Below, piece by piece: positions 1 to 64,000 of a DNA stretch of 64,000 nt; position 1 is the stretch's first letter; every line of letters starts with the position of its first letter. The position numbers and the translations under genes are program-made. The DNA is from Rhodocyclales bacterium (lineage in GTDB: Bacteria > Pseudomonadota > Gammaproteobacteria > Burkholderiales > Rhodocyclaceae). The stretch spans positions 1-64,000 of the forward strand of contig JAPLQY010000006.1 in NCBI GenBank assembly GCA_026399475.1, given 5' to 3'. The notes beneath the pieces were generated by a model that saw only the letters and a program-made list of their open reading frames with translations, was not told the origin of the DNA and did no database searches.

Positions 1-140
1 CGAATTCAAGGATCGCTACAATCGCCATTGGCGTCTCGAAAAAATGGGCTTCATGTCACCCCTTGAAGTCCGACAGGCTTCTGCCATGCGAAAGGCGGCC
101 TGAGTTGCAAAAGCGTGTCCAGACAATCGGAGCCGGTACA
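1..140 (+). mobile_element. Right end of an IS3-family-like insertion sequence
   Basis: The first 140 bases hold the end of a transposase frame on the plus strand (stop at 101-103) and a short non-coding end. Read from the inside of the disrupted neighbour, the element begins TGTACCGGCTCCGATTGTCT at base 140, a TG-starting terminus of the kind found in IS3-family inverted repeats. At this point homology to the transporter gene on the minus strand stops. The other end of the element lies outside the window, so the inverted repeat and target duplication cannot be checked. Confidence 0.6.
2..103 (+). CDS. IS3-family-like transposase, C-terminal fragment
   Basis: Only the last 33 codons are present. 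They contain a YNRHWRLEKMGFMSPLEVRQ stretch resembling the end of the rve/DDE integrase domain of IS3-family OrfB proteins, where a YN...SP(L/V)E pattern is usual. The frame is open to the window edge and ends with TGA at 101-103. The assignment rests on this short tail and on the IS-like terminus just after it. Confidence 0.5.
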   Translation, partial: EFKDRYNRHWRLEKMGFMSPLEVRQASAMRKAA

Positions 141-1087
141 ACCAGCTTGGAGGTAAACTCGCCCGCACGCGGAAAGATATGGTTGTAGCGCAGTCCAAAT
201 ACTTCGCCCTTGCCGTTAATCGCCAGACCGGCGCCGAGGTTGGGCGAATTGGTCGGCGAGTCGGTGCTGGAATTGCCGTAAATGAAGTCGATGCTGTCAC
301 CCAGCGAATACAGCGGCAGACGGTAGCCAATACTGAAAATATCTACTTTCACGCCATTTCCGTCTTGCCCCGGAATCATCCGGTTGCCAAGAATCTTCAT
401 GCCGCCCGGAGGATCCGCCGCAGTCGTGTAGGCCAGCGTCAGCACCTGATCGCTGTTAGCTACGTTCGCGTTCTGATAGGAAAAACCCACCCGATGTTTG
501 CCTCCGGCTTTTGTGCCGGTGTTGTCCAGCGTAAGGTAGAAGCGCTCGGGTTCTTCTTCCTTGACCTCAACCCGGACATCGACCTTGCCTTCGTCTTCAC
601 TGACACCCAGGGTCACTTCAAGCTGTTTCGCCGGATTCTCGTTGCTGAGCTGGACGTTTTCGGAAAGCTGGCGCATGTTCGGCGCCGCCCCTTCCTTCAG
701 CTGTGGCAGGCTGGCGCGCACATTTTCATCGTTGAAATACTTGTTGCCAGTGATGGTGACCTTGCCGACCACGCCCTCGCTGACTTGCAGCCGCACGACA
801 CCCGTGGTGAGCTCCTGCTCCGGCACATAGACCTGCACGGTGCCGTAGCCAAGCCGGCGAAACTCTCCTTCAAGGGCTTCCAGGGCCTTTTGCACATCGC
901 CATAAATCTTGCGCTGACCGACAAAGGGCGCAACCAGTTGCTGGGCCCTTTCCGCCGTCAGGATCGAATTCCCTTCGATCTGGAAACGCAGTATGTCGAA
1001 ACTCGCATCCTGTGCGGTCGCATGATTCAGCGATCCTGCCGCGAGAAAAGCGGCGGCAGCCAGCAGTTGGGCTATCGCTTTCGTCAT
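141..1087 (-). pseudogene. TpsB (FhaC/ShlB-type) outer-membrane transporter, truncated by an IS
   Basis: The product starts MTKAIAQLLAAAAFLAAGSL, a signal peptide, followed by a POTRA region (about residues 28-105, with FQIEGNSIL and the SEGVVGKVTITGN pattern) and the first strands of a beta-barrel. TpsB proteins secrete large exoproteins in two-partner secretion and normally have about 550-600 residues. Here homology stops after about 315 residues, at base 141, where the insertion sequence starts. The frame then runs a short way through IS DNA to a stop near base 56. The ATG at 1087 is preceded by GGGGAT; a TTG at 1093 is less likely. No TpsA substrate gene is visible in the window. The barrel and the pore-lining C-terminus are missing, so the gene should be non-functional. 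Confidence 0.75.
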
Positions 1088-1353
1088 AAACAAATCCCCA
1101 ATAAAACATTGACAAGCAAATCAATAGTCGAAATTGCTTTTGCTTATTGGTAAAAGTTAGCAGAGTTTCAGTTTATCAGCAACGTCTAATCGAGCAAACT
1201 CACTGTGGCACAAGGCAAAACGTTGCTGGTGTGCTGCGCCGCGCCGCAGACAAATGTCCAAACTTTCCAACATGGCTCCGGTGAGTCTTCCTTACCCTGA
1301 AAGCTGCCCCGCAAGAGGCAGCGCCGAAATTTGCAGGACGTGGCTCTTGCCCT

Positions 1354-2760
1354 TCAGCGAGACGCGGACCGATTGCGCGGTATGGCGCGCGGTTCCTGCA
1401 AGGGAGGGTTGCGCAGAGTGTCGTCAAGGCGCAGTCGCAGCGTGTCCTCCTCTCCCGGCAACAAGCGCAGGGGGAAGTCAGGGGACTTGCCCAGCCAGAT
1501 CCCGGTGCCGATGCCGGCCGCCAGGGCAATGGCCGTGCTGGCCAGCAAACGGCGCCAGACTTTCGCCGGACTGCGATTTAAAGACGCCTTGTCCTTTGCC
1601 GCCTCAAGCCGCTCAGCGGATGAGAGCTCCACGAGTGTCGCGACGATTTGCCGATGGCTGGCTGCCGCGGCTGCAGCTTCTGCTTCGGCCGCGGCACGCT
1701 CTGCTTGTGCCTTACTGGCCTTTTGCTCTGCCTCCCTGCGCACGACTACAGCGCGCTCTGCTTCCGCTTCACGTTCGGCGCGACAACGGGCTTCCCGTGC
1801 CATCTCGTTTTCTGCCGCAATGCGTGATAGCGCAGTAGCTTCGCAGATCTGCTCGGCACGAACCTTCTCGTTTGCCAGATCGGCCGCACGTCGTTCGGTT
1901 TCGACTCGCTCGCGGGCCAGGCGGCCGAGTTCCGTTTCCTTTTCGGCACGGGCAACCGCCGCGCGGGCCAGTTCGGCGGTGGCCAATTCGCGGCGCCGGG
2001 CATCCTCCAGCGCGTGCTGTTCGGCTTCGATCCGGGTGCGCAGTGCCGCTTCGGCCAGACGCTCGGTCTGCATCTGCCGGGCGGCCGCAGCCTCCCCCTC
2101 AGCCGCCGTGCGTTCGGCTTGGGCTGCACTGGCCTCGCGCTCGGCGTCGAGGCGCGCCGCGGCGACGCGTCCGGCTTCCGCTTCCTGCTCAGCGCGACGG
2201 CGGGCTTCCTGCGCCGCCTCGTGTTCTGCCTCTGCTCGCGACCGCGCTGCGCCTTCTGCCATCTGTTCGGCACGCAGTTGCTCAGCGGCACGCTCGGCAG
2301 CGTGCCGATCGGCCTCCGCCCGCTCCAAGGCTAGGCGGCCGAGTTCCGTTTCCTTTTCGGCACGGGCAACCGCCGCGCGGGCCAGTTCGGCGGTGGCCAA
2401 TTCGCGGCGCCGGGCATCCTCCAGCGCGTGCTGTTCGGCTTCGATCCGGGTGCGCAGTGCCGCTTCGGCCAGGCGCTCGACCTGCACCTGCCGGGCGACG
2501 ACGGCCTCTGCCGCTGTTTCCGCGGCAGCGCGGCTCAGCGCCTTTTCGGTGGCCAGATCCTCGGCCTGCTGGCGCTGCTGTGCTGCAGCCATCTGCTCCG
2601 CAGCTTGCGACTGGCGCGATTCGGCCGTGCTGCGGGCGCGCTCATCGACCGCGGCGCGGTTCAAGGCATCTGCCTGGGCCGCACGTTCGGCATCGCTCGC
2701 ATTCGCGGCAGCAGCAGCGACACTCGCAGCGAGTGCACGACGCTTGCGCTCCGCTTCCAT
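1354..2760 (-). CDS. Ala/Glu/Arg-rich coiled-coil protein with C-terminal membrane anchor
   Basis: The gene encodes about 468 residues, nearly all a charged alanine-rich coiled coil with repeated RAEAE/ARRRAE-type heptads. One predicted membrane segment lies near the C-terminus (LLASTAIALAAGIGTGIWLG) and a short polar tail follows. I recognise no enzymatic domain. The ATG at 2760 is preferred because any longer frame would run into cutA, which is read on the other strand from 2875; a TTG at 2784 with GGGAG upstream is an alternative. Two 138-residue blocks are internal duplicates and contain 140 identical bases. Low sequence complexity makes homology claims unsafe. It could be a structural or envelope-organising protein. 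Confidence 0.55.
   Translation of the reverse strand: MEAERKRRALAASVAAAAANASDAERAAQADALNRAAVDERARSTAESRQSQAAEQMAAAQQRQQAEDLATEKALSRAAAETAAEAVVARQVQVERLAEAALRTRIEAEQHALEDARRRELATAELARAAVARAEKETELGRLALERAEADRHAAERAAEQLRAEQMAEGAARSRAEAEHEAAQEARRRAEQEAEAGRVAAARLDAEREASAAQAERTAAEGEAAAARQMQTERLAEAALRTRIEAEQHALEDARRRELATAELARAAVARAEKETELGRLARERVETERRAADLANEKVRAEQICEATALSRIAAENEMAREARCRAEREAEAERAVVVRREAEQKASKAQAERAAAEAEAAAAAASHRQIVATLVELSSAERLEAAKDKASLNRSPAKVWRRLLASTAIALAAGIGTGIWLGKSPDFPLRLLPGEEDTLRLRLDDTLRNPPLQEPRAIPRNRSASR
1919..2472. repeat. Two 140-bp identical direct repeats inside the coiled-coil gene
   Basis: Bases 1919-2058 and 2333-2472 are identical by eye, with a period of 414 bp (138 codons), so the repeat keeps the reading frame. 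The blocks encode the same LRTRIEAEQHALEDARRREL segment. The near-perfect identity in a GC-rich coding region points to a recent duplication or ongoing gene conversion. Loss or gain of one unit would change the length of the coiled coil without breaking the frame. Confidence 0.85.
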
Positions 2761-2874
2761 CAATCCAGTCAACAGTTTGCTCAAGCCCGCGCTCCCGGTT
2801 CCGGACAAGAGTTCAAGCGTCCGGGTGCAACAGGCTAACCCAGACCTGGCGGAGGCCGAAGGTAGAATAGGCCG

Positions 2875-3231
2875 ATGGAAATATGCCAAACCCTGCTGAT
2901 TCTCACCAACCTCCCCGATGAGGCCAGTGCGCAAGCACTGGCCACGACTCTGGTGACGGAACGCTTGGCCGCCTGCGTGAACGTTCTCGCGCCCTGTCGT
3001 TCGACATATCGCTGGAAGGACGGGATCGAAAGCACGCAGGAAGTGCCGCTGCTGATCAAGAGCACGACAGCACGCTACCCGGCGCTCGAAACAGCGATCC
3101 GCGCCCACCACCCTTATGAACTTCCCGAGATCATCGCTGTCCCAATCGCTCACGGCCTGCCGGAATACCTGAGCTGGGTCACCGCCGAAACCTTTGCCGA
3201 GCACCCTGACGGGAACCGCGCCCCATGTTGA
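2875..3231 (+). CDS. cutA: CutA1 divalent-ion tolerance protein
   Basis: This 118-residue cytoplasmic protein matches the CutA1 family along its whole length (usual length about 105-115). It has the early LATTLVTERLAACVNVL helix/strand, YRWKDG and the HPYELPEIIAVPI core. CutA1 forms very stable trimers and is linked to copper and other divalent-cation tolerance; the biochemical role is still poorly defined. It overlaps the start of dsbD by 7 bp, so the two are probably translated together. This cutA-dsbD pairing is common in beta- and gammaproteobacteria. Confidence 0.93.
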   Translation: MEICQTLLILTNLPDEASAQALATTLVTERLAACVNVLAPCRSTYRWKDGIESTQEVPLLIKSTTARYPALETAIRAHHPYELPEIIAVPIAHGLPEYLSWVTAETFAEHPDGNRAPC

Positions 3232-5027
3232 CTCGTTTTCTGTTCCTGCTGCTGTTCGCCTTGACCACCGTGGCCCGGGCCGAAGAACCGCTCGATCCCC
3301 AACAGGCTTTCCGCTTCTCGGCCCGGGCCGTTGATGCAAGGACCATCGAGGCCCGCTGGCAGATCGCCGATGGCTACTACCTGTACCGCGACAAGTTCAA
3401 GTTCGCCCTCGAAGGTGGAACGCTCGGCGCGCCAAATCTGCCGCCGGGCAAGATCAAGGAAGACGAAAATTTCGGCAAGGTCGAGACCTACCGCAAGGAA
3501 GTAAAGATCCTGCTGCCGGTTGAAGCGGCCGGCCCGGTCACGCTGAAGGCCGTCTCACAAGGGTGCTGGGACGGCGGGATCTGTTACCCGCCGATCAACC
3601 AGGAAGCCAAACTGGATCTTGCCGCCCCGCAAAGCGGGAACCCTGGCATGCAAAGCACGGCAGCCGGAACGCCTGTAGCGTCAGCGCCGACTTCCGCGGC
3701 CTCCCGCGGGAATTCCTCCCCATCTCCCGCAGACGAGACCTCTCGCATCGCCGGCCTGTTCAAGGGCGACAATCTGGCCCTGGTGCTGGTCAGCTTCTTC
3801 GGTTTCGGCTTGCTGCTCTCGCTGACACCCTGTGTGTTCCCGATGATCCCGATCCTGTCCGGCATCATCGTCAATCACGGCCATGCCGTGAGCCATCTGC
3901 GTTCCTTCGTACTTTCGCTCGCCTATGTGCTGGGCATGGCCGTCACCTATGCCGCGGTGGGTGTCGCCGCCGGGCTTTCGGGAACGCTGCTCTCGGCTGC
4001 GCTGCAGAATGCCTGGGTGCTGGGCGGCTTCGCGCTGGTCTTTGTAGTGCTCTCGCTTTCGATGTTCGGCTTTTATGAATTGCAGATGCCGGCAGCGCTG
4101 CAAAGCCGGGTTTCCGACACGGCCAATCGACAAGGCGGATCGCTGCCCGCAATCGCGCTGATGGGAGCGCTCTCGGCACTGATCGTCGGCCCCTGCGTCG
4201 CAGCACCGCTGGCAGGTGCACTGCTCTATATCGCGCAAACCGGCAATGCGGTACTGGGCGGTACCGCACTATTCGTCATGGCGCTGGGCATGGGTGCACC
4301 ACTGCTTCTGGTGGGAGCGTTCTCCCGCTCGCTGCTGCCGAAGTCGGGACCATGGATGGAAGGCGTCAAGAAGTTTTTCGGCGTGATCATGCTGGCCACG
4401 GCCCTGTGGCTGGTTTCTCCGGTCATTCCTCTTTGGCTGCAGATGCTCGGCTGGGCGCTGCTGATGGTCATTCCGGCGATCTATCTGCATGCACTCGACC
4501 CCCTGCCATCCCACGCCCACGGCTGGCAACGCCTGGGCAAGGGTCTCGGCGTAATCCTTCTGCTCGTTGGCGCGGCCATGCTGATGGGGATGCTGGGCGG
4601 CGCCAAAGACCCGCTGCAGCCGCTGGGGTTTCTGCGTGCCGGCATTGCGGCCGAAACCCCGGTGACGACTTTCGAGCGCGTCGCATCGATCGAACGACTC
4701 GACGCCCGGCTCGCCGAAGCAAAATCCACAGGCAAACCCGTCATGCTGGACTTCTACGCCGACTGGTGCGTGAGCTGCAAGGAGATGGAACGCTTCACCT
4801 TCGCCGATCCACAGGTCGCCGCGCGCATGAAGCAGTTTGTGCTGCTGAAAGCCGATGTGACCGCAAACAACCCAGCCGACATCGCGCTGCTCAAGCGCTT
4901 TGGCCTCTTCGGGCCGCCGGGCATCATCTTCTTCGATGCAAGCGGTCGTGAACAGGGCGATCTGCGTGTCGTCGGCTTCCAGCCTGCGGAAAAGTTTCTG
5001 CCTACCCTCGAGCGCATACTGCGCTAA
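3225..5027 (+). CDS. dsbD: Thiol:disulfide interchange protein DsbD
   Basis: The 600-residue protein has all three DsbD modules. A signal peptide (MLTRFLFLLLFALTTVARA) leads into the periplasmic alpha domain with the Cys pair C114/C120 in CWDGGIC. The eight-helix membrane domain carries one cysteine in LTPCVFPM and the partner in VGPCVAAPL. The C-terminal thioredoxin-like domain carries WCVSC (C515/C518). DsbD passes electrons from cytoplasmic thioredoxin to periplasmic DsbC, DsbG and cytochrome c maturation factors. Length and cysteines are normal, so the protein should be active. The start codon overlaps the cutA stop. Confidence 0.96.
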   Translation: MLTRFLFLLLFALTTVARAEEPLDPQQAFRFSARAVDARTIEARWQIADGYYLYRDKFKFALEGGTLGAPNLPPGKIKEDENFGKVETYRKEVKILLPVEAAGPVTLKAVSQGCWDGGICYPPINQEAKLDLAAPQSGNPGMQSTAAGTPVASAPTSAASRGNSSPSPADETSRIAGLFKGDNLALVLVSFFGFGLLLSLTPCVFPMIPILSGIIVNHGHAVSHLRSFVLSLAYVLGMAVTYAAVGVAAGLSGTLLSAALQNAWVLGGFALVFVVLSLSMFGFYELQMPAALQSRVSDTANRQGGSLPAIALMGALSALIVGPCVAAPLAGALLYIAQTGNAVLGGTALFVMALGMGAPLLLVGAFSRSLLPKSGPWMEGVKKFFGVIMLATALWLVSPVIPLWLQMLGWALLMVIPAIYLHALDPLPSHAHGWQRLGKGLGVILLLVGAAMLMGMLGGAKDPLQPLGFLRAGIAAETPVTTFERVASIERLDARLAEAKSTGKPVMLDFYADWCVSCKEMERFTFADPQVAARMKQFVLLKADVTANNPADIALLKRFGLFGPPGIIFFDASGREQGDLRVVGFQPAEKFLPTLERILR

Positions 5028-5043
5028 TTACTTCGGAGCCTCC

Positions 5044-5637
5044 ATGTTCACCGGCATCATCACCGCCGCAGGAAAAATCAGCCATGCCCAGCCGCTCGAA
5101 AAAGGTGTTCGCCTCACCATCGAAGCGCCCGGCCTCAATCTCGCCGATGTCGCCCTGGGAGATTCCATCGCCCACGGTGGCGTTTGCCTGACCGTGATCG
5201 CGAAACGGAAAAACAGCTACCAGGTCGATGTCTCTCGCGAAACGCTTGACTGCACGGTCGGCCTTGATGAGCCGGGCGGCGAGGTCAATCTGGAAAAGGC
5301 CATGCGTCTTTCCGACTTCATCGGCGGACACTTGGTATCGGGCCATGTCGACGGCGTTGGCGAAGTGGAGAAGTTCGAGAAAATCGGCGAATCTCACGAA
5401 CTGGTGATCAAGGCGCCAAAGGCGCTGGCGAAATACATCGCGCGCAAGGGTTCGATCACCGTCGATGGCGTGTCGCTGACCACCAATCGAGTCAAGGGCC
5501 GACGCTTCTCGATAAATCTTATTCCGCACACGGTCGAAGTAACCACGCTGAAACGCCTGCACCCCGGCGCCAGGGTGAACCTGGAAGTCGATCTGATCGC
5601 ACGCTACGTCGAGCGCATGTTGATTGCTGCAGAATAA
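5044..5637 (+). CDS. ribE: Riboflavin synthase alpha chain, with an island-supplied 3' end
   Basis: Riboflavin synthase joins two 6,7-dimethyl-8-ribityllumazine molecules to give riboflavin. The 197-residue protein has the usual tandem lumazine-binding barrels: MFTGIITAAG at the start, GVCLTV in the first barrel, and SDFIGGHLVSGHVDG with DGVSLT in the second. The gene begins 16 bp after dsbD. The last 14 codons lie in and beyond the left island junction (5596-5619), so the C-terminus (...ERMLIAAE) is encoded by the island. The ancestral tail, ...[10 protein letters not shown], is stranded at 50664-50711. Both tails keep the frame, so the enzyme should still work. In most relatives ribBA follows directly; here it is 45 kb away. 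Confidence 0.95.
   Translation: MFTGIITAAGKISHAQPLEKGVRLTIEAPGLNLADVALGDSIAHGGVCLTVIAKRKNSYQVDVSRETLDCTVGLDEPGGEVNLEKAMRLSDFIGGHLVSGHVDGVGEVEKFEKIGESHELVIKAPKALAKYIARKGSITVDGVSLTTNRVKGRRFSINLIPHTVEVTTLKRLHPGARVNLEVDLIARYVERMLIAAE
5596..5619 (+). other. attL: left attachment-site repeat in ribE
   Basis: Bases 5596-5619 match 50664-50687 at 22 of 24 positions; the two mismatches are synonymous (CGC/CGT for Arg and CGC/CGA for Arg). The stretch encodes IARYVERM of riboflavin synthase in both places. An integrase gene begins 190 bp downstream. This is the expected structure when a tyrosine-recombinase island inserts at a gene 3' end and restores the reading frame. Confidence 0.9.
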
Positions 5638-5757
5638 GCTCCGATCTGAAATCGTCTAGTACACAATATACAGTAATAACAATACATTAAATGCAAGGCA
5701 AGTTCTGTTCGATACAGTAATCAACACAACGAGACACAGTTGTTTAAGCAGCTTTTT

Positions 5758-5805
5758 GACGGTATGATTGGCGGTATTTGAGTTTATACCGCTAAGAATA
5801 CCGTC
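5758..5805 (+). promoter_or_regulatory. Nested dyads upstream of the integrase (operator or arm-type sites)
   Basis: GACGGTAT (5758-5765) pairs with ATACCGTC (5798-5805), and inside it GCGGTAT (5771-5777) pairs with ATACCGC (5786-5792). The integrase ATG is 2 bp after the outer arm. GACGGTAT also occurs twice in direct orientation at the right end of the island (50585-50592 and 50597-50604). The shared motif at both ends fits arm-type binding sites for the integrase N-terminal domain, which could also autoregulate int. The surrounding 5638-5807 stretch is AT-rich and has no other gene. Confidence 0.6.
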
Positions 5806-5807
5806 AG

Positions 5808-7037
5808 ATGCTCACCAAACGTTCAGTGGAAAAGGAAGCACCGTCCAGCGAGCCTAAGAAGGTTCCGGACGCCAAGGGCCTGTATCTCTTCGTAACGCCC
5901 CAGGGATCGAAGTCATGGCGGTACGACTATCGTTTCGGAGGGAAGCGGCGCACGATGACGTTCGGCTTGTTCCCCGCAGTCACTTTGGACGAAGCGCGGA
6001 ATCTGCATTTTGCTGCGCGGAGCATGCTATCGGAGGGGCGCGATCCGATGGCAGTAAGAAAGGTGGGGAAGAGCGAGCGGTTGATCGGCCTCGGCAATAC
6101 GTTTGATAAGGTCTGGACTGGATGGTTTGACTCGAAAAAGGAACGCCGCTCTGAAGTATGGCGCCAAGGTCATCAACTGAATTTCACGCGAGACCTGTCG
6201 CCAGCGTTCGGCAATATTCCCTTGGCCGATATTACGACTGAGGCACTACTTGGCGTTCTTGAGAAAGTTGCAAAACGCTCTGGCGTGAAGACTGCCGAGA
6301 GAGTGAGGCAGACCGCTATTCAAGTGTTCGATTACGGTCGCAGAAAACTAAAGATAACCGCAAACGTAGCTCGCGCACTTACCGGGTGGGCGGAAATTCC
6401 TGCTAAGCGAAATCACGCCTGGTTGAAGGAATCGGAAATACCTGCATTTCTTGACGCTGTTGATGCATACCCCGGCTACCTGACGACAAGATATGCTGTG
6501 CAGTTGCTATTTCTAACCTTCGTTCGCAAAGGAGAACTGCGCGAAGCGAAGTGGTCCGAGTTCGACCTCGAAAATGCGATCTGGGTTGTACCGGCGGAAC
6601 GCATGAAAATGTTAACGGAGCACAAAGCCAACCGTCACAATGCCCACGATGTACCACTCAGCCGTCAGGCAATCCAACTGTTGGAGGAATTGCGACCAAT
6701 CAGCGCCGGGTCTGAGTACTTGTTTCCGGGTAACAGCAGTCTGGAAAAGCCGATAGCAAAAAGCACATTGAACGTGATGTTCGGACGTATGGGTTATTCT
6801 AAAGCGCTAACACCACACGGCATTCGTGCTACGGTGAGTACCATCTTGAACGAACGAGGCTACCGTGGCGACTTAATAGAACGTCAACTTGCCCACGTTG
6901 ACTCGAATGGAACACGTGCGGCATATAACCACGCGAAGTATTTGGATGAGCGGCGCGAAATGATGCAGGCATGGGCTGACATCCTTGATGAGCTTCGCCT
7001 CGCGCCCCAAAACAAAGGAACCGAACAATGGGCGTAA
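5808..7037 (+). CDS. int: P4-like tyrosine recombinase (island integrase)
   Basis: The 409-residue protein has the P4-type layout: an N-terminal arm-binding domain (DUF4102 type, with DAKGLYLFVTPQGSKSWRYD and the YRFGGKRRTMTFGLFPAVTL pattern), a central core-binding helical domain and a C-terminal catalytic domain. Visible catalytic elements are the Arg in FVRKGELREAKW, HGIRATVST (HxxR), and the C-terminal tyrosine in RAAYNHAKYL. It should catalyse integration and excision at the ribE 3' end, given its place beside attL. A small AlpA-like gene follows with a 10-bp overlap, which is typical for this class. No Shine-Dalgarno sequence is obvious before the ATG. Confidence 0.93.
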   Translation: MLTKRSVEKEAPSSEPKKVPDAKGLYLFVTPQGSKSWRYDYRFGGKRRTMTFGLFPAVTLDEARNLHFAARSMLSEGRDPMAVRKVGKSERLIGLGNTFDKVWTGWFDSKKERRSEVWRQGHQLNFTRDLSPAFGNIPLADITTEALLGVLEKVAKRSGVKTAERVRQTAIQVFDYGRRKLKITANVARALTGWAEIPAKRNHAWLKESEIPAFLDAVDAYPGYLTTRYAVQLLFLTFVRKGELREAKWSEFDLENAIWVVPAERMKMLTEHKANRHNAHDVPLSRQAIQLLEELRPISAGSEYLFPGNSSLEKPIAKSTLNVMFGRMGYSKALTPHGIRATVSTILNERGYRGDLIERQLAHVDSNGTRAAYNHAKYLDERREMMQAWADILDELRLAPQNKGTEQWA

Positions 7038-7588
7038 AGAAGTATCTACGAGCCAGTCAGATTGTTGAGCTCACTGGTCTATCGCGAGCAACTATCTATG
7101 CCATGGAGAAGAAGGGCGATTTCCCGCAAAAGATACCGCTCGGAGCACGCGCAGTAGCATGGGTAGAGTCAGAAATTGAAGCGTGGCTTGAGGAACGAAA
7201 GTCGGCAATCAAAACGGGGAGAGAGGCGAAGCCAGGGCGCCCGCCCACTGCGGGAAAGCCCCGGGTGTCCGAGGATGCCTCGTCGGTCAATGTGGCGCCA
7301 CAAATAGTGGGTAAGAACCTTTCCTCCAAATTAAGAGCAGCTTTAGCACGCACGAATTTCTCTGCAACAAGAAATGAAGACTGGGGGCAAAGCGACCCAA
7401 CCCCAAGTGAAAAGCAAATGGCTACTGTTCGAGCAAAGCTAGCTGCGAGCGCCGCGCAATCAAAAGGGACTGGCAATCGTCCCCGCTCGGCAAGTGCTAT
7501 CAGCGGTGCGACTACAGTTTCCGGCAAAGGAATTAGAGGCGAGGTGAATGTGCTCGCAGGGTCGACGCCAAAGAAGAAGACGCGCTGA
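7028..7588 (+). CDS. AlpA-like DNA-binding regulator/excisionase with long tail
   Basis: Residues 5-60 form a MerR/AlpA-type winged helix (LRASQIVELTGLSRATIYAM, then FPQKIPLGARAVAWVESEIEAW), as in P4 AlpA and Cox/Xis-type directionality factors that control int expression and excision. The gene overlaps the end of int, so the two are co-translated. The protein is 186 residues, while AlpA proteins are usually about 70. The extra 120 residues are basic, Ser/Ala/Lys-rich and probably disordered, with a KKKTR end; I recognise no domain there. Confidence 0.75.
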   Translation: MGVKKYLRASQIVELTGLSRATIYAMEKKGDFPQKIPLGARAVAWVESEIEAWLEERKSAIKTGREAKPGRPPTAGKPRVSEDASSVNVAPQIVGKNLSSKLRAALARTNFSATRNEDWGQSDPTPSEKQMATVRAKLAASAAQSKGTGNRPRSASAISGATTVSGKGIRGEVNVLAGSTPKKKTR

Positions 7589-7954
7589 CAATGTACTTCT
7601 GTTTCACCAAGCCAGCCATATGCCAAGTTAGCCAAAAGGAAGCAGAGAACAGGCGCATTGCCTAGCTCACTTTCGGAGCGCCAATATTTCTGGCGCATAG
7701 CGGCAAAGTTTTTTTGTTCACCGTGGGTCTAATGGCCTGAGTCACAATAAAACCGTCGTGTTTGTGCCAATCCGCTGGCATGCAGTTCAGAACGCGACTC
7801 ACTCCGCAGCATCTCGCTTGATTGGACGGCCCCGGAATCTCATCGGGGACAGCGTCACCGTCGAGCAACCATCTCACACTCGTTAAGCAAACCCGAGGTA
7901 TTTCCACTCGTGCGAGCGGCTGCGTTTTTTCGCACCACTTTTCGAGGAGCACTT
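7589..7954. other. Gene-poor stretch between alpA-like and protease-like genes
   Basis: No convincing reading frame is seen on either strand in these 366 bases. A small dyad (CCCCG...CGGGG) lies about 110 bp before the next gene. The last bases carry the GAGGAG ribosome-binding site of the gene at 7955. Confidence 0.4.
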
Positions 7955-8452
7955 ATGGCTACCACACCAACACCCGCAGCAACAGGTCCATCCCTGAATT
8001 TTCAACCGGCATTCAATCGCGTCGCCCAGAGTTCGGAGTTCGACTGTGCGTTCGCGTGCATTGCAATGATCTCGGGGAAAAGTCTCGCCGAGGTTAAGGC
8101 TGCAGCGGTCTCCAACTTCAAATTCCCGAAAACCGGTCCCTACTGGATAGACCAGGATTTGATATGCAAGCTGTTCGCGCACTTCGGATACGTGGCTACG
8201 GTCTATAGGGAGACTACAACCATCTCGGACTTGCCCGATGTGGCGGTCCTGATGGTTGACTTCAATCCTGAAACCGATATCGGCAGGCACGTACTGTTCT
8301 ATCGTCAGCGCGGCGCAATCAGCAAGCCGCCACTGGAGGTAATTATTGATCCGGCATTTTGGATTCCAGCGGACAAACAGATCCGTACCGACGTGAAGGG
8401 ACTGCCGTCCTCCCACTACATCGGCGTACACCCGATGAAGCCGGTCAAGTAG
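7955..8452 (+). CDS. Papain/C39-like cysteine peptidase fold protein
   Basis: The 165-residue protein has the order expected of small papain-like or C39-like domains. A DCAFACIAMISGK segment places Cys31 at a helix start, RHVLFYRQRG places His112 on a strand, and VIIDPAFW places Asp132. The SLAEVKAAA helix after the cysteine resembles the C39 family, where such domains cleave double-Gly leaders or, standing alone, process other peptides. There is no ABC transporter or leader-peptide gene beside it. It starts at ATG 7955 after GAGGAG. It lies just upstream of the retron, but a link is unproven. Catalytic function is inferred only from residue order. Confidence 0.5.
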   Translation: MATTPTPAATGPSLNFQPAFNRVAQSSEFDCAFACIAMISGKSLAEVKAAAVSNFKFPKTGPYWIDQDLICKLFAHFGYVATVYRETTTISDLPDVAVLMVDFNPETDIGRHVLFYRQRGAISKPPLEVIIDPAFWIPADKQIRTDVKGLPSSHYIGVHPMKPVK

Positions 8453-8465
8453 TTCTGGCGGCACA

Positions 8466-8494
8466 GTAACCGGTACGGGCGCTGTACCGGTTAC
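8466..8494. repeat. Perfect 11-bp inverted repeat between convergent frames
   Basis: GTAACCGGTAC (8466-8476) and GTACCGGTTAC (8484-8494) form a perfect stem with a 7-base loop just after the peptidase-like gene. There is no T-run on either side, so a classical intrinsic terminator is not certain. It may end transcription or mark an old junction next to the XRE remnant. Confidence 0.65.
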
Positions 8495-8680
8495 GCCTCA
8501 TCTTTCGGCGGCGTCCTGGCAACCAAGGTTTCCACGCCGACACCCTGCGCCACCTCAATCCGCGTAACGTTGCTCGAAATGTTGCGCTCACCCCGCTCGA
8601 CCGAGCCAATGTAGTTGGGGATACCCGCTAAGTCCAGAAATTGCGGCATTCCTAACTTCAGATCTACCCCAAAAAAAGAA
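8491..8680 (-). pseudogene. Remnant of an XRE-family regulator
   Basis: Read on the minus strand, this segment ends with LAGIPNYIGSVERGERNISS, then GVGVETLVARTPPKDEA and a stop. The NYIGSVERGERN pattern is highly characteristic of small XRE/Cro-type HTH regulators, but the N-terminal half of the HTH is degraded and no start is found in frame. The remnant abuts the retron promoter region, which suggests that a regulator gene was lost or overwritten when the retron arrived. Confidence 0.6.
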
Positions 8681-8710
8681 TTTACAATGTTCGCTGTTAG
8701 CGAAAAACAG

Positions 8711-8739
8711 TTGCGCGTGGCGATCAATTGCGTTATAGT
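8711..8739 (+). promoter_or_regulatory. Sigma-70-type promoter of the retron ncRNA
   Basis: TTGCGC (8711-8716) and TATAGT (8734-8739) are separated by exactly 17 bp. Transcription would begin a few bases before the CTTGGGCTAAA arm at 8747, matching the expected 5' end of a retron msr-msd RNA. Confidence 0.65.
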
Positions 8740-8746
8740 GATCTCG

Positions 8747-8912
8747 CTTGGGCTAAAGAGAGCACTCGTCAAGAGCGGGGCGCGAAAGCGCTCGTGGCAG
8801 TCGCAAGGCTGCTGATGTTCTCTGCGGACACGCGGTCGTCGCCGCTCGGTGGTCGTCGTGGTCGTAGCGAAGCCAGTCCCGGACGAGATCCGGGACTGGT
8901 TTAGGGCCCAAG
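8747..8912 (+). ncRNA. Candidate retron msr-msd RNA
   Basis: The segment is framed by complementary arms. CTTGGGCTAAA (8747-8757, a1) pairs with TTTAGGGCCCAAG (8900-8912, a2) through a two-base bulge. An AGC triplet a few bases after a1 is a possible branching guanosine. Short hairpins follow (GCGC-GAAA-GCGC, and GCAG...CTGC), as in msr. Near the 3' end, CCAGTCCCGGA (8873-8883) and TCCGGGACTGG (8889-8899) form a perfect 11-bp stem suited to the msd. A promoter lies directly upstream and a retron reverse transcriptase downstream. Further hairpins at 8931-8979 may belong to the RNA or to the leader of the next gene. The exact ends and the branching base are inferred. Confidence 0.65.
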
Positions 8913-9001
8913 GGTAAAACTGCCAGCGTTCTCTCGTTCTTCTCTGTGACAGACGAGAGGCTTCGCAATAGTGCGAGGCCGTTACTGAGAAGGAGTCAGC
9001 A

Positions 9002-9292
9002 ATGACTGAGAAAATGTGTGAGCGCCCAAGTCGCTGGCAGGCGTGTTTGAACGGTGTCCGGAAGTGGCTTCGCCGCCCCGGCGTCCTGAGGATGGCCATC
9101 TCTGCTGCGAGGCTGATTTGGTACCTGTGGGACAAACTGTTCGGAGATGACCCTTGGACTTTTTATATTGTTCTTGGAGGCATTTGTCATGCAAGACGAA
9201 GCACTACGGTTAGTGCGCGTGTTTCACGACATGAACCAGACGAAGCTAGCAGAGCGTCTTGGTATTTCAAAATCGTACCTCTCAGAGCTTGA
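9002..9292 (+). CDS. Small unrecognised ORF between retron ncRNA and HTH gene
   Basis: This 96-codon frame has a good ribosome-binding site (GAAGGAGT, spaced about 6 bp from ATG 9002). The first 60 residues are basic and aromatic, including LRMAISAARLIWYLWDKLFG. It overlaps the HTH gene by about 100 bp in another frame. A genuine protein might be shorter or frameshifted. I do not recognise it. Confidence 0.3.
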   Translation: MTEKMCERPSRWQACLNGVRKWLRRPGVLRMAISAARLIWYLWDKLFGDDPWTFYIVLGGICHARRSTTVSARVSRHEPDEASRASWYFKIVPLRA

Positions 9293-9485
9293 GAGTGGCA
9301 AGAAGTCCCCAACGCTTGAGTTGCTTCAGAAGTACGCAGAAACGTTCAACATGCCATTATCGTCGTTGCTCTTTTTCGCGGAAAACGTCAGCGACCCGTC
9401 CCGTTCCGACACCGTCCGCACAGCCATAGCGGGCAAGGCGCTAAAGATGTTGCAGTGGATCGCGGCCAAGGACGAAGTTGCGTGA
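9189..9485 (+). CDS. Retron-associated XRE-type HTH protein
   Basis: From ATG 9189 (preceded by GGAGG) the product has 98 residues with a complete Cro/XRE helix-turn-helix: MNQTKLAERLGISKSYLSEL, then ESGKKSPTLELLQKYAETF and the LSSLLFFAEN helix. The start of the reverse transcriptase gene overlaps the stop codon in a GTGA arrangement, so the two proteins are probably made together. Retrons of one described class (type VI in the scheme I recall) pair the reverse transcriptase with a small HTH protein; there it would act as effector or regulator. A longer start at 9147 lacks a ribosome-binding site. Confidence 0.85.
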   Translation: MQDEALRLVRVFHDMNQTKLAERLGISKSYLSELESGKKSPTLELLQKYAETFNMPLSSLLFFAENVSDPSRSDTVRTAIAGKALKMLQWIAAKDEVA

Positions 9486-10453
9486 AACCTCGCAAGACCT
9501 ATTCGCTAGACCAGTGCCCGCTGTATAAGATGCGGGGAAGGAAAAGATTGGCGCAGGAGGTCTTTAACGTTGAATTATCGCTCCTCGAACGGATAGCTGG
9601 CAACTCCGCTAACTACCGCGTATTCACCATCCAGCAGGGCGATAAGACGCGCCAAGTAGAGGTGCCGAAGCCAATTCTCGAACGCATTCATCGGCGGCTA
9701 TTTGTTCTGCTTGAGCGAATCGAGAAGCCGGACTACCTTCAGTCTGGCGTTAAGGGGCGCTCATATATTGCAAATGCACGGCTTCATGTGGGACCCGTTC
9801 CGCTGGTTAAGCTCGATGTCAAGAAGTTCTATCCGTCTGTCGATGCGGCGAGGGTATACCGCTTTTTCCTTGAGGTGATGCAATGCAGTCCCGACGTGGC
9901 CGGTTTGCTGGCGAAGCTCACCACCTACGATGGTCACGTTCCCACTGGTAGCAGCGTGAGCCAGTTGTTGGCGTTCTTTGCAGCGAAGCCAATGTTCGAC
10001 GAACTCGACAATCTCGCGGCCAAGCACGGACTGCGCTTTAGTTGCTACGTTGACGACATGACTTTCTCCGGCGCCCGTGCGACTCCGGCGTTTCTCTGGG
10101 CTGCCAAACAGGTCGTGCACTCGCATAGATTCAGTTATCACAAGGACTGCTGCTACACCGCCGAACAGCAAAAACTCGTGACCGGCGTGTTGGTTGATAA
10201 CGACCACATTGCGATACTGCCATCCAGAGAGCATGAGCTTTGGCGTCAAACTCATGATCTAGGCACGGGCTGCCTTGAGCAGCGGACGGCCGCAGTTAAC
10301 AGCCTGATTGGCAGCGTAGTCGCTGCTGGTCAGATTGAGGCGAGGCTGCTCGTGCGACTGAAGCGACTGCGCGTTATCAAGTCAGCACTGCAACAGGAGG
10401 CCCAAATCGCAGCCGAATACTCCAACGCAATCGAGGCGGCGAACGCTTCCTAA
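9482..10453 (+). CDS. ret: Retron reverse transcriptase
   Basis: The 323-residue protein carries the reverse-transcriptase fold and the two motifs that separate retron enzymes from group II intron and DRT enzymes. NARLH at residues 98-102 fits NAxxH (region X), and VTG at 233-235 fits region Y. Catalytic residues include LDVKKFYPSVD (motif A) and YVDD at 189-192. PTGSSVSQ replaces the more usual PQG-type motif. The enzyme would copy the upstream ncRNA into branched msDNA, and retrons act as phage-defence systems. The GTG at 9482 overlaps the HTH stop. An upstream GTG at 9455 is in frame but deep inside the HTH gene. Confidence 0.92.
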   Translation: MKPRKTYSLDQCPLYKMRGRKRLAQEVFNVELSLLERIAGNSANYRVFTIQQGDKTRQVEVPKPILERIHRRLFVLLERIEKPDYLQSGVKGRSYIANARLHVGPVPLVKLDVKKFYPSVDAARVYRFFLEVMQCSPDVAGLLAKLTTYDGHVPTGSSVSQLLAFFAAKPMFDELDNLAAKHGLRFSCYVDDMTFSGARATPAFLWAAKQVVHSHRFSYHKDCCYTAEQQKLVTGVLVDNDHIAILPSREHELWRQTHDLGTGCLEQRTAAVNSLIGSVVAAGQIEARLLVRLKRLRVIKSALQQEAQIAAEYSNAIEAANAS

Positions 10454-10514
10454 ATTGGGTGTTGAGTCGCCACCTGTCGCATGCATTTACTTGGGAAGCT
10501 CAATGCGCGAAAGG

Positions 10515-13337
10515 CTACTCCCAATCGGCATTCTTGAAGCCGAGAGTCTTGGCGTTCTCCGTAACGGCACGCTTGGTTTGATCGGATGCGCCGGATGGGA
10601 ATGTGACTTGAATTTCCAGCGCAACTTTGACCTCCGCATTGGGGTCGGCGGCGAGCACGGCGATGATCTCCTCTGCCACCTGAACCAAACGCATTTTTGC
10701 CGTCGCTGCATTGATGGCGACGTTGCCGTGGAAAGCGCGAGGCTTGGGCGTTGGCGCTGGTCCGGGGGGTGTCGGCCCAGGCGGCAAAGGTCCTGGCGGT
10801 GTCGGTCCCGGCCCCGGCGGAATCGGTCCTGGTCCTGGCGGTGTTGGGCCTGGCGGAATGACCGGTGGGATCGCGTCCTCATAGGCCTTGGCGGCATCAG
10901 GCTCAATCAGCAGCAGCGTGTCGTCCAGTTGCACGTTCGCATCGCCGAATTTGAATCCGTCGAACTTGCCTTCGTGTTGTCCGTATGCCGTCCCGAAGAA
11001 ATCGCGGCTGCCTGCGCCTTTGACAATGGCTTGCTCCAGCACTTGGCGACTCTTCAAGCGCGGCAAATACAAGTAACGTAGCGTGTCCTCCCAGAAGGCC
11101 ATTCCGCCAATGGCCGACTTATCAGCCTTCCAGTAGAGTTTCCTCAGCTCATCGCGCAGATGAATCGGCGACCAGGTCGTAATCACTAGAACGTTGTCGA
11201 TGCACACGCGCTCGATTTCGGGTCCCAGCGCCGCGCCACCCGTATTCAGCGGAAACACCTCCACCGTCGGTTTGGCTGCGGTCGGCGTGTCCTGAGCCGG
11301 GCACAGCAACCACTTGTAGCACTCCCTCGCCACACGTGGCAGCACATCCTCCGCTGTCACCAGTTCCTTCTTGGCCTGTTGCGCTTGCAGATTGTCGAGC
11401 ACCAAACGCATCGCCGCCACGTCTTCGACGATGGAGTTCCACGCCAGTGCCACACGGATGCAATCGCGCAGCCGCGTCAACGCGCCGTGATCTGGCGCGA
11501 GGAAAAGCAAACGATTACCGCGATAACGGGGCGTAGTGCCGTGGTTCCTGACGTGCTCCAGCACGCCATCAACGGCGGTGCGGGACTCTTCACGCGAGTA
11601 GAACTGTTCGGGCGGCAACACAATCAGCCGCAGAGCACCGTCATCCGGCACGTCGCTGTGCGGGGTGAAAATATGCGTGCCATCGAAGAACGCTGCGTTG
11701 CTGGTCAGCCGCTTAATAATCTCGGCCATACGACCGCGCACTACGCCGTCCTCAAACCGCTTTTTGCGTTCTTCCATTTCGCGCCGCAGATTGGCGCGGG
11801 TGTCAAACCAGTAGCGAGTGGCCTCCTGTGCTTTGTCGCCAGAGGAATTCAGGTAGTGGAGGTGGTCCGCCAGCCGGTTCAATGCATCGGAATAAAGTGA
11901 TGACGTTTGCCCCGGTTGGAGGCAGCCCAGCAGTACTCGCGCCCGGTCGAGGCCACGTATTCCGGGCTTAGTGGTCACCGAGGATGGCGCACTACCCAAG
12001 AATACCGTTCGCGCAACGCGGCGGGCAGCCTGCACCGAGCCGAAGCGGGTTTCTTTTGTTTCCAGTACCGTGGTCTCGGCTCGTTCGCCATCAATATCGC
12101 GGTCGATCACCGGGTCCCAGCCCGGCCCGAGGTAGTACACCAATTCGTTCCGCGCACTGCCATCGTAAAGCGGCAGACTGCCCGGCAGAATCATCAGGTC
12201 CTTGTTGTTGTCCTGCCATAGCCGGTAAATGACCTTCGCCATTAGCTTCAGCACGCCGCGTGTGCGCTGAAATCCGTCGATGGTCGTCCATTCCTCGTAG
12301 AGCTGAGTAAACACCTCGGGATGAATCGGATAACTTTGGACCATCCGGTCAAAGTAACGGGTTTCCTGCGTTTCCTGCGGTACCTTGGCACCCTCGACCA
12401 CGTAAGCATCGGCAAAAGCACGGCATACTAGGTCACGCGCCTTGGCATCGCGAATCGACTCAAACAAGCGCCGTCGGACGATCTCAAATGCCTCCTCAGG
12501 CGCTACCGTTTTCCACAGTGCCTGCACTCGGTTAAAGACCGCCTCTAGCGACTGCAATGCCGCCACGCCACGCGGCCCACCAGCTTGGCTATTGGATTCC
12601 GGCAGCGACGCCAGCACCACCGCATTCGGCACTAGTTTGGCCGCCTCAGTTAGCGATTGAATGAATGACAGATTGCTGTCGTAGGTGCCGCCACTGAGTG
12701 CTTGGCTCTCCACGAACTGACGGATGTAAACGACTAACTCGTCCAGCAGCACCACGCAGGGGGCACACTGGGTCAGCAGCGTGCATAGAACATCCTTCCC
12801 CGGTGAGGTGCCGTTGGCATCGGCTTCCCGCACTAGGGCAAAACCTTCTACGCCACCCAGTTGCCACGCCATCTCGCCCCAGAGTGTGCGTATTGCCTGC
12901 TTGCCTTGCTTCCACGGTTGGCCCGGAGCGTGAGCAGTGCCGTCCAACACCGCAACCTTGGCCGTCGGTACGTCCATCACCCCCGCATGATCCAGCAGCG
13001 CCGGGATGCCAGAAAGGTCGCCCAGCGCACATTGGCGATTCGCCAAGTGATACACCGCCAGCATGGTGTGCGTTTTGCCGCCACCGAAAGAGGTCTGCAA
13101 CTGGATGACTGGCTCGCCGCCTTTGCCATTGAGCCGCTGTGCCACCTGTGTTAGCAGCTTGCCCATGCCTTCTGTGATGAATGTGCGCTCGTAAAAAGAC
13201 TTTGCGTCGCCGTATTCAGGCGTCGCTCTGCCCGTGCGCACGGCAGTCAGGTCGGCAGCAAACTCTGATTGCTGGAACGTGCCATTCAGCACGTCGGGAT
13301 GGGGAACAATGACTTCGCGCCAGGGTTTCAGGCTCAT
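10515..13337 (-). CDS. DUF499-family AAA ATPase of a methylase-linked defence operon
   Basis: The 940-residue protein has the DUF499 signature: [20 protein letters not shown] with the Walker A lysine at residue 88, followed by a [11 protein letters not shown] Walker B-like strand. A striking Pro/Gly-rich linker of about 45 residues (repeats of PPGPTPPGP) separates the ATPase body from a 75-residue C-terminal domain. DUF499 proteins are known from defence islands, together with DUF1156 methylases and SNF2-type helicases. It is the third gene of the operon, starting 12 bp after the methylase stop. It may couple ATP hydrolysis to DNA surveillance or assembly of the complex. The stop is at 10515, convergent with the retron. 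Confidence 0.85.
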
Positions 13338-13349
13338 GAACTGGGTCCT

Positions 13350-16262
13350 CTATCTTTCAAAGAGTGTCCCTTGCGGGTCGGTAGGTTTAGGCACGCTGTT
13401 GGCCGCGGATTCAATGCCGGTCCAGCTCGTGATGAGATCGTTGTAGGCGCGGGCGTCCTCGGCTTTGCCGAGGCGCTCACATAGGGTATAGAGGCGATAG
13501 GCAAGCTGGCGGATGGCTTCGGCCTTGCCACCGAGGGAGGCCAGCAATGCGCCGGAGGCTGAGTCGCCGCCTTGCTTCAGTGCGCGGATAAGTTGGTGCA
13601 GAGCCTCCCAGACGGGCGTGCGGGTGTCGGTGCGCGGATCCCAGTCGGTGGGATATTCAGCCCACTTGAGGAGGCGCACTTTGCCGCCACCGCTCTGGAT
13701 GACGCCTGCGTCGCGTATGCCGTCCACGCTAGTGCCTTTGCCGCGTGCCAGGGTGTCTGCCGTGCCGAAGATACCTTCGTTCCAGCCGTGCTGCTCGAAC
13801 CAGTGCAGGCAGAACTGGGTGTCGGCGTCGAAATCATCTTCGGCTAGGAAGCGATTGATGAGTTGGAGAGCAGTACGCACACTCATGGGTGAGCCGTCAG
13901 CTTCCAGCACGGCGCCATATTTGGAAAAGACCGCCATGCCCGGACCGATAATGGCCTGCGAAAGGTCCACCGGGGCCACGGGCGAACGCTCGTCGCCGGA
14001 ACCCTTTGTCATTTCGTCGAGCGCCTCGGGCAATACACCGTTCAACTCACGGATGAACTCGCGGCGGGAAATGGATAAGGCGTCTGTTGGGCGTTTGCGA
14101 CAAACAAGAATAATGCTGGATGCTAGAGAATTCGTTCCAATACTAACGGATCGAGCTTCACGCTCAGTTCGCATAGGCCAAGTCCCGGAAAGCTGGAACC
14201 CAGCGCGGTGAACTGCTTCTAAGAAAGTCTCCCAGCCTGTCGAACTTGTGCCTGACGAACTATCGGTTTCTGATTGCTTGAATGCGTAGTAAATCGTTAC
14301 GGGTGCAACATCACTTGCTTGCTCAGCAAGCGCCTTCATCGCTCTTGTCATACCTTCCAAGAAAAAACTTTCAGCTTTATCCTTACTACCATGACGATAC
14401 GACATGGCGACCAATTCCTCGCTTTTCGGAACGGCCATCGAAGCACAGATGCCTGGGAAAACAGCCCGCATTGATCGACGCAACCAGACGTAGAAGTAGT
14501 CCGATAGATCAGCGTAGGCGATATTGTCATAATAAGGAGGGTCGGTAGAGATCACTTTATTTTCGGATATTCTTTGCGTCGAAGCATTCGACTGTTCAGC
14601 AAATCCTCCGATCTGAAGCCTCGGGAGCGTTTCAATGGCTTTCGCACCCCATTCGACACCTCCTGTCCAGTTGCCGCTTGTGTTCCCAAACGGCGGCGCT
14701 TCCGCAAAGTCCCAAGTCATTGGCAATGATTGCCGTGCAAATGTGCCACGGATGAAGCCTTCCGCCGGAGTCGCTATTTGCGACCAGTAATTAGCTGCGT
14801 AATCCACCACGAAAGCCAGATAGACACTCAGCGCTTCAGCATAAGCGGTTGCACCTAAGCCCCCGGCTTCAAGTCCAGTTTTGTCGTCAGGAAATTCGGC
14901 CACGATGGCGTCCAGTCGGATGCGTTCGCGAGCTTCACTTAGTAAATCGCTGAATGTTGTCAGGGCAACCAGCTGTCGTGGAGTGAAGAGGTCGCCCCAT
15001 TCTTTAAAACCGTAGGGCACGCAGCTTCCTCCAGTTAGGCGAGGGGGGATTTCTCCTGAGGGCTTCCACGTCGGTTGAGCAGAATATGCTATCGCTTCCA
15101 TTTCGTTCGTCGGGCTGATGTAAACCCTGTTTCTTGGGCCTTCGGCAATGACTGCCATCAATTTCGTCCCCATGCGGCCTGCTTGACCTTCGGCTTTAAT
15201 ATAGTCGCCGTCGATTACTGCGTCAGAAACCAAGCATCGGAAGTTCGCGCCGCGCCCTACTGCCTTCGTGCCTTCTTTCGCTTTGGCTGCTGGCTTGCCA
15301 ACCATCACCTTAAATCGGTAACTATCGCCCGACACCACAGGGTGAACGAAAGCCTCTTTGCCTTCCTTAGTTGATAGAACAAAGGTAGAGGCGAGTGGTA
15401 CTTTCACATGGGAGAACGCGGGGTTTGGACTGCTGACCGTTCGCGCCCAGAGCCAGGCGACGACAGTGAGCTTCTGACCGATAAGTGGTTTGAGATCGGG
15501 CCGTTCCTTTGTCATCTCACTGGTGATTTCGACGGGCGGATAGAGATTGCCGATACGCTTTTGTGCCTCCTCGCGCATCCACGCTCCGTAGTACCGGAGG
15601 TCCTCTGCTAGAGCCGTCGCCCCCGGCCAATCTTGACTTAAACCGAGGTCACTATTCGCGCCTTTGCGTTTCTTTGCCAAGCTAACTGGAGGGTGTCCGG
15701 AAAACTTTGGTGGAATCTCAATCATTGCTTTGTTGATTAGTACAGCCACTGGATTCAGATCACTGGCGTAAGCCTCCAGTCCTAGCCGCTGCGCCTCCAT
15801 CGGGATCGATCCACCGCCAGCGAACGGATCGTGCAGGGCGGGCAACTTGTCGGGATTGAACATCTCGGCGGCCCGCGGGTGGTCCTTGTTCAGCTCACAC
15901 ACCTCCCGCCACGAACGACGAATTTCTGCGCGAGCACGCTCTAGCACGGCCTCGTTGCTAGTACTTTCCCACAGCACGAGGTCCTCGATGATTTTGAACA
16001 GACGCTTCCGTTCGATTGCAGCGTCCTTCTTGTTCTTCCCATATTTGAACCCGCTGCCCTGTTGGTAGCCGGGATCATTGACCAACTGCGCGAAAATGAC
16101 TGCCCGCGCCGCCGCCAGTGGGCGTCGCGCCCACCAAAGATGCAATGTCGAAGGGTGCCCGTGACGGATGGATTTCTCTCGCGAGCAAGCCGCATTGATC
16201 GCATCCAGCGGCAGCGCAACTTCAATGAGCTTGCGCGGTGACTTAATGGGATAGTCTGACAT
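13350..16262 (-). CDS. DUF1156-family DNA methyltransferase
   Basis: The 970-residue protein opens with the DUF1156 domain ([20 protein letters not shown], then [20 protein letters not shown]). An S-adenosylmethionine-binding motif [17 protein letters not shown] lies near residue 145, and a catalytic DPPYYDN motif near residue 575, as in N6-adenine or N4-cytosine methylases. The target sequence cannot be read. It starts 3 bp after the helicase stop, so it is co-translated with it. In this setting it would mark self DNA while the helicase and ATPase act on unmodified DNA. No separate restriction nuclease gene is present; the helicase C-terminal domain may supply one. Confidence 0.88.
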
Positions 16263-16265
16263 GCG

Positions 16266-19200
16266 CTAAATTCCTTGGGCGCGTTCAAGCAATGCTTTGA
16301 GGTCGTAGTTGACCGAAGACACGCCCCAGCCTGGTTCTTCTTTGAATGGATGGGGCACGTAGTGGGGGCCGTCGATTGCGTCGTCTTCGCCGACGAGAAC
16401 GATGGCGAGGTGATACTTGCTGCCCTGGTTCCAGCTTTCAAAGATTTCGTTCTTGGTCACCGTCACTGTGGTTGCGCTTTTGACGCGGCCTTTGACCTCG
16501 ATGTGGCGGGCCTCGGGCAAGCGGCCATCCGGAGCCGGTGCGTAGGAGGTAATGTCCCAGCCGCATTTCAGTGCAGAGACATCCACGACTCGGCACCCGC
16601 GTGCTTCCTCAGCGAGGCGCACGGCGTTCATGGCAAGTTGCTCGATGCGCGAGCGAGCCTCGGGATCGGCGGAGAAATTAGCACCCCCCGGAGCAAGATC
16701 GCCGCGCAACTTGCGGAGCAATCCAGTAGGAATGACGAGTGCTCCGCTGAGCACAACCGGCGTGGCGGAGGTGACGTGGCGCATGGACTGGAGTTCTTTC
16801 TTGCGACTCTCTAGCCGGGCTTCGAGATCGCTGAGAGTGCGACGGACATTTTCCAGATTGAGCCTTACGTCTTTGCCAGCAGCCTTGTCATCGGTCAGTT
16901 TGATGAAGCGGTCGGACCAGTAATCAATCTCTTTGGTAAGGCGTTCATGGACGGCGGCCAGAGTCTTGTCCACGTGGGCGATGCGGCGACCTGCGACTTC
17001 GCTGAAGTGCTCTGGCACCAAAGTTGAGGCGGCGAGTGCGAGGGCTCGTTGTTCCAGCCCGGCGGTCAGCCAAGGCGCGGTGAGTATTTCAGCCAGCAAC
17101 AGGCGGTCGGCAGGCGCGAGCGGCTCCAAATCGAGGTGTGGTGCCCAACCGGCAAACGTTGCGCTACCGTCGGGCATGACGCGGACGAATTGAAGTCGCT
17201 TGGAAATGACTTGCCCATCGCCCGACTTCACTTCATGAGTGAGAAGGAAGAGCAAGGAAAGCTGCTCACCGTCGTCTGCCGGGTCCACAAGCAGTGTGCC
17301 CTGGCGCAGCAGATTGGCGTGCTGCTCCAGTAGGACATCGCTGAGCGCAAGCATGAGCGGGTGGCCGGGATGCACCATGCTGGCGAAGGCGAGACCTGGG
17401 CGGTCTGCCGGGCGCACAGCGGCCTTGGTGAAGCACACCCGCTCATATCGGCGGAGGACGGGTGCGAGATCGCGCCGGTTGCGCCCGGTGATGAGTCGGT
17501 CGCGGTCGCGCAACTCGGCGGGAACATGGGTGATCTCGAAACGCTCTGACTCACGCGGGTAAATCGAGCCGCCAAGCGACTCGAAGCCTTTCATGAAGAA
17601 GGAACGAACAAAGTAAGGCTGAAGACGCCGGGCCTCGGCTTTTTCCATTTCCTCCTTGACCGCAAACAGACGCTCGGGGCTAAGAGTTTCCTGCGCCAGC
17701 GCGTCGCGGTTGAGGATCGTCATCAGGTGTTCGCGGTCGAGAACATTGTCAATCGTCTGATTGAGGCGAGCGCGTACCTCAGGTTGGTCGCCGTAGCGAA
17801 TCGCTTCCAGCAGCATGTCCTTGAGGCTGTTGCCTTCAAAGACTTCACCGAGGACGTTGAAGACCTGGCCGTGAAGCGCCTCGCTCACAACTTGAAGCTT
17901 TTCTAGCAGACGGAAATAAACGTCGCCCTCGCGGGTTTCCTTGGCGACAAGGTTCCAAAGATGGCAAACCTCTTGTTGGCCGATGCGGTGGATACGACCA
18001 AAGCGTTGTTCGAGGCGGTTGGGGTTCCACGGCAAATCGTAGTTCACCATCAAGTTGGCGTTTTGCAGGTTGATACCTTCACCGGCGGCGTCGGTAGCAA
18101 CAAGCACGCGAATTTCTGGGTCGGAGCGAAACAGTTCCTGGGCTTTGCGCCGATCATCGCGGTGAACGCTTCCATGGATCACTACGATTGCGTCATGACT
18201 ACCCAGTACCCCGGCAATTTTCTCTTGCAGGTAGTTCAGCGTATCGCGGTGCTCACTGAAGATAATGATCTTCCGCATCCGCCCGCTCGCATCGTGCATC
18301 TGCGGCTCGTTTTGTAGGATGCGTGAGAGTTCATCCCACTTGCGATCCTTGCCGGAGGCGACCAGCGCCTTGGCTTGTTGTTCGAGGGACTGCAGGATGG
18401 TGATTTCCCCATCGAGTTCGGCCATGCTGCGCGAAGCCGTGGCCTGATCGACCAGCGCTTCCTCCAGGTTCTCCTGCTCCTCGGCGTTGAGGTCATCGTC
18501 GTCTTCGGGAACTTCGGCCAGGGTTTCGGCGAGTATGGACTGGCCGCGTATGCCCATCCTTTCTTCACGCAGGCGGCGTTCGAGGCGTTCGCGGCGGCGC
18601 TTGAGCGACTGGAAAATAGCCTCTGGGCTGGAGGCGAGACGGCGCTGTAGGGCAGTGAGCGCAAAGCCAACCGAGCCTTTGCGTTTGCCATCGAGCTGAT
18701 CCGCCTTGCCCATTTCTGTCTTCACATAATCCGTTACCGCCTCGTAGAGCGCGGCTTCAAGGTTCGACAGTTCGTAATTGACTGTGTAGGCGCGGCGCTC
18801 CGGGAACAGCGGCGTACCATCAAACTTGACCAGTTTTTCCTTCACCATGCGCCGTATGAGATCGGAGCAATCCACCTTGTGCACGCCGTCGCGAAACTTC
18901 CCATAGAAGCGGTCAGAGTCGAGCAGTGAGAGGAACAACTGGAAGTCCTCTTCCTTGCCGTTGTGTGGCGTCGCCGTCATCAGCAGCAAGTGCCGCGTTT
19001 GCGCTCCGAGCTTTTCGGCCAGCTTGAAGCGGCCTGTCTTCTCCAGCTTGTTGCCGAAGAAGTGGGCGGCGAGCTTGTGCGCTTCGTCGAACACGACCAG
19101 GTCCCATCCCGCAGCGCAGAGTTTTTCTTGCAGTTCTTCGTTACGGGCCATCTGGTCGAGGCGAACGATGAGATGGTCAATGTCTTCAAACGGATTGCCG

Positions 19201-19775
19201 CTCGGCGTGGCGGCTTCGAGGTCTTTGGTGAAGACGCGGAATTCCAGCCCGAACTTCTCGAACATTTCCTCGCGCCACTGATCGACCAGGCTGCCGGGGG
19301 CAACGATGACAATGCGCCGGGCGTCGGCACGCATGATGAGTTCACGGATATAAAGCCCCGCCATGATGGTCTTGCCCGCACCGGGGTCGTCTGCCAGTAC
19401 AAAGCGTAACGGCTGACGCGGCAGCATGGATTCGTAAACAGCAGTGATCTGGTGCGGTAGCGGCTCCACATTGGACGTGTGAACGGCCATCATCGGGTCG
19501 AACAGAAAAGCGAGATCAATGCGCTTGGCTTCGACAGTGAGCTTGAACGCCTCGCCGTCGCCATCAAACGACCAGGGGCGCTCGACGGTGGCAATCGAAA
19601 TGGTCGCTTCGTCCGCCCGGTTGAGCAGGCGTTCCTTGAGTCCGCCATCGTGAGTGCGGTAAAACACCTGCAGCGCACCGTCTGCAATCGGCACCACGGC
19701 AATGACCGTCCCTATGCCGGTGGGGTCAAGACCGGTGAGTGCAAGATTTGGTGTGATCGTTTCGAGCTTCAGCAT
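16266..19775 (-). CDS. SNF2-like helicase with C-terminal DUF3883 domain
   Basis: The 1169-residue protein is a superfamily-2 helicase/translocase. Visible motifs are [15 protein letters not shown] (Walker A at residues 131-136), DEAH at 230-233, [24 protein letters not shown] and [12 protein letters not shown], the full SNF2/RapA-like set. The last 150 residues ([20 protein letters not shown], later RHIEVKGR) match DUF3883, a domain often regarded as nuclease-like, found in DISARM DrmA-type and other defence helicases. It is the first gene of a three-gene operon, helicase-methylase-ATPase. Upstream, 19776-19926 is non-coding and should contain the operon promoter. Confidence 0.9.
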
Positions 19776-19926
19776 TGCATTCTTAGTCTTATTCTTGGCA
19801 GACCGGCGGATTATCCACCTACGGGCGAAAACGAACTAGGGAATGATGACAATTGCAGTATTTGATTCGCGCACAGGCCATTCTATGGAGCGGGTGGCTC
19901 ATAGGGTGCGCCTGTCCAATGTCTCG

Positions 19927-20376
19927 TTATGTTCCTGGTCCGCGCTGCCCCCGTGGCATCTGACTCCGTATGCGCTGGCATTGCCGAAGTCCAAGGGATA
20001 CGCCGTACTTCAAGTGTAGGTGCTCGAAAATCAGCTTGCCACTCCACTTCTCCGGCTCAAACCCAAATAACTTGGGGCTACGCGAAAGATCACGCTTGAG
20101 AGTCTTCCACTGACGTTCGTTCAAAGATGCCGGGCGTCCGAGTCGCTCGCCCTCTCGCAGACCGTCGAGACCATGTGCCTCGTAGCTCTTCACCCAGCGC
20201 TGAATTGTGCGCCGGTCCTCGCCAAACAATTCGGCCGCCTGCTGACAACTTTGCCCGACGATAACCAGGAGCAAGGCGTGCAACCGATGGTCGTATCGCG
20301 ATTCTTCGGACCGAGTTATCTCTCTATTTATCGCAGCCAGGGCAGCTTTCGGGTTTGATATTTCGAGCTTGTTCAT
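19927..20376 (-). CDS. IS630-type helix-turn-helix protein without DDE domain
   Basis: The 149-residue product carries the double HTH found at the N-terminus of IS630-family transposases (SCQQAAELFGEDRRTIQRWV, then the winged helix LIFEHLHLKYGVSLGLRQCQ). The frame stops after RSQMPRGQRGPGT with no DDE catalytic region following. It may be a transposase fragment or a stand-alone DNA-binding protein; stand-alone relatives of this length exist. I see no clear inverted repeats. It marks the boundary of the helicase/methylase/ATPase module. Confidence 0.6.
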   Translation of the reverse strand: MNKLEISNPKAALAAINREITRSEESRYDHRLHALLLVIVGQSCQQAAELFGEDRRTIQRWVKSYEAHGLDGLREGERLGRPASLNERQWKTLKRDLSRSPKLFGFEPEKWSGKLIFEHLHLKYGVSLGLRQCQRIRSQMPRGQRGPGT

Positions 20377-20602
20377 GAAGTCGAAACCGGGTCATGAGGA
20401 CGGCGACAGTATAAATCTACGATGCGGCATCTTCATTGTCGCCACTCGGTATTCCACAAAGTTATTTAGGCAAGTGCGTTTGAAAACCCAGGGCTACACT
20501 GACCTTTTTGCAAGCGGCACAGACGCCGTCAGTGACATCCGATTGGACTGCATTCATCCACCGGAATGCGCTATTTAGGAACGGACCAAAGGAGTACATC
20601 GC

Positions 20603-21226
20603 ATGAGTGAGTTAGTAGATATTTCTGCAAAGGAGATGGACGCAGCGACCAGCGTGCATGGCTTTAGTATTAGTTGGGAGAACGCAAGCATGCGGAATGT
20701 CCGCCTGTGGCGCGTTGCTGCGGAGCGTGGCGACGTTGCTGCGCAGAACAACCTTGGCTGTAGCTATGCAGAAGGGCTTGGCGTCGCAAAAGATATGAAT
20801 GAAGCTGGGAACTGGTTTCGGCTTGCCGCAGAGCAAGGCGATGCCTGTGGGCAAGCAAACCTCGGCTGTTTGTATAGACACGGTCTGGGCGTGCTTCAGG
20901 ATAAGCAAGAGGCCCTTCGCTGGTTACGACTTGCTGCAAAGGAGGGAAGCGCTCACGCCCAACGTCAGCTTGCCGAAATGTACGCCCACGGTGAAGGCGT
21001 ATCCAAGGATGAGGCCGAAAGTATTCGCTGGCTTCAACTTGCTGCGAACAACGGTGATCCTACCGCCTGTTACCAACTTGGTGCCTGCTATTACCACGGG
21101 AGTGGAGTACCCAATGACAATGAGAAAGCTGATCGATGGATTCGTATCGCCGCGAACAGCGGAGATCCAATCGCACAAAAGGCCCTCGCCTCAATTGGTT
21201 TGGGACTACCATTGCCGAGCAGATAG
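20603..21226 (+). CDS. Sel1-repeat (TPR-like) protein
   Basis: The 207-residue protein consists of about five Sel1-like repeats of 36 residues (A.QGDA.GQANLG.LY..G.GV..D..EA..W...AA pattern), for example NLGCSYAEGLGVAKDMNEAG and NLGCLYRHGLGVLQDKQEAL. Such repeats bind partner proteins. No signal peptide or membrane segment is seen, so it is probably cytoplasmic. The start at 20603 follows AAAGGAG. It stands alone on its strand; no operon partner is obvious. Confidence 0.85.
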   Translation: MSELVDISAKEMDAATSVHGFSISWENASMRNVRLWRVAAERGDVAAQNNLGCSYAEGLGVAKDMNEAGNWFRLAAEQGDACGQANLGCLYRHGLGVLQDKQEALRWLRLAAKEGSAHAQRQLAEMYAHGEGVSKDEAESIRWLQLAANNGDPTACYQLGACYYHGSGVPNDNEKADRWIRIAANSGDPIAQKALASIGLGLPLPSR

Positions 21227-21394
21227 GGCACAAGTCGATTCTGGGGTCATCAGGGGCACCCGACTATTTTCCATTTTCAGGAAACTATGGCGCCGACAAC
21301 ACGGGGTTCGGTTTATTGACGACGGCAATTGGACATATTACTAACATTCCCCGCTAGACAGGCCAATGGCGGCAATGGCCGATGACCTGCCCGA

Positions 21395-21430
21395 TAACGT
21401 CAGGCCGGAGTTCGGCCTGAACGGACGTTA
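21395..21430. repeat. Interrupted 13-bp inverted repeat
   Basis: TAACGTCAGGCCG (21395-21407) pairs with CGGCCTG (21413-21419) and, after a 5-base bulge, ACGTTA (21425-21430). The bases from 21427 read GTTAGAC, which resembles an integron core, but the left partner does not fit. It lies between the convergent Sel1 and PIN-like genes and may act as a transcription end. Confidence 0.45.
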
Positions 21431-21464
21431 GACCGCTGCGGCGTGAAAGGCGGCAATGTGCCAG

Positions 21465-22688
21465 TTACCTGCCTATCCCTCGACGGACCCACTCCGGAGT
21501 CCTGGCGCCGACGGGGCGAATCATTTTCAGAGCATCATCAATTCCTGGAGATCGGTCGGCCTCAAGTTCATCGAGGTACGTCAAGAATTCATTCCAGTTG
21601 CGGCGGCTGAATAGGCGCACGCCTAGGCGCTTCGGAAGGTCGATAAGTGGGTCGGTGGCCCATTGGTACATTAGGTTGTCCATCACCATTGCATCGCAGT
21701 AAGGGGCATACGTCGAGATGAAACGTACGTCATAGAACAGGCCACTGAATCGGCTTCGATTCTTTTCCTTGTTAATGAATTCGCCTTGGCGAAGCCTCTG
21801 CCGCAAGAGCGCGAAGAATTCCGACCCAATCCGTACCTCTGGCACATTAGCAAAGTAGTCCGACTGAAAGAATGCCATGATGCGCTGCATACGCAAAGGC
21901 GCAGGCAGTTTGTCATCGTAGCGGAGCAGGCCTTCAATCATCATTGAGTTTTCATTCGCGTTTAAGAATGCGCCCGGATCACCTCCTGCAATGCTCTTCA
22001 CGTAGTCCACATAGTGCTCGATGTACGACTTCGCGTATGAGCGCACTTCACTTTGTACATCTTCCTCGAAAGTGGAATTCGTCGAAGCCCACGTATCAAA
22101 GACATCAAGAAGGGCTTCGACCGAACGATCCTTGCGCATTTTCAAGGCGTCGTGCTCGTCAGAGAAATTTCCGACATCGATCCAGACGTAGTTATCCCAT
22201 TCGTTCACGTCCCGTCGCAATGCGTCGGCACGTTCGACAGTATCAGTATTAGGACCGTTCACCAGGAACGATCGAAACGCACGATGTATCTGTCGATTCT
22301 TCACCTCATACTCGTAGGAAAACTTGTGGCCTAAGGACGTTTGCTTTATGAATTTCAGGAGTGGTGCGCGCTGAGATTCTGTCCACAACTGGCTTTCATC
22401 CTCATGAAGATTGGAATACGGTGCGACGACTTGCTGCGCTAACGCAAGGCCCGTTATGCGCTGCTGCGCTTCGACGAACATTTTGTGTTGGCCACGAAAG
22501 GCATGCGACAAGAAGAACTGATCTAAGTAGATGATCTTCTTCTTTAGCTCCGGGAGGGGAATCCTGTCCCAGTGCTTGCACTTTAGACAACCACGCGACA
22601 GCGTATTCCCACTAACCGTGACGTTGCCGTAGCTCTCAGGCGTGCCACACGAAGGACAGTCACCGATGATGTATGACACCAGAGCCAT
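21465..22688 (-). CDS. Zinc-ribbon plus PIN-like putative nuclease
   Basis: The 407-residue protein starts with a four-cysteine ribbon (CPSCG...CLKCKHW). It is followed by IIYLDQFFLSHAFRGQHKMF, whose YLDQ aspartate resembles the first acidic residue of PIN domains. Later acidic stretches (NLHEDES and PYCDAMVMDN) would complete such an active site. PIN domains are Mg-dependent ribonucleases, common in toxin-antitoxin and defence loci. The middle of the protein is helical and unrecognised. No antitoxin-like partner is beside it. Assignment is by motif order only. Confidence 0.5.
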   Translation of the reverse strand: MALVSYIIGDCPSCGTPESYGNVTVSGNTLSRGCLKCKHWDRIPLPELKKKIIYLDQFFLSHAFRGQHKMFVEAQQRITGLALAQQVVAPYSNLHEDESQLWTESQRAPLLKFIKQTSLGHKFSYEYEVKNRQIHRAFRSFLVNGPNTDTVERADALRRDVNEWDNYVWIDVGNFSDEHDALKMRKDRSVEALLDVFDTWASTNSTFEEDVQSEVRSYAKSYIEHYVDYVKSIAGGDPGAFLNANENSMMIEGLLRYDDKLPAPLRMQRIMAFFQSDYFANVPEVRIGSEFFALLRQRLRQGEFINKEKNRSRFSGLFYDVRFISTYAPYCDAMVMDNLMYQWATDPLIDLPKRLGVRLFSRRNWNEFLTYLDELEADRSPGIDDALKMIRPVGARTPEWVRRGIGR

Positions 22689-22910
22689 CGCTGGATTGTA
22701 CTAGTTGGCGATCTGATACATATCGAAGACGCGAGAAGCAGGCCGAGGATTGACCTACCAGCCGTCCATTCACGGGAAATGGCGTGGGGTTGATGGGACG
22801 TCGTTCAGCAATCAGTCGCATTGCAAACACATAGTTGCTGGACTTGCCGAATGACCGCACAAGCGAAAGTTCGGCCTGCAGAAAGCGCTCTCAACTCAGG
22901 CCATCCTTCC

Positions 22911-23681
22911 TTACACTTGAACGACGCGTGCCAATCGCACATAGAGGAGCTCAAAACTCTCCGAAAACTCGAAGATGTGTCCTACGAACTCGTAAGTCAT
23001 GATGCCTGAATCACCATTGTGTCTAATGGCAAACACCGGCCCACCGCTCATGCCTCGGATGGTCTTGGGCTCGTCTTCGTAGCCGTGCGTGATCCAATAG
23101 TCACGTTCAAACTGGCACACAAGATAATCCACACCCACGGATGTCACCTTGGATGCGCCGCTACTGTAGCTTCCGAAAGAGATCTTGTCGAAGGAAACGG
23201 CTTCGCGAAGTTCGCCGGGAAACCCTCCGAAAGCAACAAATTCGCCCTGCTTCACTTCGCCAGGCGGCCACTGAACTGGCTCGGTGAAGAATGTGCCATC
23301 GAATGCTCCACCGACCTTGGCGACTTCGTTGGCCTGGTCTTCTGTAAGTGCGATAAGGGCGTAGTCGAGTTTCTCGTCTTCAAACCTTAGCTGCGCCAGT
23401 GGGTCAAGCGCACAGTTCCCAAGCTGGAAGATGCTCGGCCCGTTTCCCAGACACTTCCGATAACCGTTGAGCACGTGCGAACAAGTTAAGGCGAAATGCT
23501 GGCCGTTCAAGAGCAGCAACGACGCCGTCCCACTGCTTACGGTCGCCGGTGTGCCTCGCTGCGGCAGAGCGCCAAAGTACGCGGCGGTGGCAAACTTGAG
23601 TGGGTACTTCTCCATCTCAACGCCCAGGGGGCCTCCGACTAGTGCCTTTGCTTCCTCGAACGTTTTGGGCTTTTCGCACAT
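22911..23681 (-). CDS. Trypsin-like serine protease
   Basis: From ATG 23681 (GGCGGG upstream) the product has 256 residues with the chymotrypsin-fold catalytic triad in order: His69 in TCSHVLNG, Asp106 in KLDYALIAL and Ser212 in RGMSGGPVF. No signal peptide is apparent with this start, so it would act in the cytoplasm, as do trypsin-like proteases in several bacterial immune modules. It lies 140 bp downstream of the GHKL ATPase gene on the same strand and probably works with it. A longer frame to 23828 is possible but lacks a ribosome-binding site. Confidence 0.8.
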   Translation of the reverse strand: MCEKPKTFEEAKALVGGPLGVEMEKYPLKFATAAYFGALPQRGTPATVSSGTASLLLLNGQHFALTCSHVLNGYRKCLGNGPSIFQLGNCALDPLAQLRFEDEKLDYALIALTEDQANEVAKVGGAFDGTFFTEPVQWPPGEVKQGEFVAFGGFPGELREAVSFDKISFGSYSSGASKVTSVGVDYLVCQFERDYWITHGYEDEPKTIRGMSGGPVFAIRHNGDSGIMTYEFVGHIFEFSESFELLYVRLARVVQV

Positions 23682-23821
23682 GAATCGACCCGCCTTTCTT
23701 AGATAGATCCTAAGGCTGCTATGACATCCAAAGCGGCTGGTGTCAATACTCGCATCGGATGTCAGCAATGGCCGAACTGCGGTCCTATAGCCGACAGCGG
23801 AAATCGAATGCTGGCTCCGAG

Positions 23822-25417
23822 TTAGCAATTTTGGACCGCACTAACCATCCGAGAAAGCACTTCCCTTTCCGACAACCAGCGCCTAATACTTTGCCGCAAC
23901 TTGCCCTCAACGCCGCAGAACGCCTCGCCGTGGTGCTGCTCCCAGAGATGAGCTGCTTCATGGTACGCAAGGTCGAGCGTATCTCCGGCACGAAACGCGG
24001 CCTCGGCGGTCAACAACAGCGGGTTGATATAGATGCGGTGCGACTGGTCGCCGACCGGAGTCGAGCAAAGGCCTCCGGTGTTGGCGATGAAGCAGAAGCC
24101 AGCGTCAACCCGACGGCCTCGGAAATATGCCTGCGAGTCGGCAACGACAGAACCATTGCATTCCCAATCGTCGATCAACATTCCTTGCCCGTCGTAGAAC
24201 TCCACCCCGTTAGCCAGCGCCCAATCGCAACAGAGGATGGTCATCAGGGCCGCAAGCCAACTGTGCGCCAGCTTTGCGCTGCGCTGCTTGTTCATGGCCG
24301 CGACCAGTACCGGCGCGGTGATATAGGCCCGACTCGTCGCAGACCGGCGAACTGACAGCGACTCGATTTTCAAGTGAAAGTTGGATGGGTAACGCTCGTG
24401 CGTGATGCGCCCGAGTGCCGCCGCGTATCCAGCCAATGCGTCAGGCTCAGCCTCTTGGCAAACCAACAGTAGCGGCGTGCTCGACTCCACGCTTGACTCA
24501 CTATCGGCTACAGCGCTTGGATTCTCTGCTGGCGATCTTGCGCCGCAGTCAAAGTTAATTGCCAGGTCAAGCGCCTGACCGTACCGAACAGCACTCTGGT
24601 TTTGAACCAAGCCGCCGACTACCTTCGAGAACTGCTCGCGCACGGCGGAGGTAAACCCATCGCGATTGGCGGTTAGAACCGCGCTACCGGCTTCAAGTTC
24701 GAGCCCGCCGCTCAGGGCGCTTTGATTTGCATCCGAATAGAAACTCTCCACGAACATTGGTAGGCCTGCCACCGAGACCACGAATGCCGACCGGCTGCTG
24801 TCTGGAACCTCGTCGTACCACATACTACCGAGCGGAGTTTGCACGGCGAAGCTGTAGGTGCCGTCATTGTTCTGGGGCAGCGCTTGCTCGTCGAGGCTGA
24901 TCGTCACCGGTCGCCCGGTCGCGTATTCCATGAAGCACGAGGCCACATAGATTTTGATGCGCTCGCGCCAGGCATCCAGCAACACGGCTTCATCGCCCAA
25001 CTCGACCATAATCTGCGTGCCGATGATGTTGGCCGGTTTCACCGTCAGGCGATACTCGCCGCCGCTTCCATCAATGCGAAGGCTGCCGGTGCGAATGCTA
25101 TAGCTGTGGTGGGCGAAGAACAGAATCGCCTTGGCGTAACCGAAACCTCCAATCGAACCATCGGGCTTCTTTGATCCGCCCATGCAGAGCAACACATTGA
25201 GCAGCGTGTCCTGATCCATGCCGACACCGTCATCGTCGACCTGAAGTTCAACACGACCGGCAGCATTGCCAGTCAGCCGGAAGTCGATCTGCGTTGCCTG
25301 TGCATCGTAGCTGTTCTGGATGAACTCGCGAATCACGGCCCAGCGCCAGTCGGCGTATTCCGACCGGGCCTTCTCAAAGTAGCTGCGAGGTACTTGTACC
25401 TGGCGGGTTTCAGTCAT
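23822..25417 (-). CDS. GHKL ATPase fused to an HExxH metallopeptidase-like tail
   Basis: The N-terminal part is a GHKL (Hsp90/MORC-like) ATPase: VIREFIQNSYDAQATQI (N box), VDDDGVGMDQDT (G1) and GSIGGFGYAKAI (G2). The C-terminal 60 residues carry YHEAAHLWEQHH, with HEAAH at 486-490, the zinc-binding motif of metallopeptidases. The protein has 531 residues. Its ATG overlaps the stop of the DNA-binding gene before it, and a trypsin-like protease gene follows. An ATP-driven sensor tied to two peptidase activities is the simplest reading. I know no characterised system with exactly this pairing. The zinc ligands beyond HEAAH were not identified. Confidence 0.75.
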   Translation of the reverse strand: MTETRQVQVPRSYFEKARSEYADWRWAVIREFIQNSYDAQATQIDFRLTGNAAGRVELQVDDDGVGMDQDTLLNVLLCMGGSKKPDGSIGGFGYAKAILFFAHHSYSIRTGSLRIDGSGGEYRLTVKPANIIGTQIMVELGDEAVLLDAWRERIKIYVASCFMEYATGRPVTISLDEQALPQNNDGTYSFAVQTPLGSMWYDEVPDSSRSAFVVSVAGLPMFVESFYSDANQSALSGGLELEAGSAVLTANRDGFTSAVREQFSKVVGGLVQNQSAVRYGQALDLAINFDCGARSPAENPSAVADSESSVESSTPLLLVCQEAEPDALAGYAAALGRITHERYPSNFHLKIESLSVRRSATSRAYITAPVLVAAMNKQRSAKLAHSWLAALMTILCCDWALANGVEFYDGQGMLIDDWECNGSVVADSQAYFRGRRVDAGFCFIANTGGLCSTPVGDQSHRIYINPLLLTAEAAFRAGDTLDLAYHEAAHLWEQHHGEAFCGVEGKLRQSIRRWLSEREVLSRMVSAVQNC

Positions 25418-25956
25418 GATGATCCCCGCGCTGATTGCTCGCGAGACTTCGTCAGCGCCATGTCTTTCCCGACAACTGCACTGGACGCGAGCCAGTCCTC
25501 AAACTTTGTGGCATCAATGATGACCTTCCGCTGCCCAGCCGGGCGAACGATACAAGCAATGAAACCATTGGATCGCAGACCAGCCTTTGGATAGTTCGCG
25601 TAGGCCTCGGCTTGTGCCACGAGATGGCGAAGCGCTTTCTCCGAAAAACATGGAAAGCGAGCAGAGGTCTCCCTGATGGTCAGCCATCTGCGCTGTTCAA
25701 GTGGAATGACTTCAGCTTCGCTGCTGGTCCAATTGCGCCGCCGCGACTTTGCAGCCGGTTCCGGGCTCGCCGTATTGGCATTGATCGCACTCGGCGTGGT
25801 CTCGCCAACAATGCCAATATCCGCAGGCAACTTGCTTCCGCCGATGGTGCGGCGTTCGCCTGCTGGCAACACCGACAAAATCCGAGCACCGAAAATCGAC
25901 CGGGCAAGCCGCCGTAAGTGCTGAGCGGAACGAATCATGAGGGTTTTGATGTTCAT
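25414..25956 (-). CDS. Putative DNA-binding protein linked to the second recombinase
   Basis: From ATG 25956 (GAGGGG upstream) the product has 180 residues. The N-terminal half is basic and unrecognised. Residues 90-165 (RWLTIRETSARFPCFSEKAL, later GFIACIVRPAGQRKVIIDATKFEDWL) look like an excisionase/MerR-type winged helix with the terminal FEDWL helix. It begins 10 bp after the recombinase stop and overlaps the GHKL ATPase start by 3 bp, so recombinase, this protein and the ATPase are one transcript. It may be a directionality factor or repressor for the module. Confidence 0.55.
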   Translation of the reverse strand: MNIKTLMIRSAQHLRRLARSIFGARILSVLPAGERRTIGGSKLPADIGIVGETTPSAINANTASPEPAAKSRRRNWTSSEAEVIPLEQRRWLTIRETSARFPCFSEKALRHLVAQAEAYANYPKAGLRSNGFIACIVRPAGQRKVIIDATKFEDWLASSAVVGKDMALTKSREQSARGSS

Positions 25957-25966
25957 CGCTGGCCCC

Positions 25967-26893
25967 TCACAGTAACGACGGAATCTGCCGCCGCTTGCCG
26001 ATCCGTACATACTTCTGCAAAGTCGCCTCCGATTTGTGGCCGGTGACCTGCATCAGCTGGTAGCTCGGAATTCCTGCCAGTGTTCCAGCTGTTGCGAAAC
26101 CAGCGCGAAGACTGTGGCCGGAATACAGTTCAGGGTCGCGACCGGTCTGCTCGATGATGCGCTTCACAATATGCGCGACCGCATGAGGCGTGAGTGGCTT
26201 GTCGGCAATCTGGTCATGCCGGTTGATCGCTCGGAATATGTAGCCCGTCGAGTCACCGGAGACTTCCTGCCAGTGTTTCAACGCTCGAACCGGGCAGCGG
26301 TCGCCGTAGGCCAGTGGAATGAACTTCACAAACCCGACACCGGCTTGGTCGACTTTGGACGCCAACAGGGTGATTTCAATACCGCTGTCCAGCCACGTCA
26401 CCGACTCCCATGTCAGCGAGACCAATTCGCTGCGGCGGAACGCACCGGCCCAGCCAATCGCCAATAGGGCCGTGGTCCGCGCTGCCTGCATCGGTCGTCC
26501 CTTGTTTGCCGCAGACCACATGTCCAGCAGGAGGGATTTTTCAATTGCCTGCACTTGCCGCTGCGCCACACCGAGACTGCGACGCACGCCCTGCATGAGT
26601 TGCTTGATACGGGGATCGTGAACCGGCGAGGGATAGCCTTGCTCCAAATGGGCGACATGCAGGCTCACGAGGCGCTTTTCGATGGTGGCGACGGCGAGTG
26701 AGGTCGCCATGCTGGTAATGTACGCAACGACCTGATTGACCGTGGCAGGAAAGCTGCCCCCGTCTTCGATGTAGTACTTCAGGTCTTTGGCGTACTCAGC
26801 GCGGGTTGATGCCGCCTTCGCAGCAGCGAGGTAATCCTCTTCGGTTAGCAATGCCCGATCAAGGATTTCATTGCAATGTCCATGCTTAGACAT
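25967..26893 (-). CDS. Tyrosine recombinase/site-specific integrase
   Basis: The 308-residue protein has an N-terminal SAM-like core-binding domain (STRAEYAKDLKYYIEDGG) and a catalytic domain with GAFRRSELVSLTW (Arg), SGHSLRAGFATAG (HxxR), VTGHKS (His) and the nucleophile Tyr in LQKYVRIG. It lacks the P4-type arm domain, so it differs from the integrase at 5808. This one probably mobilises a smaller unit that includes the GHKL and protease genes. ATG 26893 is preferred; a longer frame reaches 26923. No att pair for it was found. Confidence 0.88.
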   Translation of the reverse strand: MSKHGHCNEILDRALLTEEDYLAAAKAASTRAEYAKDLKYYIEDGGSFPATVNQVVAYITSMATSLAVATIEKRLVSLHVAHLEQGYPSPVHDPRIKQLMQGVRRSLGVAQRQVQAIEKSLLLDMWSAANKGRPMQAARTTALLAIGWAGAFRRSELVSLTWESVTWLDSGIEITLLASKVDQAGVGFVKFIPLAYGDRCPVRALKHWQEVSGDSTGYIFRAINRHDQIADKPLTPHAVAHIVKRIIEQTGRDPELYSGHSLRAGFATAGTLAGIPSYQLMQVTGHKSEATLQKYVRIGKRRQIPSLL

Positions 26894-26927
26894 GTTGGTT
26901 TCCTTCCGTGAAATGTGCCGCAAATCA

Positions 26928-26963
26928 GCCGAAACTGACTTACGAAAAGTGCAGTTTTTCGGC
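26928..26963. repeat. Inverted repeat upstream of the second recombinase
   Basis: GCCGAAACTG (26928-26937) pairs with CAGTTTTTCGGC (26952-26963) with a two-base bulge. It lies 35 bp upstream of the recombinase ATG, so it could be an operator or a recombinase binding site. Confidence 0.5.
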
Positions 26964-27020
26964 GGTTAGCAGCTTTTGAAAAAGCGGCGAAATGCCGCTG
27001 GCGAGGACTGGCCAAATTGC

Positions 27021-27422
27021 CTACGGTCTCGCGTTGGGGATGTGCTTCGGTGCGCGCGGGGCGTAGTCCGCCGTGTATCGCTGGCAACCTGCTGCCAAGT
27101 TGTGGGCCGTCGCGGCAAGGTCACCCATTTCCGACAGCAACCATCCCAATGCCTCCAGGCAGTCGGCAGGTAGCTCGCCTGTGCCACATTCCGGGGACAC
27201 GGCCACGAGCAGACGACCAATCGCGGCAGTTCCTCGATGTACAGTCCGCATCGTGATGTCGGCGTTCGTTTCGATCTGCTGAAGTAGCGCTGGCTCGGCA
27301 CCCTCGTAGTCCAAATTATTGCCAGTCCGTACTTGGAGATGCGGGAGCAACAGGATCAAGTCGCGTAGCGGGCGGCGCACTTCGGCGGCAGCGAGTTCCG
27401 AGTCAATCTGATCGCCGATCAT
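27021..27422 (-). CDS. Hypothetical protein
   Basis: The 133-residue frame starts 2 bp after the stop of the gene at 27425-27763, which supports co-translation. The product is mostly helical, with a LLPHLQVRTGNNLDYEGAEP segment and a basic, Pro-rich C-terminus. I recognise no domain. It reads towards the second recombinase and could belong to the same transcript. Confidence 0.5.
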   Translation of the reverse strand: MIGDQIDSELAAAEVRRPLRDLILLLPHLQVRTGNNLDYEGAEPALLQQIETNADITMRTVHRGTAAIGRLLVAVSPECGTGELPADCLEALGWLLSEMGDLAATAHNLAAGCQRYTADYAPRAPKHIPNARP

Positions 27423-27424
27423 GG

Positions 27425-27763
27425 TCAGTACTCGCTCGGTAGCAGCAAAGTCGTAACGGATCTGTCATATTCTGTGATGATCCAGACCTTGGTACCCTTC
27501 ATCATGTATGCGGAAAGCAGCCGTCCGCCATGCACGAGTGCCTCATCGTTAGACCGCCAATCCTCTGGCGGCACACTGCCCCAGTCGCCGCACTGGTGGC
27601 GAACCAGGTATTCGATGGGGCTAATATCATTTTCTTCGCAAAGTTTTAGAACGCCCGGGGTGGCGACAACTTGCCCGAGGGAAAACAATGGGCGCGTGCG
27701 GTCTTTGGTAGCAGGTAGTGCTGTGGTGCAGGTTTCTGCTTCGGGATTGGTTGTATGGCACAT
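27425..27763 (-). CDS. Conserved plasmid/ICE-type small protein
   Basis: The 112-residue protein contains RPLFSLGQVVATPGVLKLCE, a GDWGSVPPEDW box and a C-terminal WIITEYDRSVTTLLLPSEY. This is a family of small proteins common on plasmids and integrative elements of Proteobacteria and often misnamed as a type I restriction subunit. Its function is unknown. It supports a conjugative-element or plasmid origin for this part of the island. Confidence 0.75.
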   Translation of the reverse strand: MCHTTNPEAETCTTALPATKDRTRPLFSLGQVVATPGVLKLCEENDISPIEYLVRHQCGDWGSVPPEDWRSNDEALVHGGRLLSAYMMKGTKVWIITEYDRSVTTLLLPSEY

Positions 27764-28093
27764 AGCAATGGCTCCATGAAAGGTGATCCGCGCCGCCAGC
27801 TAACTGCCGTCCATGAATGCAAAAGCCCCGACCGGTTGATTGATTGGGGCTTTTTGCTGATTTCGGCAGTTGCCAGCGCTTTTCTGGTTGCGCGGCACGG
27901 CGCAGGGAGCGCCGCAGTTTCATGCTAAGCGGATAGCTTGGTGCGGGTCAAAACGGAAAAACTTTGCTGGCTCACGGCAACCTGGTTCTGCCAGCCGAGC
28001 TTCGCGCAGTACTTACCAATGGCATCGAGTTACCCCGCGCTGCCAATCATTGGGCTAGCATATCGCTTCCACGCACCCTCAACGGAGTTCGCC
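27764..28093. other. Divergent intergenic region
   Basis: These 330 bases separate the plasmid-type minus-strand genes from the small XRE gene on the plus strand. Apart from the hairpin at 27821-27855 no coding frame convinces. The last 40 bases should hold the promoter and ribosome-binding site (CGGAG) for the XRE gene. Confidence 0.4.
27821..27855 (+). terminator. Intrinsic terminator (bidirectional-looking)
   Basis: AAAAGCCCC (27821-27829) pairs with GGGGCTTTT (27846-27854), followed by T on the plus strand and preceded by A on the left, so it has a U-run in either direction. No gene runs into it from the left on the plus strand, so its natural user may be transcription from the right on the minus strand or a lost gene. 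Confidence 0.7.
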
Positions 28094-28312
28094 ATGGCCC
28101 GCAAGAAGAAACTCGATTTCTCTGACATTGGTACTCATCGCCAGAAGGAGAACCTGAATCAGAAGGATTTCTGGTCCCGCTATGGCGTTACGCAGTCCGG
28201 CGGCTCCCGCTACGAGTCGGGTCGCAATATTCCGAAGCCGTTGGCGATCCTGCTATGGCTTCACCGGTCAGGGAAGGTAACCGATAAGGATTTGGCAGAG
28301 GCATTGAAGTAA
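28094..28312 (+). CDS. Small HTH regulator
   Basis: The 72-residue protein has a compact Cro/XRE-like helix-turn-helix: LNQKDFWSRYGVTQSGGSRY, ESGRNIPKP, and a final LHRSGKVTDKDLAEAL helix. Such proteins are common on mobile elements and control nearby genes. It is followed 30 bp later by an IHF-beta paralogue, so both may regulate island functions. Confidence 0.75.
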   Translation: MARKKKLDFSDIGTHRQKENLNQKDFWSRYGVTQSGGSRYESGRNIPKPLAILLWLHRSGKVTDKDLAEALK

Positions 28313-28342
28313 GGCGCGTGTCGGGCAGCGGCCCGTACTTAT

Positions 28343-28627
28343 ATGACCAAGTCCGAACTGATCGAGAAACTGGCACGACGTTTCCCGCAACTGGTGGCGA
28401 AGGACGCCGATTTTGCGGTGAAGATGATTCTTGACGCGATGATCGCGGCGCTGGAGCGCGGTGATCGTGCCGAGATTCGCGGTTTCGGTAGCTTTGATCT
28501 CAACTACAGGCCGCCTCGCATCGGGCGCAATCCCAAGTCCGGCGAGAAGTTGGAGGTGGCGGCAAAGTATGTGCCGCACTTCAAGGCCGGTAAGGAGCTG
28601 CGTGAGCGTGTCGATCAGCGTAACTGA
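28343..28627 (+). CDS. ihfB: Integration host factor beta-like protein (island copy)
   Basis: The 94-residue protein is a full-length HU/IHF family member with the IHF-beta pattern: [37 protein letters not shown] (the DNA-bending beta arm with the intercalating proline region) and [17 protein letters not shown] bends DNA at att sites and origins. A copy inside the island could help its own recombination or replication. A chromosomal ihfB is presumably present elsewhere. Confidence 0.88.
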
Positions 28628-28867
28628 CCCTGAATTGGAGGGCGGCCTTCGACTTCAGCTTTCGGGCCATCATCTGACATTGGCAACGCCGAAAACGCAG
28701 CGCTTTGAGCGGCAGCTCGCAAGCGTCAGCCAGCCATCGTTATGTGAAATAACGGATGATTGAGATCGCATAGTGGTAATTTTTCTCAGTATTGCATCAG
28801 GCAGGCTCACCTAGTGAGCCATGCAGTGTGATCGAATGCTAACTATTGGACCCTGACAAACTTAATC

Positions 28868-29431
28868 ATGAAGGCACTCTCCGAAGCATTCGATCTCGCC
28901 GCGACCTTGCATCATGGCCAAACGCGAAAAGGCACCTCCATCCCATACATAAGCCATTTGATGGCGGTCTCCTCCCTGGTTTTGGAACATGGCGGAGACG
29001 AGGAACAGGCAATCGCCGGGCTGCTGCACGATACATTGGAGGACTGCGGGCCGGAACACGCTACGGTTATCCAAGCGGGGTTTGGCGACCGCGTTCTGAG
29101 AATTGTTCAATCATGCACTGATGGCGTGCCCGACGAAAGCGGTGCGAAACCAGACTGGAAAACGCGCAAGGAGGCGTATATCGAGCACCTGCGAGAAGGG
29201 CCCCAAGAGACTCTGCTTGTGTCTGCATGCGACAAACTCCACAACGCAAGAGCCATTTTGATGGACCTAAGAACAATCGGGCCGGATGTGTTCAAGCGTT
29301 TCAAGGCGGGGAAGGATGGCACTCTTTGGTATTACTCATGCCTATCAGCTATTTTTCTCGCGAGACTTCCCGGTGCTCTTTCTGATGAACTTGCACGAAC
29401 AGTTCAGCAAATGAAGGTTGAGGCGGGCTGA
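28868..29431 (+). CDS. HD-domain phosphohydrolase (small SpoT-like)
   Basis: The 187-residue protein has the metal-binding pattern of the SpoT/RelA hydrolase domain: AATLHHGQTRKGTSIPYISH, a LLHDTLEDCG box (the HD residues), and a later CDKLHNARAIL with the catalytic Asp. It lacks synthetase and TGS/ACT domains. Small alarmone hydrolases cleave (p)ppGpp and are often found on mobile elements or as antitoxins to toxic synthetases. No synthetase gene is seen beside it. Substrate is inferred from the family. Confidence 0.82.
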   Translation: MKALSEAFDLAATLHHGQTRKGTSIPYISHLMAVSSLVLEHGGDEEQAIAGLLHDTLEDCGPEHATVIQAGFGDRVLRIVQSCTDGVPDESGAKPDWKTRKEAYIEHLREGPQETLLVSACDKLHNARAILMDLRTIGPDVFKRFKAGKDGTLWYYSCLSAIFLARLPGALSDELARTVQQMKVEAG

Positions 29432-29728
29432 AAGATTGCGCTCTATTGGTCTCTTAAGGGTATAGGGAGGCACAACAAGAGCGAATGAAGCGAGCGCAAT
29501 TGATTGATGACTGTTAGCTACGAGGGTTTGCGTCGCATTCAAGCGGAGCGTGACTATAACTTTAGTGGGAACCCTGATAGCAGAAGGGTTTTCCGGTCCT
29601 GTTCTGATAGAGTTGCGCATTGCAAGGTCATGAGAGTCGGGCTGTTTCGGAGCTCTTCCGACACTGGCTAAGACGTTCAGGGAGACTAAGTGTTCCAGGT
29701 TTGGGCCGAACAAAAAGAAGGGAGCCTC
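29432..29728. other. Leader region of the Hsp70 operon
   Basis: No convincing coding frame is present. A TATAAC box lies near 29555 but its possible -35 partner TTGCGT is 21 bp away, so I do not call a promoter. No heat-shock (sigma-32) consensus is seen. The stretch should carry the promoter for the 14-kb chaperone operon. Confidence 0.35.
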
Positions 29729-30106
29729 ATGAACGCAGAAACAGATGGAGCCGAAGGCTCCGCACGCAGGTCATTGATCGACATTTCGGTCGAAAGCTGG
29801 CGATTCGCCAGACTTTTTGCAAGAGTCCTTGGAAAGCTTGACGAGGCCGAAGCTCCTAGATATTCGAATCAGCTGCGCTATTTCGTCAAGAAGCTTGAAG
29901 ACGGACTGGACTCGGTCGGCTTGAAGCTCGTGAGCCTTGAAGGGCAACTTTACGATGCGGGAATGGCAGCGTCTCCTTTGAATATCGCTGATTTCGGGCC
30001 AGAGGATCGGCTGGTCGTGGATCAGATGATCGAGCCGATTCTCATGGGTCCCGACGGCCTCGTTAAAGGCGGCACCGTCATGCTGAAGAAGGTCGAAGCG
30101 AAATGA
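29729..30106 (+). CDS. Small protein in the GrpE position of the Hsp70 operon
   Basis: From ATG 29729 (GGGAG upstream) the product has 125 residues. A helical N-terminal half (SWRFARLFARVLGKLDEAEA) is followed by a short beta-rich tail (LVVDQMIEPILMGPDGLVKG, then VMLKKVEAK). The helix-then-small-beta order, the size, and the 4-bp overlap with the Hsp70 gene are what one would expect of a reduced nucleotide-exchange factor, but direct similarity to GrpE is weak. I treat it as a GrpE-like candidate only. Confidence 0.55.
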   Translation: MNAETDGAEGSARRSLIDISVESWRFARLFARVLGKLDEAEAPRYSNQLRYFVKKLEDGLDSVGLKLVSLEGQLYDAGMAASPLNIADFGPEDRLVVDQMIEPILMGPDGLVKGGTVMLKKVEAK

Positions 30107-32598
30107 AAAACTACGTGGGCATTGACCTTGGAACGACAAACAGCGCCATATGCAGCTATGACGGAGAGACTCTTCGACTATACAAGAGCACTGACACAAA
30201 TGATGTGACCCCTTCGGCCATCTTCATAGACCGCAGGGGTAATAAATACATTGGCAAGCGGGCATACGACAACGCAGCCCGCAGTCCTGACAACGCAGCG
30301 ACTCTTTTCAAGCGCTTGATGGGTACAAGCACGCCCATCAAGCTGCCGGCTGTTGACCTCGTCATGACTCCCGAGGAGTGCTCGGCTGAAATCCTTCGGG
30401 TCCTCTATGCCTATTTGCCAGAGGAAATCCGCAACGATCCAGAGACCGGGACGGTGATAACGGTTCCGGCGGCATTCAATCAGATGCAAAAGGATGCGAC
30501 GATGGCCGCTGCCGAAATGGCCGGCCTTGGAAAAGTGGCGTTGATGCAGGAGCCTGTTGCTGCCGTTATGAGCGTCATGCGCCATCGCAAAGGCGACGGC
30601 ATGTTCCTGGTCTATGACTTGGGAGGAGGAACCCTCGACATAGCCATCGCCCAGAGCATCAGCGGGCGCGTGAGCCTTTTGGCCCACGGGGGCATCGCAA
30701 TGTGCGGCGGGCGGGACTTTGACCGGATGCTGCTAGACAACGTCGTCAAACCATGGCTGTTGGACAACTTCGACTTACCGGAAGATTTTGCCTCGGACAA
30801 GCGCTACACGACACTCAAGCATATGGCAGTCTGGGCAGCTGAAAAGGCCAAGATTGACCTTTCCTCAAGCGAGGAGGCGGTCATTACCCTTGACGACAGC
30901 GAACTGCGAGTCAAGGATCTTTCCGACAAAGACGTCTATTTGGATATCTCCATTACCCGTTCGGTCTTTGACGAACTAATTGCTGAAAAGGTCGTTGAGT
31001 CCGTCGGCGCGGCAAGGGAGGCGATGGAAAAGGCAGGAGTTACTCCGCACGATATCGGCCGGGTTGTGTTTGTCGGGGGGCCTACCCAATATGAGCCGTT
31101 GCGCAAAAAAGTCGCCTTCGAGCTTGGCATTGCTCCTTCCACCGATGTGAATCCGATGATTGCAGTGGCCGAGGGCGCGGCAGTCTTTGCGGAATCCATC
31201 GATTGGGGTTCCCAGCATCGAGGCCGCAAGAGCGGACGTGGGGCAATAAGCGCGGGCGGGGGATTGGATCTCTCGTTCAACTACATGGCGCGAACTCCGG
31301 ACTCAAAGTCCAAGATCGTCACCAAGGTTGGAGGTAAAGTCCTTGACGGAGCAGCATTTCAGATCGATAGCTTGGACACTGGCTGGTCATCTGGGAAAAT
31401 CGCTCTCAAAGACGGAGCCGTTGTCGAGGTTCCACTGTCAAAGGCAGGCGAGAACCAATTCAAGATTTTCGTTTTTGATGCGGCAGGCGGGCCGATCAAG
31501 ATTGCGCAAGACAAAGTGTCAATCGCAAGAACGGCCGGACAAGTCGACGCTATTCCAGCCTCTCATTCAATCGGCGTCGAGGCGCGTGAAAAAATTGGCG
31601 GGCGCATCGTCCTAAGCTATCTCATCCGTGAGGGCGAGCAGTTGCCCAAGAAGGACAAAATGACCTTCAAGGCAGAGGAGTCGCTACGCGCAGGAGCCGC
31701 CAATTCGCTTAAGTTCAAGTTATGGGAAGGCGGTATCGAAGACCCGGTGACTGACAACCGATTCATTGGCTTGTTTGAAATTAACGGGACGGATTTTTCC
31801 GAAGGCGTCATTGCAAAGGGCGCCGAGCTGATTTGCGAATACGAAGTACTCGACTCGGGCAACATCATTTTGAATGTGACGGTGCCTTCAATCAGCGGAG
31901 CCTTCAAGAGCAGTCGCAGCTTGTATTCAAGCGAAGCGGGAAAGACCGACTTTACCAATGCATCAAAGCGTGTTGAGGAAGAATCTGAACGAGTCGGCGA
32001 ACGTCTCAACGAAATATCAACAAAGGTTGACGATCCAAGGCTGGACCAAGCTCGTGAGCGCTTGAGCAGAGCATCTGCGATAAAGACCGGAGAAAGCGAT
32101 CCGGAAATCGCCAAGCAGGCGATGGATGACATACAAGAAGCAAAAAAACTCATGGCTCTCGCGCGAAAGGAGCACTTGAAAGTTATTCGTCAGCTCGAAC
32201 TGGACAAGGCTGTGGAATTCTTTGAGGCAAATGTTCGCAAGCACGCAAGACCTGCGGAAGCCAGTTCCTTCGACAATTTGGGCAAAACTGCCCAACGGGC
32301 GATAGAAAATAATGGTGGCGATTTTGAAAGCCACCTTGACGAGTTGCGCGGCAAGAACTTCAGAATTTTGTGGCGGCAGGACTGGTTCGTCATCGACCGA
32401 TTCAAATGGCTTTCCGAGGACGCATATTTGTTCCCGGACGCCGCAGAGCATGCTCAGGTTTGCGCATTGGGCAAACAGGCTCTTCAAGCCAACGACATCG
32501 ACAAGCTGCGTGAGGTGGTTTATCACCTCGACTCGATCAGAATCAGTTCGGCGGGGGCCGACGATATGCTGACCAGCTCCAACATCTTGGTGGCCTAG
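30103..32598 (+). CDS. Hsp70-family chaperone with long C-terminal extension
   Basis: The 831-residue protein has a complete Hsp70 ATPase domain: VGIDLGTTNSAICSY (phosphate loop 1), VYDLGGGTLDIA (residues 170-181) and RVVFVGGPTQYEPLRKKV near residue 320. A substrate-binding-like beta domain follows (GGKVLDGAAFQIDS onwards). Instead of a normal lid there are about 250 residues of charged helices to the end. DnaK has about 640 residues, so this is a divergent, extended form and not the housekeeping copy. It is the second gene of a tightly packed plus-strand operon with an AAA+ ATPase and two J-like proteins. Confidence 0.88.
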   Translation: MKNYVGIDLGTTNSAICSYDGETLRLYKSTDTNDVTPSAIFIDRRGNKYIGKRAYDNAARSPDNAATLFKRLMGTSTPIKLPAVDLVMTPEECSAEILRVLYAYLPEEIRNDPETGTVITVPAAFNQMQKDATMAAAEMAGLGKVALMQEPVAAVMSVMRHRKGDGMFLVYDLGGGTLDIAIAQSISGRVSLLAHGGIAMCGGRDFDRMLLDNVVKPWLLDNFDLPEDFASDKRYTTLKHMAVWAAEKAKIDLSSSEEAVITLDDSELRVKDLSDKDVYLDISITRSVFDELIAEKVVESVGAAREAMEKAGVTPHDIGRVVFVGGPTQYEPLRKKVAFELGIAPSTDVNPMIAVAEGAAVFAESIDWGSQHRGRKSGRGAISAGGGLDLSFNYMARTPDSKSKIVTKVGGKVLDGAAFQIDSLDTGWSSGKIALKDGAVVEVPLSKAGENQFKIFVFDAAGGPIKIAQDKVSIARTAGQVDAIPASHSIGVEAREKIGGRIVLSYLIREGEQLPKKDKMTFKAEESLRAGAANSLKFKLWEGGIEDPVTDNRFIGLFEINGTDFSEGVIAKGAELICEYEVLDSGNIILNVTVPSISGAFKSSRSLYSSEAGKTDFTNASKRVEEESERVGERLNEISTKVDDPRLDQARERLSRASAIKTGESDPEIAKQAMDDIQEAKKLMALARKEHLKVIRQLELDKAVEFFEANVRKHARPAEASSFDNLGKTAQRAIENNGGDFESHLDELRGKNFRILWRQDWFVIDRFKWLSEDAYLFPDAAEHAQVCALGKQALQANDIDKLREVVYHLDSIRISSAGADDMLTSSNILVA

Positions 32599-32600
32599 CC

Positions 32601-34052
32601 GTGAGCCTTGAAAGCTGGCTTCCGATTGGCTTCCAGCTACCCGATGGTGCAATTTGCGGAAGGCCCCTTCATAGCGGGACAAATTGGCAGATCGTCGAGA
32701 CCGGCGGGGGTGGGCGGGCGCTGTTGGCTCATGAGGAGCTGACCAGCAAATGGGTGGAGTCAGGCTTGGTTGAGCACGGGGATTTGAAAGAGTCACTATT
32801 CGGCACGGAAAAAGTCTTCGAGGTTTCATGTGGAGCGAGCCAGGTGCTTGGCCCGCTTCCAGAATGCAATTCTCCTTCCACCAAGAGCGAAGCGTTGGCA
32901 TTTGCCACAGCACTGAAAGCCACTCGTGAGATCGACGAGGAAAGCGCATTGCAAGATGCCATCTATGTTGAGAAATTCACAAGGCTCCTACCTTCCTACG
33001 GGATCACCTCGCGCACTGACGACGATGTGGTCCTAGGATATTGGCTTACTGGTGGCGCGAGGGTTTCGGCCAAGTCTTTCCGCCGGCTGAGACAGATGCT
33101 TTCCTGGATGAGCGCAAGCCAATTGCGAGACGTCGTTCAGGCCGCAGGCATCGAAGTCACCGAAATCATGCCCACTGAGGAGAGCCAAACTTCGCCGGAC
33201 GCCAATGCAAAAGCCGAGGAAATTTCGGACAAGGCCCAAAAGGAGACCTTTTCCAAGCCGGCCGAGGATAAATCAAAGCGCGCTTTTGAACTGCCTGGCA
33301 GGCCTGAGCTAGAGGAGTTCTTCAACGAGCATGTGATTGACATCATTCTCAACAAGGAACGATACAAGGCTCTGGGCGTAGGCTTTCCGTCGGCTATCGT
33401 CCTTCATGGGCCTCCTGGTTGCGGAAAGACTTTTGCCGTCGAAAAACTTGTTGAATATCTTGGGTGGCCAAGCTTTCAAATTGACGCCTCAAGCGTGGCA
33501 AGCCCCTACATCCACGAAACCAGCCGCAAGGTCTCGGAGATGTTCGAGAAGGCCATGCAAAACGCGCCATCGGTTCTTGTCATCGATGAAATGGAAGCCT
33601 TTCTTGCTGACAGGGAAGCAGGGGGTGGCGGCAGTCACCACAGGGTAGAGGAGGTCGCCGAGTTCCTCCGTCGAATTCCAGAAGCAGCAAAAAACGAAGT
33701 TTTGATAGTCGCGATGACAAACCGGGTCGAAATGATCGATTCAGCCATCATGAGACGCGGTCGATTCGATCATGTAATCAAAGTCGACTTCGCAAGCGAG
33801 GACGAAATTAGGGCACTTCTTGAAAAGCTGCTATCGACACTCCCAATGGACAAAACCGTCGATCCTGCGCCATTGGCCAAAAAGCTGGCGGGTCGGCCGC
33901 TGTCGGATGTCGCATTCGTCGTGAGAGAGGGGGCCAGACTTTCAGCTCGCGCTGGGAAGGATCGGCTTTCGGCTGAATGCCTTATGGAAGCCCTCGACAC
34001 GGCGCCATCCCGTGACGACGAAAGCGGACACAACCGCATCGGCTTCGTGTAA
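32601..34052 (+). CDS. AAA+ ATPase (FtsH/Cdc48-like module) of the Hsp70 operon
   Basis: The 483-residue protein has an unrecognised N-terminal domain of about 230 residues, then a single classical AAA module: VLHGPPGCGKTFAVEKLVEY (Walker A near 270), VLVIDEMEAFLADREAG (Walker B near 325), MTNRVEMIDSAIMRRGRFDH (sensor 1 and arginine-finger region) and a C-terminal helical lid. It has no membrane helix and no protease domain, so it would act as an unfoldase or remodeller. It starts at GTG 32601, 2 bp after the Hsp70 stop. Together they resemble a disaggregase pair, although this is not ClpB. Confidence 0.88.
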   Translation: MSLESWLPIGFQLPDGAICGRPLHSGTNWQIVETGGGGRALLAHEELTSKWVESGLVEHGDLKESLFGTEKVFEVSCGASQVLGPLPECNSPSTKSEALAFATALKATREIDEESALQDAIYVEKFTRLLPSYGITSRTDDDVVLGYWLTGGARVSAKSFRRLRQMLSWMSASQLRDVVQAAGIEVTEIMPTEESQTSPDANAKAEEISDKAQKETFSKPAEDKSKRAFELPGRPELEEFFNEHVIDIILNKERYKALGVGFPSAIVLHGPPGCGKTFAVEKLVEYLGWPSFQIDASSVASPYIHETSRKVSEMFEKAMQNAPSVLVIDEMEAFLADREAGGGGSHHRVEEVAEFLRRIPEAAKNEVLIVAMTNRVEMIDSAIMRRGRFDHVIKVDFASEDEIRALLEKLLSTLPMDKTVDPAPLAKKLAGRPLSDVAFVVREGARLSARAGKDRLSAECLMEALDTAPSRDDESGHNRIGFV

Positions 34053-34064
34053 CGCGGCGGCCTC

Positions 34065-35426
34065 GTGTCAGACGAGTCGGAAGACAGGAAAAAGGGCAAG
34101 GGCTTCGCAGGCCTGTCCTCGCTTGTCTCCGATGTTTCCGAAGATATCGTCAGCGCGACGCCAAGCAGCGCTTCTGGTTCTTCGGGGACGCTTCCGCCAG
34201 AGCCAAAACCTCCGCAATCCAATTCGGAATCTACTTCGGCGCCACCTCAAGGACCCAACTCCCCCGCAGGTTCCCCGACAGGTTCGGGCGGCGGAACCAA
34301 GGTCGTATGGGGAATCATCGGGGGCGTTGTATTTCTTTTCTTAATCTCTTTGTCAGGCAAGAAAGAAGAAGTGGCTAGGCCGCCAACCGCATACACGGCG
34401 CCGGCTGCTGCGCCGGAGGTGGTAGCGCCGGTGGTGGCTGCTCCCGAGGCAACCTCTAGGTCAGAGCCTCAACAAGTTCCTCCTGCGATATCGGTTTCAA
34501 TCAACACCGACAAGCCGCCAGTTGGAAGGAGTCTTGTCCTAAATGATTCACAGCTGCGCTATTGCCTGTCTGAAAAGATTCGAATGCAGGCTATTGAGGG
34601 CATTTTCAGCAAAAACTCTCAGGACGAAATCAATAGATTTAACGCGCGGGTAGATGACTACAACTCTCGGTGCGGTGAATATAGGTATCGTCGCAGCGCC
34701 CTCGGACGAGCGACACAAGATGTGGAGTCCAATCGAGAGGCCATTGCAGCGGAGGCTAAGACTGTGTGGGTGAGGGAATCTCTGAAACTTGAGAGCCCGC
34801 CTGCTCCCGCGGAGACGAAGCAAACATCCACGCAAAAGGCGTCTCCCGAAAATGCAAAAGTCGCCAAGGAGCCTTCGAGTGACACTCTCACGTATGAAGA
34901 ACAATCATCCATTGAGGCTGCCTGCAACGTCGACAAACAGTTCAATGGACCTGCGGCATATAAGAGATGTGTTTCAAATAAGATCGCCGCGCTGAAAAAG
35001 GGGGCTCGAAGCATCGACCTGTCGGCCCTCAACTACGACGAAAAGAGTTCCATTGAGTCTTCATGCAACGTCGACAAACAGTTCAATGGTCCGGCCGCTT
35101 ACAACCGATGCTTGGCTAACAAACTTGCCGCGTTAAAAAGCGCGCCTCGAAGCATTGATTTATCTGGGCTCAACTACGACGAAAAGAGTTCCATTGAGTC
35201 TTCATGCAACGTCGACAAACAGTTCAATGGTCCGGCCGCTTACAACCGATGCTTGTCCAACAAGCTTGCAGCCCTGCGAACCGCGCCTCGTAACATTGAC
35301 CTTTCCGGGCTTAGCTACGATGAAAAGAGTTCCATTGAGTCTTCATGCAATGTTGACAAGCAGTTCAATGGGCCGGCTGCATACAACAAGTGCCAAGTTC
35401 GATTGCTGAAGCAACTTAAGCGATGA
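34065..35426 (+). CDS. Single-span membrane protein with four 47-residue repeats
   Basis: The 453-residue protein begins with the motif KGKGFAGLSSLVSDVSEDI, shared with the products at 37117 and 41558. It continues with a Pro/Ser-rich cytoplasmic linker, one membrane helix (VVWGIIGGVVFLFLISL) and an Ala/Pro-rich extracytoplasmic stalk. The conserved domain (PPVGRSLVLNDSQLRYCLSE to DDYNSRC.EYRYR) comes next. Its C-terminus adds four copies of a repeat with YDEKSSIESSCNVDKQFNGP and a second cysteine, two Cys per repeat. Topology suggests the repeats lie in the periplasm, with disulfides possible. GTG 34065 follows the ATPase gene by 12 bp. The function is unknown. Confidence 0.75.
   Translation: MSDESEDRKKGKGFAGLSSLVSDVSEDIVSATPSSASGSSGTLPPEPKPPQSNSESTSAPPQGPNSPAGSPTGSGGGTKVVWGIIGGVVFLFLISLSGKKEEVARPPTAYTAPAAAPEVVAPVVAAPEATSRSEPQQVPPAISVSINTDKPPVGRSLVLNDSQLRYCLSEKIRMQAIEGIFSKNSQDEINRFNARVDDYNSRCGEYRYRRSALGRATQDVESNREAIAAEAKTVWVRESLKLESPPAPAETKQTSTQKASPENAKVAKEPSSDTLTYEEQSSIEAACNVDKQFNGPAAYKRCVSNKIAALKKGARSIDLSALNYDEKSSIESSCNVDKQFNGPAAYNRCLANKLAALKSAPRSIDLSGLNYDEKSSIESSCNVDKQFNGPAAYNRCLSNKLAALRTAPRNIDLSGLSYDEKSSIESSCNVDKQFNGPAAYNKCQVRLLKQLKR
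34890..35404 (+). repeat. Four in-frame 141-bp tandem repeats
   Basis: Equivalent positions fall at 34899, 35040, 35181 and 35322, an exact period of 141 bp (47 codons). Copies 2 and 3 share a run of about 85 identical bases, while the first and fourth are more diverged. In-frame repeats of this kind change number by slippage or recombination and are typical of surface-exposed or binding proteins under diversifying pressure. Confidence 0.9.
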
Positions 35427-35451
35427 ATAACAGGAAATATTGGAAGAAGCA

Positions 35452-37104
35452 ATGAGCGACAAACCAGCGGCAGAGACCATTCTTCACAAGAATCCGTTTT
35501 GGGTTTTAGGAGTGACCACGCGTGACAACAGCAAACGCATCGTCGAGGTCGCTGAGGAAAAGGCGCTACATATCGATCACAACGTATGCCAGAAGGCTCG
35601 CTCGGACTTGACCAATCCAAGAACAAGGCTCGCTGCCGAAACGGCATGGATGCCAGGCGTCGCTCCGCGCATGGCGGAAAAACTACTGCGCTCTCTTGTC
35701 GAAGATCCTGTTGTTGCTCGCGCGGAAGGGGGGCTTCCCGAGCTTGCCCAAGCCAATCTGATGGCTTCCGCATTAGAGCTGGTATCGGAAAGCGAACAGG
35801 CGTCTTCTGTTGCTGAGTTCATTCGCGATTTCGCCTGGGTTGTCGAATCAATCGATCCAGATGATGTTCTTCGTGACATCAATGAGGACCGGGCAATTTC
35901 TGGATTTCCCGAAGTTCGCGCCAACGACCTCGTTGACGAACTCGCTTCTCGACGAAAGACATACCGGAATGTGCTCAAGGATCTGTTGGACTCGATGGCT
36001 CCCGAAAGGCTGATCGAAACGATGACTCAAACAGTCGACGACTCAACAGACGGTGGCGACTCGCACGGGCCGGCCCTGATAGACGAGTTGGTCGACAGCT
36101 ACGAGGTTGAGACTCAGGAGTTCTTGGAAAAGGAATCTGCCAACATTTCGACGCTGATAACGAATGCAAGGGCTGTCGCGACAAAAGGAGAGCAAGCAGT
36201 CTCGCCAGTCATCGACAAGATCGCCAAGGTCGCGCGCAATTGGGATCGAGTCGCCCAACCGATACAGCTGAGCTCGAAGTCACGAGGGAAAGCGCATATA
36301 CCCAGCCGAGATCTGGCCTACGAGCTTAGGAGCTTGGGTATTGATCTTAACAACGAGCACGGGATGCTCGGCCAGGCAGATCGAATGACCAGACTTCTCC
36401 GGGAACTATTCGCAGAGTTGCCGGAGGTGGCCGAGAAGCTAAACGAAGACGCGGAGGCAATTGCCGGACTTCGGCAAAAAGCTACGGAGCGGGAAAAGCA
36501 AAACGACGAGTGGGCACGAAACATCACATTCAGTGCAGAGGTTGGCGTGATGTTTAAGGACGAGTTGAGCATTTCTCCAAAAGGTGTCACTTGGAAAGGA
36601 CGCAATTACCCCCTAGAAGAAATTAAAGGGGTCAGCTGGGGTGGGGTGAAACATTCAGTAAACGGAATCCCGACGGGAACCAACTACACAATTGGGATTG
36701 GCGACAGCAAGGGCAGCATAACCATTGAGCTACGTAGAGAAGCCACCTACTCAAAATTCATCGACGCGCTGTGGCGTGCGGTATGCGTTCGTTTGATGCT
36801 CGACATGTTGGGCGCGCTGCAAGAAGGCCGTTCATTTAATTTTGGAGAAATCGCAGTCGAGGATACCCATGTGACCCTCGTCAAGCACAAGTTTCTCGGG
36901 GCCAACGAACGGGTCAGGCTCCCTTGGAGCGCCGTTCATGTATGGAGCGCCGACGGCAGCTTTGTGATCGGAGCTCAGAATGACAAGAAGATTTACAGCT
37001 CGGCCTCATACATTCACGTTTGGAACGCGCATATCCTTGAACACGTCGTTCGCGGCGGCTTCAAAAAGGGGATATCCAAATTGAGCGACTATTTGAAGGA
37101 TTAG
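35452..37104 (+). CDS. J-like (HID) protein with conserved C-terminal domain, copy 1
   Basis: From ATG 35452 (GGAAG upstream) the product has 550 residues. Residues 10-70 read NPFWVLGVTTRDNSKRIVEV, then EEKALHIDHNVCQKA and LTNPRTRLAAETAW. This follows the J-domain order (NPYEVLGV, helix II, HPD, helix III, LSDP.RR), with HID where HPD is expected. A helical middle follows. The last 170 residues (LSISPKGVTWKGRNYPLEEI onwards) are beta-rich and shared with the protein at 38711, possibly a PH-like fold. J-domain proteins stimulate Hsp70, so a functional tie to the Hsp70 gene is likely. HID/HPD equivalence is inferred from the pattern. Confidence 0.72.
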   Translation: MSDKPAAETILHKNPFWVLGVTTRDNSKRIVEVAEEKALHIDHNVCQKARSDLTNPRTRLAAETAWMPGVAPRMAEKLLRSLVEDPVVARAEGGLPELAQANLMASALELVSESEQASSVAEFIRDFAWVVESIDPDDVLRDINEDRAISGFPEVRANDLVDELASRRKTYRNVLKDLLDSMAPERLIETMTQTVDDSTDGGDSHGPALIDELVDSYEVETQEFLEKESANISTLITNARAVATKGEQAVSPVIDKIAKVARNWDRVAQPIQLSSKSRGKAHIPSRDLAYELRSLGIDLNNEHGMLGQADRMTRLLRELFAELPEVAEKLNEDAEAIAGLRQKATEREKQNDEWARNITFSAEVGVMFKDELSISPKGVTWKGRNYPLEEIKGVSWGGVKHSVNGIPTGTNYTIGIGDSKGSITIELRREATYSKFIDALWRAVCVRLMLDMLGALQEGRSFNFGEIAVEDTHVTLVKHKFLGANERVRLPWSAVHVWSADGSFVIGAQNDKKIYSSASYIHVWNAHILEHVVRGGFKKGISKLSDYLKD

Positions 37105-37116
37105 GGACTTTCAATC

Positions 37117-37797
37117 ATGGTCGATGGCAATAAGAAGGAAAAAAAAGGCTTTGCTGGGCTCAATCAGCTGGTGTCCGATGTCGAACCAGTGACGCCTGCT
37201 CCCGAGCATGAGGTCAAAACGGATAACACTCGGCAGGCTGAACCTGCGAAAGCGGAGCCAACGCAACAGATATTCTATGGAACGCAGCAGTCTGGCCCAA
37301 GTTCAAACGGAAAATACTGGGCAATCGGCATAGGAGTATTGGTTCTCCTGATCGTGATCGGCAATAGTGATTCAAACAAATCAACGCCGAATCGAAGTGT
37401 CGCCACCGCGCCAAGCTATTCGCCGCCTCCCGCCTATGAGGCCCCAGCATATGTTCCGCAGGCTCCTGCTCCAGCATATGCTCCACCGGAGGCAATAGCC
37501 CCGCTAGCAGTAGATGACGAGGAGATTCCGCCAGTTGGCAGCGGACTGGCATTCAACGACGCTCAAATGCGCTATTGCCTATCTGAAAAGATTCGCGTTG
37601 CAACGTGGCAGGGCTATATCAACAATTATTCGGAAACGTCAGTTGGAGCATTCAATGAAGCAGTCGACGACTACAACGCGCGATGCTCCCATTTCCGCTA
37701 TAGAAGCGGAGCACTTGAAAGAGTTCGCGGTCAAGTTGAACAGAATCAATACACGCTACAACGACAGGGAATGGACAAAGCGCAAGCCAATCCCTGA
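37117..37797 (+). CDS. KGFAGL membrane protein, copy 2
   Basis: This 226-residue paralogue starts KKEKKGFAGLNQLVSDVE and has one membrane helix (YWAIGIGVLVLLIVIG). A Pro/Ala/Tyr-rich stalk leads to the conserved domain: PPVGSGLAFNDAQMRYCLSE, then SVGAFNEAVDDYNARCSHFR. It has none of the tandem repeats of copy 1. It begins 12 bp after the first J-like gene, as copy 3 begins 15 bp after the second, so J-like and membrane genes come in pairs. Confidence 0.72.
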   Translation: MVDGNKKEKKGFAGLNQLVSDVEPVTPAPEHEVKTDNTRQAEPAKAEPTQQIFYGTQQSGPSSNGKYWAIGIGVLVLLIVIGNSDSNKSTPNRSVATAPSYSPPPAYEAPAYVPQAPAPAYAPPEAIAPLAVDDEEIPPVGSGLAFNDAQMRYCLSEKIRVATWQGYINNYSETSVGAFNEAVDDYNARCSHFRYRSGALERVRGQVEQNQYTLQRQGMDKAQANP

Positions 37798-37860
37798 GCT
37801 GCCTGCGAACTGAGTCAACCCGAGGACTTCTAACATCAAGCGGACTGGAGAAGAAAAGAA

Positions 37861-38664
37861 ATGACATCCGATGACACAAACACTGCCGACGGGGAGAAGG
37901 TCGACAAGGCAGTTGAGGCAATTGCTGCCGGCAATCTCGCAGCGGCCAAGAGTCTTCTTCTGACAGTTATAAAGAACTCGCCAGAGCAATACTCTCATCA
38001 GACTGCGACGCAGGAAGGCGATCTGATCATTCGCTTTTGGGACCAGCAAGAGTTCCTTCATTATGTGACTTGGAGAGAGCCGACTCAAAAGATATTCTGG
38101 AACGTGTCAGTTTATCCGCGCGCCTTCTTTTACTTGGGTTTCATCGGAGTGGCAGAGCGCGATTACCCAACAGCTATCGGGTATCTGGATAAGGCGGCTG
38201 CGTTGGAACCAACGAACCCGAAGATAACGCTTGAAAAAGCACAGGCTCTGATGGGATTGAAGAGGACTGTCGAGGCGCTAAAGCTCTTCGAACAGGTTTC
38301 CACAATCGGTCCATTCGTCAGCGGATCTGATGTGGCCCGTGGCCTCAGGGGCAGAGGCTTTATTTTGATAGAACTGGGGCGAGTGGCGGAGGCCGAGGAG
38401 GCTTTGAATGCGTCGTTGAAGTTGGACCCTAACAGCGATGTGGCAAAGAACGAATTGAAATACCTCGCAAACCTAAAAGGCGGAGGGTCTCATGCGCCAA
38501 TGAAACTGAAAGTCACGACTAGCGGAAAGAATCTCGCGTTATGCGTCATATGCGGAGAGAAATTCGAGCATGGGTCAATTGTCGATTCAATCGGCTCCTC
38601 CGGCGTGATCTGCGATAGATGCAAGAACAAATCGACAAAAAAGCCATGGCAGTTTTGGAAGTAG
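37861..38664 (+). CDS. TPR protein with C-terminal zinc ribbon
   Basis: The 267-residue protein has TPR-like helices in the middle (FFYLGFIGVAERDYPTAIGY, later ALEPTNPKITLEKAQALMG and ARGLRGRGFILIELGRVAEA). The end carries a CVICGEKFEHG...GVICDRCK four-cysteine ribbon. TPR segments bind chaperone partners, often Hsp70 tails; whether this one does is unknown. It lies inside the Hsp70 operon and reads in the same direction. Confidence 0.68.
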   Translation: MTSDDTNTADGEKVDKAVEAIAAGNLAAAKSLLLTVIKNSPEQYSHQTATQEGDLIIRFWDQQEFLHYVTWREPTQKIFWNVSVYPRAFFYLGFIGVAERDYPTAIGYLDKAAALEPTNPKITLEKAQALMGLKRTVEALKLFEQVSTIGPFVSGSDVARGLRGRGFILIELGRVAEAEEALNASLKLDPNSDVAKNELKYLANLKGGGSHAPMKLKVTTSGKNLALCVICGEKFEHGSIVDSIGSSGVICDRCKNKSTKKPWQFWK

Positions 38665-38710
38665 CAAGCTTTCCATGAACGCTCCTAAATTGAGATTGAG
38701 ATAAGCGGAG

Positions 38711-41542
38711 ATGGAACGCCGATATCTAAATTGCAAGATATGCAACTATGAAGGCCATTTCTATTCTGAACGGCCGATTTATGCAAAATGGAGAGTCTAC
38801 AAGACCGATGCAGGCGCCTTGTTTCCGGTACTTAACGAAAGCATGTGGTGCCCTGATTGCGAAAAGCCGACGATGTCGGAGAAATGGCCCACCGCGGAGG
38901 AGATTGAAAGCAGTCTCACTGACTATGCAGAAGCCTTTGCGGCTTTTCAAAAAGGAGTCGGATATGAAAACAAGAGCTTGGCGCGATTGCATGAGAGCTT
39001 CATAGCATCCGCTCAGACTTGGCGAAGCTTTGCTTCACAGCCGAGAAGAACAAGGTGCCTCATATGCGGCTCTAGTCAATTACTTTCCCACCAAGGCGAA
39101 GGCCCATTTTATTTTTTACATAGGTCATGCTCGCAACCGTTGTTCATCAAAGAATCACCTGACACCGGGTTGCGTCTTTCTCCTAAGAACTGGTGGGTCA
39201 TGAGCGAAGGCGTCGAGTTAGATATCCACTCTTACACGACAGATGGATTGCCCGCTGGAGACACTCTTGAAAAGTTTAGAAAGGAATATCCGGAAACCGC
39301 TTCGATTGTCGAGAAGGCAACCAGAGAAGAAATTGCTAAGCAACGAGGAGTTCATTCAACACAGCCGATTGATGGTGAGGATGATTTAGCTGATTTTTTC
39401 AGGCTGTTTCGTATGTTCGTCTCCAAAGAGTTAGCCGGGGTTTGGCTGCCTAACGAACCGGGCAATTTTAAGGACGACTATCCGGAAATTTATCCATTGG
39501 TTTGCCATTACGTAAGGCAAACGGTAGTGAAATCAATCAGAGAAAATGAAACTGCCGTTCAAGGCTCTGCGAGCTCTGGTCCCTTGAAAGCCATCTGCTT
39601 CAAGTGCGGCCTTTCAAAGGACAAGTCATTCGCCGTTTGCGGTTCATGCGGAATTCAGCCAAAGACAGAATCCGAGCTCGCTATGTCACTGGTTTTCAGT
39701 GAACATATTTCACCGCCGCAACTGCTGCGCTATTTCGCGCTCGACATCAAAAATGGCCAGCATATTGATGTCGATCCTGAGACTTACGCAAAAGCCCGAG
39801 TCGCGCTTGCTGACCAGCAGCTAATGACTGCGCTCCGGGACAGGGAATCAGAGACTCAACGACATCTTGGCCCGAAAGCAGGAACGAGCGGGGCTCAACT
39901 TTTTGTTGGGGGAAAAGAGAGCTCAATCCACAGAACTGCTTTTTGGGTGCTGGGGGCGACGGTTAGGGATAGCAGTAAGCGAGTAATAGAGTTGGCCGAT
40001 GAGAGAGCGTTGCATATTGACCAAGACCTTTGCCAAAAAGCCCGGTCGGCATTGACCAATCCAAGAAGCAGGCTGGCAGCGGAGATGGCTTGGCTGCCAG
40101 GGGTATCCCCAAATAAGGCGAACGAAGCTGCCTTGGCTTTATTAAGCGATCCTGCTTTTGTCCTAAGCGACCATGGCCTTCCTCTACTAGCCAGAGCAAA
40201 CCTCATGGCAAGCGCTATGGGGGCAATAAATGAAATGTCGGAACCATCGGCGGTATCCGACTTCATTTTGCAGATAGCGCAGGTAGCGGAAGAAATTCGT
40301 CCAGATCAGATTCTTCGCGACATCAACGAAGACCGCACCGTGTCTGGCTTTCCGGTAATACCAAGTGTCGAGCTTATTGAAACGGCGCTTGTCGAACGCA
40401 TCGAAACATATAAGAGGGCGATTCGAGACGCGTTGAACAATTTGTCTCCGACCAATCTTGTGAAGACGATGACGCTTGCTTCGGGCAAGGCGACAAACAA
40501 TGGAGAAATGCATGGTCCGGTTCTTTTCGACGAGCTTGTCGATACATATGAATCGGAAACACAAGAATTCTTGGTTAAGGAGGCCGAGAACGTCTCGCTC
40601 CTTGTAAAGAAGACAATGGAAGTCGCGCCAAAAGGCGAAGCCGCAGTCGGGGTGGCGCTGGACCGAATTGAAAATGTGGCTCGCAATTGGGGGAACGTCG
40701 CTAGGCCGATTCAAATCAGCAAAAAAGCGCGAGGGATCGTTCATCGTCCAAGCAGAGACATGGCCGGCGAGATGCGGGACTTGGCCGGCGACCTTTACCA
40801 GAAGCACGACATGACGGCGGCAGCTCGCCGCATAACCAACTTTCTAGCTGAACTTTTTGTTGCCCTGCCTGAGTTTGCGGAACTACTGGAAAAGGACACG
40901 GAGGCTCTCGCCACTATCGAACGCCGAGAGAAGCTTGCCGAGTCAAAGCGCGGCGACTTTGCAAAAGAGATTGCCTTTGAAGAGCGGATTGGAGCCATAT
41001 TCAAGGACACACTTGCCATTTCCACTGCGGGCATCCGCTGGAACAAAGACAACTATCCGCTGGACACCATAACCCGAGTCAGATGGGGCGGAATCCGTCG
41101 CTCGGTCAATGGCGTGCCGCAGGCGACTGAATACACCATGGCTTTCGGGGACGACCACGACGAGGTCGTGGTCAGCACAAGGGACGAAAGACTTTATTCG
41201 TCGTTTGTGGACAAGCTCTGGAAGGCGGTTTGTGCCCGCATCATGACGGATATCCTCAATGCCTTGAAGGATGGCAAAGAGATTTCTTTCGGAGACGCAG
41301 TGGTCGATGATACCGGCGCCAGCATATTGGAAAGACACACCTTCAAGGCGGATGTCATCGTCTATTGCAAATGGTCGGAGATGACAATCAGCAGCTCCAA
41401 TGGCGAGTTTGTGATGGGAATGGCAGGCAAAAATACCTATTCGAACGCGCCCTACATAAATGGCCGCAACAGCCATCTATTGGAGCATCTCGTGAGATTG
41501 GCGAAGCAGCGCGGAGTCGAAAGACTTAGCGACCTTCTATAG
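38711..41542 (+). CDS. Large zinc-ribbon plus J-like (HID) protein, copy 2
   Basis: The 943-residue protein has an N-terminal extension of about 400 residues with three putative zinc ribbons (C8/C11/C47/C50; CLICGSSQLL; CFKCGLSKDKSFAVCGSCG). From about residue 405 it is a paralogue of the protein at 35452 along its whole length: TAFWVLGATVRDSSKRVIEL, ERALHIDQDLCQKA, LTNPRSRLAAEMAW, a helical core, and the beta-rich C-terminus with IRWNKDNYPLDTITRVRWGG. HID again replaces HPD. The duplication of a J-like/membrane gene pair suggests two client or location-specific arms of one machine. Confidence 0.72.
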   Translation: MERRYLNCKICNYEGHFYSERPIYAKWRVYKTDAGALFPVLNESMWCPDCEKPTMSEKWPTAEEIESSLTDYAEAFAAFQKGVGYENKSLARLHESFIASAQTWRSFASQPRRTRCLICGSSQLLSHQGEGPFYFLHRSCSQPLFIKESPDTGLRLSPKNWWVMSEGVELDIHSYTTDGLPAGDTLEKFRKEYPETASIVEKATREEIAKQRGVHSTQPIDGEDDLADFFRLFRMFVSKELAGVWLPNEPGNFKDDYPEIYPLVCHYVRQTVVKSIRENETAVQGSASSGPLKAICFKCGLSKDKSFAVCGSCGIQPKTESELAMSLVFSEHISPPQLLRYFALDIKNGQHIDVDPETYAKARVALADQQLMTALRDRESETQRHLGPKAGTSGAQLFVGGKESSIHRTAFWVLGATVRDSSKRVIELADERALHIDQDLCQKARSALTNPRSRLAAEMAWLPGVSPNKANEAALALLSDPAFVLSDHGLPLLARANLMASAMGAINEMSEPSAVSDFILQIAQVAEEIRPDQILRDINEDRTVSGFPVIPSVELIETALVERIETYKRAIRDALNNLSPTNLVKTMTLASGKATNNGEMHGPVLFDELVDTYESETQEFLVKEAENVSLLVKKTMEVAPKGEAAVGVALDRIENVARNWGNVARPIQISKKARGIVHRPSRDMAGEMRDLAGDLYQKHDMTAAARRITNFLAELFVALPEFAELLEKDTEALATIERREKLAESKRGDFAKEIAFEERIGAIFKDTLAISTAGIRWNKDNYPLDTITRVRWGGIRRSVNGVPQATEYTMAFGDDHDEVVVSTRDERLYSSFVDKLWKAVCARIMTDILNALKDGKEISFGDAVVDDTGASILERHTFKADVIVYCKWSEMTISSSNGEFVMGMAGKNTYSNAPYINGRNSHLLEHLVRLAKQRGVERLSDLL

Positions 41543-41557
41543 ATCCCGAGAGAAGAA

Positions 41558-42274
41558 GTGTCCGACAAGAAAAACAACACGGCAAAGGGATTCGCGGGTT
41601 TGGGCTCGATGGTTTCGGAAATCGACAATGATCTCGTTGAATTGGAAAGAATCGAGTCATCTCCGAAGGCGGCTCCGACATTAGAGAAGCCGGCTACTAC
41701 GCCGCCAAGCACAAGGCCACAAGCCGCCAAGCAAAATATGGAGTCTGGAGCATCTGAAAGACCCAGAGCTAGTGGCTGGAAATGGGCGTTAATCGCCCCA
41801 ATAGGGGTTGTGGGGACTGTTCTGGTCGGGCTTATCTACATCGGAACAGGGAGAAAGGAGACTCCCCCGCCCAAGAGCTCCTCATATTCGCCAACACCCG
41901 CATATTCAACGGCTCCGGTTGCTCCTGCCCCGGCTGCCAAGCCATCGTTTACGCCGCCCACAATGCCAGCTCGGACAGAAGCAGATTTCATAAACGAGGA
42001 ACGGCCTCCTGTCGGCAATGGGCGTGTCTTCAACGCTTCCGAAATTCGTTACTGCCTATCAGAGAAGATCAGGCTGGAAGGAATGAAGGGGCTGGTGGAC
42101 CGCTACTCGCAGGCATCCGTGAGGGGCTTTAACAGTTACGTCAGCGATTACAACACGCGATGCTCGCATTTCAAGTATCGGGATGGGCTTTTGGAGGAAG
42201 TCAAAAGGGGAGTCCAATCACGACGGAAGAAGCTCAGGAGCGAGGGTGTTAGCCGCGCTCTGGAGAATCATTAG
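41558..42274 (+). CDS. KGFAGL membrane protein, copy 3
   Basis: The 238-residue paralogue starts NNTAKGFAGLGSMVSEIDND at GTG 41558. It has one membrane helix (WALIAPIGVVGTVLVGLIYI), a Ser/Pro-rich stalk and the conserved domain PPVGNGRVFNASEIRYCLSE, then SVRGFNSYVSDYNTRCSHFK. The N-terminal motif lies on the cytoplasmic side in all three copies, so it is well placed to dock to the Hsp70, AAA+ or J-like proteins. Confidence 0.72.
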   Translation: MSDKKNNTAKGFAGLGSMVSEIDNDLVELERIESSPKAAPTLEKPATTPPSTRPQAAKQNMESGASERPRASGWKWALIAPIGVVGTVLVGLIYIGTGRKETPPPKSSSYSPTPAYSTAPVAPAPAAKPSFTPPTMPARTEADFINEERPPVGNGRVFNASEIRYCLSEKIRLEGMKGLVDRYSQASVRGFNSYVSDYNTRCSHFKYRDGLLEEVKRGVQSRRKKLRSEGVSRALENH

Positions 42275-42279
42275 GCCAA

Positions 42280-42801
42280 GTGAAGATTATTTTCGTGAAA
42301 ATGCCTCGAACCGTTTCTCTTCTTGCGATTGTTTGCATCGAAGGTTCTGCAATAGGGGGAGACCTGCCCGATTCCAGAATTACTCCCGGAGCAATCGACA
42401 CTTCCGTCACTCAGGAGAGTATCCGCAGGACTGTGTGCGTCAAAGGCTATACGAAGACGGTCAGGCCGCCGGCCCACTACACCAACGCTCTCAAAAAGCA
42501 CCAGATACGACAATACGGCTACGACGACCGAAATCCCAAGGACTACGAGGAAGATCATCTAATCGCGTTGGCCATCGGAGGACATCCGACCGATGAGCGA
42601 AACCTGTGGCCCCAGCCGCGTAAAAGCGAGTGGGGAGCTGACAAAAAAGATCAACTCGAATTCGTCTTATACAAAATGGTTTGTAATGGAGAAATCAAGC
42701 TTGCCGACGCCCAAAGGGAGATGGCTCATGATTGGATTTCAGCCTGGAAGCAATATGTTGTCCCAAGCCGGCGCTCTTACAAGTTTAGACCGGTTGATTA
42801 G
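42280..42801 (+). CDS. Putative secreted HNH-like nuclease
   Basis: The 173-residue protein has an N-terminal hydrophobic signal (MKIIFVKMPRTVSLLAIVCI). The motif YEEDHLIALAIGGHPTDERN with NLWPQP follows, the DH...N core of a compact HNH domain (Asp92, His93, Asn108). Exported proteins of this kind occur on plasmids and phages. With the signal peptide it would act in the periplasm, for example on incoming DNA. It starts at GTG 42280, 5 bp after the third membrane protein, so it is part of the operon. Nuclease activity is inferred. Confidence 0.65.
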   Translation: MKIIFVKMPRTVSLLAIVCIEGSAIGGDLPDSRITPGAIDTSVTQESIRRTVCVKGYTKTVRPPAHYTNALKKHQIRQYGYDDRNPKDYEEDHLIALAIGGHPTDERNLWPQPRKSEWGADKKDQLEFVLYKMVCNGEIKLADAQREMAHDWISAWKQYVVPSRRSYKFRPVD

Positions 42802-42822
42802 CGCGGCAGCCAAGGGGTGAGA

Positions 42823-43722
42823 ATGATTCAGCTTGACGGCTCGGAAGTCGCGCGATGGGCATCAAAGGCTTCTGAGGCAGATTTGGCAGCGCTTGCAGGA
42901 GCTGAATACTCAGACGATGACGACGTTTGGATTGTTTGCGGCGCAGGCCCGACGGGCATCTCGATCTCAAAGGAGGGCCAAGAGTATTCTGTGCGCCGCC
43001 CGTTCAACTTCTTCTTCTCGGGAACATTCTTTCTTGAAGAGGCGCCGGGCCATAGTGTCGATGCACTTATCAAAGGATCTTTGTCGGTCGGCGAACGAAA
43101 AATTTCAGCGGCCAATGAGCATTTGCGCGGTCTCGGATTTTCTGTGTCGGAGCTTGGCGGGGACACGGTCGCGCTATTCCTCTGGGATATTGTCAAAGCC
43201 TTTGAAGAGCGCCAGGTCGCGCCGGATGACGGGCAATGGAACAGGCTTCACGACATCCTGAGAAACGGCTCCGCTTCCGTGATGCGAGTCGGGGCAAAAT
43301 TGGTTACCCAATGGATCGCGCATTCTGAGGAAGCAAATGGAGGCATCTTTGATGTTTATCGCCGAGTGCTTCTGGCATTTCTATACAGACACACCGGACA
43401 GCTTGAAAAGGCACTGCAAGTCAGTTCGATTGTCGAGTTTCCGCAAAGTCGAATGATGGGTGGCAGCTCAAGCGTGGCAGTTCTTTGCACCACAAGAGCC
43501 GCGGCTATGATGGACATGGCTGAACTTCAGCCAAGCAAACGCTCTGAGCTATTGAAGAACGCGCGGCTGACTCTCAACAAGGCGAATGCGATAAGCGGTT
43601 CTGACTCTGATGAAATTCGCGAAACATACAGCCGTATGAAAAAGCTAGACCAACAAAATGAGAGCGCGCTCCAAAAAGAACGAGAGGGCAATCAGATTCG
43701 GGAAGCCGGAAGATTGCCATGA
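42823..43722 (+). CDS. Unrecognised helical protein ending the Hsp70 operon
   Basis: From ATG 42823 (AAGGGG upstream) the product has 299 residues. An alpha/beta N-terminal part (VWIVCGAGPTGISISKEGQE) is followed by TPR-like helices (YRRVLLAFLYRHTGQLEKAL onwards) and a charged C-terminus. I recognise no catalytic motif. It is the last plus-strand gene and faces a convergent FtsZ-like gene 63 bp on. Confidence 0.6.
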   Translation: MIQLDGSEVARWASKASEADLAALAGAEYSDDDDVWIVCGAGPTGISISKEGQEYSVRRPFNFFFSGTFFLEEAPGHSVDALIKGSLSVGERKISAANEHLRGLGFSVSELGGDTVALFLWDIVKAFEERQVAPDDGQWNRLHDILRNGSASVMRVGAKLVTQWIAHSEEANGGIFDVYRRVLLAFLYRHTGQLEKALQVSSIVEFPQSRMMGGSSSVAVLCTTRAAAMMDMAELQPSKRSELLKNARLTLNKANAISGSDSDEIRETYSRMKKLDQQNESALQKEREGNQIREAGRLP

Positions 43723-43785
43723 CACACGTCAGCGGCCATTCAGCTCGACCCAGAAGTGGTCGATTCCCCAGGTAACTCGGTACGC

Positions 43786-44508
43786 TCAAACGCTGAGTTC
43801 TGTGGCGTTATTCAGCACACCACGGATGCGCTCTGCGATACGACGATCGATCATGCCGATGGCTGATGCCGCATCCAAGTCGCCTAAGTCCTCTGACAAC
43901 TCTTCATTGGACACGATCAGTATCTGGTCGGCATCATGCTCCAACTTCTTGATTGCAGCGGGTACCTTTCGCTGCCGAACCGATTCGTACTCAAATGGAG
44001 TTATTGCGACCACCACAACGGTTGGCACGTTTGCTTCCCGCGCCATCCGGACCACGATGGAAGCGACGGCGCCACTGAACTGACCCCCCAGGCCTGTTAC
44101 AAGAACGACCATGTCTGCGCCGGTAAGCAAGTTTTTCAGCGTAACGCGTTGGCGTAAGGCCATAACGCGGGCAGCACCTAATGGTGCCAGCGGCAGTGCT
44201 CGTATCGGTCGCATGCCAGGTACTGCTCTGCTGGTGACACGCGCCAGTACCGGATTACCCAAGTCGACAAGGATGAAATCAGGCAGCAGTTTCGCTCCCT
44301 CAAGAACGCCGCTCGCCCGGGCTGCCAAGACAACATTGCAGCCAGCACCGCCCACGCCAATCACCTTTACTGACTTCGTGCTGCCTTGACGGCCCGTTGA
44401 ATGACAGCAATCAGCAAGCTCGGTGATTGAATCCGCCCATGTAGGCAATTCAACGGGAACACCAAGATCATCAACGCCATCCTCATTCACGGACTCTTGT
44501 CTATCCAC
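43786..44508 (-). CDS. FtsZ-like GTPase-domain protein
   Basis: The 240-residue protein resembles the FtsZ nucleotide-binding half: VKVIGVGGAGCNVVLAARAS (residues 47-66), a VDLGNPVLA strand, LLTGADMVVLVTGLGG and NVPTVVVVAITPFEYESVRQ. The signature loop, GGGTGTG in FtsZ, is replaced by GLGGQFSGA, and the C-terminal activation domain with the catalytic T7 loop is missing. It probably binds nucleotide but is unlikely to form normal treadmilling filaments with full GTPase activity. It could interfere with host FtsZ or serve plasmid-like segregation. Confidence 0.75.
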   Translation of the reverse strand: MDRQESVNEDGVDDLGVPVELPTWADSITELADCCHSTGRQGSTKSVKVIGVGGAGCNVVLAARASGVLEGAKLLPDFILVDLGNPVLARVTSRAVPGMRPIRALPLAPLGAARVMALRQRVTLKNLLTGADMVVLVTGLGGQFSGAVASIVVRMAREANVPTVVVVAITPFEYESVRQRKVPAAIKKLEHDADQILIVSNEELSEDLGDLDAASAIGMIDRRIAERIRGVLNNATELSV

Positions 44509-44535
44509 GATATGTCTCCTTCCGTAAGAAACTGC

Positions 44536-44763
44536 TCACCACTTCTCATCCGCGATCACATTGCTCTCGCCCGTGGCAGGTGCATTGCCAGGGACATAGC
44601 CAACCGGAGACTCGCGTGGCCTTGCAGCCCGGACAAGTAAATCACCGCTGTCAAGCAACCTCACGTGCACAGAGTCTCCGACCTTCAACGCGGCACACTC
44701 GGCAACCGCACGCGGAATTCTTAGCCCTATGCTTTGGCCCCATCTATTGAGCGTCGTTGCCAT
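44536..44763 (-). CDS. MazE/AbrB-type DNA-binding protein
   Basis: The 75-residue protein opens with a swapped-hairpin AbrB fold: TTLNRWGQSIGLRIPRAVAE, then LKVGDSVHVRLLDSGDLLV. This is the MazE/SpoVT pattern used by antitoxins and transcription regulators. The tail (ADEKW) is the place where antitoxins bind a toxin, but no MazF-like toxin gene is adjacent. It lies 27 bp upstream of the FtsZ-like gene and may regulate it. Confidence 0.75.
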   Translation of the reverse strand: MATTLNRWGQSIGLRIPRAVAECAALKVGDSVHVRLLDSGDLLVRAARPRESPVGYVPGNAPATGESNVIADEKW

Positions 44764-44942
44764 GTTTTTCCCCCGCGACTATTGAATGAATATCAATGGT
44801 GAAATTGCAGACCTCTACCGAAACAACGCAGCTTTTCGGTTAAGCGCGGCACCGAAACGTGAGCAATCCACGCTTGGTGCCGGGCTAAACAGCGTTGGTG
44901 CAGGCCATCGCTGTGGTGGCCTGCCGCTGGCTTCAAGGGGTG

Positions 44943-46298
44943 TTAATCAAAGCCGCCAACATCCAAATCGTCGATGCCCGGATCATTGGAGCCAACGTCG
45001 TCAAGATACGGCTTAACGTCAAGATCAGAGACATCCCACCGCTTGGCACTGGTGGTCTTTGCTGGTGCCGCTTCATCAGGCCGATTCGCCAGCCGTTCCT
45101 CGGTGGCAGCCTTCACCGCAGCAACAGCAGTCTTGAACGACGTACGGGAGAACACGTGCTCCTTAATGCTGTCGGTGGGCTCGAACTCTTTGCGGACCTT
45201 GAGCCAGTCTTTCAGGTGTGCTGACAACTTGGTGCTCTGAATCTCCCAAGGAATCGACAGGTCGATTGCGGCGACATCCAAGGCCATGCGTTTGAACGCC
45301 GAAAACTTCTTGTTCTGCGCGTCGATGACCTGCTCAACGGTTCCGGCACAGTCCAGGACCAGCTCGTGGTCGCGGATGTTCTCGCCAGCCAGGTGCGCGA
45401 TCAGGACGGTTTGGTGATCGGCAGGAAGCTTGACGATAGTGGCCTCGGACGGAGCACGAATGCGCAGGCCCTCATCAAGCCTGAGTGTGTCGCGGACAAG
45501 CTGAAAGACCTTCTCGTAGGCCGACGGGTTCTCACGCCACGCTTCAGGGTCATCAAGGCCGTTTTCCAGCAGCCACTTTCCATGAACCTCGACCTCGACA
45601 CGGATGGTCCTCGACGCCATTTCGACTAACTCTTGCTCGACCTCAGGGCTAGGAAACGTTTCAAACGCATCGGGCACATTCTGTTGCTTGATGTAGGCGA
45701 TGATGGTGAATTCGCGGAGCTTGATGTACAGGGTGAAGCACTCGTCCGCGCCAACCGTATAGCAACAAGGCCTGCCTTTCTTACGCTTCGACGCCCGAGA
45801 GCGCTGTTCATGATTCAGCAGTCCATCGGCGTAGTCCCGTAGCTCACGCAGGTGCGCTAACGACAGTTCGGGCGTGTCGAACACAAACAGGAAGGTAGGA
45901 GTCACCGAACTCAGCCTGACATTCTCAAGCATGAACTGCGCAAGCCCGAAGGTAGTACAGCCACGGTCGGCGGCGTAGTATCTGAGCAGCTCGAAGGCAC
46001 ACTCGGTAGCGCGGGGTACCCCATTAACAAGCAGATGGTTCCTGCCGTTCATGCACGCGGGAACATTGACCTCCATTTCGTAGCCTGCGACGGGGCCAAG
46101 CGTATTTGCGTCTGCTGACAATGCCCGGACCTTGCACTTGGCGCCGGTAGCGGGACTAACTATGGACTCCCGCTCGTAGTACCGGGCTACAACCTCCCCG
46201 TTCTCGTTGGTCTTCTGACCGACAAGGTACGGGAAGCAACACTCCTGCTTGTCCGACATTTGATCCAAACGCAGGACCAGCTTTACTGTATCTACCAT
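44943..46298 (-). CDS. Phage/plasmid replication initiation protein (gene II/X-like)
   Basis: The 451-residue protein begins MVDTVKLVLRLD, the typical opening of filamentous-phage-type replication proteins. It later has LYIKLREFTIIAYIKQQNV and the IRVEVEVHGKWLLENGLDD segment, which resembles the C-terminal G2P domain. Such proteins nick the origin for rolling-circle replication. The C-terminal 60 residues are acidic. A 725-bp gene-free stretch rich in repeats lies upstream and may contain the origin. Identification is tentative. Confidence 0.55.
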   Translation of the reverse strand: MVDTVKLVLRLDQMSDKQECCFPYLVGQKTNENGEVVARYYERESIVSPATGAKCKVRALSADANTLGPVAGYEMEVNVPACMNGRNHLLVNGVPRATECAFELLRYYAADRGCTTFGLAQFMLENVRLSSVTPTFLFVFDTPELSLAHLRELRDYADGLLNHEQRSRASKRKKGRPCCYTVGADECFTLYIKLREFTIIAYIKQQNVPDAFETFPSPEVEQELVEMASRTIRVEVEVHGKWLLENGLDDPEAWRENPSAYEKVFQLVRDTLRLDEGLRIRAPSEATIVKLPADHQTVLIAHLAGENIRDHELVLDCAGTVEQVIDAQNKKFSAFKRMALDVAAIDLSIPWEIQSTKLSAHLKDWLKVRKEFEPTDSIKEHVFSRTSFKTAVAAVKAATEERLANRPDEAAPAKTTSAKRWDVSDLDVKPYLDDVGSNDPGIDDLDVGGFD

Positions 46299-47023
46299 AA
46301 TGAAATACTCCTTGATCTAGCGGCACGACTGCGGGCCACATCCACGTACCCATACCCCACATACTTGCTATGCCTATAGCAGGCATACCAGCCATACCCC
46401 TACACTGGCTGCTACCTGTACTGGCTATGCTGGGCATACTGTCTACATGGCTACGGCCTACAGTGCTGTACTTAGCTATATTTACTTACGTGCACTTTTC
46501 GACCAGCACGGCAATCCACGAGAGTGGCGCCGGTAGTGGCCTTGAGTGCGGCTGAGTCGCCAAGTGAAGGTCGCGAGTAATTTGCACCCTTGTCATCAGC
46601 GGCAGTAATTCGGTGAATTACTTAGCTGAAAATTGCGCAATTGGATGCGGATTTTTCAGAATTGTCGGTTACCTTGCAGCGCCGAATGCCGACCTGCAAA
46701 GCATCTGCTCAGATATGTCCGGTAGCGCCCTTGCTCAACTCGGCGGCCAGTAGCGGTCGATCATCAGTCCAAAGCCAGAGGGCAGGTTGGTGGAATGTGC
46801 GATGCAAGCGTGCATGCATGCAATTCTGCAATTCGCATCTTCTGAATGGGTGTCTGGCGCGGCTCGCCGCAACCAAGACTTGGGGGAAATGGTGTGGTCG
46901 GCAACCTATGCCGCCATGAACCCTTTGGTTTTCTAGATGCGGGCTGACAGATGGGCGTCCAATGGCGGGGCCACCACCAGACACCCATGCCTGCGTTGCT
47001 GCGCAGGGACTAATTCAGGCCGA
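46299..47023. other. Gene-free repeat-rich region, candidate origin
   Basis: No convincing gene is found in 725 bases. Bases 46321-46500 have many short related words (CCATACCCC twice, GCTATGC, GGCATAC) and a hairpin ATGCCT-atagc-AGGCAT. At 46801-46823 lies a 23-bp segment that recurs with 20 matches at 47962-47984. The position between replication-type genes fits an origin or partition region. Confidence 0.45.
46801..46823 (+). repeat. Direct repeat copy A (GATGCAAG...GCATGCATGCAA)
   Basis: GATGCAAG, three variable bases and GCATGCATGCAA form a 23-bp unit. The second copy, at 47962-47984, differs at three central positions. The two flank the gene at 47024-47875, one at each side, which suggests binding sites for a protein of the replication module. 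Confidence 0.6.
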
Positions 47024-47875
47024 TCAAATCAGGCGGTATTCTTTGCCGTCGAAGATCCATTGATCGACTTGGCCCTTGACTACCGGCGCATCTCCGATGC
47101 CCGACCCGATACGACGGCCAGTATCGCGAGGTCTATCAAGATTGGCGAGGTAATACTTCAGCGTGCGGATTTTCAACAAGCGCCGCTTGTCCTTCAATGT
47201 ATACGCATATTGAGAGCGTGAGGTTATCAATCGCGGCACACCCTCAGGGTCTGGTGATAACGTACCATTAACCTGGCCAAACTTCACGGGCCTGTCCAAC
47301 CACATAAGGATTTCTGGATAACTTTCGACAAGTTGCTCCAATAGCTCATGGGCACGGTCGTACGCGTTTTCCGCTTGGCAGGCAAGCGTCCTCTTAGGGT
47401 GTAATCCAACGTACGAGCTTCCGCTGCAATGGTTGCTTCGACTGCTTTCTGCGCGAGCGTAAAGAAAGTCTGCACGTTCGAGCTCTGCAATATATGGCTT
47501 GAGTATTGAAACGATGTAGCGAGGCACAGGCCGACTCAACTGCTTCAGTTCCGCCTTCAAATCTTTCCATGCGCTTGCACCAATAGCCCACCTAATGTCG
47601 CTATCCGCAACATTCTCGCAAGAATGGAATTTGTCCAACAAACACTGGATCAGTTTCTTGCGCTCGGCATCGTTTGCAGGCGCTTCGCGGCAAAGCACCT
47701 CATCCTGGTTGTAAACCGAGTAGACCTCGAATTCCGTGCTTGGCGTGTCGGTCTGATCGTCGTGACTGGTCGGATGCGCCTGCACGCCTTTCCGGTTGGT
47801 GAAGTCAAAACCCTTGAGTCCTGACGGTGCCTTGGTTCCTTTAGGAGGGCGCCGGGGAAGCTTCTTCTTGCTCAT
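47024..47875 (-). CDS. Hypothetical protein of the replication module
   Basis: The 283-residue protein has a basic N-terminus (MSKKKLPRRPPKGTKAPSG) and a helical body. A C-terminal part (YAYTLKDKRRLLKIRTLKYY, then WIFDGKEYRLI) follows. I recognise no domain. It is flanked by the two direct-repeat copies and by replication-type genes on the same strand, so it may be an accessory replication or regulatory protein. Confidence 0.55.
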   Translation of the reverse strand: MSKKKLPRRPPKGTKAPSGLKGFDFTNRKGVQAHPTSHDDQTDTPSTEFEVYSVYNQDEVLCREAPANDAERKKLIQCLLDKFHSCENVADSDIRWAIGASAWKDLKAELKQLSRPVPRYIVSILKPYIAELERADFLYARAESSRSNHCSGSSYVGLHPKRTLACQAENAYDRAHELLEQLVESYPEILMWLDRPVKFGQVNGTLSPDPEGVPRLITSRSQYAYTLKDKRRLLKIRTLKYYLANLDRPRDTGRRIGSGIGDAPVVKGQVDQWIFDGKEYRLI

Positions 47876-47961
47876 GTTGTGTTCTCCAAACTTAGTGGGC
47901 TGGCACGCCCTGGAGTCGAAATCGTGACCCCGGGCTCTGCCGTCAAGCTATTTGCAGATGC

Positions 47962-47999
47962 GATGCAAGGACGCATGCATGCAAGCTGTGCATGCGTCC
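47962..47999. repeat. Direct repeat copy B with perfect 11-bp stem
   Basis: The direct-repeat unit at 47962-47984 overlaps an inverted repeat, GGACGCATGCA (47969-47979) with TGCATGCGTCC (47989-47999), separated by 9 bases. It lies between the end of the RepA-like gene and the next start. It has no T-run, so an operator or replication site is more likely than a terminator. Confidence 0.6.
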
Positions 48000-48019
48000 C
48001 GCCGACGTGTCGTTTGCCG

Positions 48020-49078
48020 TCACTTCGCCATCCCGTCATCATTGAATTCATCAGGGTCTGCAGCCTTGGGCCGGTCGGCGGCCTTGATTTTTGCAAGGTC
48101 CCGAGACACGGTCGCGGCGTCAACTCCTAGCGCGACTGCAATTGCCTTCTGTTGCATGCCTTTTGCGCTAAGGTCTCGCACACGCTTCTGGCGCTCGATC
48201 ATCTCGACATTTTTCGCGGTAGTGTCATTGGCCGGGTCACGAATTTCCCAGCCGTAATCGAGTTTCCCGTCGACTACGGTGTACCAAAAAGAAAAGCGTG
48301 TCGGCACCGTGTCGAATTCGCTTATTTTCCTGCGCTCAACAATAAACCCGCCGCCATAATCGTGGGGCGCGGCAGGATCTGTAGTAAGCGTCAAAAGGTA
48401 GTTGGCGCCATCGGAGAGGAGTTCATCCTCCAATTCGACATTTGCCTTTCTATGCGCCTCGTAGAAGATCAGCGTCGCGATTCCGTCCTTATTGAGGTCT
48501 GCAAGGAATCTATGGAAGTGCCGATAGCTGAGCACGTCCTGGTCCTTCTTGCCCGCCATCAGTCTCGCGCTGTCCAGAAATATGACCAGCTCGCAGTTAG
48601 GTGGCATCGACTGCAACAGGGTGTCCTGATCGAATTTGTCGTTCAGGTGTCCCACAGGCTCCCCACCGATTTGGTGATGGTGCAGACAGAAATTGGCTTT
48701 GGCCCGATTGCGGACAAGCGGATTATTCAACTTCTCGTAGGCCAATTGAACTTGCTCGCGGACATGCGACAAGTTACCCGTGCGGGTCACTAGAAATGTG
48801 TTGCTGGCGGTAGCGAATCCAAGGGGTTCCAACCTTGCCCCTGCGGCTACGGAGACCCCGACAATGACGGCGAACATCTGGCTGGCGTGAGGGGCGACAC
48901 CACTATTGACACGCACATAGACATTTGTCGCTTTCGGTATGAATCCCTCGATCAGGTAATCCAGCATCGGGAAGGGCCGAGCGAGCAGGTCTTTCAGTGA
49001 CGCGACCTTCAGAACCCGTTGCGGACCCCAGTCGTCAAAAGAGCCTTGGGCCAGGTGTTTGGGGTTAGTGGGTGACAT
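48020..49078 (-). CDS. RepA-like RecA-fold protein with degenerate Walker A
   Basis: The 352-residue protein follows the plasmid RepA (hexameric helicase-like) layout: LDYLIEGFIPKATNVYVRVN, GVSVAAGARLEPLGF and CELVIFLDSARLM in the Walker B position. A C-terminal HTH (KGMQQKAIAVALGVDAATVS) completes it. The P-loop should read G..GSGKS but here is VNSGVAPHAS with no lysine, so ATP binding is doubtful. It may have become a regulator that keeps the fold. It heads the minus-strand replication cluster. Confidence 0.6.
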   Translation of the reverse strand: MSPTNPKHLAQGSFDDWGPQRVLKVASLKDLLARPFPMLDYLIEGFIPKATNVYVRVNSGVAPHASQMFAVIVGVSVAAGARLEPLGFATASNTFLVTRTGNLSHVREQVQLAYEKLNNPLVRNRAKANFCLHHHQIGGEPVGHLNDKFDQDTLLQSMPPNCELVIFLDSARLMAGKKDQDVLSYRHFHRFLADLNKDGIATLIFYEAHRKANVELEDELLSDGANYLLTLTTDPAAPHDYGGGFIVERRKISEFDTVPTRFSFWYTVVDGKLDYGWEIRDPANDTTAKNVEMIERQKRVRDLSAKGMQQKAIAVALGVDAATVSRDLAKIKAADRPKAADPDEFNDDGMAK

Positions 49079-49505
49079 TGTGGTCTCCAGAACAAAAATT
49101 GCATATGTTGGTTATTTCGTGATGTTGATTCATAGAAAGTCCCTTTCCAGTAGTTGCGCCTAGGTTTCATGATTTCCATCGGAAGATTTCTGGACTGCGA
49201 TTTTCTGCGTCACCCAAAGCTAGCCGAGTGCACGAAGTCTAGGAAAGTTGAGGGCCTGCCAGTTCCGTTAATTGCCAAACGGAAATGCGCTTTGATGTGC
49301 TCTATACCGAGGAAGGGATAAATCTGGCCGAGCCGGTCGCTCGCCAAATACTTGGTGGTTTCGTGAGTTCGTGCCTGACGTGCGTAGTGTTGCCGGAAGG
49401 TGCGTGCCGCTTAGATTGGCACCGACATACCGTCGAATGCCGGGTGGTCAGTTGCGAGCTACTTGACCAGACAAAGCCCTGGGGAGTTACTTCGCCGCAT
49501 CATTG
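49079..49505. other. Intergenic region without a supported gene
   Basis: Two reading frames exist here but neither has a recognisable product or ribosome-binding site. A plus-strand frame from 49285 continues under the minus-strand gene that follows and is probably its shadow. The first 70 bases should carry the promoter of the RepA-like gene. Confidence 0.35.
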
Positions 49506-50303
49506 CTATTGTTTGATAGCTGGTGGTTCCCTTGTTCGCAGGAGCCTTTCAGCATTAGACAATTGGGAGTTGTCGATTAACGAGGGAACCATCCGTGAAT
49601 CGGGAATCTCTTTATCCCCGCAGAGCCCATTGGCAGCAACTTCACCGCCTACCGCTTTTCTTTTTAGCGAGTGTTCCTGACTAAACTGATCGAATACCTT
49701 AGCTAATGAAAAGAACCTAACAATGCCTTCGCTATTGTCGGATCGGTCAGAATCAGATATGCCGTCAAGCCTTAAGGCGTTTAGGAATTTATCGAACGCC
49801 TCCCCTGGATTCGCGTAGAAAAATGGCTTCCCGGCGATTGCAAATAGGGCTGCCCAGTAATGGCTTGTGGAGGCGCAATTGGATCTTTCTCGGGCTAGGT
49901 TTTTCGCTTCCGATGCGACCCCGGAGACGTCTTTACCACCAAGAACCATAGCAGTTACTTTATCTGCATGATTCCTCGATACGCTGGCAGCAATATTGTT
50001 GTGAGGAGCCTTAGTGTTGAGACTTAGCCGATGGAGCACATACAGTGCTGCTCCAACCCGATAAGGGTGAAGCATGCTTGCTCGAAACTCGGCTATTACA
50101 GATTCCAAATATCGAACGGGATATTTTGAGCGGTAATCGTCCCGAAGATAGTCCAGCAAAATGTTGCGGCGATCCACCCGATGCTGGGGGCTGAAATCGC
50201 TAGCATTGGCAGCCCCATCTCGATTCTTGGGACCCTTTCTGTAAAGCATCTCCTCCAAAACCATTGATAGATGTATTAGTTCTGGTGACGCCGTCCTATT
50301 CAA
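49506..50303 (-). CDS. Hypothetical island-end protein
   Basis: The 265-residue protein is mostly helical (NILLDYLRDDYRSKYPVRYL, YRVGAALYVLHRLSLNTKAP, STSHYWAALFAIAGKPFFYA). I recognise no motif. It is the last clear gene before the right junction and reads inward. Its base composition is lower in GC than the host genes, in keeping with island DNA. Confidence 0.5.
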   Translation of the reverse strand: MNRTASPELIHLSMVLEEMLYRKGPKNRDGAANASDFSPQHRVDRRNILLDYLRDDYRSKYPVRYLESVIAEFRASMLHPYRVGAALYVLHRLSLNTKAPHNNIAASVSRNHADKVTAMVLGGKDVSGVASEAKNLARERSNCASTSHYWAALFAIAGKPFFYANPGEAFDKFLNALRLDGISDSDRSDNSEGIVRFFSLAKVFDQFSQEHSLKRKAVGGEVAANGLCGDKEIPDSRMVPSLIDNSQLSNAERLLRTREPPAIKQ

Positions 50304-50584
50304 TTGAGCCTCCCGTTTGGTAGATCCGGTAGCGCCTGCATTTTTTCATGAATGATGACTACATCCCCTTCGAGAATCAAATTTCCGGTTTCGATGGCTA
50401 GCGGCACCCTACGGATTTGGGGTTTGGCTCAGGCTCTTGCGTTGAATCTTCATCGAGACTGGAGTGAAACTATCAATTGACGGCAGTCGAACTGATTCTT
50501 CTCACAAAACTGGCCCCCGGTATCAAGGCTGTGGGAAAATGTAATCAGCGTGGATTTCGCCCGCTTACATCCGAAAATGTGGAT

Positions 50585-50604
50585 GACGGTATCGACGACG
50601 GTAT
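50585..50604 (+). repeat. Two direct GACGGTAT sites near attR
   Basis: GACGGTAT occurs at 50585-50592 and 50597-50604, 12 bp apart, about 60 bp inside attR. The same word and its complement flank the dyad next to attL (5758-5765, 5798-5805). A common word beside both junctions fits arm-type integrase sites. Confidence 0.65.
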
Positions 50605-50663
50605 ACGACGTATAGCAAAGCGGAGAACTGCATGGGCACTGAATTGTGACAAGACTCAACATA

Positions 50664-50687
50664 ATCGCACGTTACGTCGAGCGAATG
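50664..50687 (+). other. attR: right attachment-site repeat
   Basis: The segment matches 5596-5619 with two synonymous differences and encodes IARYVERM in the frame of the old ribE end. Together with attL it defines an island of about 45,070 bp. Which copy of each mismatch is ancestral shows where crossover could lie: any position within the identical stretch. Confidence 0.9.
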
Positions 50688-50711
50688 CTGACAGCCGGCG
50701 TGGCAGCGTAA
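50664..50711 (+). pseudogene. ribE: Stranded ancestral 3' end of ribE
   Basis: Sixteen codons read [15 protein letters not shown] and stop at 50709-50711. This is the natural C-terminus of the riboflavin synthase now interrupted at 5596. It has no start of its own. It ends 33 bp before ribBA, which shows the original order ribE-ribBA. Confidence 0.85.
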
Positions 50712-50744
50712 AATGCGCGCCTTTGCAAGCCTGAGATCTTTCCC

Positions 50745-51851
50745 ATGAGCATCAGCCCCGTTTTGGATATCGTCGCCGACATGCGCGCTGGCCGCATGGT
50801 GATCCTGGTCGATGAAGAAGACCGCGAAAACGAAGGCGATCTGGTACTTGCCGCAGAGCACGTGACTCCTGAGGCGATCAATTTCATGGCCAAGTGGGGG
50901 CGCGGGCTGATCTGCCTGACGCTGACCGAAGCCCGCTGCCGCCAGTTGGACCTGCCCCTGATGGTGCGCGACAACAAGACGCCGCATGGCACCGCATTCA
51001 CGCTCTCGATCGAAGCCGCCGAGGGTGTCACCACCGGAATATCGGCGCAGGATCGGTCGCGCACGGTGCAGGCGGCCGTGGCGAAGAACGCTGCCCCCGC
51101 AGACATTGTGCAGCCCGGACACATTTTTCCACTGATGGCGCAAAACGGGGGCGTGCTGGTGCGCGCCGGGCACACCGAAGCCGGCTGCGACTTCGCCCAA
51201 CTGGCCGGATGCACACCCGCTGCCGTGATCTGCGAAATTCTCAAGGAAGACGGCACCATGGCACGGCTGCCGGATCTGCTTGAATTTGCCGCCGAGCACA
51301 AGCTCAAGATCGGTACCATCCGTGACCTTATTCACTACCGCTCGGAAACCGAAAAGCTGATCGAGTGTGTTGCCGACAAGAAGGTCGAATGCGCACAAGG
51401 CGCCTTCCGTCTGCGTGCCTTTGCCGACCGCAGCAGCGGTGATGTGCATCTGGCCCTGTCCTGCGGTGAAGTTTCGGCCACGGAAGAAACGCTGGTGCGC
51501 GTACATGAATCGATCTGCGTGCTGGATTTCCTCGACCAGAAGAATTGCCGTCATACCTATGGCGTTGATTTCGCCCTGCGTTCGATCGCCGAGCAGGGCC
51601 GAGGCGTGGTGGTGCTGCTGCACCGGGCGGAGTCCGGAAATGCCTTGCTGGCGGCGCTGAACGACAACGGGGCGGTGCGTCCGGCACAGAAATGGGATCC
51701 CCGCATCTACGGCATCGGTGCACAGATACTGCGTGAAGTCGGCGTAGGCAAGATGCGCCTGATGGCAAGTCCGAGAAAGATGCCGAGCATGGCTGGTTTT
51801 GGGCTCGAAATCACCGGCTACTTCACCCCGGCAGGAGAAAGGACGGCATGA
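50745..51851 (+). CDS. ribBA: 3,4-dihydroxy-2-butanone-4-phosphate synthase fused to a GTP cyclohydrolase II-like domain
   Basis: The N-terminal 200 residues form a full RibB domain: [20 protein letters not shown] (acidic metal loop), [16 protein letters not shown] and [20 protein letters not shown]. It converts ribulose 5-phosphate to the four-carbon unit of riboflavin. The C-terminal 165 residues follow the RibA fold but are degenerate: the cysteine cluster for zinc and the usual RGEGRGIG-type loop are not recognisable. A separate active GTP cyclohydrolase II is therefore likely elsewhere. The gene used to follow ribE directly and leads the ribBA-ribH-nusB cluster. Confidence 0.93.
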
Positions 51852-51920
51852 GCGCCCCGCACGGCCGCCCGAAGGGGCGCAAGTCACCACATGAAGCCGC
51901 ACAGCGGCGAACCGCAGTCA

Positions 51921-51941
51921 CCCCCTCCCCGAGGGAGGGGG
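51921..51941. repeat. 9-bp perfect GC hairpin between ribBA and ribH
   Basis: CCCCCTCCC (51921-51929) pairs with GGGAGGGGG (51933-51941) around a 3-base loop. It lies in the 109-bp gap and has no T-run. It may be a dispersed palindrome of the host or slow passage of RNA polymerase between the two genes. Confidence 0.6.
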
Positions 51942-51960
51942 TTGGGGGAAAGGGATTCAA

Positions 51961-52419
51961 ATGACTATCCGCGAACTGGAACCCAACCTGGCAGGCCGCG
52001 GCCTACGCGTCGGCGTGGTGCAAAGCCGCTTCAACGAAGACATCGGCGAAGGCCTGCGCTCGGGTTGCCTGACCGAACTGGCACGCCTGGGCGTGGCCGA
52101 TACGGATGTCACGTTTACGACGGTGCCGGGCGCGCTGGAACTGCCTCTGGCGCTGCAAACCCTGGCGCAAAGCGGCCGCTTCGATGCGCTGGTCGCCTTG
52201 GGCGCCGTGATACGCGGCGAGACCTATCATTTCGAGATCGTTTCCAACGAATCGGCGCGCGGCATCACCGACGTGCAGTTGAACACCGGCATTCCGATTG
52301 CCAATGCGGTCCTGACCACCGAAAACGATGACCAGGCACTGGTACGCATGGTGCAAAAGGGCGCGGAAGCCGCACAGGCGGCCATCGAAATGGCCAATCT
52401 GCTGAAAGCCGTCAAGTAA
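51961..52419 (+). CDS. ribH: 6,7-dimethyl-8-ribityllumazine synthase
   Basis: The 152-residue protein matches RibH over its full length: [50 protein letters not shown] and [18 protein letters not shown]. It condenses the RibB product with the pyrimidine intermediate to give the substrate of RibE, and forms icosahedral or pentameric assemblies. The stop codon overlaps the start of nusB by one base, as in many proteobacteria. Confidence 0.96.
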
Positions 52420-52853
52420 TGGGCGGCGGCAAGTCCCCGCGCCGGCGTGCCCGCGAGTTCGTTGTGCAGGGCCTTTATCAATGGCAGGTCGGCGATCAGG
52501 ATGCGGCGGCCATTCAGGTGCAGGCGGAAGGTGTTGCCGGTTTTGACAAAGCCGATACTGAACTTTACCGCACCCTTCTTGCAGAGGCTCGGCACAACGC
52601 CGAAGCGCTAAAGCTCGATCTCGCCCCGCATATCGACCGGGCCTGGGATGAAGTCTCGCCCATCGAGCGCTGTATCCTGTTGCTGGGCGCCTGCGAACTC
52701 AAGCTCCACCCCGAAACGCCTTATCGCGTGATCATCAACGAGGCCATCGAACTGGCCAAGACCTTCGGCGGCACCGATGGCCACAAGTTTGTGAACGGCG
52801 TTCTCGATAAGCTGGCGACGGGATTGCGGGTTGCGGAGATACGGAAGCCCTGA
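52419..52853 (+). CDS. nusB: Transcription antitermination factor NusB
   Basis: The 144-residue protein has the NusB opening (RRRAREFVVQGLYQWQVG) and the core IERCILLLGACELKLHPETP, VIINEAIELAKTFGGTDGHK and FVNGVLDKLA. NusB binds boxA RNA with NusE/S10 in rRNA antitermination. It overlaps ribH and is followed 4 bp later by thiL, a standard gene order. Confidence 0.96.
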   Translation: MGGGKSPRRRAREFVVQGLYQWQVGDQDAAAIQVQAEGVAGFDKADTELYRTLLAEARHNAEALKLDLAPHIDRAWDEVSPIERCILLLGACELKLHPETPYRVIINEAIELAKTFGGTDGHKFVNGVLDKLATGLRVAEIRKP

Positions 52854-52857
52854 TTCC

Positions 52858-53835
52858 GTGCCGTCGGAGTTCGAACTCATCGCGCGTTATTTCACCCGCG
52901 CCACTTCCCACACGGAACTTGGCATTGGCGATGATGGCGCGCTGGTTGTCCCGACACACGGCCAGGTGCTGGTGATCTCCACCGATCTGCTGGTCGAAGG
53001 TACGCATTTTCTGTCGGATACCGATCCCGAGGCCCTGGGCTGGAAAACGCTGGCTGTAAATATCTCGGATATGGCCGCGATGGGCGCACAGCCACGCTGG
53101 GCGACACTGGCTGCCGCGCTGCCGGCGCCAACCGAGTCCTGGATTGAAGACTTCGCCGGCGGTTTCTTCGAATGCGCGAACAGCTATGGTATCGATCTCG
53201 TCGGTGGCGACACCACCCGCGGGCCGCGGACATTCTGCGTCACCATCATCGGCGAAGTTCCTGCGGGACAGGCGCTGCGCCGCGACGGCGCGAAAGCCGG
53301 CGATTCGATCTGGGTTTCCGGCAAACCCGGGCTCGCGGCGCTGGGGCTGGCTCACCTGCAGGGACGTACCCGGCTGGCCGAACCGGCGCTCAGCGAATGC
53401 CTGGCCGCGCTGCACCGGCCGCAACCAAGAATCTCCCTGGGACTGGCGCTGCGCGGAATCGCCAGCGCCGCGATCGATGTGTCCGACGGGCTGCTGGCGG
53501 ACCTCGGGCATGTTCTCGAACAGTCGGGGCTGGCCGCGCGGCTGCACATCCCGAACCTGCCCGCCGCAGGATTGGAGCGCGATTGCCTGCTGGCCGGCGG
53601 CGATGACTACGAACTGTTGTTCACCGCCGCGGCAGGGTTGGACAGCGCCGTCATGGCGCTGTCCGCCAGGCTCGAATTGCCGCTGACCCGCATAGGCGAA
53701 ATCGTGGTGGGCCCGCCCGGCGAACTCGTCCTGTGCGACGATGGCGGCAGCGTCATCACGCCCGCAATTCGCGGCTACGACCACTTTATGTCCCCGACCG
53801 GCAGGGAAGGGACGGTATCCCGGGACAAGCAATGA
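52858..53835 (+). CDS. thiL: Thiamine-monophosphate kinase
   Basis: From GTG 52858 the product begins MPSEFELIARYFTR and has 325 residues. Family motifs are GIGDDGALV (metal-binding), STDLLVEGTHF, NISDMAAMGAQPRWA, GGDTTRGP and the C-terminal DVSDGLLADLGH and AGGDDYELLF. ThiL phosphorylates thiamine monophosphate to thiamine pyrophosphate. An upstream TTG at 52831 would overlap nusB and is less likely. The stop overlaps the pgpA start (ATGA). Confidence 0.95.
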   Translation: MPSEFELIARYFTRATSHTELGIGDDGALVVPTHGQVLVISTDLLVEGTHFLSDTDPEALGWKTLAVNISDMAAMGAQPRWATLAAALPAPTESWIEDFAGGFFECANSYGIDLVGGDTTRGPRTFCVTIIGEVPAGQALRRDGAKAGDSIWVSGKPGLAALGLAHLQGRTRLAEPALSECLAALHRPQPRISLGLALRGIASAAIDVSDGLLADLGHVLEQSGLAARLHIPNLPAAGLERDCLLAGGDDYELLFTAAAGLDSAVMALSARLELPLTRIGEIVVGPPGELVLCDDGGSVITPAIRGYDHFMSPTGREGTVSRDKQ

Positions 53836-54338
53836 CCAAGCAACCCCCGCCACCCGTCAAATTCCTGTTCCACCACCCGGCCCACTTCATCGCCTGCGGG
53901 ATGGGCAGTGGGCTTTCCCGTTTCGCGCCAGGCACGGCCGGGACGGCCTTTGCCTGGCTCACGTTTCCGTTACTGCGCATGTATCTGGAAAGCGATCTTG
54001 GACTGGCAATATTCCTCCTGCTGGCCTTCGCCGTCGGCGTTGCAGCCTGCCAGATCACCGGTCGGGCCCTCGGGGTAGTCGATCACGGCGCCATCGTCTG
54101 GGACGAAATCGTGCCCTTCTGGGGGGTGCTGCTACTGGCACCTCCTGAATTTCTCTGGCAGCTGGCCGCATTTCTGTGGTTCCGTTTCTACGACATCGTG
54201 AAGCCGCAACCGGCAAAATATTTTGACACGCAAGTCAAGAACGGCTTCGGCGTGATGATGGACGACGTCATAGCCGCCGGCTATACGGTGCTGACACTGG
54301 CCGTAATCAAGGCCGTGCTCGATCCGCTACTCGGCTAA
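53832..54338 (+). CDS. pgpA: Phosphatidylglycerophosphatase A
   Basis: The 168-residue membrane protein shows the PgpA pattern: IACGMGSGLSRFAPGTAGTA, VDHGAIVWDEIVPFWGVLLL and FRFYDIVKPQPAKYFD, later GVMMDDVIAAGYTVL. It has about four membrane helices and dephosphorylates phosphatidylglycerol phosphate in the inner membrane. It overlaps thiL by 4 bp and is followed by pncC. Confidence 0.94.
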   Translation: MTKQPPPPVKFLFHHPAHFIACGMGSGLSRFAPGTAGTAFAWLTFPLLRMYLESDLGLAIFLLLAFAVGVAACQITGRALGVVDHGAIVWDEIVPFWGVLLLAPPEFLWQLAAFLWFRFYDIVKPQPAKYFDTQVKNGFGVMMDDVIAAGYTVLTLAVIKAVLDPLLG

Positions 54339-54347
54339 GAGTGGTGC

Positions 54348-54839
54348 ATGGAAGCTGATCTCGTCGCTCTATCAGAATCCGTTGGCGCGGCATGTCTTCG
54401 CCACCGACTCCTGCTCGCCATCGCCGAATCATGTACCGGAGGTTGGGCAACGCAAGTGATCACTCACACAGCTGGCAGTTCGGCGTGGTTTGACCGTGGC
54501 TTCGTCACGTACAGCAATGAAGCCAAGGTCGACATGTTGGGTGTGCGGCCGGCAACGCTCGAACGATTCGGTGCCGTGAGTCCGGAAACAGCAGCGGAAA
54601 TGGCCACTGGCGCCCTGAAAAACTCCAATGCACTGATTTCAATAGCTATTACAGGAATTGCCGGGCCGACCGGTGGCTCACCTGGTAAGCCAGTGGGCAC
54701 CGTAAGCTTTGCCTGGTGTCGAGTTGGTGAATCAGCGGTTGCCGAAACGGTACTTTTTGCCGGCGACCGCGAGGCGGTCCGCCGCCAGGCAGTGGTTCAT
54801 TCCCTGCGCGGCCTGCTGCGACGACTTGACGCCGCATGA
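54348..54839 (+). CDS. pncC: Nicotinamide-nucleotide amidase (CinA C-terminal type)
   Basis: The 163-residue protein is the stand-alone CinA C-terminal domain: LAIAESCTGGWATQVIT, GFVTYSNEAKVDMLGV, GAVSPETAAEMATGA and ITGIAGPTGGSPGKPVGTV. It deamidates nicotinamide mononucleotide in NAD recycling. The COG1058 domain of full CinA is absent. Its place directly upstream of recA is common. Confidence 0.93.
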   Translation: MEADLVALSESVGAACLRHRLLLAIAESCTGGWATQVITHTAGSSAWFDRGFVTYSNEAKVDMLGVRPATLERFGAVSPETAAEMATGALKNSNALISIAITGIAGPTGGSPGKPVGTVSFAWCRVGESAVAETVLFAGDREAVRRQAVVHSLRGLLRRLDAA

Positions 54840-54907
54840 CAAATACGCGTGGCGCAAAAACTGTGCCATCCATGCCATAATCGAATCACAACTGAAGGAC
54901 GCATCCA

Positions 54908-55933
54908 ATGGACGAGAACAAGAGCAAGGCACTGCAGGCCGCCCTGGCCCAGATCGAAAAACAGTTCGGCAAGGGCTCCATCATGAAAATGGGCGAAGGC
55001 CTCGCCATCGACGATATCCAGACCGTTTCCACCGGTTCGCTCGGGCTTGATATTGCCCTGGGCATCGGCGGCCTGCCGCGCGGCCGGGTAGTCGAGGTTT
55101 ACGGACCGGAGTCTTCGGGGAAGACCACGCTGTGCCTGCACATCGTGGCCGAAATCCAGAAAGCAGGCGGAGTGGCGGCCTACATCGACGCCGAAAACGC
55201 GCTGGACCCGGGCTATGCCGCAAAGCTCGGCGTTAACGTACCCGACCTGCTGATCTCCCAACCCGACACCGGCGAGCAGGGGCTGGAAATCACCGACATG
55301 CTGGTGCGCTCGGGCGGCGTCGATTGCATCGTGATCGACTCGGTCGCCGCACTGACGCCGCGCGCCGAAATCGAAGGCGAGATGGGCGACCAGTTGCCCG
55401 GCCTGCAGGCGCGGCTGATGTCGCAAGCCCTGCGCAAGCTCACCGCCAACATCAAGCGCACCAATACGCTGGTGATTTTCATCAACCAGATCCGCATGAA
55501 GATCGGCGTCATGTTCGGCAATCCGGAAACCACCACGGGCGGCAACGCGCTGAAATTCTACGCTTCGGTGCGCATGGACATCCGCCGCACCGGCGCAATC
55601 AAGAAGGGCGACGAAGTCATCGGCAACGAGACCAAGGTGAAAGTGGTCAAGAACAAGGTCGCCCCTCCCTTCCGCGAAGCGCATTTCGACATCCTCTACG
55701 GGGAAGGCATTTCGCGTCAGGGTGAAATCGTCGAACTCGGCGTCGAACACAAGATCGTCGAGAAGTCCGGCGCGTGGTACGCCTACAAGGGCGAGAAGAT
55801 CGGCCAGGGCAAGGACAACGCGCGCGAATTCCTGCGCGAGCATGCCGATATCGCCGTGGAAATCGAAAACCGGGTGCGCGAGGCCGTCGGTGTCGCCGTT
55901 CCTGGCGCCGCCGAGCCGGCGAAGGGCAGCTAG
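54908..55933 (+). CDS. recA: Recombinase RecA
   Basis: The 341-residue protein is a full Rec[18 protein letters not shown] (Walker A), [64 protein letters not shown] and the C-terminal acidic-poor tail. It drives strand exchange and LexA cleavage. The 68-bp gap upstream has a CATAAT box (54876-54881) but I found no CTGT-N8-ACAG LexA operator, so SOS control of this copy is not evident. GAAGGA precedes the ATG. Confidence 0.98.
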
Positions 55934-56004
55934 GCGCGGCACTAACCCGCCGAGGGTACGCATCTTGTCGAACTGCAGTTGCCGCGACTGGCGCGGCGAA
56001 CACC

Positions 56005-56502
56005 ATGTCGAATGAACTGCGCCAGCAGGCGATCAAGCTGCTGGCCCGGCGCGAGCACACCCGCTGAACTGCGCCAGCAGGCGATCAAGCTGCTGGCCCG
56101 GCGCGAGCACACCCGCGTCGAACTCGCGCGCAAGCTCGCGGGTCTCGGCACAAAGGAGGAAATCGACGCGGTGCTCGCCGACATGGAAGCTTCGCAACTG
56201 CAGTCCGACAACCGGACGGCGGAAAACTACCTGCGCAGCAATGCTTCGCGTCTGGGCGCCTCGCGCCTGCGCCACACCCTGAAAACCCGCGGCGTGGCGC
56301 CCGAAATGATCGAAGAGCAATTGGCGCAGGCCGACCTGCCCGAGGAGCTTGAGCGTGCCCGCGCCGCATGGAGCCGGAAGTTTCCCACCGCGCCCGCCAA
56401 TCCCAAGGAGTGGGCGCGCCAGGCGCGCTTCCTCCAAAGCCGCGGATTTGCCGGCGACATCGTGCGCAAGCTGCTCAAGGACCCGATGGGAGCAGCTGAA
56501 GA

Positions 56503-56506
<4 letters not shown>
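56005..56506 (+). pseudogene. recX: RecX, frameshifted by a 52-bp tandem duplication
   Basis: From ATG 56005 the frame reads MSNELRQQAIKLLARREHTR and then meets TGA at 56065-56067. The same residues are repeated in a second copy in the correct frame and continue VELARKLAGLGTKEEIDAVL to a normal RecX end at 56506. Removing one of the two 52-bp copies (56013-56064, 56065-56116) restores a perfect RecX of about 149 residues. RecX inhibits RecA filaments. A TTG at 55979 gives an open frame but with an unrelated N-terminus. It overlaps lptB by 4 bp. Confidence 0.85.
56013..56116 (+). repeat. Perfect 52-bp tandem duplication in recX
   Basis: Bases 56013-56064 and 56065-56116 are identical by eye. 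The unit is 52 bp, one more than a multiple of three, so two copies shift the frame and one copy does not. Such a direct duplication could be lost again by slippage. Confidence 0.93.
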
Positions 56507-57249
<743 letters not shown>

Positions 57250-57256
57250 TGACGTA

Positions 57257-58708
57257 ATGAGGCAAGGACTCCAGCTCAGGCTTTCGCAGCATCTGGCACT
57301 GACGCCGCAGTTGCAGCAGTCGATCAGGCTGTTGCAGTTGTCGACTCTGGAGTTGAACGCCGAGATCGATCAGGCCCTGCAGGAGAATCCTCTGCTGGAA
57401 CGTGACGAGCCCGGTGAGGCGGTCGCGTCTGGCTTGGGTCCGGCAGTTGATTCTATGGCAACACCGCAAACCATCACCCCACCTGAAAGCGACGAACGCC
57501 AGGAACCCAAGGGCGGCGATGACGAGGGTTGGGGCATGGACTTTTCCGGCAGCCACGGCCAGCGCGATCCCAACGATGACGATCTCGACAGCGGCGAGAG
57601 TCAGGCTGCCTCGACCTCCCTGCGCGAACACCTGTCGGCACAGGTGGCCATGACCCAGTTGCCCGACCGCGAACGGGCGCTGGTCGGTTTTCTGATAGAA
57701 GCCCTGAGCGACGACGGTTACCTCACGCAGCCGCTGGACGAACTGATCGGCCTGCTGGTCAGCGATGACGACGAGCTGCGCGAGGCCCTGCTGGAAGAAC
57801 TCGGTATCGCCCTGCGCCACGTGCAGAATCTTGATCCGCCGGGCATTGGTGCGCGCAATGCACAGGAATGCCTGTCGCTGCAACTGAAATGCCTTGCCGA
57901 ATCTTCCGCGCGCACGCTGGCGCTGGCCATCGTCGGCGACCACCTCGACCATCTGGCAACCCGCGATTTTGCGCGCATCAAGAAATCGCTCGGCTGCGAT
58001 GACGATGAGTTGCGCGCGGCGCAAACGCTAATCCGGTCGCTGAATCCACGCCCGGGTGCGCAGTACGCGCCGATCGAGACGCGCTACGTGATACCTGACG
58101 TGGCTGTGAAAAAGCTGCACGGCCAATGGGTTGTCAGCCTCAACCGGGAAGCCATGCCGCGCCTGCGCATCAATCGGCTCTACGCCGACATCCTGCACCG
58201 TCACCGCGGCGGCAGTAGTTCCTCGGCCGGACTGGCCAGCCAGTTGCAGGAAGCCAAGTGGCTGATCAAGAACGTGCAGCAGCGCTTCGACACCATCCTG
58301 CGCGTGTCGCAGGCTATCGTCGACCGCCAGCGGGCGTTTTTCGACCACGGCGAGGTGGCAATGCGGCCCCTGACCCTGCGCGAAATCGCAGAAACGGTCA
58401 AGCTTCACGAATCGACGATTTCGCGCGTGACGACGCAGAAATACCTGGCGAGTCCGCGCGGTATCTACGAACTCAAATACTTTTTTGGCAGCCACGTCGC
58501 CACAGATACCGGCGGCGCGGCTTCCTCAACCGCGATTCGGGCGCTGATCAAGCAATTGGTCGGTGCCGAGGACGGCAAAAAGCCGCTCTCGGACGCCCGT
58601 CTTGCGGAAATCCTCGGCGAGCAGGGCATCGTCGTGGCGCGTCGCACAGTAGCGAAGTACCGCGAGCTGCTCGGCATACCGCCGGTCAACCTCAGGAAAG
58701 TTCTCTGA
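57257..58708 (+). CDS. rpoN: RNA polymerase sigma-54 factor
   Basis: From ATG 57257 the product has 483 residues. Region I is Gln-rich (MRQGLQLRLSQHLALTPQLQ, then QSIRLLQLSTLELNAEIDQA), region II is acidic, and the core-binding domain follows. The C-terminal HTH and the RpoN box ARRTVAKYRELLGIP close the protein. Sigma-54 serves nitrogen, motility and stress promoters that need enhancer-binding ATPases. It starts 7 bp after lptB and precedes hpf, ptsN and hprK, the conserved nitrogen-PTS cluster. Confidence 0.97.
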   Translation: MRQGLQLRLSQHLALTPQLQQSIRLLQLSTLELNAEIDQALQENPLLERDEPGEAVASGLGPAVDSMATPQTITPPESDERQEPKGGDDEGWGMDFSGSHGQRDPNDDDLDSGESQAASTSLREHLSAQVAMTQLPDRERALVGFLIEALSDDGYLTQPLDELIGLLVSDDDELREALLEELGIALRHVQNLDPPGIGARNAQECLSLQLKCLAESSARTLALAIVGDHLDHLATRDFARIKKSLGCDDDELRAAQTLIRSLNPRPGAQYAPIETRYVIPDVAVKKLHGQWVVSLNREAMPRLRINRLYADILHRHRGGSSSSAGLASQLQEAKWLIKNVQQRFDTILRVSQAIVDRQRAFFDHGEVAMRPLTLREIAETVKLHESTISRVTTQKYLASPRGIYELKYFFGSHVATDTGGAASSTAIRALIKQLVGAEDGKKPLSDARLAEILGEQGIVVARRTVAKYRELLGIPPVNLRKVL

Positions 58709-58734
58709 GAAACTACCTCTGACAAGGAGACATC

Positions 58735-59049
58735 ATGAATCTCAACATCACTGGACACCACATTGAAGTCACCCCGGCCATTCGTGACTACGTCACGGGC
58801 AAACTCGATCGAGTGCTGCGTCACTTCGATCAGGTGACCAGTTCGCACGTCATCCTGTCGGTTGAAAAACTGCAACAGAAGGCCGAAGTAACGCTTCACG
58901 TCAAGGGCAAAGACATCTTCGCCGACGCCACCGACGCCGATCTCTACGCCGCCATCGACCTGGTGGCAGACAAGCTTGACCGCCAGGTGGTCAAGCACAA
59001 GGAAAAAGTCTCCAACCACAATCACGACAAGCGTTCGCAGGTCGAATAG
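58735..59049 (+). CDS. hpf: Ribosome hibernation promoting factor (short HPF/YhbH)
   Basis: The 104-residue protein shows the HPF fold: MNLNITGHHIEVTPAIRDYV, LDRVLRHFDQVTSSHVILSV, ADATDADLYAAIDLVADKLD and a His-rich end. Short HPF binds the 30S subunit and promotes 100S dimers with RMF in gammaproteobacteria. The start follows AAGGAGA. It follows rpoN by 26 bp. Confidence 0.95.
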   Translation: MNLNITGHHIEVTPAIRDYVTGKLDRVLRHFDQVTSSHVILSVEKLQQKAEVTLHVKGKDIFADATDADLYAAIDLVADKLDRQVVKHKEKVSNHNHDKRSQVE

Positions 59050-59066
59050 GCTTTTTAGGCCGTGAA

Positions 59067-59135
59067 GCGTGAAATGTGAAACGTAAGGGAAGACGCGCCT
59101 TTCCCGTCTCACGTTTCACGTTTCACATTTCACGC
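59067..59135. repeat. Perfect 18-bp inverted repeat between hpf and ptsN
   Basis: GCGTGAAATGTGAAACGT (59067-59084) pairs with ACGTTTCACATTTCACGC (59118-59135). The 33-base spacer holds further TTTCAC words and a GGGAA/TTCCC pair. GTGAAA/TTTCAC arrays of this type look like a dispersed palindromic (REP-like) repeat of the host. In mRNA it would be a strong stem that could protect hpf mRNA or limit read-through to ptsN. Confidence 0.8.
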
Positions 59136-59210
59136 CGCATCCTTAGCGTTATACTGCGCGCCGCCGCAACTTCCTCTCATTTGCCGCTCATTCGCAAAAT
59201 TGCTTCCGCC

Positions 59211-59669
59211 ATGAATCAGATCGCCAGCCTGCTGCCACTCGACAATGTGGTGGCCAACCTCGACGCCAGCAGCAAGAAGCGCGTATTCGAGCAGGCGGGC
59301 ATTCTTTTCGAAAACCATCAGGGCGTCGCTCGCAGTACGGTATACGATGCCTTGTTCGCCCGCGAAAAACTGGGCTCCACCGGCCTCGGCCAGGGCATCG
59401 CGATTCCCCACGGGCGCATCAAGGGTCTCAAGACTCCGGTCGGCGCGTTTGTCCGCCTCGAGTTGCCCGTGCAGTTCGACGCGCCGGATGGCAAGCCCGT
59501 CGGGCTGATTTTTGTACTGCTGGTGCCGGAAGCTGCCAATGAGCATCATTTGCAGTTGCTCTCCGAACTGGCGCAGATGTTCTCCGACCGGACGTTTCGC
59601 GAACAGCTCGCCACGGCTCCCGATGCCGCGGCGCTGCACGGCCTCTTCGCCAATTGGCACGCCAACTAG
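59211..59669 (+). CDS. ptsN: Nitrogen-PTS EIIA protein
   Basis: The 152-residue protein matches EIIA-Ntr: LDNVVANLDASSKKRVFEQA, the phospho-histidine region GIAIPHGRIKGLKTPVGAFV (His at IPHGR), and FVLLVPEAANEHHLQLLSEL. It takes phosphate from EI-Ntr/NPr and regulates potassium uptake and other processes. ATG 59211 gives the usual length; longer frames run into the palindrome. It overlaps hprK by 16 bp. Confidence 0.95.
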   Translation: MNQIASLLPLDNVVANLDASSKKRVFEQAGILFENHQGVARSTVYDALFAREKLGSTGLGQGIAIPHGRIKGLKTPVGAFVRLELPVQFDAPDGKPVGLIFVLLVPEAANEHHLQLLSELAQMFSDRTFREQLATAPDAAALHGLFANWHAN

Positions 59670-60607
59670 TCGTTTCCCAGCTGTTCGAGCGTAACCGCGA
59701 GCGACTCCAGCTCTCGTGGGTCAGCGGCGCCATGACGCGGGCGATTTGCACCACGGAACATGTGGTGTCGGCTGCCGACCTGATCGGTCACCTCAACCTG
59801 ATGCATCCGGAACGCGTGCAGGTCATTGGCGCACCGGAAGTCGCCTGGTCGGCCCGCCACGCGCCGGAAAAAGTGGCGCATCACATGCAGGAAATCTACA
59901 ACGCCCGTCCGCCTGCGATCATCGTTGCCGACGGATGCACCATTGTCGACGACGTTCGCAAGGGGTGTGAAGCCTCGGGCACACCTCTGCTGCAAACACC
60001 GCTGTCCTCGGCGTTCGTGATCGACACACTGCGCTCTTTCGTCTCGCGCCAACTGGCCGAAACCGGAACGCTGCACGGCGTCTTCATGGATGTGCTGGGC
60101 ATGGGCGTGCTGATCACCGGCGACTCGGGCGTCGGCAAGAGCGAACTCGGCCTCGAACTGATTTCGCGCGGGCACGGACTGGTCGCCGACGACGTGGTCG
60201 ACGTGTCGCGCATCGGGTCCGACACGCTGGAGGGCCGCTGTCCGGAACTGCTCAAGGACTTCCTCGAAGTGCGCGGACTCGGGCTGCTCAACATTCGCAC
60301 CGTATTTGGCGAAACCGCCTGCCGGCGCAAAATGCGCCTCAAGCTCATCGTGCATCTGCAGAAACCGACTCCGGGAGTACCCGAAGCCGCGCGGTTGCCA
60401 CTCGACGCACAGAACGAGACCATCCTCGGCGTACCCATCCGGCGCGTCACCATACCCGTCGCCGCCGGCCGCAACCTTGCCGTGCTGCTGGAAGCCGCCG
60501 TGCGCGCTACGGTACTGAAACTGCGTGGTATCGACAGCATGCAGGAGTTCGTCGACCGCCAGGAAGCAGCCCTCCGAGCCGACAGCGGCAGCGATCCGGT
60601 CAACTAA
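59654..60607 (+). CDS. hprK: HPr kinase/phosphorylase
   Basis: The 317-residue protein has the HprK order: VVSQLFERNRERLQLSWVSG at the start, a central linker, GVLITGDSGVGKSELGLELI (Walker A), DDVVDVSRIG and the C-terminal GETACRRKMRLKLIVHL signature. It phosphorylates and dephosphorylates a seryl residue of HPr. TTG 59654 is chosen because the conserved SQLFE motif must be included and no ATG precedes it. It follows ptsN with overlap, as in other betaproteobacteria. Confidence 0.94.
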   Translation: MARQLVVSQLFERNRERLQLSWVSGAMTRAICTTEHVVSAADLIGHLNLMHPERVQVIGAPEVAWSARHAPEKVAHHMQEIYNARPPAIIVADGCTIVDDVRKGCEASGTPLLQTPLSSAFVIDTLRSFVSRQLAETGTLHGVFMDVLGMGVLITGDSGVGKSELGLELISRGHGLVADDVVDVSRIGSDTLEGRCPELLKDFLEVRGLGLLNIRTVFGETACRRKMRLKLIVHLQKPTPGVPEAARLPLDAQNETILGVPIRRVTIPVAAGRNLAVLLEAAVRATVLKLRGIDSMQEFVDRQEAALRADSGSDPVN

Positions 60608-60680
60608 CAGGTCCGGGAAGGCGTTAAGGAGGCACGGCCCTGAAATCCATTTCGGCCGCCATATGCCTAGGAGACTCACA

Positions 60681-61157
60681 ATGAACAAACTGATTACCGT
60701 AGCCCTGTCCGCCTTGTTCGCCACCAGCGTGGCGCTGGCCCAAACCCCTGCCCCCGCCAAGGATGCCAAGGCAGCACCGGCAGCGGCCGCTCCCGCCAAG
60801 GCAGCACCTGCCGCTGCCGCCGCACCTGCTGCAGCGCCCGCCAAGGACGCAAAAGCGGCTCCCGCTCCGGCCAAGGCTGCTGAAGCAGCGAAGCCCGCTG
60901 CAGCTGCCAAACCCGCTGCCAGCGACTGCGAAGCCAAGGCCGTAAGCAAGGATGGCAAGCCCCTGCATGGTGCCGCCAAGAACGCCTCGATCAAGAAGTG
61001 CGAAGGCGGTGGCAAGCCTGCCGACGCTGCCAAACCCGCTGCCAAGTCATCGGGTTGCGCAGAGAAGGCCGTCAGCAAGGAAGGCAAGCCGCTCGCCGGC
61101 GCCGCCAAGAGTGCCTTCATGAAGAAGTGCGAAGCCGACGCCAAGGCCGCCAAGTAA
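60681..61157 (+). CDS. PsiF-repeat periplasmic protein
   Basis: The 158-residue protein has a signal peptide (MNKLITVALSALFATSVALA), a 55-residue Ala/Pro/Lys-rich linker and two PsiF repeats with paired cysteines (CEAKAVSKDGKPLHGAAKNA, then CAEKAVSKEGKPLAGAAKSA). PsiF-family proteins are small exported proteins, first named for phosphate-starvation induction; function is unknown. It ends in a strong terminator. Confidence 0.88.
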   Translation: MNKLITVALSALFATSVALAQTPAPAKDAKAAPAAAAPAKAAPAAAAAPAAAPAKDAKAAPAPAKAAEAAKPAAAAKPAASDCEAKAVSKDGKPLHGAAKNASIKKCEGGGKPADAAKPAAKSSGCAEKAVSKEGKPLAGAAKSAFMKKCEADAKAAK

Positions 61158-61176
61158 GTCATTTGTTCCAAGAAAA

Positions 61177-61205
61177 CGCCGACCCAAACCAGGGTCGGCG
61201 TTTTT
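61177..61205 (+). terminator. Rho-independent terminator after the psiF-like gene
   Basis: CGCCGACCC (61177-61185) pairs with GGGTCGGCG (61192-61200) around a 6-base loop and is followed by TTTTT (61201-61205). Confidence 0.9.
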
Positions 61206-61248
61206 GCTTCTGGGTCCGCCCGAATTCAGTTGTTCGCTTACCCGCTGC

Positions 61249-61281
61249 TATGCAACGACTTGCACTGCAACTCGTTGCATA
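61249..61281. promoter_or_regulatory. Likely PadR operator
   Basis: TATGCAACGA (61249-61258) and TCGTTGCATA (61272-61281) form a perfect 10-bp dyad with a 13-base spacer, ending 13 bp before the PadR gene. PadR-family repressors bind ATGCAAC/GTTGCAT-type or related dyads in their own promoter, so autorepression is likely. Confidence 0.75.
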
Positions 61282-61294
61282 GTATCTTTCCGGT

Positions 61295-61831
61295 ATGGCC
61301 CTCGACCATGCCCTGCTGGTTTCCCTGCTTGAAAAGCCCAGCTCCGGTTACGAACTGGGGCGTCGCTTCGAACGCTCGATCGGTTATTTCTGGCACGCCA
61401 CCCACCAGCAGATTTACCGCGTACTGGCCCGCATGGAAGAGGCCGGCTGGATTAGCGCGGAAGTTCAGACAGGCGAAACCGCTCCGGATCGCAGGCTGTT
61501 TTCGGTCAGCACCACGGGCCGGGCCGAACTATCGCGCTGGATGGCGGAACCGACGGATCCGGAGGGCATCCGCGACACGCTGATGGTCAAGCTGCGCGGT
61601 TCAGCTTTCGCCAACCCTGCTCACCTCATTCCGGAACTGGAACACCATCGCGCGGCACATGCCAACCGGCTGACCTGCTATCGCGTGATCGAGACCCGGG
61701 ATTTTTCCGGGACGCTGGACCGCCAGCGCGCCCTGCAGTACCAGGTACTGAAAAGCGGTATCCGTTTCGAGCAGGGCTGGCTCGAGTGGTGCGAGGAGGC
61801 GCTTGTCCTGCTGCACAGCTTCAAACAATGA
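61295..61831 (+). CDS. PadR-family transcriptional regulator
   Basis: The 178-residue protein has the PadR winged helix at the N-terminus (LVSLLEKPSSGYELGRRFER, then WHATHQQIYRVLARMEEAGW and the wing). A C-terminal helical Vir_act_alpha_C-type dimerisation region follows (PEGIRDTLMVKLRGSAFANP onwards). It probably represses itself and the downstream dienoyl-CoA reductase gene through the dyad at 61249. Confidence 0.92.
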   Translation: MALDHALLVSLLEKPSSGYELGRRFERSIGYFWHATHQQIYRVLARMEEAGWISAEVQTGETAPDRRLFSVSTTGRAELSRWMAEPTDPEGIRDTLMVKLRGSAFANPAHLIPELEHHRAAHANRLTCYRVIETRDFSGTLDRQRALQYQVLKSGIRFEQGWLEWCEEALVLLHSFKQ

Positions 61832-61901
61832 ATGACTTTTCCCCCAGCCCCTTCTCCAGGAGAAGTGGTGACCACGGCTCGCTGCGCTCGCGGGCTTTTG
61901 A

Positions 61902-63968
<2,067 letters not shown>

Positions 63969-64000
63969 AAGCAATAGCTTTACCGCAGAGGCGCGGAGGC

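What the first reader, a model, noticed from the sequence alone, without database searches (positions are those of the whole stretch)
29729..43722. Fourteen-kilobase operon for a membrane-linked Hsp70/AAA+ machine, possibly undescribed
Eleven plus-strand genes with gaps mostly under 65 bp or overlaps encode: a GrpE-position protein, an 831-residue Hsp70, an AAA+ ATPase, three single-span membrane proteins of one family, two J-like proteins of one family, a TPR/zinc-ribbon protein, a secreted HNH-like protein and a helical protein. Gene pairs (J-like then KGFAGL membrane protein) are repeated. It is not DnaKJ-GrpE or ClpB, and it lies in a mobile island beside a retron and a restriction-like system. 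I know no named system with this set. Defence, stress survival or a contact-dependent apparatus are all possible.
Basis: partly seen in the sequence, partly recalled or inferred. Interest (0 to 1): 0.9.

Follow-up and report, generated by a model that had tools for sequence, protein, structure and literature searches.

The report
Mobile cell-wall-tethered Hsp70 chaperone machine
A small set of bacterial genes found in distant species looks like a private Hsp70 protein-remodelling machine tied to the cell membrane and wall; it often lies beside virus-defence genes, and its job has still to be tested.

Summary
In detail: eleven plus-strand genes lie at 29729-43722. Not all eleven travel together; a five-family core does: GrpE-like small protein, divergent Hsp70, AAA+ ATPase, J-like protein without HPD, and a single-span membrane protein tagged KGFxGL. 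Hsp70, AAA+ and J-like genes form one operon-like run in 32 loci I held, some nearly identical: proteobacteria, bins of other phyla, plasmids, prophage-type contigs. Two of 5426 E. coli genomes have it, one a remnant. The window's island also carries a retron RT and a complete Hma system; elsewhere Hachiman, Zorya/BREX or type I RM lie nearby. In four relatives without visible AAA+, the J-like protein is fused to the membrane protein's periplasmic domain, tying the two together. Periplasmic tails differ between operons whose Hsp70s are 99.3% identical. Best reading: a wall-linked Hsp70/AAA+ remodelling machine, probably antiviral. Conservation and fusions are shown; substrate and phage resistance are inferred. 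No PADLOC model and no paper that my ten searches listed describes this set; nearest are GAP1-N2 systems with HSP70/GrpE/DnaJ.

The parts
29729..30106 (+). GrpE-like small protein, 125 aa (core)
   Evidence: Conserved as first gene (A6, 28 rows). Pfam GrpE hit in 13 of 28 members, best E 0.0057, below cut-off; no hit for the window's own copy. Profile comparison with GrpE scores 30.9; 0 of 199 column shuffles reach it, max 22.9.
30103..32598 (+). Divergent Hsp70, 831 aa (core): nucleotide domain, extra beta-rich stretch of about 90 residues (my reading), SBD-beta-like part, helical C-terminus
   Evidence: Pfam HSP70 7.3e-55; ATPase motifs invariant in 5 of 5 aligned; SBD-like part aligns to own DnaK/HscA pair, score 27.8, 0 of 199 shuffles reach it, max 24.4.
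32601..34052 (+). Classic AAA+ ATPase, 483 aa, no protease domain seen (core); C-terminal IGF tail
   Evidence: Pfam AAA 1.8e-30; NCBIfam FtsH family 4.6e-36, 124.7 bits against a cut-off of 600; IGF near the C-terminus in 26 of 29 printed copies.
34065..35426 (+). KGF membrane protein 1, 453 aa (core family): N-terminal KGFAGL tag, one span, periplasmic two-Cys domain, Cys-repeat tail
   Evidence: periplasmic domain refound at 34506-34766.
35452..37104 (+). J-like protein 1, about 550 aa (core); HPD absent. Calls were made from 35455
   Evidence: A1/A7; J-domain profile score 22.0, 0 of 199 shuffles reach it, max 16.6; HPD in 0 of 32 rows.
37117..37797 (+). KGF membrane protein 2, 226 aa (core family)
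37861..38664 (+). TPR protein with C-terminal zinc ribbon, 267 aa (accessory)
   Evidence: Pfam TPR_19 2.3e-15; no tblastn hit in the other system loci.
38711..41542 (+). J-like protein 2, 943 aa: N-terminal 290 aa or so without relatives, zinc-ribbon part shared with long J-like proteins elsewhere, J-like body
   Evidence: 47% identical to J-like 1; zinc-ribbon part 37-46% identical in 12 distinct loci (15 rows, three of them duplicate copies of the same contigs).
41558..42274 (+). KGF membrane protein 3, 238 aa (core family)
42280..42801 (+). HNH-like protein, possibly secreted (untested), 173 aa (accessory cargo)
   Evidence: Endonuclea_NS_2 E 0.0015, below cut-off; relatives in 52 plasmid records, no hit in the other system loci.
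42817..43722 (+). Protein of unknown family, 301 aa (accessory)
   Evidence: No Pfam hit at 0.01, no PADLOC hit; no hit in the other system loci.

Best explanation
A mobile, dedicated Hsp70 machine that works at the inner membrane and most likely protects against phage. SHOWN: five gene families stay together; the J-like and membrane (KGF) proteins form one unit, split or fused; KGF tails in several loci carry wall-binding or Cys-repeat domains and differ between otherwise near-identical operons. INFERRED: the KGF protein is held in the cell wall and senses or touches what happens in the envelope; its cytosolic KGFxGL tag docks it on the J-like hub; the hub brings Hsp70, which is recharged by the GrpE-like factor; the AAA+ ring then threads or pulls the engaged protein. 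By analogy with the mitochondrial import motor (membrane J protein, Hsp70, GrpE homologue; recalled), the machine would pull on or take apart phage proteins entering or inserted in the membrane. No nuclease or toxin family was recognised in the five-gene core, so direct remodelling is more likely than suicide. Stepwise confidence: module real 0.97; Hsp70/J-like/GrpE-like unit 0.8; tag docks on the J-like protein 0.5; antiviral role 0.6; pulling mechanism 0.3.
For: Hsp70, AAA+ and J-like genes on one strand within one run (KGF often between AAA+ and J-like; at most about 1.8 kb) in 32 loci; small gene seen in 29, same order in 29 of 29. 18 of 22 genome-contig loci have Hsp70 in the stretch; the other 4 are cut at a contig end just upstream of the J-like or KGF gene. 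J-KGF fusions in L042, L051, L052, L053; L042 keeps the tag inside. KGF periplasmic domain in 5 of 274 class genomes, all five J-positive. In plasmids it hits 9 of 72,556 records, all nine J-positive, but in 7 of the 9 it is the fused J-like gene itself. Neighbours: retron RT and HmaABC; HmaA/B, HamA/B, type I RM; Zorya and BREX genes, RdrB, Tn7-like genes, these as annotated; phage tail and portal genes. PADLOC: 384 families hit by 92 flank proteins against 10 by 92 control proteins. Tail differences.
Against: No phage test exists. HPD is absent in 32 of 32 J-like rows, so Hsp70 may not be stimulated in the usual way. GrpE, J and SBD assignments rest on weak profile matches without a structure. 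L149 and L150 have KGF and weak J-like genes with no dedicated Hsp70, AAA+ or GrpE-like gene in the stretch fetched (L149 ends about 1.1 kb upstream at its contig end), which suggests a housekeeping ancestor. The periplasmic domain was not recognised in L010, L033, L039 and L040 of the 32 loci (L040 is cut after J-like, L010 and L033 have a tagged membrane protein, L039 a J-like protein with a span but no tag); L012's lies on the adjoining stretch L013. J-positive G369 and G393 are not among the KGF hits; whether they were in that sample is not shown; G393 has the domain when fetched, G369's 12 kb does not. L051-L053 fusions lack the tag. Some loci are split or remnant: L009, L035, L039, L050, L052. 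Near-identical copies (L008/L009/L025; L035/L036) and the neighbours of L030 and L041 are not independent. The control set also held defence-type hits (RT, TIR).
Confidence: 0.5

Rival explanations
1. [quoted passage not shown]
For: Core parts are chaperone-type; known precedent of mobile chaperone islands (tLST, listing and abstract starts); KGF and J-like pair without dedicated Hsp70 in the fetched chromosomal stretches; mercury genes beside L009 and a cadmium regulator beside L008, as annotated.
Against: Defence neighbours in several loci; carriage on prophage-type contigs; patchy (2 of 5426 E. coli by DNA search; 0 of 30 same-genus relatives); exposed tails differ, not expected of a housekeeping chaperone; no Hsp20, ClpK or YfdX family among the ten operon proteins scanned (one weak YfdX hit, E 0.057, in one of 14 Hsp70 C-halves, I take as noise).
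Confidence: 0.25
2. A contact-dependent or conjugation-related device: periplasmic tails meet incoming plasmids, pili or neighbours and the chaperone motor helps or blocks transfer.
For: 6 of 13 J-positive plasmid records are typed conjugative; tail repeats vary; membrane and wall link.
Against: Also on chromosomes, Tn7-like elements and prophage-type contigs; no secretion or pilus family recognised as more than a weak TPR-type match in the core.
Confidence: 0.1
3. The KGFxGL tag is a substrate tag for the AAA+ ATPase or for Hsp70 itself, not a dock for the J-like protein; the machine's job is to control the level or activity of its own membrane proteins.
For: Tag also on two other kinds of membrane protein of the operons (349-aa and tail-anchored 250-aa); AAA+ family suggests threading; a basic residue followed by hydrophobics resembles Hsp70 sites (recalled).
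Against: Tag persists where no AAA+ was seen in the fetched stretch (L042; variants in L149 and L150) and is absent from the J-like fusions of L051-L053, which points to the J-like protein. AAA+ could lie elsewhere in those genomes; I did not search for it.
Confidence: 0.3

Closest known systems
DnaK-DnaJ-GrpE chaperone machine
   Same: Hsp70 ATPase domain with intact motifs, SBD-like part, GrpE-like and J-like partners in one operon.
   Different: J-like domain has no HPD; extra stretch in Hsp70; AAA+ and wall-linked membrane proteins belong to it; patchy and mobile; the genome has its own dnaK cluster elsewhere.
GAP1-N2 GTPase conflict systems, HSP70/GrpE/DnaJ theme (Kaur et al. 2020, PMC7159879; section 29 and passages read)
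   Same: Predicted conflict systems with HSP70, GrpE, a DnaJ-domain protein, and membrane and wall-binding parts.
   Different: Those centre on DO-GTPases and GAP1 with FNIII proteins, mostly in actinobacteria and firmicutes; no such GTPase or FNIII family was named among the scanned operon proteins, and the section read does not describe this AAA+ or KGF family.
CoCoNuT type III systems with Hsp70-like CnuD (PMC11090510; passages read)
   Same: Hsp70-like ATPase in a defence context.
   Different: There it is fused or linked to McrB/McrC-type proteins and predicted to target RNA; no such protein in this operon.
[quoted passage not shown], listing and abstract starts)
   Same: Hsp70 plus AAA+; mobile chaperone island.
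   Different: AAA+ here has one recognised AAA domain, nearest FtsH/PAN type, not Hsp100; no Hsp20 seen; tLST gene content is recalled.
Zorya (PMC11890865, listing and abstract start only; anatomy recalled)
   Same: Wall-anchored inner-membrane defence machine idea.
   Different: No Zorya family hit among the ten operon proteins; Zorya is a neighbour in L010 as annotated.
bNACHT25 (PMC12169576, outline and abstract read)
   Same: Shows that a J protein (host DnaJ) can take part in phage sensing.
   Different: Uses the host DnaJ and a NACHT protein.
Mitochondrial import motor (recalled)
   Same: Membrane-tethered J protein, Hsp70 and GrpE homologue at a membrane; contains an HPD-less J-like partner.
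   Different: No homology claimed beyond the Hsp70/J/GrpE superfamilies; AAA+ absent there.

Membership tests
DnaK-DnaJ-GrpE machine | Hsp70 nucleotide-binding domain with ATPase motifs | tested here: met
   Pfam 7.3e-55; motifs invariant in 5 of 5.
DnaK-DnaJ-GrpE machine | Hsp70 substrate-binding domain | tested here: inconclusive
   No HSP70 hit among the 25 of 34 Pfam families shown for 14 C-halves, but SBD-beta profile match to own DnaK, 0 of 199 shuffles as good.
DnaK-DnaJ-GrpE machine | J domain with HPD | tested here: not met
   HPD in 0 of 32 rows; no DnaJ hit for the window's copies nor among the 25 of 35 families shown for 32 members.
DnaK-DnaJ-GrpE machine | GrpE family member | tested here: inconclusive
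   13 of 28 hit GrpE, all weak (best E 0.0057); no PDB sequence hit; profile test positive.
Hsp70-ClpB bichaperone / tLST | Hsp100 (ClpB/ClpG/ClpK) AAA+ with two AAA modules | tested here: not met
   One AAA stretch, 266-396; best NCBIfam relatives FtsH, PAN, CDC48.
GAP1-N2 GTPase systems | DO-GTPase and GAP1 with FNIII protein | tested here: not met
   No GTPase or FNIII family among ten operon proteins; no GAP1 model was run by name, and flanks were not searched for one.
CoCoNuT | McrB-like GTPase and McrC | tested here: not met
   No such family among the ten operon proteins.
IetAS | IetA ATPase with IetS serine protease | tested here: not met
   AAA+ hits IetA at 3.3e-26 and NCBIfam's IetA model at 88.4 bits against a cut-off of 510; no protease family in the operon.
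Any PADLOC 2.0.0 system | Core proteins match system models | tested here: not met
   Hits only for the AAA+ protein (nine models, E up to 1) and one weak Hsp70 hit (E 0.0028) in ten proteins.
Anti-phage defence system (functional) | Protects cells from phage | not testable with these tools
   Only gene-neighbourhood evidence.

The most novel reading that the evidence does not exclude
Bacteria have turned an Hsp70 import-motor design into an antiviral entry guard: wall-anchored membrane proteins with interchangeable outer tails detect a phage at the envelope, and through a shared KGFxGL tag hand it to a J-like hub, Hsp70, GrpE-like factor and AAA+ ring that pull in and dismantle phage proteins as they cross or insert in the inner membrane.
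Probability: 0.25. Interest if true: 0.92.

Novelty: new variant of a known kind. Interest (0 to 1): 0.76.

Why it matters
If right, it adds a whole chaperone machine, with no recognised enzyme toxin, to the kinds of bacterial immunity, gives a natural example of a J-like protein physically tied to a cell-wall sensor, and offers a five-gene set small enough to test in a laboratory strain. It would also give a bacterial parallel to membrane-tethered Hsp70 motors.

Tried and rejected
Led nowhere: single-protein scan of genome contigs (no relative); viral-contig scan with the J-like alignment returned the same five contigs; PDB sequence searches with the J-like, GrpE-like and Hsp70 C-half profiles gave no relative that I find meaningful; the KGF profile hit peptidoglycan-binding parts; a search for exact repeats of 14 bases or more between 5500-5900 and 46000-50800 found none, so no att sites; phage records searched with Hsp70 gave 39 records, the 20 listed being matches over 43-44% of the query that I take as ordinary DnaK; paper search had no hit.

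Considered and rejected: that the adjacent tubulin-like gene (43786-44508) is part of the system, as tubulins are in some GAP1-N2 systems (no hit in the other loci); that the HNH-like gene is the effector (no hit in other loci, and common elsewhere); that the operon replaces the host dnaK cluster.

Caveats on counts: PADLOC counts are of families, not proteins, and helicases inflate them; the flank set was the 92 ORFs of 230 aa or more that my picking rule gave from 18 loci, the control 92 drawn at random from 205 in 18 stretches taken at one fixed position. The tag regex was written from seen examples; 49 hits in 945 kb of system loci against 0 in 360 kb of control shows specificity, not discovery. 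Spans were called by a simple hydrophobicity window, which did not pass those of L045, L046, L048 and L049 at the threshold (sequences). E. coli was searched by DNA only, so distant copies may be missed. One search's database also held L115-L119, second copies of viral contigs. The 17 Hsp70 clusters are greedy and use fragments where the gene is split. Paper searches: only the listed rows were seen (for example 20 of 177, 20 of 75).
Full report
What is there. The window carries eleven plus-strand genes between 29729 and 43722. By family: a 125-aa small protein; an 831-aa Hsp70 (Pfam 7.3e-55); a 483-aa AAA+ ATPase (1.8e-30); three single-span KGFAGL proteins; two J-like proteins; a TPR protein with a zinc ribbon; an HNH-like protein (E 0.0015, below cut-off); and a 301-aa protein without a family. 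The genome's ordinary grpE-dnaK-dnaJ cluster lies on another contig.

Surroundings. The operon lies in an island of about 45 kb. Reading the frames, riboflavin synthase lies to its left (4900-5637) and RibBA to its right (50745-51851), with an integrase at 5808-7037 (these names are my reading of the translations, no family search was run on them). No flanking repeat was found. The island also holds a retron-type reverse transcriptase (PADLOC RT_VI 6.1e-80) and a complete HmaA-HmaB-HmaC set, each with E of 0. None of 30 same-genus relatives and 1 of 6 same-family relatives has the J-like gene.

The conserved unit. The J-like protein found 13 plasmid records, 22 loci in species genomes and 7 of 369 genomes of the class, own genome included and two of them weak. 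Hsp70 found five virus-collection contigs; Hsp70 plus AAA+ DNA found 2 of 5426 E. coli genomes, of which HeN100 has all five genes and NH-21 a remnant. The small protein was found in 4 of 398 genomes of the phylum, own included, one of them a 43-residue match with stops. In total 32 loci have Hsp70, AAA+ and J-like genes in one run on one strand (window; L008-L012; L024-L026; L028-L033; L035-L041; L044-L049; L151; L153-L155, recounted). The KGF gene often lies between AAA+ and J-like. The small gene was seen in 29 of the 32, and the order small-Hsp70-AAA held in 29 of 29; in L029, L035 and L047 the stretch begins inside or at Hsp70. The periplasmic KGF domain was recognised in 27 of the 32 stretches; L012's lies on the adjoining stretch L013; L010 and L033 have a tagged membrane protein without it; L040 is cut after the J-like gene; L039 is discussed below. 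Not all copies are independent: L008, L009 and L025 share Hsp70 DNA at about 99% or more, L035 and L036 at 100%, and four more pairs at 95% or above. Of the 22 genome-contig loci, 18 have Hsp70 in the stretch and the other four (L022, L023, L027, L034) are cut at contig ends just upstream. Hsp70s fall into 17 clusters at 85% identity, counted before L151-L155 were fetched and with the AAA-less loci included. Hsp70s 86-93% identical to the Desulfopila copy sit on contigs labelled Geomonas, Kiloniella, Acidobacteria, Puniceicoccales (Verrucomicrobia) and Thermoflexus; several of these are metagenome bins, so binning errors are possible, but the Desulfopila and Geomonas records are not labelled MAG and are 90.6% identical.

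The parts. Hsp70: the ATPase motifs are invariant in five sequences. The C-terminal half has no Hsp70-type match among the Pfam families shown, but part of it aligns to the own DnaK's substrate-binding region, better than all 199 column-shuffled controls (27.8 against a maximum of 24.4). The small protein matches GrpE weakly in 13 of 28 members and by profile (30.9 against 22.9). The J-like N-terminus matches J domains by profile (22.0 against 16.6), yet none of 32 rows has HPD; the D is kept in 25 of 32. The rest of the J-like protein has weak hits to DUF6585 in 6 of 32 members; I suspect PH-like domains, untested. The AAA+ carries IGF near its end in 26 of 29 printed copies (L038 FGF, L039 LGF, L035 a fragment); this recalls the IGF loop of ClpX that docks on ClpP (recalled), a lead only. 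No structure could be predicted.

The membrane link. KGF proteins carry an N-terminal KGFxGLxxLxS tag, one span and a periplasmic domain with two cysteines invariant in 12 aligned rows. This domain was found in 5 of 274 genomes of the class, all five also J-positive; two further J-positive genomes, G369 and G393, are not among these hits, and the answer does not show whether they were sampled (G393 has the domain, G369's 12 kb does not). In plasmids it was found in 9 of 72,556 records, all among the 13 J-positive ones; in the seven Sinorhizobium records this is, as far as the two that I fetched show, the fused J-like gene itself, so only Shewanella and Aeromonas are separate-gene cases, and four J-positive records (Polaromonas, Vibrio, two Aminobacter) were missed at that sensitivity. 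In four loci without a visible AAA+ gene (L042, L051, L052, L053) the J-like protein itself carries the span and the periplasmic domain; in L053 peptidoglycan-binding sequence too. In L042 the tag sits inside the fusion; in L051-L053 it is absent. The simplest inference is that the tag docks the KGF protein on the J-like protein. Against it, L039 has AAA+, a J-like protein with a span, and neither the recognised KGF domain nor the tag; and the tag also sits on two other kinds of membrane protein: a 349-aa one with at most marginal similarity to KGF (E 6e-6 over 76 aa in one direction, low-complexity filter off) and a tail-anchored 250-aa one with none at E 1.

Variable tails. The Shewanella plasmid copy (L008) and the Aeromonas simiae copy (L025) have Hsp70s 99.3% identical, but KGF tails only 49% identical over 221 aligned residues, ending in different cysteine repeats; the front part of KGF is 77.6% identical. 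Such differences at an outward-facing part fit an arms race.

Other forms. Three-gene sets J-small-Hsp70 occur on Sinorhizobium and Aminobacter plasmids, one (L052) beside an ATP-dependent endonuclease and UvrD helicase pair as annotated. Two genomes (L149, L150) have a KGF gene, a weak J-like gene and a third small gene, with no dedicated Hsp70, AAA+ or GrpE-like gene in the stretch (L149 ends about 1.1 kb upstream at its contig end). This may be the ancestral, perhaps housekeeping, form.

Defence setting. Beyond the window: HmaA/HmaB in L044, HamA/HamB in L030 and L041, type I RM in L041; ZorA and BREX-2 genes in L010, RdrB and a DptF fragment in L049 and Tn7-like genes in L008 and L009, these as annotated. 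Phage tail genes flank L045, a head-tail/portal gene L047, ParB and primase genes L046, integrases L048. Ninety-two flank proteins hit 384 PADLOC families at 1e-10 (25 shown); ninety-two control proteins hit 10, among them an RT and TIR models.

What is in print. Ten searches of the open-access library listed no paper on this set; long lists were seen in part. Closest: the GAP1-N2 GTPase systems with HSP70, GrpE and DnaJ-FNIII proteins (PMC7159879, section 29 and passages read), Hsp70-like domains in CoCoNuTs (PMC11090510, passages), and DnaJ's role in bNACHT25 sensing (PMC12169576, outline and abstract). Papers outside that library are not covered, and defence-finding model sets newer than PADLOC 2.0.0 were not available.

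Verdict. A real, mobile chaperone system for which I found no name; very probably an Hsp70 machine coupled to a wall-linked membrane protein; probably antiviral. Function and substrate remain to be shown.

Noticed in passing
9455-19775: Retron-type reverse transcriptase (RT_VI 6.1e-80) followed by a complete HmaC-HmaB-HmaA set on the other strand.
   Followed up: partly
22911-25417: A trypsin-like protein (weak LmuA hit 2.6e-8) next to a GHKL/HSP90-type ATPase gene; possibly another small defence pair.
   Followed up: no
43786-44508: A short tubulin/FtsZ-like gene (Pfam 4.8e-14) converges on the operon; no hit in the other system loci.
   Followed up: partly
34065-35426: The Cys-repeat tail of KGF protein 1 passes Pfam's cut-off for CPW_WPC (25.1 bits against 23), a Plasmodium domain, though no single stretch passes on its own; probably a cysteine-repeat coincidence.
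   Followed up: no
L008:17664-18308 and relatives: A 214-aa family (MGFLSNLFGG start) follows the J-like gene in several loci and also lies in the reduced sets L149 and L150; unknown function.
   Followed up: partly
L042, L043 (Mesosutterella): Two regions of one genome with several J-like genes, doubled small-Hsp70 pairs and repeated transposase-like genes (my reading); partly broken.
   Followed up: partly
L050 (E. coli NH-21): Remnant of the operon (shortened AAA+, KGF and J-like left) beside IS1 elements.
   Followed up: no
G429, G444 and others, listings: Several genomes of the phylum hold a second, weaker GrpE match next to a short J-domain match; another extra Hsp70-type set, probably not this one.
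   Followed up: no
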